NCBI GenBank assembly: GCA_030833685.1
Contig: JAURGS010000002.1
Span: forward strand, 1-34,237
DNA from: Rhodoferax sp.
Lineage (GTDB): Bacteria; Pseudomonadota; Gammaproteobacteria; Burkholderiales; Burkholderiaceae_C
DNA: 34,237 nt
Direction: 5' to 3'
Below the pieces are notes generated by a model, which saw nothing but the letters and a program-made list of their open reading frames with translations, made no database searches and was not told where the DNA came from. Shown piece after piece: positions 1 through 34,237 of the stretch. A program made the translations under genes and the position numbers. Every line of letters begins with the position of its first letter. Position 1 is the stretch's first letter.

Positions 1-25
1 AGCCCTCTCCCACGCGAATCTTCAT
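1..25 (-). CDS. ispF: 2-C-methyl-D-erythritol 2,4-cyclodiphosphate synthase, N-terminal fragment (continues off window)
   Basis: Reverse complement of 1-25 reads ATGAAGATTCGCGTGGGAGAGGGCT = MKIRVGEG, typical IspF N-terminus, directly downstream of ispD. Confidence 0.75.
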
Positions 26-32
26 GATCAGT

Positions 33-776
33 TCACTCCTGTTTGGTGGTGGTCCGTGCCCGCGCCAGCAAGATCAGCTCGGCCAGCGCAAAGTCGGGTG
101 GATAGGTGAGCTTGAAGTTCTGGGGGTCCCCCAAGACCAAACGGGGCTGCAGGCCTAGGATCTCGACTGCACTGGCCTCGTCGGTCACTTGATCCCCGGC
201 AACCTCCAGTGCTTCAAGCAGACTGCCAATACGAAACATCTGCGGTGTTTGAGCCAGCCATTTGTCCGACCGATCCAGGGTGGACTGCACGCGCTCTCCT
301 GCGGCACGCTTCAAAGTGTCTGCCAAAGGGACGGCCAATAGCCCGCCAACCTCGTCGTCCTGGCAAGCGCTGATCAAGGACTGAATGTCTGAGCTGCGGA
401 TGAGGCAGCGCGCCACGTCGTGCACCAGAACCCAGTCGTGGGCAAGTGCGCCATCATCCACCAACGCCTTGAGGCCATTGAAAACACTGGCAGCCCGGCT
501 GTGTCCGCCAACATCGTGAACCCGGCAGTTGCCCGTGCACATACCCTGTTCCTGCACAAAGTGGTCACCAGGTGCAGTAACCACGATCACACCGCTCAAA
601 CCAGTGACGCCAGCGAACGCGTCAAGGGTGTGTTGCAAAAGTGTTTGCCCAGCCAGCACCCGGTATTGTTTGGGGACAGATGAGCCAGAACGAGAACCGC
701 CGCCAGCACATGGCAACAAGGCCCAAATTTTGGGGCCAGTTGCCCGGTGTGTTGCGAGATGTTGGGGTGAATTCAT
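33..776 (-). CDS. ispD: 2-C-methyl-D-erythritol 4-phosphate cytidylyltransferase
   Basis: ORF with LLPCAGGGSRSGSSVPKQYRVLAGQTLLQHTLDAF, VLVHDVARCL and DEASAVE motifs; likely start MNSPQH at 776 (ORF open to 791). Confidence 0.92.
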   Translation of the reverse strand: MNSPQHLATHRATGPKIWALLPCAGGGSRSGSSVPKQYRVLAGQTLLQHTLDAFAGVTGLSGVIVVTAPGDHFVQEQGMCTGNCRVHDVGGHSRAASVFNGLKALVDDGALAHDWVLVHDVARCLIRSSDIQSLISACQDDEVGGLLAVPLADTLKRAAGERVQSTLDRSDKWLAQTPQMFRIGSLLEALEVAGDQVTDEASAVEILGLQPRLVLGDPQNFKLTYPPDFALAELILLARARTTTKQE

Positions 777-865
777 GAAGGAAGTGTGCATTCTAGAATC
801 AGCACATCGGACACCCCGCCATTTTCTTGAGCGGGGTGTATGCGTTTTTTCTCCCTAAAGTCACC

Positions 866-3800
866 ATGGACCTGCCCAAACTTACCGCTGCGCAACGTTT
901 TGCATGGCACCGCCCGCCAGGCTCAGCCGATGCACTGATGTTGTCAGCGCTGGCCCAGCGCGAAAAGCGCTTAGGTAAGGTCATGGCCATTGTGGTGTCT
1001 GACCCCGCAGACGCCCAGCGCCTGCTGGACGAAATCAGCTTTTTCGACCCCGATCTGCGCTGTGTGCAGTTCCCGGATTGGGAGACATTGCCTTACGACA
1101 GTTTCTCGCCGCACCAGGACCTCATCAGTGAACGGCTGTCAACCTTGTGGCGAATTGGGCAGCGCGACGCCAAGTCCGGCGCGGACGTGATCCTGGTTCC
1201 CGCCACCACAGCGCTGTACCGACTAGCCCCACCACGTTTTTTGGCCGCCACGACCTTTGATTTCAAAGTCAAACAACAGCTCAATGAAGCCAAACTCAAG
1301 GCACAGCTCACCCTGGCGGGTTACAACCATGTTTCACAGGTGGTCGGGCCCGGCGAATACGCGGTGCGCGGCGGTCTGATCGACCTGTTTCCGATGGGTA
1401 GCCCGGTGCCCTTTCGCATCGATTTATTTGACGACGAGATCGACAGCATCCGCACCTTTGATCCGGATACACAGCGCAGTTTGTACCCGGTACCGGAGGT
1501 TCGACTTCTTCCTGGCAGAGAATTTCCGATGGATGACAGCGCACGCGTGCTGTTTAGAAATCGGTGGCGGGAACTGCTCGAAGGCGACCCGACCAAAAGC
1601 CGCATTTACAAAGACATGGGCGCAGGCGTTGCCACCGCGGGCATCGAGTACTACTTGCCCTTGTTTTTCGAGGAAACCGCAACCGTTTTTGATTACCTCG
1701 GGAAAGAGGCGGTCGTCGTGCTGCACGGCGATCTTGAGCCTGCGCTAATGCAATTCTGGCAAGACACCCGCGAGCGTTATCGCCTGATGCGCGGTGACCC
1801 GGAGCGACCGATTCTTCCGCCCGAGGCCCTGTTTCTCAGCATCGAGGCGCTCTACACCGAGCTCAATCCATATGCGCAACTAGCCATGCGCGAGCCGCCA
1901 GCGTTGACGGCTCGCGCTGGTTTGGAGCCCATGCCTGATGTGACCGCCAACCGAGGCAGCGAGGATCCCCTGGGCCGCCTCAAGCATCACCTCCAGAGCT
2001 CGCCGCACCGCACCTTGGTGCTCGCAGAGAGCGATGGACGGCGTGCCAGCCTGCTCGACTATTTGCGTGCCAGCCAGCTCGATGCGCCCTCCTTCGACAG
2101 CCTGGGGGAGTTTCTGGCCAGCTCGCAGCGCTTAGGGATCGCAACCAGCAACCTGAACACCGGATTCATCTGGCCAGAGCAAGGCATTGCCTTTGTTACC
2201 GAAACCGAATTGTTCTCTGCGCCACCTGCGATTCGAAGGCGAAAAAAGCAAGAGCAGGTTAGCGACGTTGATGCCTTGATCAAAGACTTGAGCGAGCTCA
2301 AGGTCGGTGACCCGGTCGTACACGCCAGCCATGGTATTGGCCGCTACCGTGGCCTGATCCACCTGGATTTGGGTCAGCGCCTGGCTGACGGCTCTGCCGA
2401 AGTTCAGGAATTCCTGCATCTGGAGTACGCTGACCAGGCAACGCTTTACGTACCAGTCAGCCAGCTGCATCTGATAAGCCGCTACACCGGGGTGGGTGCT
2501 GATGAAGCGCCCTTGCACAAACTCGGCAGCGGCCAATGGGACAAAGCCAAACGAAAAGCTGCTCAGCAAGTTCGCGACAGCGCAGCCGAGTTGCTCAACA
2601 TCTACGCGCGTCGTGCCGCACGCCAGGGGCACGCGTTTCGCTACAGCCCGAACGACTACGAGGCTTTTGCCAATGACTTCGGTTTTGAGGAGACCGCTGA
2701 CCAAAAAGCGGCGATCCATGCCGTGATTCAGGACATGATCAGCCCCCTACCCATGGACCGCCTGGTCTGCGGGGACGTCGGTTTTGGCAAAACCGAGGTG
2801 GCCTTGCGAGCGGCCTTCATCGCCGTCACCGGTGGTAAACAGGTGGCACTGCTCGCGCCCACCACGCTGTTGGCCGAGCAGCACCACCAGACCCTGATCG
2901 ACCGTTTTGCCAAGTGGCCGGTCAAAGTGACCGAGGTCAGCCGGTTTCGCTCCCCTAAGGAGGTCCAGCTTGCGCTGCAGGGCTTGGAGGACGGCACCGT
3001 GGACATCGTCGTGGGCACCCACAAGCTTTTATCCAAGGAAGTGCAGTTCAAAAACCTGGGGCTGCTGATCATCGACGAAGAGCATCGCTTTGGTGTTCGC
3101 CACAAAGAAACCATGAAGGCGCTTCGCGCCGAGGTTGACGTGCTCACCCTGACCGCCACACCAATCCCCAGAACTTTAGGAATGGCCTTGGAAGGATTTC
3201 GCGACATGAGCGTGATCGCCACCGCCCCGCAGCGTCGACTGGCCATCAAGACCTTTGTGCGCTCAGAGGGCAGCGGCGTGATCCGTGAAGCAGTGCTGCG
3301 CGAACTCAAGCGCGGCGGCCAAGTCTACTTTTTGCACAACGAGGTGGAGACCATCGAAAACCGGCGTCTGGCGCTTGAGCAGCTACTGCCCGAGGCGCGC
3401 ATCGCCGTTGCCCACGGCCAGATGCCTGAGCGCCAGCTCGAGGCGGTGATGCGCGACTTCGTCAGTCAGCGCAGCAACCTGCTGCTGTGTTCGACCATCA
3501 TAGAAACCGGCATTGACGTTCCCAGCGCCAACACCATTGTCATTGCGCGCGCAGACAAGTTTGGCCTGGCGCAGTTGCACCAGCTGCGTGGACGCGTGGG
3601 CAGAAGCCATCACCAGGCTTATGCCTACCTCATGGTGCCCGACCTGCAAGGCCTGAGCAAAGCGGCTGCGCAAAGACTGGATGCCATACAGGCCATGGAA
3701 GAACTCGGTAGCGGCTTTTACCTGGCGATGCACGACCTGGAGATCCGCGGCGCTGGCGAGGTGCTGGGTGACAACCAAAGCGGCAACATGATGGAGATCG

Positions 3801-4348
3801 GCTTTCAGCTGTACAACGACATGCTCAGCGAAGCTGTGCGCTGCCTGAAGTCTGGCGTGGAGCCCGACCTACTCAGCCCATTGCACGCGGTAACCGAAAT
3901 CAACCTGCATGCGCCCGCCCTGCTGCCCAGTGACTACTGTGGCGACGTTCACCTGCGCCTGTCTTTTTACAAACGACTCGCCTCGGCCAAGTCTGCCGAC
4001 CAGGTCGACCTGTTGCAAGAGGAGATCGTCGATCGGTTTGGCAAGCTGCCATCGCCCTCGCAATGCCTGATCGAGGTGCACCGCCTGCGCATTTTCAGTC
4101 AGACCTATGGCGTGCTCAAGGTAGACGCGGGCCCAGCCGTGATCACGCTGTCGTTCAAAAAAGACCCCCCGGTTGACCCCCTGAGCATCATGACCTTGAT
4201 GCAGAAAAATCGGCATATCAAGTTGGCGGGTAATGACAAACTGCGCATCGAGCGCGCGCTGGACGAGCCTCAAAAACGCGCCCACCTGGTACGCGATGTG
4301 TTGCGCAGTCTTAGCCTCATGCCCCAAGCTGTAGCACAATTGAGTTAA
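866..4348 (+). CDS. mfd: Transcription-repair coupling factor Mfd
   Basis: ~1160 aa ORF with UvrB-like N-terminus, RNAP-interaction region (VGDPVVHASHGIGRYRGL), GDVGFGKTEVALRAAF Walker A, DEEHRFG and QLRGRVGRS. ORF open from 827, likely start MDLPKL at 866. Confidence 0.97.
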   Translation: MDLPKLTAAQRFAWHRPPGSADALMLSALAQREKRLGKVMAIVVSDPADAQRLLDEISFFDPDLRCVQFPDWETLPYDSFSPHQDLISERLSTLWRIGQRDAKSGADVILVPATTALYRLAPPRFLAATTFDFKVKQQLNEAKLKAQLTLAGYNHVSQVVGPGEYAVRGGLIDLFPMGSPVPFRIDLFDDEIDSIRTFDPDTQRSLYPVPEVRLLPGREFPMDDSARVLFRNRWRELLEGDPTKSRIYKDMGAGVATAGIEYYLPLFFEETATVFDYLGKEAVVVLHGDLEPALMQFWQDTRERYRLMRGDPERPILPPEALFLSIEALYTELNPYAQLAMREPPALTARAGLEPMPDVTANRGSEDPLGRLKHHLQSSPHRTLVLAESDGRRASLLDYLRASQLDAPSFDSLGEFLASSQRLGIATSNLNTGFIWPEQGIAFVTETELFSAPPAIRRRKKQEQVSDVDALIKDLSELKVGDPVVHASHGIGRYRGLIHLDLGQRLADGSAEVQEFLHLEYADQATLYVPVSQLHLISRYTGVGADEAPLHKLGSGQWDKAKRKAAQQVRDSAAELLNIYARRAARQGHAFRYSPNDYEAFANDFGFEETADQKAAIHAVIQDMISPLPMDRLVCGDVGFGKTEVALRAAFIAVTGGKQVALLAPTTLLAEQHHQTLIDRFAKWPVKVTEVSRFRSPKEVQLALQGLEDGTVDIVVGTHKLLSKEVQFKNLGLLIIDEEHRFGVRHKETMKALRAEVDVLTLTATPIPRTLGMALEGFRDMSVIATAPQRRLAIKTFVRSEGSGVIREAVLRELKRGGQVYFLHNEVETIENRRLALEQLLPEARIAVAHGQMPERQLEAVMRDFVSQRSNLLLCSTIIETGIDVPSANTIVIARADKFGLAQLHQLRGRVGRSHHQAYAYLMVPDLQGLSKAAAQRLDAIQAMEELGSGFYLAMHDLEIRGAGEVLGDNQSGNMMEIGFQLYNDMLSEAVRCLKSGVEPDLLSPLHAVTEINLHAPALLPSDYCGDVHLRLSFYKRLASAKSADQVDLLQEEIVDRFGKLPSPSQCLIEVHRLRIFSQTYGVLKVDAGPAVITLSFKKDPPVDPLSIMTLMQKNRHIKLAGNDKLRIERALDEPQKRAHLVRDVLRSLSLMPQAVAQLS

Positions 4349-4373
4349 TCGAAATCTGAATCAAGAGACTACG

Positions 4374-4979
4374 GTGATTGCGCTGGACAAACCCCCACTT
4401 CGCGACCTCGCCCGATTGCGCGTTTTCATCCGATCGATGGCCGATCTGGTTGAGCGCGAACAGGATGAAGCCACCCTGCTCAATCAAGGGTCGGAATTAC
4501 TGAGCGAACTGATCTCCCATGATGACTGGCTGCCCGACGCATACGCCCAGCCCAGCCCGGTTCGCTACCGACAGTACTTGTTGTACGCCGACGTCCGGCA
4601 GAAATTTTCAGTCGTCAGTTTCGTCTGGGGCCCGGGACAGGAAACACCGATTCACAATCACACGGTTTGGGGTTTGATCGGCCAGCTGCGAGGCAAAGAG
4701 GTCACACAACCGTTTGTCCTCAATGAAAAGGGTTTGCCCATGCTACAGGGCAAACCCATCACCATGCGCGCTGGCGATGTCTCGGCGGTTTCGCCCACGA
4801 TTGGTGACTTACACGCCGTGCGAAATGCCAGCGCCAGTGAGGTTGCCATCAGCATCCATGTGTACGGTGGCAATATCGGCACATTACAGCGCAGCGCGAT
4901 TAGCAAAACCGGCGAGAAGAAAATGTTTGTCTCCGGGTATAGCAACGCCTCCATACCCAACCTTTGGGACGCACCCTGA
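4374..4979 (+). CDS. Cysteine dioxygenase-family thiol dioxygenase (cysteine or 3-mercaptopropionate type)
   Basis: Cupin signature GPGQETPIHNHTVWGLIGQLRG and downstream GDLHAVRN; GTG start. Confidence 0.85.
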   Translation: MIALDKPPLRDLARLRVFIRSMADLVEREQDEATLLNQGSELLSELISHDDWLPDAYAQPSPVRYRQYLLYADVRQKFSVVSFVWGPGQETPIHNHTVWGLIGQLRGKEVTQPFVLNEKGLPMLQGKPITMRAGDVSAVSPTIGDLHAVRNASASEVAISIHVYGGNIGTLQRSAISKTGEKKMFVSGYSNASIPNLWDAP

Positions 4980-5056
4980 TCCTGAAGAGCCCAGGCCAGG
5001 GGTGATTCGGGGCTACAAATCCTTGTCGTGAAAACCACCATTGCAGAAGAAGACCC

Positions 5057-6676
5057 GTGAGCGCTTTGAAAACCATCACCGTGCAACAGGTTCGGCAATC
5101 TCTCCTCGAAAAAATCGAGATCGCCTTGATAGACCTGCGTGAAGAGGCCTTGTTCGCCATGGCGCACCCGCTGTTCGCGGTGAACATGCCGCTGGGCCGA
5201 ATCGAAGCAGATGCTTGGGTTCGCATTCCGCGACTGGACGCACCGATCGTCCTGCTCGACGACGGGCAAAAGCTCACGCAGCGCGCCGCCCTGGCACTGC
5301 AGCAACTGGGCTACAGCGACATAGGGCTGCTTGAAACCCAGCCCAACGTTGATGGTGAACCCAGTGGTATCGCCGCCTGGGAGGCTGCGGGTGGCGAGCT
5401 GTTTCAGGATGTCAATGTCCCCAGCAAGGCATTTGGGGAGCTCGTCGAATCGGTGCGCCACACCCCTTCGCTGTCAGCACAAGAGGTGCAAGCCTTGCAG
5501 CAGGCGCAAAGCAATATGGTCGTGCTCGACGTGCGCCGCTTTGACGAATACAACACCATGAATATCCCAGGTGGAATTAATGTGCCGGGCGCTGAGCTGG
5601 TCTTGCGTGCGCGCACCATCGCCCCTGACCCAGCCACCCATATCGTGGTGAATTGTGCAGGCCGCACCCGCAGCATCATCGGAACGCAGTCGCTGGTTAA
5701 CGCGGGCATTCCCAACAAGGTCACAGCCTTGCGTAACGGGACGATTGGTTGGACGCTGGCCGGTCAAGCCCTTGAGCACGGGGCCAAGCAACGATTTGGC
5801 GAGGTCTCGGATGCCATGGCTTTGGAGGCTGCGTCTCGCGCGCAAGCGGTTGCCAAGCGCGCTGGCGTCAAGACCATCAGCGCGCAGACCTTGCTGGCCT
5901 ACCAGGCTGAGTCATCTCGCACCACCTATTGCCTGGATGTACGCACACCACAGGAATATGAGAGCGCACACTTGCCAGGTTTTTGGAGTGCCCCTGGCGG
6001 GCAGTTGGTACAAGAAACAGACTTCCACGCGGCAGTCAGAGGTGCCCGCATCGTGCTTTTTGACACCGATGGCGTTCGCGCCAACATGAGCGCTTCCTGG
6101 TTGGCGCAAATGGGGTGGGACGTGGTGGTTCTGGAGCCGCAGCCTGGCTCTGCGCTGACGCAAAAAGGCCCACCAGCCTACCCTGCCCCGTCCTTGCCAA
6201 GCCCAGCACAATGTGTCGATGCCAACACCCTGCACCTGTGGCTGAGCCAGGCCAGTCCTCGCACGCTGGTGCTGGACTTCAGTCCCAGCGCAAATTATGT
6301 GAAATCACATATTCCCGGCGCATGGTTTGTACTGCGCTCAGATCTGGCCCGAGCCTTGCGTAACCTGCCAGCGGCAGATCGCTATGTACTGACCGACAGT
6401 TGCACGCGCCTGGCACGCCATGCGCTGCCCGAGGTCAGCACGCTAACTGGCAAACCGACCTACCTGCTAGAGGGCAGCACGCCCGCCTGGCAAAAAGCTG
6501 GCTTTCCAAGCGATAGTGGCGAGAGCCATTTAGCCAGTCCACGCATTGACCGTTACCGGCGCCCTTACGAAGGTACGGATGCGCCGGCACAAGCCATGCA
6601 GGCCTATTTGGACTGGGAGTTCGGTCTGGTGGCGCAACTCGGTCGCGACGGCACCCACGGCTTTCGGGTGATCTGA
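5057..6676 (+). CDS. Multi-domain rhodanese (sulfurtransferase) protein, apparently four rhodanese-like domains
   Basis: Four repeats of rhodanese-like folds (ALIDLREEA.., VVLDVRRFDEYNTMNIPGGINVPG.., YCLDVRTPQEYESAHLPG.., LVLDFSPSANYVKSHIPG..); only domain 2 has a clear catalytic Cys loop (VVNCAGRTRS). GTG start. Confidence 0.88.
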   Translation: MSALKTITVQQVRQSLLEKIEIALIDLREEALFAMAHPLFAVNMPLGRIEADAWVRIPRLDAPIVLLDDGQKLTQRAALALQQLGYSDIGLLETQPNVDGEPSGIAAWEAAGGELFQDVNVPSKAFGELVESVRHTPSLSAQEVQALQQAQSNMVVLDVRRFDEYNTMNIPGGINVPGAELVLRARTIAPDPATHIVVNCAGRTRSIIGTQSLVNAGIPNKVTALRNGTIGWTLAGQALEHGAKQRFGEVSDAMALEAASRAQAVAKRAGVKTISAQTLLAYQAESSRTTYCLDVRTPQEYESAHLPGFWSAPGGQLVQETDFHAAVRGARIVLFDTDGVRANMSASWLAQMGWDVVVLEPQPGSALTQKGPPAYPAPSLPSPAQCVDANTLHLWLSQASPRTLVLDFSPSANYVKSHIPGAWFVLRSDLARALRNLPAADRYVLTDSCTRLARHALPEVSTLTGKPTYLLEGSTPAWQKAGFPSDSGESHLASPRIDRYRRPYEGTDAPAQAMQAYLDWEFGLVAQLGRDGTHGFRVI

Positions 6677-6703
6677 AACCTTGGGCCTTCCGCCCAAAGA
6701 CGC

Positions 6704-7117
6704 CTAGGCGCTCATCATGAGTCGGGCATGCTCAACTTTGAGGCAACGATTCATCACCGATTGAAGACCAGCGGCCTGCGCCAATTCATGCGCCTGCTGG
6801 TTAGCGATGCCCATTTGCTGCCACAGGCAGGACGCGCCCACCGCCACCGCGCTGTGCGCTACAGGCAATACATCCTCGGTACGGCGAAAAACATCGACCA
6901 GGTCAACCTTAAACCCAATGTCTTCCAGCGTCGCGTAGCAGGTTTCACCCAACACCGTTTGAAACCGCGGATTGACGGGAACGATCTGGTACCCCTGGGC
7001 CTGCATGTAGGCCGATACGTAATGGCTAGGCCGATCGGGCTTGTCTGAAATCCCCACCACCGCTATCGTTTGGCATCGGCGCAGGATTTCGCGAAGGAAT
7101 TCATCAGACTCTGTCAT
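6704..7117 (-). CDS. CoA-binding domain protein (YccU-like)
   Basis: TIAVVGISDKPDRPSHYVSAYMQAQGYQIVPVNPRF and VDLVDVFRR, typical of the CoA_binding_2 family. Confidence 0.88.
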   Translation of the reverse strand: MTESDEFLREILRRCQTIAVVGISDKPDRPSHYVSAYMQAQGYQIVPVNPRFQTVLGETCYATLEDIGFKVDLVDVFRRTEDVLPVAHSAVAVGASCLWQQMGIANQQAHELAQAAGLQSVMNRCLKVEHARLMMSA

Positions 7118-7187
7118 CTTGGCCTCACTGGGAAAACAAAGTCATTCTAGGATCACGCGCAGGCTGCGTGCGCCACAGGCACGGATC

Positions 7188-8420
7188 TCAGCTGTTTCTC
7201 ATGTACCGCCAGGCGATAGCACCAGCGACAAGCTGAAAAAACGCAATCGCGGCCACACTGGCGGGCCAGGCATACCACTCGTAGGCCAAGCCAGTGACCA
7301 CGGTGCCGGCAGCGCCGCCTGCGTAGTAGCTCATGTAGTACAGGCCGGTGGCCAGCGAGCGCCCCTGGGTAACCCGATCGGCAATACGGCTGATGGTTGC
7401 AGACTGGCACACGAATACGCCACAAGAACACAACACCAAGCCCACCAGAACGACCAAGAGATGAGGAATCAGCGTCAGCGCAAGCCCTAGCGCGCCAGCG
7501 CACAAGCCACCCAGCATGGATGGCAGATAGCCATGGCGTGCAATCAGCGGGCCTGCAAACGGCGTTGCAAAAGCACCAACCAAATAAACCATAAAAATAT
7601 TGGCCAGACCGGCGGAACTGAGCCTAAACGGCGCCTGAGCCAAGTGGAAGTTGATATAGGTGAACGTGCCAACCATGGTGAACAGCACGCAAAAACCGAC
7701 AGCACAGATAGCCAGTAAACGCTTATTTCGCAAATGCTGGGCGAGCATTGCCATGGCACCTGCAATATTGCGATTGGCAACGAAATGGCGTGACTCTGGC
7801 AAGGACCGCCAGACCCATATTGCCCCCAAGAGATTGATCAAGGCGAGGACCCAAAATCCGGAGCGCCAACTCAGCCAGTCTGCAAAATGACCGGTGATGA
7901 AACGGCCACTGAACCCCCCCATCACGGTGCCACCCACATACGTGGTGGTCATTTTGGCAAGCGTACTGCCCTGGAACTCCTCAGACAGGTAGGCGATCAG
8001 GACGACTACGATTCCTGGCACCGCCAGGCCCTGCAGAAAACGCATCAGCAGAACCACCCACAGGCTTTGCGACATCGCGATCAACGCTGTGGGCACCGTC
8101 AGCGCAAACATGGATATCACCATCAGCTGGCGACGACCCCAAGCATCTGACAGCATGCCCATGAACGGCGAGACCAGCGCAATAGCCAGAACGCTCACAC
8201 CCACGGTCAGGCCGGCTTGCGCGGGTGTGATGTTCAAGTCCTGGGTCACCAGCGGCAAAACGGCCTGCATGGCGTAGACGTTGAGAAAAGAGAAAAAACC
8301 CAGAATCCAGACGATAGAGCGCGAGGCCTGTGCCTGTGTGGCTTTGGGCTGGTACCGAGTCCAATTCACTTCAAGTCCTGTCTTCGCGAATGCCCGCATT
8401 GTCCCGCGCCTTGGATTCAT
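7188..8420 (-). CDS. MFS transporter
   Basis: 12-TM hydrophobic ORF, QAVLPLVTQDLNITPAQAGLTVGVSVLAIALVSPFMGMLSDAWGRRQLM (MFS motif). Exact start uncertain. Confidence 0.88.
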   Translation of the reverse strand: MNPRRGTMRAFAKTGLEVNWTRYQPKATQAQASRSIVWILGFFSFLNVYAMQAVLPLVTQDLNITPAQAGLTVGVSVLAIALVSPFMGMLSDAWGRRQLMVISMFALTVPTALIAMSQSLWVVLLMRFLQGLAVPGIVVVLIAYLSEEFQGSTLAKMTTTYVGGTVMGGFSGRFITGHFADWLSWRSGFWVLALINLLGAIWVWRSLPESRHFVANRNIAGAMAMLAQHLRNKRLLAICAVGFCVLFTMVGTFTYINFHLAQAPFRLSSAGLANIFMVYLVGAFATPFAGPLIARHGYLPSMLGGLCAGALGLALTLIPHLLVVLVGLVLCSCGVFVCQSATISRIADRVTQGRSLATGLYYMSYYAGGAAGTVVTGLAYEWYAWPASVAAIAFFQLVAGAIAWRYMRNS

Positions 8421-8581
8421 ACCTGGGTATGCGCAAAAAACAAATGTGCAGGCACTGTGACACTGATTTTTCTCCTGTGCGGAGTAAAAAATGCCAAGTG
8501 TTCAGCGCTACCCTCCTGCGCATGGCCTCAGTTCAGGCCTCACAGAAAAAAGCTTCTCGGCCAGCAAGCCAAAATACAACC

Positions 8582-9895
8582 ATGACAGACGCCTCAATCT
8601 GGTCAGCACTGCGTCAGGCACAACCCTGCTTCTGGGCCAACCCAAACAGAATCTCGCACGACGCTGTGCACGACAAGGCTCAAAACGACGAGTCGCGGCC
8701 TGTGCTTCCAAGCGAACAGCAGCTACAGGCGGCACGTCAGCGTCTTGCGCGCTTTGCGCCTTTGTTGGCGCATCTGTTCCCGCCCCTGCGCGAAAGCCAG
8801 GGCCAGATCACTTCACCACTCATAGCCGTGCCAGCCTTGCAGGACGCCCTCTCGTTTCCCAGGGCCCACGGGCAGCTCATGATCAAAGCGGACCACTGTC
8901 TGGCCGTAGCGGGCTCAGTGAAAGCACGCGGCGGCTTTCATGAGATTCTGGAGCTGAGCGAAAAACTCGCGGACAAGCACGATTTGCTTGGCCCCACTGC
9001 AGACGTACTGGACCTGGCCAACCCGCGATCGCGCGCGGTATTTAGCACCTACCAGGTGGCGGTAGGTTCAACCGGAAACCTGGGCATGAGCATTGGCTTG
9101 ATTGCAGCCGCTTTAGGCTTTCGCGCGACGGTTCACATGTCGCATGACGCGAAAGCCTGGAAAAAACAGCGACTGCGCGACAACGGAGTCGAGGTGTTGG
9201 AGCACTCAGGCGACTACGCGCTGGCGGTAGCGGCGGGACGTGAGAGCGCACGCCACGGCCCCCAAACCCATTTCGTCGACGACGAGCAATCCTTGTCGCT
9301 GCTGCTGGGCTACGCCTGCGCAGCCTTTGAATTGCAAAGCCAGTTGCAAGCGCAACGCATCCGCGTCGACGCTGCCCATCCCCTGATGGTCTACATCCCC
9401 TGTGGTGTAGGCGGAGCGCCCGCTGGCATTGCCTGGGGCCTGGATCTGGTTTTTGGTGCGCACGTACGCTGCTACTTTGCAGAGCCTTGCCAGGCACCGT
9501 GCTTCATGTTGCACATGGTCTCGCCAGCAGGAACGCAGCCTTCGGTCTACGACTTTGGCTTGCAAAACCGTACCATCGCTGACGGCTTGGCTGTGGCGCA
9601 AGCCTCCGCGCTCGCCGGGGCGTTGATGCAAGACCGACTGGCGGGCTGCTTCACCGTCGCCGACGACACCATGCTGCGTCACTTGGCACTGGCGCACGCC
9701 AGTGAGGGTCTGCAACTTGAACCCTCTGCCACGGCAGGTTTTGACGGCCCCGCCTGGCTTGCGCAAACCCAACAACTACACCCAGACTGCACCCATGTGC
9801 TTTGGACGACGGGGGGCGCGGTGATGCCAGAGGCCCAGTTCGCTCAGCTGCTCGATCAAGCCGCTACTCTTCCCCGCCACGCATCGCAGCCGTGA
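8582..9895 (+). CDS. dsdA: D-serine ammonia-lyase (D-serine dehydratase)
   Basis: PLP-fold II ORF: SVKARGGFHEILELSEKLA, GSTGNLGMSIGLIAAALGF, PCGVGGAPAGIAWGL. ORF open from 8330; MTDASIWSALRQAQPCFWANPN at 8582 is the likely start. Confidence 0.88.
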   Translation: MTDASIWSALRQAQPCFWANPNRISHDAVHDKAQNDESRPVLPSEQQLQAARQRLARFAPLLAHLFPPLRESQGQITSPLIAVPALQDALSFPRAHGQLMIKADHCLAVAGSVKARGGFHEILELSEKLADKHDLLGPTADVLDLANPRSRAVFSTYQVAVGSTGNLGMSIGLIAAALGFRATVHMSHDAKAWKKQRLRDNGVEVLEHSGDYALAVAAGRESARHGPQTHFVDDEQSLSLLLGYACAAFELQSQLQAQRIRVDAAHPLMVYIPCGVGGAPAGIAWGLDLVFGAHVRCYFAEPCQAPCFMLHMVSPAGTQPSVYDFGLQNRTIADGLAVAQASALAGALMQDRLAGCFTVADDTMLRHLALAHASEGLQLEPSATAGFDGPAWLAQTQQLHPDCTHVLWTTGGAVMPEAQFAQLLDQAATLPRHASQP

Positions 9896-9916
9896 ACCTG
9901 AGGGTATCTTGCGCAT

Positions 9917-10285
9917 TCACCGTATCTGCAGAAATTTGCCCAGACGACCGATCACCCAGCGCCCGATGACCAAACCAATGGCGATTCCAACCGCATCGGC
10001 CAACACATCTTGCCACTGCGCCTGACGATCCGGCGTCATCGATTGGAGCCACTCAATCAACATGCCGTAGGCCAGCAGGCCTGCCCCCACCAAGCGCCCT
10101 CGCGAGGCAAACCCCAGGATGCCCGTGAAGGCCATGACAGAAAATGCCGTCAGATGATTGAGCTTGTCCCACCCCAAATCGAGGGCTGGCGGTGGTCGCG
10201 ACGTTAGCGCCAGATAGAGAACCACCACAATTTGAAGCGCAAGCGCCAGACGCAAAGCGGTCACTCGCGCGCTAGCAACAGCCAT
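9917..10285 (-). CDS. VanZ-like family membrane protein
   Basis: GWDKLNHLTAFSVMAFTGILGFASRGR ... GMLIEWLQSMTPDRQAQWQDVLADAVGIAIG. Confidence 0.8.
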   Translation of the reverse strand: MAVASARVTALRLALALQIVVVLYLALTSRPPPALDLGWDKLNHLTAFSVMAFTGILGFASRGRLVGAGLLAYGMLIEWLQSMTPDRQAQWQDVLADAVGIAIGLVIGRWVIGRLGKFLQIR

Positions 10286-10840
10286 TTAACGAATCGCCTC
10301 GATCGACACCACTTTCTCCTGGACGTTGGGCGTCACCACCGCATAGCCCAGGTTTTGCCAGTGCACCAACTCGGTAATCGCCGAGGGGGTGACTTCCACA
10401 AAATCTTGCAAGTCCGCAGGCGTGTAGCCATAGTCCTGCATCGCCAGGCCGCAGATGCGAAAACGCACACCCTGATCGGCGTAATAGCGCATGCGTTGAA
10501 CCTGCTCCAGGTATTGCGCTTCGTTCTTTTTGGCCAAGGTCACGATCTCGGTGCCGTGTATGAGCACAACCGTCTTGATGTCCTCGGGGAACATGCTGTA
10601 TGGTGCCTCAATCAAGGGATTCATGAACGAGCGCACCCAGTAAAGCGCTGCGCCCATCTTGTTCGGATGGTCCAGATAAAAATCAAAAATCACCTTCGGC
10701 AGCGCGTACGGTGTTTGCACAAGCTTGGCCTGGGCATGGGCCGGCGTCCACAGGCCAAAAGAAGCCACCCAGCACAAAAGCATGGCACAAAGCAACCGAA
10801 CGCCACGTGTGTGCCTTTGAGCGGGATGCATACCCTGCAT
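10286..10840 (-). CDS. Secreted/exported DsrE-family protein
   Basis: Signal-peptide-like N-terminus (LLCAMLLCWVASFGLWTPAHA) followed by a DsrE/F-like domain (KTVVLIHGTEIVTL.., GVRFRICGLAMQDYGYTPADL). SD AGGAGG precedes the ATG at 10840 (ORF open to 10981). Confidence 0.72.
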   Translation of the reverse strand: MQGMHPAQRHTRGVRLLCAMLLCWVASFGLWTPAHAQAKLVQTPYALPKVIFDFYLDHPNKMGAALYWVRSFMNPLIEAPYSMFPEDIKTVVLIHGTEIVTLAKKNEAQYLEQVQRMRYYADQGVRFRICGLAMQDYGYTPADLQDFVEVTPSAITELVHWQNLGYAVVTPNVQEKVVSIEAIR

Positions 10841-11104
10841 GGTGAGATCCTCCTGAAGACCCGAGCTTACCGTATGCAACTGTGCCCCAGAGGCCCCCGA
10901 GCTGCATTTCGATGCGCCGCAGTGTTCACCCGGCGCGGCGAGCCAAGGACGGTGATTTGGTAAAAACCGAGTCCACGGCAAGAAACTGGCTACACCGTTT
11001 TACTGCGCCAGTCGTTAATGGCGCCCAACGCCGCTGGGAGCAGGCGCTTTTGATGCGGGACAATAGCGTTCGTATCATTTGCCTTGAAGAATGGAGTGCT
11101 CACG

Positions 11105-12262
11105 ATGAAATGCGCCCTGGTTGGATCCCGTTATTTCGGCGCGCTGGTTTTCGAAACGCTGCGCAAGGAAGAAGGCCTCGAGTTCAGCTGCGTGGTCGCA
11201 CCCGCTGCAGATGATCGACTGGCACTGGCCGCTCAGGCTGCGGGCGTCACAGTGCATGTGCTGGAAACCCCGCGGTTCGTCCCCGAGGAAGCGATTGCAC
11301 CCGGAACCGATTTAATCCTGGCTGCTCACACCCATGCCCGAATCACCAATGAGGCGTTGGCCCGGGCGCGACTGGGCGGCGTGGGCTACCACCCCTCGCT
11401 GCTGCCGCGTCACCGCGGCATCGCGGCGGTCGAATGGACGATTCTGGAGGGCGATCCGATCGCTGGTGGTTCGGTTTATCACCTGGCAGACGGCTGGGAC
11501 GCTGGTTCCATCGCTGCGCAGGACTGGTGTTTTGTCCAAAAAGGCGAAACTGCGCGAGACCTGTGGGAGCGTGCGCTAGCACCCATGGGCCTGGCGCTTC
11601 TGAGCAAGGTCGCGCACCATGCCCGGCTCAACAACGAATTGCCAGCCTTCGCGCAGGACCCGCGCTTTGCGACCAAAGCGCCCATGATTAAAAAGTCTAT
11701 CGTCTTGAGCGAAGGGAGCGATACAACAACTGTCTCCGTGGTGGCAACCGTCAGTGGCGCGGACCGCCAGGGCATTGTCAGCTCGATCGCTGAGAGAGCC
11801 AAACGTTACCAGGCGAACTGGACAGCCAGCAGGCTGGCGCGGGCGGCCGGTGAGTTTGCCGGCATGGTGCACTTTGAAGTTGCCCCGGAAAACGCTGACG
11901 CCTTTGTTCAGGCACTCAAAGGCCTGGAAGCAGGCGGCTTGCAACTGGTTGTCACCAAGAGCAGCGCGGCGCAGGTCTCCACCACACATCGTGTTCTGGA
12001 CCTTCATCTGGTGGGTGATGATCGGGTCGGTATTGTTAGCAGCCTGACTGGCATGTTGACCGCGCGCAGCATCAGTATCGAGACCATGCAAACTGAGGTC
12101 ATACGTAGCAGCGCAGAGGGTAAGTCGACCTTCAAAATTACCGCGCAGCTCCTGGTACCCGCTTCGGTTCGGTCAGAGGCTTTAGAGCAAGAGCTCGGGT
12201 CACTGGCCAACGAGATGATGTTGGACATCGCCCTGGGTGATAAGGGTCTGAGCAAGGCCTAA
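11105..12262 (+). CDS. Formyltransferase-family protein with two C-terminal ACT (GcvR-like) domains
   Basis: N-terminus MKCALVGSRYFGALVFETLRKEE..., GYHPSLLPRHRGIAAVEWTILEGDPIAGGSVYHLADGWDAGSIAAQ (SLLP loop, His and Asp of the formyl_trans_N family). C-terminus has two GADRQGIVSSIAER / GDDRVGIVSSLTGML ACT repeats. Confidence 0.87.
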   Translation: MKCALVGSRYFGALVFETLRKEEGLEFSCVVAPAADDRLALAAQAAGVTVHVLETPRFVPEEAIAPGTDLILAAHTHARITNEALARARLGGVGYHPSLLPRHRGIAAVEWTILEGDPIAGGSVYHLADGWDAGSIAAQDWCFVQKGETARDLWERALAPMGLALLSKVAHHARLNNELPAFAQDPRFATKAPMIKKSIVLSEGSDTTTVSVVATVSGADRQGIVSSIAERAKRYQANWTASRLARAAGEFAGMVHFEVAPENADAFVQALKGLEAGGLQLVVTKSSAAQVSTTHRVLDLHLVGDDRVGIVSSLTGMLTARSISIETMQTEVIRSSAEGKSTFKITAQLLVPASVRSEALEQELGSLANEMMLDIALGDKGLSKA

Positions 12263-12264
12263 GC

Positions 12265-12882
12265 ATGCGCGCCATCACCCTGCACAGGCATCCGGACCGG
12301 ATGGTCATCCATGTTGAGCTTAAACAGAACAGTTTGCTCAAGAATGTGACTGACGAGCAGCTCGCAGAGCTGGAGGGCCACTTGCAGATCGTTGATGCAG
12401 CCAAGGGCGACTACCTGGTCACGCAGGGCGACCGTGACATGGAGCAATACTTTGTCTTGCAGGGCATGCTCAAGCGCGTCGTCACCGCGCCAGGCAGTAA
12501 AAAAGAAATGGCACTGCGTTTTTCTTCTGAGCGTGGCATGGAGACTTCTTACGCAGCCTGGCGCTTGCGCACACCTGCTCCCTACAGCATTGTTGCGTCC
12601 ACCAAATGCCGTGTTGCCAAGCTCAATATGCCCAAATGGGTCGAGTTTCTGGAGTTGCATCCAGAATTCAAAGCCGTCTTTGAGTTTGAAGTCATGGCGT
12701 TAATGGGTGAAATCATGGCGCATACCATCACACTACACCTGCTGGACGCGCCAGGGCGCGTACACCGCTTTGAGCGCAAGCACCCCGACTTGTTTGAGCG
12801 CATCCCCAAAAAAGAACTCGCGGCCTACCTCAACCTGTCCGCCGAGACGCTCAGTCGTCTCAAGCAGCGCGGAAAGATCTGA
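12265..12882 (+). CDS. Crp/Fnr-family transcriptional regulator
   Basis: cNMP-binding-like domain (LLKNVTDEQLAELEGHLQIVDAAKGDYLVTQGDRDMEQYFVLQGMLKR) plus C-terminal HTH IPKKELAAYLNLSAETLSRLKQRGKI with ExxSR. Starts 2 nt after the preceding stop codon. Confidence 0.88.
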   Translation: MRAITLHRHPDRMVIHVELKQNSLLKNVTDEQLAELEGHLQIVDAAKGDYLVTQGDRDMEQYFVLQGMLKRVVTAPGSKKEMALRFSSERGMETSYAAWRLRTPAPYSIVASTKCRVAKLNMPKWVEFLELHPEFKAVFEFEVMALMGEIMAHTITLHLLDAPGRVHRFERKHPDLFERIPKKELAAYLNLSAETLSRLKQRGKI

Positions 12883-13102
12883 GCGCTGCAGCTCCACGGT
12901 CAAAAATTATTTTGTCGAAAAAACCCGCTGCAGAGCGTGTTTTTGGTGCGGCCTTAGCCAGACCGCTAATTCAAAAGCAACTGCACCGAGGGCCAAACTC
13001 TTTTTAACCTTCACCTTGCCCTTGCCGACGGCCACGACGCAATCAGCGCCAGGCAGGCTTGAAATTTGGTTTCCCTTATCAACCTTAAGCTGCGTATTCG
13101 GT

Positions 13103-14620
13103 CTACTGCTCGGCCGCCCTCAATTTATTCTTAACAATCCCATACAAGGGCATGAGCAAGAGCACCAAGGCTAGGGTGGTGATACCGCCTACCAAGAAGT
13201 TGGAGAAAAAGATTGAAAGATCACCCTGAGACGCCAGCATGGCTTGCCTGAACGAACTCTCGGTACGGTCACCAAGCACCACCGCCAGAACAAGTGGGGC
13301 CAGCGGGTACGACAGTTTCTTGAACAAGTAACCCACCACACCAAACAAGACCATCAGGTAGATGTCGAACTCAGAGTTATGCACGGTGTAGGCGCCAATC
13401 GCACAAATAACGATGATTACGGGTGCAATCACCGAGAAAGGAATACGCAAAATGGCGGCAAACAGCGGTACACAGGTCAGCACCACGATCAGACCCGCGA
13501 TATTGCCCAGATACATCGAGGCGATCAGCCCCCAGACAAAGTCCTTCTGCTCCACGAACAGCAGCGGTCCAGGCTCCAGGCCCCAAATCAGCAGACCGCC
13601 AAGCAAAACAGCAGCGGTTGGAGAACCTGGCACACCCAAAGTCAGCATCGGCAGCAAAGCCGAGGTACCTGCCGCATGGGCCGCGGTCTCAGGGGCCACC
13701 ACCCCTTCCACCTGGCCAGTTCCGAACTTTTCACCGTCTCGTGATGTGCGCCGGGCAACGCCATAGGCCATGAACGACGCAGGTGTGGCGCCACCAGGAA
13801 CAATACCCATGAAGCAACCAATGACAGACGAGCGGATCGACGTCATCCAGTACTTGGGCAACTCAGCCCAAGTACTAAGCACCACCCTGAGGTTGATCTT
13901 GGCCTTGGTGCCCTTGAATTCCAGCCCTTCCTCCAGGGTCTGCAAAATTTCGCCAATGCCGAACAAGCCAATAACGACCACCAAAAAGTCAAAGCCACTG
14001 AGGAGCGACTCAGTGCCAAAAGTCATGCGCAATGTGCCAGTGACGGTATCGGTTCCAACCGCAGACAGGGCAAAGCCAATCATCATGGCTACCACCGTCT
14101 TGAAGGGCGCTTCCTTGTTCATGCCGACAAAGGCACAGAAGGTCAGTAGATAGACCGAGAAAAACTCGGGCGGACCAAAGGCTAGCGCAAAATTAGCCAC
14201 GATCGGCGACAAAAAGGTCACCACCAAAATGGCGACAAAAGCGCCAATGAACGACGAGGTGAACGCAGCAGTCAGAGCCTCACCGGCACGGCCTTTCTGG
14301 CCCAGCGGATAGCCGTCAAAAGTGGTCGCCACCGACCAGGGTTCACCTGGGATATTGAACAGAATTGAGGTGATGGCACCGCCAAACAATGCGCCCCAGT
14401 AAATACACGACAGCAAAATAATCGCAGAAGTCTGGCCACCCGGTTGCTGCGCCATGGTGAAGGTCAGCGGTAACAAAATGGCCACGCCATTCGCGCCGCC
14501 GAGGCCCGGCAACACGCCAATGATCACGCCCAGAATCACGCCACCAAACATCAATAGGACGTTTTTAAGACTCAGTGCGATGGCAAAGCCATCCATCAAG
14601 GAGAAAAAGGAATCAGCCAT
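13103..14620 (-). CDS. tctA: Tripartite tricarboxylate transporter, large permease TctA
   Basis: 505 aa, GVIIGVLPGLGGANGVAILLPLTF, SILFNIPGEPWSVATTFDGYPL; adjacent tctB and tctC. Confidence 0.94.
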   Translation of the reverse strand: MADSFFSLMDGFAIALSLKNVLLMFGGVILGVIIGVLPGLGGANGVAILLPLTFTMAQQPGGQTSAIILLSCIYWGALFGGAITSILFNIPGEPWSVATTFDGYPLGQKGRAGEALTAAFTSSFIGAFVAILVVTFLSPIVANFALAFGPPEFFSVYLLTFCAFVGMNKEAPFKTVVAMMIGFALSAVGTDTVTGTLRMTFGTESLLSGFDFLVVVIGLFGIGEILQTLEEGLEFKGTKAKINLRVVLSTWAELPKYWMTSIRSSVIGCFMGIVPGGATPASFMAYGVARRTSRDGEKFGTGQVEGVVAPETAAHAAGTSALLPMLTLGVPGSPTAAVLLGGLLIWGLEPGPLLFVEQKDFVWGLIASMYLGNIAGLIVVLTCVPLFAAILRIPFSVIAPVIIVICAIGAYTVHNSEFDIYLMVLFGVVGYLFKKLSYPLAPLVLAVVLGDRTESSFRQAMLASQGDLSIFFSNFLVGGITTLALVLLLMPLYGIVKNKLRAAEQ

Positions 14621-14654
14621 GTGTATCTATCTCGTCAGTCAGTGGTGGATCGAA

Positions 14655-15161
14655 TCAGTCCAAGCCCAGCAGTGCTTCCACCGGGCCTTTTGGCAGGGGA
14701 ACCAGGAACCAGATTTCGAAAATCACATAAAAGAAAGCGGCCGTGCCAAAGCTCACCGCCGCGAGCTTGCTCCAGGCGTATTTGCCAAGCCACCTCATAA
14801 AGAAGCCGATATAAATGATCGATGGCAAATAAATGCCCAGCAAACCCACCAGCGCCACGTAAACAATCGAAGGCACCAACACGCTTAGAACCAGTTTCAG
14901 TTGCCCGACCTCCACAAAGGTGCCGTTCTCCTCGGCACTCATGCGTAAGCCACTGATGAAATTAGCGATCGACCCGATCACGATCAGCGCGCCAACATAA
15001 AACGGAAAGTAGCCGGTCTGCGGCCCATCCTCTGCCCATCCCGCGCCAATGCGCCAGTTGTCGTACATGACGATCGTGCCGAGTACGAAAGTGATGGTGG
15101 CCACCACCAACTCGGCTGTTTTGTATTTGAACGCCGCGCGAACATCTGATGCATTCACCAT
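14655..15161 (-). CDS. tctB: Tripartite tricarboxylate transporter, small permease TctB
   Basis: 4-TM ORF between tctC and tctA; SD-like GGAGAG before the ATG at 15161 (ORF open to 15182). Confidence 0.88.
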   Translation of the reverse strand: MVNASDVRAAFKYKTAELVVATITFVLGTIVMYDNWRIGAGWAEDGPQTGYFPFYVGALIVIGSIANFISGLRMSAEENGTFVEVGQLKLVLSVLVPSIVYVALVGLLGIYLPSIIYIGFFMRWLGKYAWSKLAAVSFGTAAFFYVIFEIWFLVPLPKGPVEALLGLD

Positions 15162-15233
15162 CAATCTCTCCGAAAAACTCAAAAAAAGTGCGCATGGACC
15201 CCATACGCACTTGTGACAACTGCTAAAACGATC

Positions 15234-16247
15234 TTATTTTTTCTCAGCCAAGAACCCGGCACCCTTCATCAGGTATTCATGGTCGCGCTCGGCCTTGGTG
15301 ACCCAGAAGAAATAATCCTGGCCCTCCAACTGAGACTGATTGAACGCACCCTTGGACATCAGTGCAGCCCAGTCGGGAGTGGCAATCACTTTGCGCATCA
15401 GGTTCACGTAGTAGTCAACCTGGTCTTTGCTCACACCGCCGGGCATGAAGATGCCACGCAGCATCAGGTAGGTCACATCGAGACCTTGCTCCTTGCAGGT
15501 TGGGATGTCGCCCCACGACATGGTGTCAGTCATCTTCTCTTTGTACGGCATGCGCTGGTCATCAAACACACACAAGGGGCGCAATTTGCCGCCACGCCAG
15601 TGCGCCACCGCTTCGCTGGGGTTATTCACCGACGAATCGATGTGCTTGCCCACCAATTGCACAGCCACCGCACCGCCACCTTTTTGTGGGATGTAGATAA
15701 ACTTCGCACCCGTCTGCTTTTCAATGGCAGCGGTGATGATCTGGTCTTCCTGCTTGGAGCCGGTACCGCCCATCTTCATCTTGTTGGGACCTGCCTTTTT
15801 CACAGCGTCCACGTACTCTTTAGCGGTCTTGTAAGGCGTGTCAGCATTGACCCACAACACAAACTCGTCGAGGGCGAGCATCTTGACTGGCGTCAGGTCT
15901 TTCCAGTTGAAAGGCACGCCTGTAGCCATGGGGGTAGTAAACAAATTCGACAGCGTGATGATGATCTTGTGAGGCTCACCCTTGGCACCCTTGACATCCA
16001 GAAAGCCTTCGGCGCCAGAGCCGCCCGACTTGTTGATCACCACCATCGGCTGTTTCATCAGGTTGTGTTTGACCACAATACCTTGGATCGCACGCGCCAT
16101 CTGGTCAGCGCCACCACCAGTACCGGCCGGGACGATGAACTCAACGGTCTTGGTCGGCTCCCAGGCCGCATGAACTGTCGAGGACAGCGCTGCCAGACCC
16201 ATAGCAGCCGCAAGGGCCGCCTTTTTGAATAACGTTTTTGCTTTCAT
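15234..16247 (-). CDS. tctC: Tripartite tricarboxylate transporter substrate-binding protein (TctC/Bug)
   Basis: Signal peptide MKAKTLFKKAALAAAMGLAALSSTVHA, then EFIVPAGTGGGADQMARAIQGIV. ORF open to 16370; likely start 16247. Confidence 0.93.
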   Translation of the reverse strand: MKAKTLFKKAALAAAMGLAALSSTVHAAWEPTKTVEFIVPAGTGGGADQMARAIQGIVVKHNLMKQPMVVINKSGGSGAEGFLDVKGAKGEPHKIIITLSNLFTTPMATGVPFNWKDLTPVKMLALDEFVLWVNADTPYKTAKEYVDAVKKAGPNKMKMGGTGSKQEDQIITAAIEKQTGAKFIYIPQKGGGAVAVQLVGKHIDSSVNNPSEAVAHWRGGKLRPLCVFDDQRMPYKEKMTDTMSWGDIPTCKEQGLDVTYLMLRGIFMPGGVSKDQVDYYVNLMRKVIATPDWAALMSKGAFNQSQLEGQDYFFWVTKAERDHEYLMKGAGFLAEKK

Positions 16248-16409
16248 ACTGTAGTCTCCTTGGTTACGGTCAAGAGCCTGTGGGCGCGGCAGAGAATCCC
16301 CAACGCTTAAACGGCTCAACTCTTTTGAATCTGATGGCCAGGGCATCACCCGGACCACCACCAACATCATACCGGCACGTAAGTGTCTCTCCGAGAGTGA
16401 TAAATACAG

Positions 16410-16423
16410 TTGACCGCAGTCAA
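16410..16423. promoter_or_regulatory. FNR-like palindromic box TTGACCGCAGTCAA upstream of tctC
   Basis: Palindrome TTGAC-N4-GTCAA; the surrounding 16-mer GTTGACCGCAGTCAAT is identical to the site upstream of oxc. Confidence 0.7.
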
Positions 16424-16446
16424 TACCTAGGGGAAACCCCTAGGTA
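16424..16446. promoter_or_regulatory. Perfect inverted repeat TACCTAGGGG-AAA-CCCCTAGGTA directly abutting the FNR-like box (operator or terminator hairpin)
   Basis: 10-bp perfect arms, 3-nt loop; intergenic between FDH alpha and tctC; no T-tract on either side. Confidence 0.65.
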
Positions 16447-16553
16447 CCTAAGGCAGATTGGCGATCCTTTTTAGCCCAGCCGACCTTGTTTGTGCCCAGC
16501 ACAACGGAATTCCTTGGCGAAGCAATTAAAAATCGCACACAGCGCGGCCGGCC

Positions 16554-19388
16554 TCAAGCCGTCACCTCTGGCAATTGAGCCAGAATCTGTCCGCCACCAA
16601 AACTCAGGCGCGGCGCCAGGGTGCCACCGGCAGTGACGCGCACCGCACAATACTTGAACTCTGGAATCTTGGCAAAAGGGTCGAGCGCCGCGTTAGTCAG
16701 CCGGTTGATGGCGGCCTCGTAGTAGCAAAACGGCGCAAATACCGCACCTGGTGGGGAGCTGTCGTCAGCGCGCGCGTACAAAACCACTTCTCCCCGACGA
16801 GATTGCAGCGTCACCACGTCCCCTGCGGCGATACCCAAGCGCTCCATATCCAGCGGATGGATGAGCGCCACCGGATCGGGCTCAATAGCATCCAACATGG
16901 TGGCGCGGCGCGTCATGCTGCCAGTGTGCCAGTGCTCGAGTTGGCGACCCGTGATCAACACCATCGGGAACTCTGCGTCCGGGCGCTCGTTGGCAGGAAT
17001 CACGTCAGCCGGAACAAAACGGGCTTTGCCACCCTCTCGCGGAAACGTATCCGTGAACACCACCGACTGACCTGGGTCACCTTCTTGCTGGCAAGGGTAA
17101 GTCACTGCGTGCTCGCGTTCCAGACGTTCCCAGGTGATGCCACCAATACTGGGCATGGTGTGGCGCATCTCATCGAAAACCTCCGACACATGCTTGTAAT
17201 GCCAGTCCAGGCCCAAGCGACGGGCAATCTGCTCGATGATCCACAGATCTTGGCGCGCATCGCCCGGGGGATCAATCGCCTGGCGCCCCATTTGAACCAG
17301 TCGGTCAGTGTTGGTGAAGCTACCCGTTTTCTCAGGGAACGCACTGGCTGGCAGGATCACGTCGGCCAGGTAGGCCGTCTCGGTCAGAAAGATGTCTTGC
17401 ACCACCAGATGGTCCAGCGCTGCCAAGGCTTCACGGGCGTGGTTGGCATCAGGGTCTGACATGGCGGGGTTTTCGCCCATCACGTACATCCCGCGAATGT
17501 CGCCTTTTTGGATGGCATGCATGACCTCCACCACGGTCAAGCCTGGCTTGTCGTCCAGCGTGCCAGCATTCAAACCCCAGGCCGATTCAAAGCGTGCGCG
17601 CACCTCAGGCCTAGAGACATGTTGGTAGTCGGGCAGCATCATCGGAATCAAACCTGCGTCGGACGCGCCTTGCACATTGTTCTGCCCACGCAATGGGTGC
17701 AGACCCGTGCCCGGGCGGCCAATTTGTCCAGTCATCAGCGACAGGGCAATCAGGCAGCGTGCATTGTCGGTACCGTGCACATGCTGAGACACACCCATGC
17801 CCCACAAAATCATGGATGCCTTGGAGGAGGCGTAAAGGCGGGCGACATAACGGATGGTGTCGGCGTCAATGCCACAGATAGGCGCCATGCGCTCTGGGCT
17901 GTAATCGGCAACATTCGCCTTCAGTTCATCAAAGCCGATGGTCCGGCTGGCGATGAAGTCCTGGTCAACCAAGCCTTCCTCAACAATCACATGCATCATG
18001 GCGTTAAGCAGCGCCACATCGGTGTCGGGTTTGAACTGCAAATAGCGATGCGCCAAACGCGCCAAGTCAGAGCGACGCGGATCGCAAACAATTAGCTTGG
18101 TGCCGTTGATAACCGCATTCTTAATCCAGCTTGCGGCAACCGGGTGGTTGACCGTGGGGTTCGCACCAATCACGATCACCACCTCAGCCTGGGTGACATC
18201 CATGACCGGGTTGGAAACCGCACCCGATCCAATGCCTTCGAGCAATGCCACCACTGAGGAGGCATGACACAAACGCGTGCAGTGGTCGACGTTGTTAGTG
18301 CCAAAGCCGGTGCGCACCAGCTTCTGAAACAGGTAGGCTTCCTCGTTACTGCCTTTGGCTGAGCCAAAGCCTGCTAGTGCGGCCTTGCCATGTGTGTCAC
18401 GTATCGCCGCAAGCTTGCCGCCGGCGAACTCCAGGGCTTCCTCCCAGCTCGCTTCGCGAAAGATCGACATCACCTGATTGGGTTCCATCTGAAAGTCGCC
18501 GCGCTTGGGCGCATCCGCACGCCGAATCAGCGGCTTGGTTAAACGGTGCGGGTGGTGCGCGTAATCAAATCCATAACGTCCTTTGACGCACAGACGACCT
18601 TGATTGGCGGGGCCAGAGCGGCCATTAACAAACAAAATCTTGTTGTCCTTGACGTTGTAAGTTAGCTGACAGCCCACGCCACAGTACGGGCACACCGAGG
18701 ACACTTGCTTATCAGGCTTGGCCATGCCCACGCCGCGCGCTGGCATCAGTGCACCAGTGGGGCAGGCCTGAACGCATTCGCCACAGGCCACGCAGGTAGA
18801 AGCGCCCATGGGATCATCCATGTCAAACACAATCTGGGCATGCTCACCGCGAAAGGCCAGCCCGATCACATCATTGACTTGCTCGTCGCGGCAGGCTCGC
18901 AGGCATCGGGTGCACTGAATACAGGCATCCAGATTCACGGCAATCGCGGGGTGTGATAAGTCCTGGTGAACAGCAGCACGGGCCTTGAAACGCGGCTTAC
19001 CCACACCGAGCTGTTCAGACCAGAAGTCCAGATCATTGCGGCGGGTGTACGCTGTCTCTGGCATATCGGCCTGCAAGAGCTCAAGCACCAATTTTTGTGA
19101 CTTGATTGCTCGCTCGCTCTGGCTATTGACCTTCATGCCTTCAGTCGGTGCGCGGCAGCACGATGGGGCCAGCACCCGCTCGCCGGCAACTTCCACCACA
19201 CATGCACGGCAGTTGCCCGCCTTGTCCAAGCCGTCTTTGTAGCAAAGATGCGGGATCTTCACGCCGTTGACCTTGGCCACATCCAGAATGGTCTGATTAC
19301 CGGTGGCCTGCACCGCGCGCCCATTGAGTTCAAAGTTGACCGTGGGCGTCTGCAGCTGGGCTTGCTCTTTGCGAGTGATTGCGTTCAT
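16554..19388 (-). CDS. NAD-dependent formate dehydrogenase alpha (catalytic, Mo/W-bisPGD) subunit
   Basis: 944 aa with N-terminal 2Fe-2S and 4Fe-4S domains (CIQCTRCLRACRDEQ, CVACGECVQACPTGAL), VCPYCGVGCQ, active-site region VDHCTRLCHASSV, and a C-terminal molydopterin-binding domain. Confidence 0.93.
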   Translation of the reverse strand: MNAITRKEQAQLQTPTVNFELNGRAVQATGNQTILDVAKVNGVKIPHLCYKDGLDKAGNCRACVVEVAGERVLAPSCCRAPTEGMKVNSQSERAIKSQKLVLELLQADMPETAYTRRNDLDFWSEQLGVGKPRFKARAAVHQDLSHPAIAVNLDACIQCTRCLRACRDEQVNDVIGLAFRGEHAQIVFDMDDPMGASTCVACGECVQACPTGALMPARGVGMAKPDKQVSSVCPYCGVGCQLTYNVKDNKILFVNGRSGPANQGRLCVKGRYGFDYAHHPHRLTKPLIRRADAPKRGDFQMEPNQVMSIFREASWEEALEFAGGKLAAIRDTHGKAALAGFGSAKGSNEEAYLFQKLVRTGFGTNNVDHCTRLCHASSVVALLEGIGSGAVSNPVMDVTQAEVVIVIGANPTVNHPVAASWIKNAVINGTKLIVCDPRRSDLARLAHRYLQFKPDTDVALLNAMMHVIVEEGLVDQDFIASRTIGFDELKANVADYSPERMAPICGIDADTIRYVARLYASSKASMILWGMGVSQHVHGTDNARCLIALSLMTGQIGRPGTGLHPLRGQNNVQGASDAGLIPMMLPDYQHVSRPEVRARFESAWGLNAGTLDDKPGLTVVEVMHAIQKGDIRGMYVMGENPAMSDPDANHAREALAALDHLVVQDIFLTETAYLADVILPASAFPEKTGSFTNTDRLVQMGRQAIDPPGDARQDLWIIEQIARRLGLDWHYKHVSEVFDEMRHTMPSIGGITWERLEREHAVTYPCQQEGDPGQSVVFTDTFPREGGKARFVPADVIPANERPDAEFPMVLITGRQLEHWHTGSMTRRATMLDAIEPDPVALIHPLDMERLGIAAGDVVTLQSRRGEVVLYARADDSSPPGAVFAPFCYYEAAINRLTNAALDPFAKIPEFKYCAVRVTAGGTLAPRLSFGGGQILAQLPEVTA

Positions 19389-19398
19389 GGGTAAGGCC

Positions 19399-21099
19399 TC
19401 AGGTCAGCTCGTTAGGAAAATACTTGATCACACAGTCGATGGGGTTGGGCGCCGCCTGGCCCAGGCCGCATATCGACGCATCGCGCATCACTGCCGATAG
19501 ATCTGCCAACAAATCCTGGTCCCAAGTAGCCTGCTCGATCAAATCAGACGCCTTGGCTGTTCCGTTACGGCAAGGCGTGCACTGCCCACACGATTCGTGC
19601 TTGAAGAATCGCAGTGTGTTGCGTGCTGCCGCCACTGCAGTGTCTTTGTCAGACAGCACCACCACCGCCGCTGAGCCGATGAAGCACCCGTAGGGCTGCA
19701 GCGTGTCAAAGTCCAGGGGAATGTCGTTCATGCTCGCCGGCAAAATGCCGCCTGACGCGCCGCCTGGCAGGTAGCCATAAAAACGGTGGCCGTCCTGCAT
19801 GCCACCACAGTAATCGTCGATCAAGGCCTGAATGGTGATGCCTGCAGGAGCCAGCTTGACCCCTGGTGAACGCACGCGACCCGACACAGAAAACGAGCGC
19901 AGACCTTTGCGGCCATTGGCCCCGTGGCTGGCAAACCAAGCCCCACCTTTTTCAAGCAACTCACGCACCCAGAAAAGGGTTTCAAAGTTGTGCTCCAGCG
20001 TTGGGCGCCCGAACAAGCCAACTTGTGCCACGTAAGGCGGGCGCAGGCGCGGCATGCCGCGCTTTCCCTCAATGGATTCGATCATGGCCGACTCTTCGCC
20101 ACAAATATAGGCCCCGGCGCCACGGCGCAAACTGATCGACGGCAGCTGTGCAGCTAAGACCGGGTCTGCCTGCAGTTTGGCAAGTTCTGTTTCCAGCATT
20201 GCACGACAACCGTGGTACTCGTCGCGCAGGTAGATGTAGACCTGATCGATGCCAACGGCCCAGGCGGCAATCAGCATGCCTTCCAGAAAGCGGTGCGGGT
20301 CGGTCTCCAGCATTGCACGGTCCTTGAAGGTGCCAGGTTCGCCCTCGTCGATGTTTACCGCCATCAGGCGGGGTGCCGCTTCGGCGCGAACAATGCGCCA
20401 TTTGCGCCCAGCCGGAAAGCCAGCGCCACCTAAGCCCCGCAGACCTGAGTCTTCCAGCGTGCGAATAACACTGTCGACATCGCGCTTGCCCTGCCAGCAG
20501 GCCTGCATCAGGGCATAACCCCCCGCCGCGCGGTACGCATCCAGGTCCAGAAAACCGGTAGGAATATGCTGCGTTTGCCCACTCGCAACCGTCTTGGCTA
20601 TCGCATCAGCCGTGGCCTGAGGCACTGGGTTTTGACCCACCACCGCCGCCGGCGCTTGCTCGCAGCGGCCAATGCAAGGCGCGGCAATCACGCGCACCTC
20701 GCGCCCCAGCAGGGTGGGCAACTTGGCCAACAGGTCCTGCGCACCCGCCATCTCGCAGGACAAGCCGTCACACACCCTCACCGTGAGCATGGGTGGCGCC
20801 TCCTGACCCTCTTTAACCACGTCAAAGTGGTGGTAGAAGGTCGCAACCTCGTACACCTCGGTTTGCGCCAGTTGCATCTCCTGGGCCAACGCGGCCAGGT
20901 GCGCCGCAGACAAATGCCCATAGCGATCTTGAATTTTGTGCAGATGCTCGATGAGCAGATCGCGACGCAGAGGCTGTTCACCCAGCAAAGCCTTCACTTG
21001 CAACAGTGCTTCAGGATCGACACGGCGGCCCTTGGGCGCCTGGCGCTTGCGCTCCTGGGTACTGGCCTGCACTGCAATCGGTATCACCGGATGGTTCAT
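19399..21099 (-). CDS. NAD-dependent formate dehydrogenase beta subunit, NuoE/NuoF (24 kDa/51 kDa-like) fusion
   Basis: N-terminal thioredoxin-like 2Fe-2S domain (VRVCDGLSCEMAG...APCIGRCEQAPA) fused to a 51-kDa flavoprotein domain (GLRGLGGAGFPAGRKW, GAYICGEESAMIESIEGKRGMPRLRPPY, ESCGQCTPCRNGT). Confidence 0.94.
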   Translation of the reverse strand: MNHPVIPIAVQASTQERKRQAPKGRRVDPEALLQVKALLGEQPLRRDLLIEHLHKIQDRYGHLSAAHLAALAQEMQLAQTEVYEVATFYHHFDVVKEGQEAPPMLTVRVCDGLSCEMAGAQDLLAKLPTLLGREVRVIAAPCIGRCEQAPAAVVGQNPVPQATADAIAKTVASGQTQHIPTGFLDLDAYRAAGGYALMQACWQGKRDVDSVIRTLEDSGLRGLGGAGFPAGRKWRIVRAEAAPRLMAVNIDEGEPGTFKDRAMLETDPHRFLEGMLIAAWAVGIDQVYIYLRDEYHGCRAMLETELAKLQADPVLAAQLPSISLRRGAGAYICGEESAMIESIEGKRGMPRLRPPYVAQVGLFGRPTLEHNFETLFWVRELLEKGGAWFASHGANGRKGLRSFSVSGRVRSPGVKLAPAGITIQALIDDYCGGMQDGHRFYGYLPGGASGGILPASMNDIPLDFDTLQPYGCFIGSAAVVVLSDKDTAVAAARNTLRFFKHESCGQCTPCRNGTAKASDLIEQATWDQDLLADLSAVMRDASICGLGQAAPNPIDCVIKYFPNELT

Positions 21100-21123
21100 A
21101 ACTGCTCTCTTCGATTCTGAAAT

Positions 21124-22371
21124 TCAAATGACCTGCTCAGCCCGCAGCGCCTGGATATCGGCTGCGCTATAGCCCAGCTGACTCAACACCTCATCGGTAT
21201 GCTCACCCAGCAAGGGCGAACGCGTCACCACGGTGGGGCTGTCTGACATCTTGATCGGGTTACCCACAGTGAGGTATTTGCCGCGCACGGGGTGGTCTAC
21301 TTCGACAACCGTACCGCTTGCGCGCAGCGCCTCGTCTTCGGCAATCTCTTTCATCGACAAAATTGGGCCGCATGGAATGTCGTAGGCGTTGAGAATGTCC
21401 ATGGCCTCGAACTTGGTCTTGGTCTTGGTCCACTCTTCAATGCGGGCAAAAATCATCTTCAAATGCGGCAACCGCGCTTTCGGTGTCGAGAAGTGCGGAT
21501 CGGTGATCCAACCCTCCTCGTCAATCACCTTGCAAATCGCTGGCCACACTGCCGCCTGGGTGATGAAATAGATGTAGGCATTCGGGTCTTTTTGCCAGCC
21601 CTTGCATTTCAGGATGGAGCCGGGCTGGCCGCCACCTGACGCATTGCCTGCCCGCGGCACGGCCTCACCAAATTCAATGTCCGGGTACTGCGGGTATTCC
21701 TGCAACTCGCCGGTGCGCTCCAGACGCTGCTGGTCACGCAACTTGACCCGGCACAAATTCAAGACCGCATCTTGCATGGGTGCCAGCACCTTCTGCCCTT
21801 TTCCGCTTGTTTGCCGTTGCAGCAGCGCAGCCATGATGCCCAGGGCCAGATGCAAGCCTGTGCCGCTGTCGCCAATCTGTGCTCCAGTCACCAAAGGGGG
21901 GCCATCGTCAAATCCCGTGGTGGATGCGGCACCGCCTGCGCATTGCGCCACGTTCTCATAGACTTTGCAGGCCTCGTACTTGCCCGGGCCAAAGCCTTTG
22001 ACCGAAGCCACCACCATGCGCGGATTGAGTTCGTGTATGCGCTCCCAGGTAAAGCCCATACGGTCTAAGGCACCTGGCGCAAAATTCTCGACCAACACAT
22101 CACACTGCTTGATTAAAGCCTCCAGAACCTGCTTGCCCTTCGGATGTTTGGTGTTGACCGTGATCGAGCGCTTGTTGTGGTTGAGCATGGTGAAGTACAA
22201 GCTGTCGGCCTCGGGTATGTCCCGCAGCTGTCCACGGGTGGCATCGCCCTCGCCGGCTCGCTCCACCTTGATCACGTCGGCGCCGAACCAGGCCAGCAGT
22301 TGGGTACAGGTAGGCCCAGACTGCACGTGGGTGAAGTCCAAAATTCGGTAGCCATTCAAAGCCTTGCTCAT
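21124..22371 (-). CDS. Second formyl-CoA:oxalate CoA-transferase-like protein (class III CoA-transferase)
   Basis: [46 protein letters not shown] (Asp), [11 protein letters not shown] loop. Closely resembles the neighbouring frc. Confidence 0.9.
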
Positions 22372-22401
22372 CGCGATTCCTTTGCCATACCAACCCTCAG
22401 A

Positions 22402-22857
22402 TTATTGCTGCCCTGAGCCCGGCGCCTGGTGCTGCGCCTCGAGCTGGGCCAATCGGGCTCGCATGGTCTTTTCTTCTTCAAAACGTTTGGTTTCATCGCG
22501 GATGACAGCAACAACCTTGTCCACTTCACCCGTTTCACTACGCAGCAAACTCACCGTCATTGCGATTGACAGCGCCTGACCGCTACTGTGTAGCGCCGGC
22601 ACTCGAAGCAAGGTGTCGCCATAACGGGAGTGCCCGCTTTGCATGGCTTGACGGTACCCAGCCCAGTGACGCTCTCGGTAACGCTCAGGCGTAATCAGGT
22701 CTAGCGACTGCCCTATGGCATGCTGCGCGTCATAACCAAACAGCTTTTCAGCTGCCGGGTTCCACCAGCAGATCAGCCCTTGTACGTCAGCAGCAACCAC
22801 GGCGTCGGCCAGGGCCGACAGCAAGTTCGCTGAACTGATGGAATTGGGCATCTGCAA
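22402..22857 (-). CDS. Standalone PAS-domain protein
   Basis: ALADAVVAADVQGLICWWNPAAEKLFGYDAQHAIGQSLDLITPERYRERHWAGYRQAM...VVAVIRDETKR; no output domain in the 151-aa ORF. Confidence 0.85.
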   Translation of the reverse strand: MQMPNSISSANLLSALADAVVAADVQGLICWWNPAAEKLFGYDAQHAIGQSLDLITPERYRERHWAGYRQAMQSGHSRYGDTLLRVPALHSSGQALSIAMTVSLLRSETGEVDKVVAVIRDETKRFEEEKTMRARLAQLEAQHQAPGSGQQ

Positions 22858-22908
22858 TTACAAGCTTGGTTATCGCTTCAGCTACCGCGCAACAGCGGGC
22901 CCGTTAAC

Positions 22909-22937
22909 GATAACGGCACCACGCGGGTGCCGTTATC
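22909..22937. terminator. Perfect hairpin GATAACGGCACC-ACGCG-GGTGCCGTTATC between frc and the PAS gene
   Basis: 12-bp perfect arms, 5-nt loop, 26 nt past the natural frc stop on the minus strand; no T-tract, so it may be an RNA-processing or attenuator element instead. Confidence 0.6.
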
Positions 22938-22963
22938 TGCAACAGTACCGATCGCGCAGCGTC

Positions 22964-24235
22964 TTAGACCGCTTTGCCCTCGTGCATAGCCTTGATCTGC
23001 TCTGCAGAGTAGCCCAGCTCAGCCAGAACCTCGTCGGTGTGCTGGCCCAGCAGCGGAGATGCCGTCACCTCGGGCTAGAGATCAGAGAACTTGATCGGGC
23101 TGCCAACCGTGTAGTAGCTGCCACGCACTGGGTGCGGGACTTCAACGATGGAGCCGCTCTTGCGAAGTGACTCGTCACGCAGCAACTCGGCCATGCTCAG
23201 CACCGGTGCGCAGGGGATGTCAAATTTGCGGAAGATGTCAACGGCCTCGTACTTGGTCTTGTCTTTGATGAAGTCTTCGATGGTGCCAAAAATCTCCATG
23301 ATGTGTGGCTGACGACCACGCGGCGTGTTGTAGGCCGGATCATCTTTCCACTCGGGCTTGCCCAGCGCATCACAAATTGGGCCCCAGGCGTGACCCTGGA
23401 TAGTGAAGTAGATATACGCATTGGGGTCGGTTTCGTGACCCTTGCACTTCAGAATCCAGCCCGGCTGACCACCGCCGCCAGCGTTGCCGCCGCGTGGTGT
23501 GACTTTGCTGGCGAAGGCTTCCATCTCGTGGGGGTACTGTGGGTACTCTTCCAGGTAGCCCACACGCTCCAGACGCTGCTGGTCACGCATCTTCACGCGG
23601 CAAAGGTTCAACACGGCGTCCTGCATGGAGACCGCCACTTTCTGCCCTTTGCCGGTCTTCTGGCGGCCAATCACGGCCGTCAAGATACCGATGGCCAGGT
23701 GCATGCCCGTGTTGGAGTCGCCTAAAGCGGCAGCCGAAATGGTGGGCTCAGAGTTCTCGCCTTTCCACCAGCCTGTCGTAGAAGCGGCACCACCAGCGCA
23801 TTGCGCCACGTTCTCGTAGACCTTGAGGTCTTCGTAATGGTGGCCTTCGCTAAAGCCCTTGACCGAGGCCAGAATCATGCCGGGGTTGAGCTTTTGGATG
23901 TACTCCCAGGTAAAGCCCATGCGGTCCAGCGCGCCAGGGCCGAAGTTCTCGACCATGACATCGGATTCGCGGATCAGTTTTTCCAGAACTTCCTTGCCAG
24001 CGGCTGTCTTGGTGTCCAGCGTCAGCGAGCGCTTGTTGCTGTTGAGCATGGTGAAGTACAGGGCATCGGCATCCGGAATGTCGCGCAACTGGCTGCGTGT
24101 GACGTCGCCGGAGCCGGGGCGCTCAACCTTGATCACGTCAGCGCCGAACCAAGCCAGCAACTGGGTACAGGCTGGGCCTGCCTGAACGTGGGTGAAGTCA
24201 ATGATTTTGATGCCACTCAGTGGTTTGTTGTCCAT
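22964..24235 (-). CDS. frc: Formyl-CoA:oxalate CoA-transferase, interrupted by an in-frame TAG at 23075-23077
   Basis: [17 protein letters not shown]-like N-terminus, [54 protein letters not shown]. The frame continues past the TAG as [36 protein letters not shown] to 22964. Confidence 0.9.
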
Positions 24236-24269
24236 GTCTAAATCTCCTTTGGAACGACCTATTAAAAAC

Positions 24270-25997
24270 TTACTTCTTTTTGGCAGCTTGAGGATTCAAG
24301 CTGGTGATACGCCCGCTCTCGGTACCCGCCGTCTCATCAATCACAGCATTGATCAGAGTGGGCTTGCGCGAACGGAAGGCCTCGTCGATGCCCGCTCTGA
24401 GCTCAGCGGGTGTGGTTGCGTGAACGCCCACACCACCGAAGGCTTGCATCATCATGTCGTAGCGCGCGCCCTTGACGAAAACCGTTGGCGCCACATCTGC
24501 GCCGCCTGTCGGGTTGACGTCTGTGCCCTTGTACACGCCATTATTGTTCATCACAACGATACACACCGGCAGGTTGTAGCGACAGACCGTCTCCACCTCC
24601 ATGCCAGAGAAACCGAATGCGCTGTCACCTTCCACGGCCAGAACCTGCTCTCCAGTGACCACAGCCGCAGCGACAGAAAAGCCCATGCCGATGCCCATGA
24701 TGCCCCAGGTGCCCACGTCCAGACGCTTGCGGGGTTTGTACATGTCGACGATCGAGCGCGTGAAATCCAATGCGTTTGCACCCTCGTTAACCAAAATGGT
24801 GTCCTGGTGCTGACGCATCACGTCCTTGACCACGGCCAAGGCGCTGTGAAAGTTCATCGGCGTCGGGTTCTTGGCCAGGGTGTCGGCCATCTTGGCAATG
24901 TTCTTGCCGGTGCGCTCAGAGATCGCCTGCGTCCATTCAGCCGGCGGCTTGGCCCAGTTGTTGCCCATGGCATCCAAGAGCGCAGACACACAGGACCCGA
25001 TGTCGCCAATCACAGGCGCGTCGATCGCCACGTTGCTGTCAGCCTCGATCGGCGAGATATCAACCTGAATGTATTTTTGAGCGCCCCAGGCTTTGTGGTT
25101 GGCGCCACCCCAGGTCTTGCCTTTGCCATGCGACAGCAGCCAGTTCAGGCGTGCGCCAATCAAGAGCACCACGTCCGCTTCGGGCAGCACGAACGAGCGG
25201 GCCGCAGCAGCAGACTGCGCATGGTTGTCAGGCAAGATGCCTTTGGCCATGGACATGGGCAAATACGGAATGCCCGATTTCTCCACCAAGGTACGGATGG
25301 CCTCATCCGCCTGCGCATAAGCTGCGCCCTTGCCCAGCAGAATCAAGGGCTTCTTGGCGCCTTTGAGCAAATCAATGGCGCGCTGCACAGCGTCGCCCCC
25401 TGGGATCTGTTTGGGCGCCGGATCGACCACCTTGATCAGCGACGCACGCCCAGCCTGCAGCGGCATGCTTTGGGCAAACAGCTTGGCCGGCAGATCCAGG
25501 TAAACACCACCCGGTCGCCCCGATACCGCCGAGCGAATCGCGCGGGCCACACCCACACCAATATCCTCCGCATTCAATACCCGGTAAGCCGCCTTGCACA
25601 AGGGCTTGGCGATCGCCAACTGGTCCATTTCCTCGTAATCACCCTGCTGCAGGTCCACGATTTCGCGCTCAGAGGAGCCGCTAATCAGGATCATGGGAAA
25701 GCAGTTGGTGGTGGCGTTCGCCAGCGCGGTCAGGCCATTCAAAAAGCCAGGCGCCGACACCGTCAGGCAAATGCCTGGCTTTTGGGTCAGAAAACCGGCG
25801 GCCGCAGCGGCATTGCCCGCATGCTGTTCGTGCCGGAAAGAAATCACCCGCAGACCTTCGGCTTGCGCCATGCGGGTCAGGTCGGTGATCGGAATACCGG
25901 GCAGGCCAAAAATGGAGTCAATACCATTGAGCTTGAGCGCCTCAATCAGCAAGTGGAAACCATCAATGGTTTCAGTCGATTCTTGAATTTCAGACAT
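24270..25997 (-). CDS. oxc: Oxalyl-CoA decarboxylase
   Basis: ThDP enzyme: [78 protein letters not shown]-terminal [27 protein letters not shown] open to 26117; likely start 25997. Confidence 0.95.
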
Positions 25998-26115
25998 AGG
26001 TTTCAAACCATGAGTTATGGGGTAGTGGCCCAAGGCCCTGAGCCTGTTTCGAGCCGCTGGTTGTCGCGCCAAGACGGGTGTTCGGTGTGTGAGCCACACT
26101 GACGCGACAGGCCAC

Positions 26116-26121
26116 ATTATC
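26116..26121 (-). promoter_or_regulatory. Candidate -10 element GATAAT for the oxc operon
   Basis: Reverse complement of ATTATC. Placing this at -12 to -7 gives a TSS near 26109, with the FNR-like box centred at -41.5. Confidence 0.5.
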
Positions 26122-26143
26122 CAAAGGGTGCGGCAAGCAGGCG

Positions 26144-26157
26144 TTGACCGCAGTCAA
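26144..26157. promoter_or_regulatory. FNR-like palindromic box TTGACCGCAGTCAA upstream of oxc
   Basis: Same 14-bp palindrome (and same 16-mer) as upstream of tctC; about 153 bp from the oxc start. Confidence 0.75.
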
Positions 26158-26462
26158 TTTTCAAAAAAAAGCCGCATAAACAATTACTTACAGCATTTCC
26201 AGGCTAGCAGGGGTAATTAAAGGCCATGGCTGCGCCTGCAAAACGGGTAACGCCGGCCTTGGCTTGCTCGCCAGCGCACGTTGGCCAGAGAGTGCGTGGC
26301 AACCGGGCTACCAAAGGCTGTGGATAAGCCCTGAATAGGCTGCGATTAAGTCGGCGCTTTTGGGGCATAAGTGCAAAACAAGCTGTGCACACCATGGGGG
26401 TCCCCCACCCCTATCCACGTGGTTTGGCCGGTTGCTGGGGATGTCGGTTGCTGGGTACTAAG

Positions 26463-26984
26463 ATGCGCATCATGCAGCTACCCCAAGCCCAAACACCCAA
26501 GCCCCTGCAGTCTGTGCTTTTTGTCTGCATGGGCAATATCTGTCGCAGCCCAAGCGCGCACGGGGTTTTTCGCGACAAACTTCGCGCGCACGGCTTGGAA
26601 CACCTGGTGAAAGTGGACTCCGCGGGAACCCACAGCTACCACAGGGGTGAGCCGCCCGACCCCCGTTCCCAGCGCCACGCCGCCGCGCGGGGCTACGACC
26701 TTTCAGACCTGCGCTCCAGGCCACTGCATGAGGATGATTTCAAGCGATTCGACTTGATTCTGGTGATGGACTGGGACAACCTGGCCCTGACCCAGCAACG
26801 TTGCCCCAAGCCTGAGGAGCACAAAATTCGGCGCCTGAGCGAGTTCAGTCAGAGACACAACAGCACCGTCATTCCAGACCCTTACAGCGGCGGCACTGAC
26901 GGGTTCGAACGGGTGCTGGACCTGATTGAAGACGCGTGCGACGGACTGCTGCGCCACATTCAGAACAAGCAGCGGGCCGACTAA
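26463..26984 (+). CDS. Low-molecular-weight protein-tyrosine-phosphatase
   Basis: VLFVCMGNICRSPSAHGVF P-loop (CX5RS) and VIPDPYSGGTDGFERVLDLIEDACDGLL. ORF open from 26385; likely start 26463. Confidence 0.93.
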   Translation: MRIMQLPQAQTPKPLQSVLFVCMGNICRSPSAHGVFRDKLRAHGLEHLVKVDSAGTHSYHRGEPPDPRSQRHAAARGYDLSDLRSRPLHEDDFKRFDLILVMDWDNLALTQQRCPKPEEHKIRRLSEFSQRHNSTVIPDPYSGGTDGFERVLDLIEDACDGLLRHIQNKQRAD

Positions 26985-27002
26985 GCTTGGTAACCGCTGC
27001 GC

Positions 27003-27752
27003 TCAAGTCCGGGTAAGCAACCAGACCAGGCCCGCCAACGAGCCCAGCAGCACCGGCTGGTGCAACATGTAGTAAGACAAGCTCCAGCGGCCCAAGGCGC
27101 TTAGCCAAGGCCAGGGCCGCATGGCGGCCAGCCAGGCAAGCCGATTCGATCGAATCAGCCATTGGGCGCTAGCTGCGCCCCACCACATGACAGCAAGCCA
27201 GGGCAAAACGGGCGCGTAATCCTCGGTGATCGGTTTCTGGGTTATCAGGCCAAGCCAGTTCAGTGCGGGCGAATTCATCCAGCCCACCACACCGACCGAC
27301 AAGACCTGATTGGCCAAGGCTTCAAAAACGGGCTTTGACAGCAGCGCTGCAACTGAAGCCAGCCAAAGCCAGTGCCCCCAGGAAAGACTCCAACGCAGCA
27401 GGATCAGCATGATGGCTATGCCGTGCAGGATTCCAAAATAAATCCAGCTTTGGGAAAACATCAACCACGAGCCCAAACTCACCAAGGCTGCACAAGCGGC
27501 CACCTGCGCCCAACGACGCCAAAACCGCTGGGCATTTTGTCCATGCGCATGCCCCCAGGCCTGTGCGAACCCAGCGCAAAACAAAAACAAGCTGACGATC
27601 AGCGTGCGCTGCCAAGTCCAAAAGGGGTCGGCGTAAAAATCCTGACGCCACAGCCCAAAATAATTCAGGTCAAAACAAAAGTGGTACAGCGTCATCCACA
27701 GCATGGCCAAACCACGCAGGGCGTCCAGCACCTCAAGTCTGTTGCTTGCCAT
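27003..27752 (-). CDS. Heparan-alpha-glucosaminide N-acetyltransferase-like (DUF1624) membrane protein
   Basis: RLEVLDALRGLAMLWMTLYHFCFDLNYFGL; multi-TM ORF. Confidence 0.85.
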   Translation of the reverse strand: MASNRLEVLDALRGLAMLWMTLYHFCFDLNYFGLWRQDFYADPFWTWQRTLIVSLFLFCAGFAQAWGHAHGQNAQRFWRRWAQVAACAALVSLGSWLMFSQSWIYFGILHGIAIMLILLRWSLSWGHWLWLASVAALLSKPVFEALANQVLSVGVVGWMNSPALNWLGLITQKPITEDYAPVLPWLAVMWWGAASAQWLIRSNRLAWLAAMRPWPWLSALGRWSLSYYMLHQPVLLGSLAGLVWLLTRT

Positions 27753-27860
27753 GTCCGCAGTTTAGACTTTGGGCCAAGCCCCAGCCCTGTCTGCAGCCAA
27801 GGGACGCAAAACACCCAGGCCAGGGCAAGGGCAACAAGCGCCAGATGTCGCCAAAGAAAT

Positions 27861-28235
27861 TTAAATGTCCCGGGTGGGATCAAAGCCCGCTTGGCGCAAA
27901 TCCCGTAGGTTGTTGCGCACCGCGCTCAGCAAGTCGTTGGTGAGTTCGTCCGAAGACTTCCGCGTCACGCGCAAATCGTCACACAACCGCCGCGCTTGCT
28001 GGCTGGTCTGTGTGGCACCACACATGCCCGCAGACCCAATCAAAGAGTGGGTAAGCCTCTCAATGGCCAGCAGATCGCCGCCCTGCTTGGCCTGAGCAAA
28101 TCGAAGCTCAAATTCAATGAGCTCCTGCATGAATATATGCAAGGTTTTATTCAGACCGGCGGCATCCGATCTGAACAGCAAGCGCAGATCCGCTAATTCA
28201 AAGCTCGTTAATTTGTGACTGTCGGCGGTGTTCAT
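27861..28235 (-). CDS. Free-standing Hpt-domain protein (Hpt-A)
   Basis: ERLTHSLIGSAGMCGATQTSQQARRLCDDLR (Hpt phospho-His motif); paralogous to the ORF at 32680 and to the kinase C-terminus. Confidence 0.8.
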   Translation of the reverse strand: MNTADSHKLTSFELADLRLLFRSDAAGLNKTLHIFMQELIEFELRFAQAKQGGDLLAIERLTHSLIGSAGMCGATQTSQQARRLCDDLRVTRKSSDELTNDLLSAVRNNLRDLRQAGFDPTRDI

Positions 28236-28407
28236 TGTCTACATCAAGGCTAACTAGAAAAATCAGGTGGTTACCCCGTGCGCCGCAATTCGCTTGGATT
28301 ACGCTGGGCCTGAAATAGCGAAAAAATCATCATCAACGATCCGATCACCCAAAACCGGCACAAAATCAAAGCCTGAGCCATGCCTCGATCAGCGCCTTGC
28401 CATTGCC

Positions 28408-31400
28408 CTAGGCGGGATAAAGATGGTTCGCACGCAGGGCTTGCAAACTGGCGCCAACCTGATCGAGCAACGCACGCTTGAGCTCCTCGGTCAAGGCCTC
28501 GCCGCCGCGCAAGGCATCGCAGGTCGATCGCGCTAATTTGCACACGGCTTTATCTCCACAATTCCCCGATGAACCAATCAGGCTGTGGGCCAGCTTCTCC
28601 ATCTCCTCCATGGGGGTTTCAGCCCGGATAGCCTGTTGCCAGTTTTGCTGCCAGACCGCGAGTTCATCGCCGTACATTTTCAAAAGTTCGCGCAGACCAT
28701 CAAGGTCACTGCCAAACAAAAGCTTGAGGTCGGCAAGATCAAACCCTTCTATGTCAAAAGTTGGCGTCTTGGACTCAGTGCTGGTTTTCGCTTCTCGGCT
28801 CTGGGCCTCAACGCGCACAGTGTGATCCAAACCGGGCTTGGCATATCGGTGCAATACGTCCGCCAGGGCAGCAACATTCAGGGGCTTGACGATAAACCCG
28901 TTCATACCCGCCGACAGCGCCGCATCGCGATCTTCACCGTAAGCCGCAGCTGTGAGCGCAACAATTGGAATAGCCTGAGTCCGGTGGCTTGAGCGGATCT
29001 TGCGGGTTGCCTCAAGTCCGCCCATTTCCGGCATGTGCAAGTCCATCAAAACCAAATCGATGGCAGGCTGGCTCAAGTCCGCCAGACGTTCGATGCTGGC
29101 GCGACCACTGTCCACCAGTTCAGCCTGAACACCCAAATCCTCCAGCATGCGTGCAACCACCAAACGGTTGAGTTGGTTGTCGTCAACCACCAGCACGCGA
29201 AACTTCCCACCAAACAAGCGCGCGCCGGCGTCCACAGCACGGCCCATTTCATCGGCCACGATCACCGCATCCGAAGCCACTTCGCGCTCAAGCCCTTTAT
29301 CAGTGCGGTTCATCGGCAACTCAAACCAGAACATCGATCCGCCATCTGGGCTTGACTGCATGCCGATGGTCCCACCCATCAAGGTCACCAGCTGCTTACA
29401 TATGCTCAAGCCAAGGCCAGTGCCACCGAAGCGCCGCTTGATTGAAGTATCGGCCTGGGTAAAGCGATCAAAAATAGTGCTCACCGCATCCTCAGGAACC
29501 CCGATTCCGGTATCGAGACACTCCACGCGCAACCCCGGCACTCCACCATCCAAATCCACCGGCATGATGCGCAACTTGACCGAGCCAGTCTGGGTGAATT
29601 TGATCGCGTTGCCAACAAAGTTGTCCATGACCTGGCGCAGTTTGCCTACATCGCCGTCATAGACTGAGGCGCAATCAGGCGACACATCCAACAACAAGTC
29701 CAGGCCCTTGACCTCGGCCGATCGTCGGTGAAGATCAGTCACCGATTTACCCATGAGCCTGACCGAAACGGGCTCGATTCGCAGCTGGCTATGGCCCGCC
29801 TCTAAGGAGGAAAAATCCAAAATGTCGTTGAGGGTGCGCATCAGGCCATTCGACGCCTGCGATATTGCCAGCAAATCTTCTCTTTGTCGCTCGGTCAGCT
29901 TGGTCTTCAACACGCCTGGGAGCAGGCCGATGATCGCATTCATGGGGGTTCGAAGCTCATGGCTCATCACCGCCAAAAACTCGCTCTTGGCTCGATCGGC
30001 TGACAGTGCGGCGTCCTTGGCCTGCTCGATCGCACGACGGGCCTCCATCTCAACCGAGATGTCACGCAGAACGCACAAGGTTTGCCCGCCAGCTTGACCT
30101 TCGATCCTGGAAACCGACAGATCGACCGGAACCTCCGTCGCGTCAGCGCGTTGCAGCAGCAACTGGTAGCGGCCAGTCGGCAATTGCCCAGGATGCGCGT
30201 CAAAAAAAGCCCTGATGCGCTCATCCGGGTCCGCTTGGGTCGAGTGGGCACGCAGAGTCTCAAAGAGAGGCTTGCCCGAGAGTTGCTCCAAGGACCAACC
30301 CCCAAGCGCTTGCGCTGCTGGGTTGCATTCCAAAAGTGCGCCATTGGAGTCCAACAAGACGATGCCGTCGGTGGCCGCTGACATTACTGTTTGGAACCGG
30401 TCCAGGCTGGCCCGTAATTCGGTGACATCCTGAATCGTTCCATACTCCACGCTGCCGCCACCGGGCTGTGTGATGAACCGTCCTGAGAGCCACACACTCT
30501 TGACATGGGAGCCCAAATTCAGACGCACCGTCACATCCCATTCTCCGCGATCGTAGGCACCACGCACAGAACGGTCGAAAGACGCGACATCGTCCGGATG
30601 AACCAGTGCACGCAGATCCTGCCAGCCCATGTCTGGGGTCAGTGGACGCTGCAGAATATTTCGCACCTCGTTTGAAAACTCCAAACCCAGGTGCGGCTTG
30701 CGGGTCCAGGTGCCGATCTTTGCGGCAGCTTGCGAGCGCTCAATCTCGTCCTGTCGCTCTGCAAGCCTCCCCGTTTTTTCTTGAACCTCAGAGACAACAA
30801 GCATATGTCGTCCAGAGATCATCAAAAAAATCATTTGAAGCAGGATCGCAGCAAGCAAAACCAATAGCGGCGCCCAAATTCCAAAAAAACTGGCACCCTC
30901 AGACCCAGTGGGTACTCCGCTCACCGTAAGCCGCCAGTACTGGTCGAAAAACGGCAACTCCACATCGGCTACAAAAGACCCCGACAAGGTGCCTTGAGAG
31001 CCAGCCGTCGCAACAGGCTCGGAAGCACCCTGGGGAAAGAGTTCGACCCTCAAGCCGTTGCGCTCAAGCGCTAAGAGTGCGGTCTCCAACATGGGCTGAA
31101 GTCGAACGACCGCAACGCTAAAACCCATCAAACTCTGGGATGTCGGAGCACCGGTCAACTGACCGGATTTCACGATCGGCTCCAACACCAGAACCCCACG
31201 CTGATTGTCCTGAACCAAGCGAATCGGCTTTGTCACGGAGGTGTCTTGTCTGAGGATCGCCGCCTCAATGGCAGCACGGCGAACCGGATCAGAGCCAATG
31301 TCAAAACCCACGGCCCCCTCGTTGCCAACCAGCGGCGCGATGTAGGTCACCGGAACGTAGTTGGGTTGGTCAGGCTGCGCCGGGCCAACGCCACTGGGTC

Positions 31401-32361
31401 CGCGCGCCTTGATGATGAATGGGCGTCCCAGCGATTTACTCATTCTGGCCTCAAACGCCACGCGTTCAGCGCTCGTCACAAACGCGTTAAACGACAGCGC
31501 CGCAACATCCTTGTTCGCACCCAGCACTGACTCGGTAAACTCGCCAAACTGTTGGTAGCTAAGACCTGGATTCAACAAAAACCAGGTACGCAAAGACTCC
31601 AGCATCGTCTCATGCGCCTTTAACCTCGCCACCAAACTGGTTTTTACCGCCGAGGCTGCCTCCCGCAAGGAGTCGGCACGGGCTTTGCGATCGGCATGCC
31701 CAATGCCAACCATGACCAGGCCCAGCAAGGGGGGCAAAATGACGAGGGTGGCGAGGGAAAAGTCGCCAAACATCCGCTTGGAAGGATTTGGTCGCAGCAT
31801 CCAGCGCAAGAGCGGCGGCGCGATCAGCACCAAGCCCAGGACATCGCCTATCCACCAGTCCCGCCAGACATCGAAAAATTGATTCCCGCCAACCAGATCA
31901 AAAAAGCTTAAAGCGCTAACCCCGACGGACGCAGAAATCAACCCAACGACCGGCAACATGACCAGTAAGGCAATGATTTCGCGCTCGGTGATCAACAGCA
32001 ACTGGCGAGGCCCCATCACCCACTTCGCGAGAAAAGCGCCTAGGAACGCCTGCGCCAGGACGCCGCATACGATCAACAGATTCATCACCAGCGACGCAGC
32101 GGAAAAATCCCTCAACCCGGTCTGGTAAAGCTGAAAGCCCAATACGCCCAGGGCAATGCCAGGCAGGACTCGTAAACCATGGACCAGCGCCATAGCCAGG
32201 GCCCAACCGGCGGCCGGAAAGAAGCTCAAGGCCACGCTCAGCGGCGCAACGGCCAGCGCAACCCCGATCGCAACAAGCAGGTACACCAGGCCTGCAATCA
32301 GATTGAGCTTAAGGTAGGAATACTGGGAAAAACGGGGAGAAGTTAATGCTGAATTTGACAT
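28408..32361 (-). CDS. Hybrid sensor histidine kinase (MASE1-like membrane domain, CHASE-like domain, PAS, HisKA, HATPase, REC, Hpt)
   Basis: 1317 aa: multi-TM N-terminus, FLAVMSHELRTPMNAIIGLL H-box, GTGLGLSICKQLV G-box, VLVVDDNQLNRLVV...DLVLMDLHMPEMGG receiver, terminal KLAHSLIGSSGNCGDKAV Hpt. Confidence 0.93.
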   Translation of the reverse strand: MSNSALTSPRFSQYSYLKLNLIAGLVYLLVAIGVALAVAPLSVALSFFPAAGWALAMALVHGLRVLPGIALGVLGFQLYQTGLRDFSAASLVMNLLIVCGVLAQAFLGAFLAKWVMGPRQLLLITEREIIALLVMLPVVGLISASVGVSALSFFDLVGGNQFFDVWRDWWIGDVLGLVLIAPPLLRWMLRPNPSKRMFGDFSLATLVILPPLLGLVMVGIGHADRKARADSLREAASAVKTSLVARLKAHETMLESLRTWFLLNPGLSYQQFGEFTESVLGANKDVAALSFNAFVTSAERVAFEARMSKSLGRPFIIKARGPSGVGPAQPDQPNYVPVTYIAPLVGNEGAVGFDIGSDPVRRAAIEAAILRQDTSVTKPIRLVQDNQRGVLVLEPIVKSGQLTGAPTSQSLMGFSVAVVRLQPMLETALLALERNGLRVELFPQGASEPVATAGSQGTLSGSFVADVELPFFDQYWRLTVSGVPTGSEGASFFGIWAPLLVLLAAILLQMIFLMISGRHMLVVSEVQEKTGRLAERQDEIERSQAAAKIGTWTRKPHLGLEFSNEVRNILQRPLTPDMGWQDLRALVHPDDVASFDRSVRGAYDRGEWDVTVRLNLGSHVKSVWLSGRFITQPGGGSVEYGTIQDVTELRASLDRFQTVMSAATDGIVLLDSNGALLECNPAAQALGGWSLEQLSGKPLFETLRAHSTQADPDERIRAFFDAHPGQLPTGRYQLLLQRADATEVPVDLSVSRIEGQAGGQTLCVLRDISVEMEARRAIEQAKDAALSADRAKSEFLAVMSHELRTPMNAIIGLLPGVLKTKLTERQREDLLAISQASNGLMRTLNDILDFSSLEAGHSQLRIEPVSVRLMGKSVTDLHRRSAEVKGLDLLLDVSPDCASVYDGDVGKLRQVMDNFVGNAIKFTQTGSVKLRIMPVDLDGGVPGLRVECLDTGIGVPEDAVSTIFDRFTQADTSIKRRFGGTGLGLSICKQLVTLMGGTIGMQSSPDGGSMFWFELPMNRTDKGLEREVASDAVIVADEMGRAVDAGARLFGGKFRVLVVDDNQLNRLVVARMLEDLGVQAELVDSGRASIERLADLSQPAIDLVLMDLHMPEMGGLEATRKIRSSHRTQAIPIVALTAAAYGEDRDAALSAGMNGFIVKPLNVAALADVLHRYAKPGLDHTVRVEAQSREAKTSTESKTPTFDIEGFDLADLKLLFGSDLDGLRELLKMYGDELAVWQQNWQQAIRAETPMEEMEKLAHSLIGSSGNCGDKAVCKLARSTCDALRGGEALTEELKRALLDQVGASLQALRANHLYPA

Positions 32362-32679
32362 TTGAGAATGCTAGGATCCGACCCAGTCGGCCAGCGGCAG
32401 CTGCTTGAGAGGTCGCAATCCTAAATGGTCCCGAGCCTGGCGCATAGTTCAATATTTGCACAGCTATCTATCTAAATAACAGATATTGAGTGTTTTCCCC
32501 TATATTTGGAGATATCGCACGCTGCTAAATAGAGGTATTGCACACAGTGACACATCAACTTGAAACCGTTGCGCTAGTTTCTCGCCGTCAGTGAACCCTG
32601 CGCTGCATCGCACAGCCGGACGGACTCTGGCCAGTGCTAACCGCCTGCGTACCAGAACATCCTGGGGCATGAAACTGCT

Positions 32680-33045
32680 TCATGCAGTCAAAAACCCCGC
32701 TTGGCGCAAATCCTCCAGGTTGTGACGTACCGCGCCAATCAAGCCCTCGACAATTTCATCTGACATCGTCCCCGACAGGCGCAAATCGTCGCATAGCCGT
32801 TGCGCTAATTGACAGGTCTCTTCGGCACCAGACATGCCGCTAGGTCCGATCAAAGCGTGGGCGAGTTTGCCAATCGCAAGCTGGTCGCCCTCTTTTCTGC
32901 TTGCAACACAACGGCGCTCAAATTGGATCAAATCCTGCATCACAGAGCGCAGGATTTCATTCAATCCGGCTTCATCCGATTCAAAAATCGAACGTAACTG
33001 GGCTAAATCAAAGCTTCTTAATTTTTGACTGTCAGCTGCGTTCAT
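32680..33045 (-). CDS. Free-standing Hpt-domain protein (Hpt-B)
   Basis: MNAADSQKLRSFDLAQLRSIFESDEAGLNEIL...KLAHALIGPSGMSGAEETCQLAQRLCDDLR; paralog of the 27861-28235 ORF. ORF open to 33090. Confidence 0.78.
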   Translation of the reverse strand: MNAADSQKLRSFDLAQLRSIFESDEAGLNEILRSVMQDLIQFERRCVASRKEGDQLAIGKLAHALIGPSGMSGAEETCQLAQRLCDDLRLSGTMSDEIVEGLIGAVRHNLEDLRQAGFLTA

Positions 33046-33177
33046 CTTGCTGAGACGACGGTGTACGTGGTTTATATCGCGGATGGCCATTCGTTTGGCG
33101 CGTTCTCAATCCTAAAGGACGTCAAGGATTATGTTAATGACCTGATCGCGAAAACGTGACCAATGTGTGAACGCGTG

Positions 33178-34237
33178 CTAGCCAAGCCAGCGCCGTGCGT
33201 GTAGCCACATATACATCCAAGGACTTTTTTCGCCAATCGCCCCATCGGTCCAGCTCATTTGGATATTTCGAAACACGCGTTCTGGGTGCGGCATCATGGC
33301 TGTGAATCGTCCGTCAGCGGTGGTCACGGCGGTCAGGCCACCGGCGCTGCCGTTGGGATTCAAGGGATAAACCTCGGTCGCATTTCCGGCGTGATCGACA
33401 AATCGCATCGCTGCGTGAACGCGGTCAGCTTGACCTCTGTGCTTAAAGTTTGCAAAGCCTTCGCCGTGGGCAACCGCTATGGGCAAGCGGCTCCCGGCCA
33501 TCCCACTGAGGAAAATGGATTGGGATGGCAACACTTCCACCAGCGACAGGCGGGCCTCAAAGCGCTCGCTGACGTTGGTGGTAAAGCGTGGCCACGCCTG
33601 CGCGCCCGGGATGATGTCGGCCAGCTCGGCAAACATCTGGCAGCCATTGCAAACGCCCAGACCAAAAGTGTCGCCGCGATTGAAAAAAGTGTTGAACTGT
33701 TCGGACAGCCTCGGATTAAAAGTGATCGATCGCGCCCAGCCAATGCCTGCCCCCAGCGTATCGCCGTAGGAAAAGCCCCCGCACGCCACCAGGCCTGAAA
33801 ATTCAGCCAAATCGGCACGACCGTGCTGCAAATCGGTCATGTGCACGTCGACAGCCTCAAAGCCTGCGGCGTCGAATGCGCAGGCCATCTCCACATGCGA
33901 ATTAACGCCCTGCTCTCGCAACACCGCCACGCGCGGGCGCGCCAGCATCAACGACGTGGGCCATTGCGGGCAGACGGCCGCGGCCTGCACCTGCCCATCC
34001 AATACAAGATGGGTGTGCAGGCCGGGGTCATCTTGGGCGGACCACGCCGCGTGTTCGCTATCCGCGCAAGCCGGGTTGTCGCGTAAGCGACAAATTTGCC
34101 AGCTGCGTTGGTCCCAGACCTTCATGAGTTCAGCCAGGGGTGCGCGCAGAACCGGCTTGGCGTCACGCCAAACCTGAATCTCGCCCTCGCCCATCGGGAT
34201 CTGGCCGCCAGGCGGGCGAGTCGTTCCCACCACGTGA
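33178..34237 (-). CDS. purL: Phosphoribosylformylglycinamidine synthase, C-terminal glutaminase part (truncated by window edge)
   Basis: PRVAVLREQGVNSHVEMACAFDAAGFEAVDVHMTDL, GLGVCNGCQMFAELADIIPGA, MMPHPERVFR; frame open to the window end. Confidence 0.95.
   Translation of the reverse strand, partial: HVVGTTRPPGGQIPMGEGEIQVWRDAKPVLRAPLAELMKVWDQRSWQICRLRDNPACADSEHAAWSAQDDPGLHTHLVLDGQVQAAAVCPQWPTSLMLARPRVAVLREQGVNSHVEMACAFDAAGFEAVDVHMTDLQHGRADLAEFSGLVACGGFSYGDTLGAGIGWARSITFNPRLSEQFNTFFNRGDTFGLGVCNGCQMFAELADIIPGAQAWPRFTTNVSERFEARLSLVEVLPSQSIFLSGMAGSRLPIAVAHGEGFANFKHRGQADRVHAAMRFVDHAGNATEVYPLNPNGSAGGLTAVTTADGRFTAMMPHPERVFRNIQMSWTDGAIGEKSPWMYMWLHARRWLG

Follow-up and report, generated by a model that had tools for sequence, protein, structure and literature searches.

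What does a formyltransferase that ends in two ACT domains do in a bacterium that carries genes for oxalate degradation? The question is raised by a gene, here called FT_ACT, in a 34,237-nucleotide stretch of DNA from Rhodoferax sp., which is referred to as the window. The gene and its parts are located as follows.

11105-12262, plus strand: FT_ACT coding sequence, 385 amino acids plus stop (open frame, Pfam, family alignment)
11105-11680, plus strand: formyltransferase N-domain (Pfam, ALDH1L1 match, alignment)
11384-11386, plus strand: codon of Gly94, at the Asn position of the NxH motif
11390-11392, plus strand: codon of His96
11498-11500, plus strand: codon of Asp132
11732-11959, plus strand: first ACT domain, about residues 210-285 (Pfam, structure model)
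11987-12238, plus strand: second ACT domain, about residues 295-378 (Pfam, curated models, structure model)

The FT_ACT reading frame starts with the ATG at 11105, which follows a GGAG at a distance of about 9 nt; the TTG at 11084 is less probable as start codon. Pfam places Formyl_trans_N at residues 66-158 (E=6e-18) and ACT_6 in two stretches, the best at residues 212-271 (E=1e-15), and the second ACT domain is also matched by other ACT models below their cut-offs. No Formyl_trans_C was found by Pfam in FT_ACT, and the ACT pair occupies its place. The AlphaFold model has a mean pLDDT of 71 and a pTM of 0.51; the formyltransferase domain is mostly at pLDDT 85-96, except for residues 100-120, and the ACT region, at about 50-85, is only moderately confident. 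Compared with the PDB, the first part of the model has a formyltransferase fold (ALDH1L1 hydrolase domain, ArnA, Fmt) and the second part a tandem-ACT fold (2nyi, GcvR 1u8s, SerB2). The best solved relative by sequence is the ALDH1L1 hydrolase domain, matched over FT_ACT residues 1-190 (E=8e-19). The order of a formyltransferase followed by two ACT domains, which had been read from the sequence, is thus confirmed by Pfam, the AlphaFold model and the PDB matches. The motifs GYHPSLLPRHRG and DGWDAG are present as described, and the suggested likenesses to ALDH1L1 (in sequence, fold and the Asn-less site) and to GcvR (fold match to 1u8s) are right.

FT_ACT has an undescribed domain architecture, in which a formyltransferase domain is joined directly to two ACT domains; no tandem-ACT formyltransferase was found in the open-access literature. 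An assembly artefact is ruled out as the origin of the fusion, as 63 near-complete sequences, several of them from isolates, align end to end. The ALDH1L1 hydrolase domain shares with FT_ACT the H-P-S-L-L-P loop, the catalytic His and Asp and the replacement of the Asn, and is also among its best matches by fold, but where FT_ACT has its two ACT domains, ALDH1L1 has a Formyl_trans_C region together with carrier and ALDH domains. PurU likewise combines ACT with the formyltransferase fold, and the architecture of FT_ACT was originally described as an inverted PurU-like one. The order is indeed reversed relative to the PurU family (TIGR00655 / PRK06027; 23.3 bits with PRK06027 against a cut-off of 223), but the framing is misleading: PurU has one ACT domain, and its catalytic domain, which keeps the Asn, lies on another branch of the tree together with PurN. 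The Fmt model TIGR00460 gives 58.4 bits (cut-off 201.5), and FT_ACT differs from that family in Gly94 and in having no Formyl_trans_C. GcvR-type tandem-ACT proteins share the tandem-ACT fold and DRxGI loops with FT_ACT but lack a formyltransferase domain (NF008612, 27.1 bits against 267).

When one genome of each GTDB species was scanned, full-length FT_ACT orthologs (55-73% identity) were identified in 74 Burkholderiales loci, from Oxalobacteraceae, Comamonadaceae, Burkholderiaceae, Alcaligenaceae and metagenome bins of the same kind; the isolates include Herminiimonas, Massilia, Noviherbaspirillum and Caballeronia. The 62 near-complete orthologs are 55-72% identical to the FT_ACT of the window. 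The 63-row alignment has no variation at G94, Y95, H96 and D132 or within the stretch PSLLPRHRGIAAVEWTILEGD. The ACT part is more variable than the catalytic domain, with the Asp and Gly of the DRxG loops kept. FT_ACT is rare in random samples: it occurs in two of 299 genomes from the order, one of them the window's genome, and in four of 237 from one family. A search of 60 genomes of the same genus found no FT_ACT, so the window's genome probably acquired it. Binning contamination of the contig has no support: its Mfd is mostly 72-85% identical to those of same-genus genomes and 49-65% identical to others.

The FT_ACT gene in the window converges on tctABC-fdhAB-frc1-PAS-frc2-oxc, with one further gene between them.

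12265-12882, plus strand: CRP-like regulator gene, 2 nt after FT_ACT
13103-16370, minus strand: tripartite carboxylate transporter genes tctA (13103-14620), tctB (14655-15182) and tctC (15234-16370), conserved in oxalate regions
16554-21099, minus strand: formate dehydrogenase genes for the alpha subunit (16554-19388) and a NuoEF-like subunit (19399-21099)
21124-22371, minus strand: frc1, formyl-CoA:oxalate CoA-transferase
22402-22857, minus strand: single PAS-domain protein of 151 amino acids, encoded between frc1 and frc2 and conserved in many oxalate regions of the FT_ACT type
23075-24235, minus strand: frc2, second formyl-CoA transferase
24270-26117, minus strand: oxc, oxalyl-CoA decarboxylase, the source of formyl-CoA

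Homologs of the CRP-like gene adjoin oxc or tctA in most of the oxalate regions examined, usually in divergent orientation to oxc, and the gene is likely the oxalate regulator. Its 2-nt spacing from FT_ACT in the window, together with the GcvR type of the tandem ACT domains, would fit a role of FT_ACT as a sensor of folate or amino acids, without catalytic activity, that works together with this regulator. We regard such a sensor as very improbable, as the catalytic domain is better conserved than the ACT part, the His and Asp are present in every member, and the CRP-like gene was found beside FT_ACT in the window only, at none of the other FT_ACT loci examined. The wider window contains a D-serine ammonia-lyase gene beside an MFS transporter gene (8330-9895, about 1.2 kb upstream of FT_ACT), with none seen near FT_ACT at other loci, and, beyond the oxalate genes, a gene for a 1317-residue hybrid histidine kinase with MASE1, CHASE, PAS, receiver and Hpt domains (28408-32361).

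The link to oxalate extends beyond the window. Oxc scores above its curated cut-off in 37 of 38 FT_ACT genomes, as opposed to 53 of 299 in the order (Fisher p about 1e-23). The homologs are therefore not distributed independently of oxc, in agreement with the oxalate and C1 link that had been anticipated. In a family in which oxc is common (106/237 above cut-off), all four FT_ACT genomes carry oxc (p=0.04). In the family of genome G582, most of the oxc-positive genomes have no FT_ACT. Co-localization of FT_ACT and oxc as a rule was rejected, as only three genomes (G000, G484 and G489, the window's genome included) have both within about 12 kb; a further locus, L102, has formate dehydrogenase genes near FT_ACT. 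An oxalate role of FT_ACT is well supported by its distribution.

Other oxalate operons contain a different formyltransferase of about 310 residues, which we call FT310. It is composed of Formyl_trans_N and Formyl_trans_C (PF02911) without ACT domains. The hydrolase domain of ALDH1L1 is matched over its entire length (E=2e-73), and no NCBIfam model is matched above its cut-off. FT310 lies close to frc in all ten loci inspected, mostly at 3-150 nt, with oxc beyond where the stretch reaches. In a profile search of 80 genomes, FT310 was present in none of the 38 FT_ACT genomes (37 of them oxc-positive), in 26 of 30 oxc-positive genomes lacking FT_ACT and in none of 12 oxc-negative genomes. With seven earlier genomes added, the count is 33/37 in oxc-positive genomes without FT_ACT against 0/37 in those with it (p about 1e-16, uncorrected for relatedness). 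Several of the genomes are incomplete; that of the window is 74% complete. The companion type switches at least four times on a tree of 40 Oxc proteins, with six switches on the best tree, and the exclusion therefore does not stem from a single clade. Two genomes of the window's own genus (L011 and L012) carry oxc-frc-FT310, with an Frc 85-86% identical to Frc1 of the window. FT_ACT thus appears to replace the FT310 of other oxalate operons. The two types of region differ in more than the formyltransferase gene, as fhs is present in 9/20 FT310-type regions and in 0/19 FT_ACT-type regions, and FT310 regions usually carry another Frc subtype. An alphaproteobacterial plasmid (L116:3862-9671) has the operon oxc-frc-FT310-fhs, in which FT310 was deposited as a methionyl-tRNA formyltransferase; the co-distribution of these formyltransferases with oxc suggests that this label is wrong.

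An alignment of the catalytic domains of FT_ACT, PurN, PurU, Fmt, ALDH1L1, HypX, FT310 and phage-type enzymes has the His and Asp in common to all. Two residues ahead of the His, PurN, PurU and Fmt retain an Asn, which is replaced by Ile in ALDH1L1, Val in HypX, Gln or Cys in FT310, and Gly in FT_ACT and the small phage-type enzymes. On the formyltransferase tree, the proteins without this Asn fall together on one side (93/73), where HypX is a long branch of unsure placement. FT_ACT and FT310 are not sisters: FT310 groups weakly with ALDH1L1 (87/54), and FT_ACT shares a branch (100/99) with small formyltransferases encoded in phages, on a Delftia plasmid, and in PKS/NRPS or similar neighborhoods. 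Since PurU, a true hydrolase, keeps the Asn, its loss would point to a thiol rather than water as the reaction partner. The ALDH1L1 domain passes its formyl group to a phosphopantetheine thiol (PMC8748788), and HypX has been proposed to pass formyl from 10-formyl-THF to CoA (PMC6802093). The N-terminal domain of HypX is a very distant Asn-less His/Asp relative; in HypX, which serves CO synthesis, its fusion partner is an enoyl-CoA hydratase domain and not an ACT pair.

These comparisons bear on whether FT_ACT could be an ACT-controlled 10-formyl-THF hydrolase, a safety valve resembling PurU. When growth on oxalate overfills the folate pool with C1 units derived from glyoxylate and glycine, such an enzyme would release formate to be oxidized by formate dehydrogenase. 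The closest solved relative is named a hydrolase domain, ACT is likewise coupled to this fold in PurU, the window and three other loci have formate dehydrogenase genes near FT_ACT, and an adjoining aminotransferase could make glycine. We nevertheless consider hydrolysis unlikely. PurU is found above cut-off in 32/39 FT_ACT genomes, which also rejects the idea that FT_ACT replaces it; the Asn of PurU is missing; and a hydrolase beside fhs, as FT310 is on the plasmid, would form a futile cycle. The ALDH1L1 domain itself hydrolyzes in vitro only with high levels of non-physiological sulfhydryls (PMC8748788).

The aminotransferase is of class V and of the serine-pyruvate / alanine-glyoxylate type (best PDB match 3ke3). 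It lies within 200 nt of FT_ACT on the same strand in 25/74 loci, upstream in 14 and downstream in 11, and the occurrence of both arrangements implies a functional pair. By analogy with sugar N-formyltransferases beside PLP aminotransferases, FT_ACT might formylate an amine product of this neighbor, which would make the tie to oxalate indirect; it would fit that no acceptor is known for the closest relatives of its domain, which occur in phage and PKS/NRPS contexts. We give this possibility a slim chance. The Asn required by amine transferases, which corresponds to Ile104 in ALDH1L1 (PMC4388273), is Gly in 63/63 FT_ACT sequences, 15/37 FT_ACT genomes are without such an aminotransferase (22/37 have one at E<=1e-40), and the association of FT_ACT with oxc is the stronger of the two.

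A role of some kind in oxalate-linked formyl and folate metabolism is likely for FT_ACT. We propose that its N-domain moves formyl between N10 of tetrahydrofolate (THF) and the thiol of CoA, with Oxc as the source of the formyl-CoA; this exchange as such is an evenly balanced call. His96 and Asp132 would catalyze the transfer in an active site of the ALDH1L1/HypX type, without the Asn seen in amine formyltransferases. The two ACT domains would stand in for the usual C-terminal domain and probably tune the activity through an amino acid, most likely glycine or serine. FT_ACT would take the part played by FT310 elsewhere among oxalate operons. Counted against the exchange are the usual separation of FT_ACT from oxc, the four oxc-positive genomes with neither enzyme (G621 and G717, both of the G582 family, G709 and G529), the lack of FT_ACT in most oxc-positive genomes of that family, the moderate confidence of the modeled ACT region, and the position of FT_ACT on the tree, not sister to FT310 but nearer to phage-type enzymes of unknown acceptor.

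The likely net flow during growth on oxalate would be formyl-CoA + THF -> 10-formyl-THF + CoA, a supply of C1 units without ATP. We favor this assimilating direction. In the reverse direction, FT_ACT would make formyl-CoA from 10-formyl-THF and CoA and thereby prime the Frc/Oxc cycle or replenish its CoA thioesters, which are lost through hydrolysis of formyl-CoA or withdrawal of oxalyl-CoA for biosynthesis. This is rather improbable, although our confidence in it overlaps with that in the exchange, being the same chemistry run the other way. The reverse reaction is the thermodynamically less favored one, and fhs, which in 9/20 FT310-type regions could supply 10-formyl-THF from formate, is near oxc in none of the FT_ACT-type regions. 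Priming agrees in direction with ALDH1L1 and the HypX proposal, and is the chief alternative because the priming of the Frc/Oxc cycle is a problem on record and formyl-CoA is short-lived, with a half-life of 1.9 h (PMC3720670); acetyl-CoA:oxalate CoA-transferases or a promiscuous Frc can, however, also prime (PMC3720670).

With the assimilating direction, we hypothesize that FT_ACT and the neighboring aminotransferase supply both halves of serine. Oxalate would be converted through glyoxylate to glycine by the aminotransferase, and through formyl-CoA to 10-formyl-THF by FT_ACT, and the C1 units and glycine together could feed serine synthesis. Tentatively, FT_ACT and FT310 may be independently recruited formyl-CoA:tetrahydrofolate formyltransferases that form an ATP-free link between oxalate and folate, gated by the ACT domains in FT_ACT. 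No such transferase in oxalate metabolism was found in the open-access literature, nor was the activity found assigned to a stand-alone gene.

Frc, Oxc and formate dehydrogenase are usually the only enzymes named in accounts of oxalate degradation. That a formyltransferase tracks oxc throughout Burkholderiales, in two alternative forms that do not overlap, points to a formyl-CoA-folate step that has been overlooked, and a new step in oxalate metabolism is probable on these genomic grounds; the original interpretation is partly supported and sharpened. Such a step would explain where oxalate growers obtain C1 units, or how their CoA cycle stays primed. It would also be a metabolic counterpart to the thiol formyl transfer of ALDH1L1 and HypX, and a part for synthetic formyl-CoA or formate assimilation.

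The phage-type formyltransferases (PHROG 9240) are the closest catalytic-domain branch to FT_ACT, and their profile matches FT_ACT residues 1-192 (E=3e-44). They are single-domain proteins of about 200 residues without ACT domains, in contrast to the 385 residues of FT_ACT with its ACT pair, and no oxalate link was seen for them in their phage, plasmid or PKS/NRPS contexts. In a Pseudomonas phage (L115:2889-4618) and a Gordonia phage (L117:1086-2962), the formyltransferase gene directly follows a gene for an ABC-ATPase/GNAT fusion, called by Pfam; the same order is present in the Delftia plasmid (L035:about 9040-10603), where the fusion was recognized by eye. The pair is possibly a phage modification module with a formyl step, for example of DNA.
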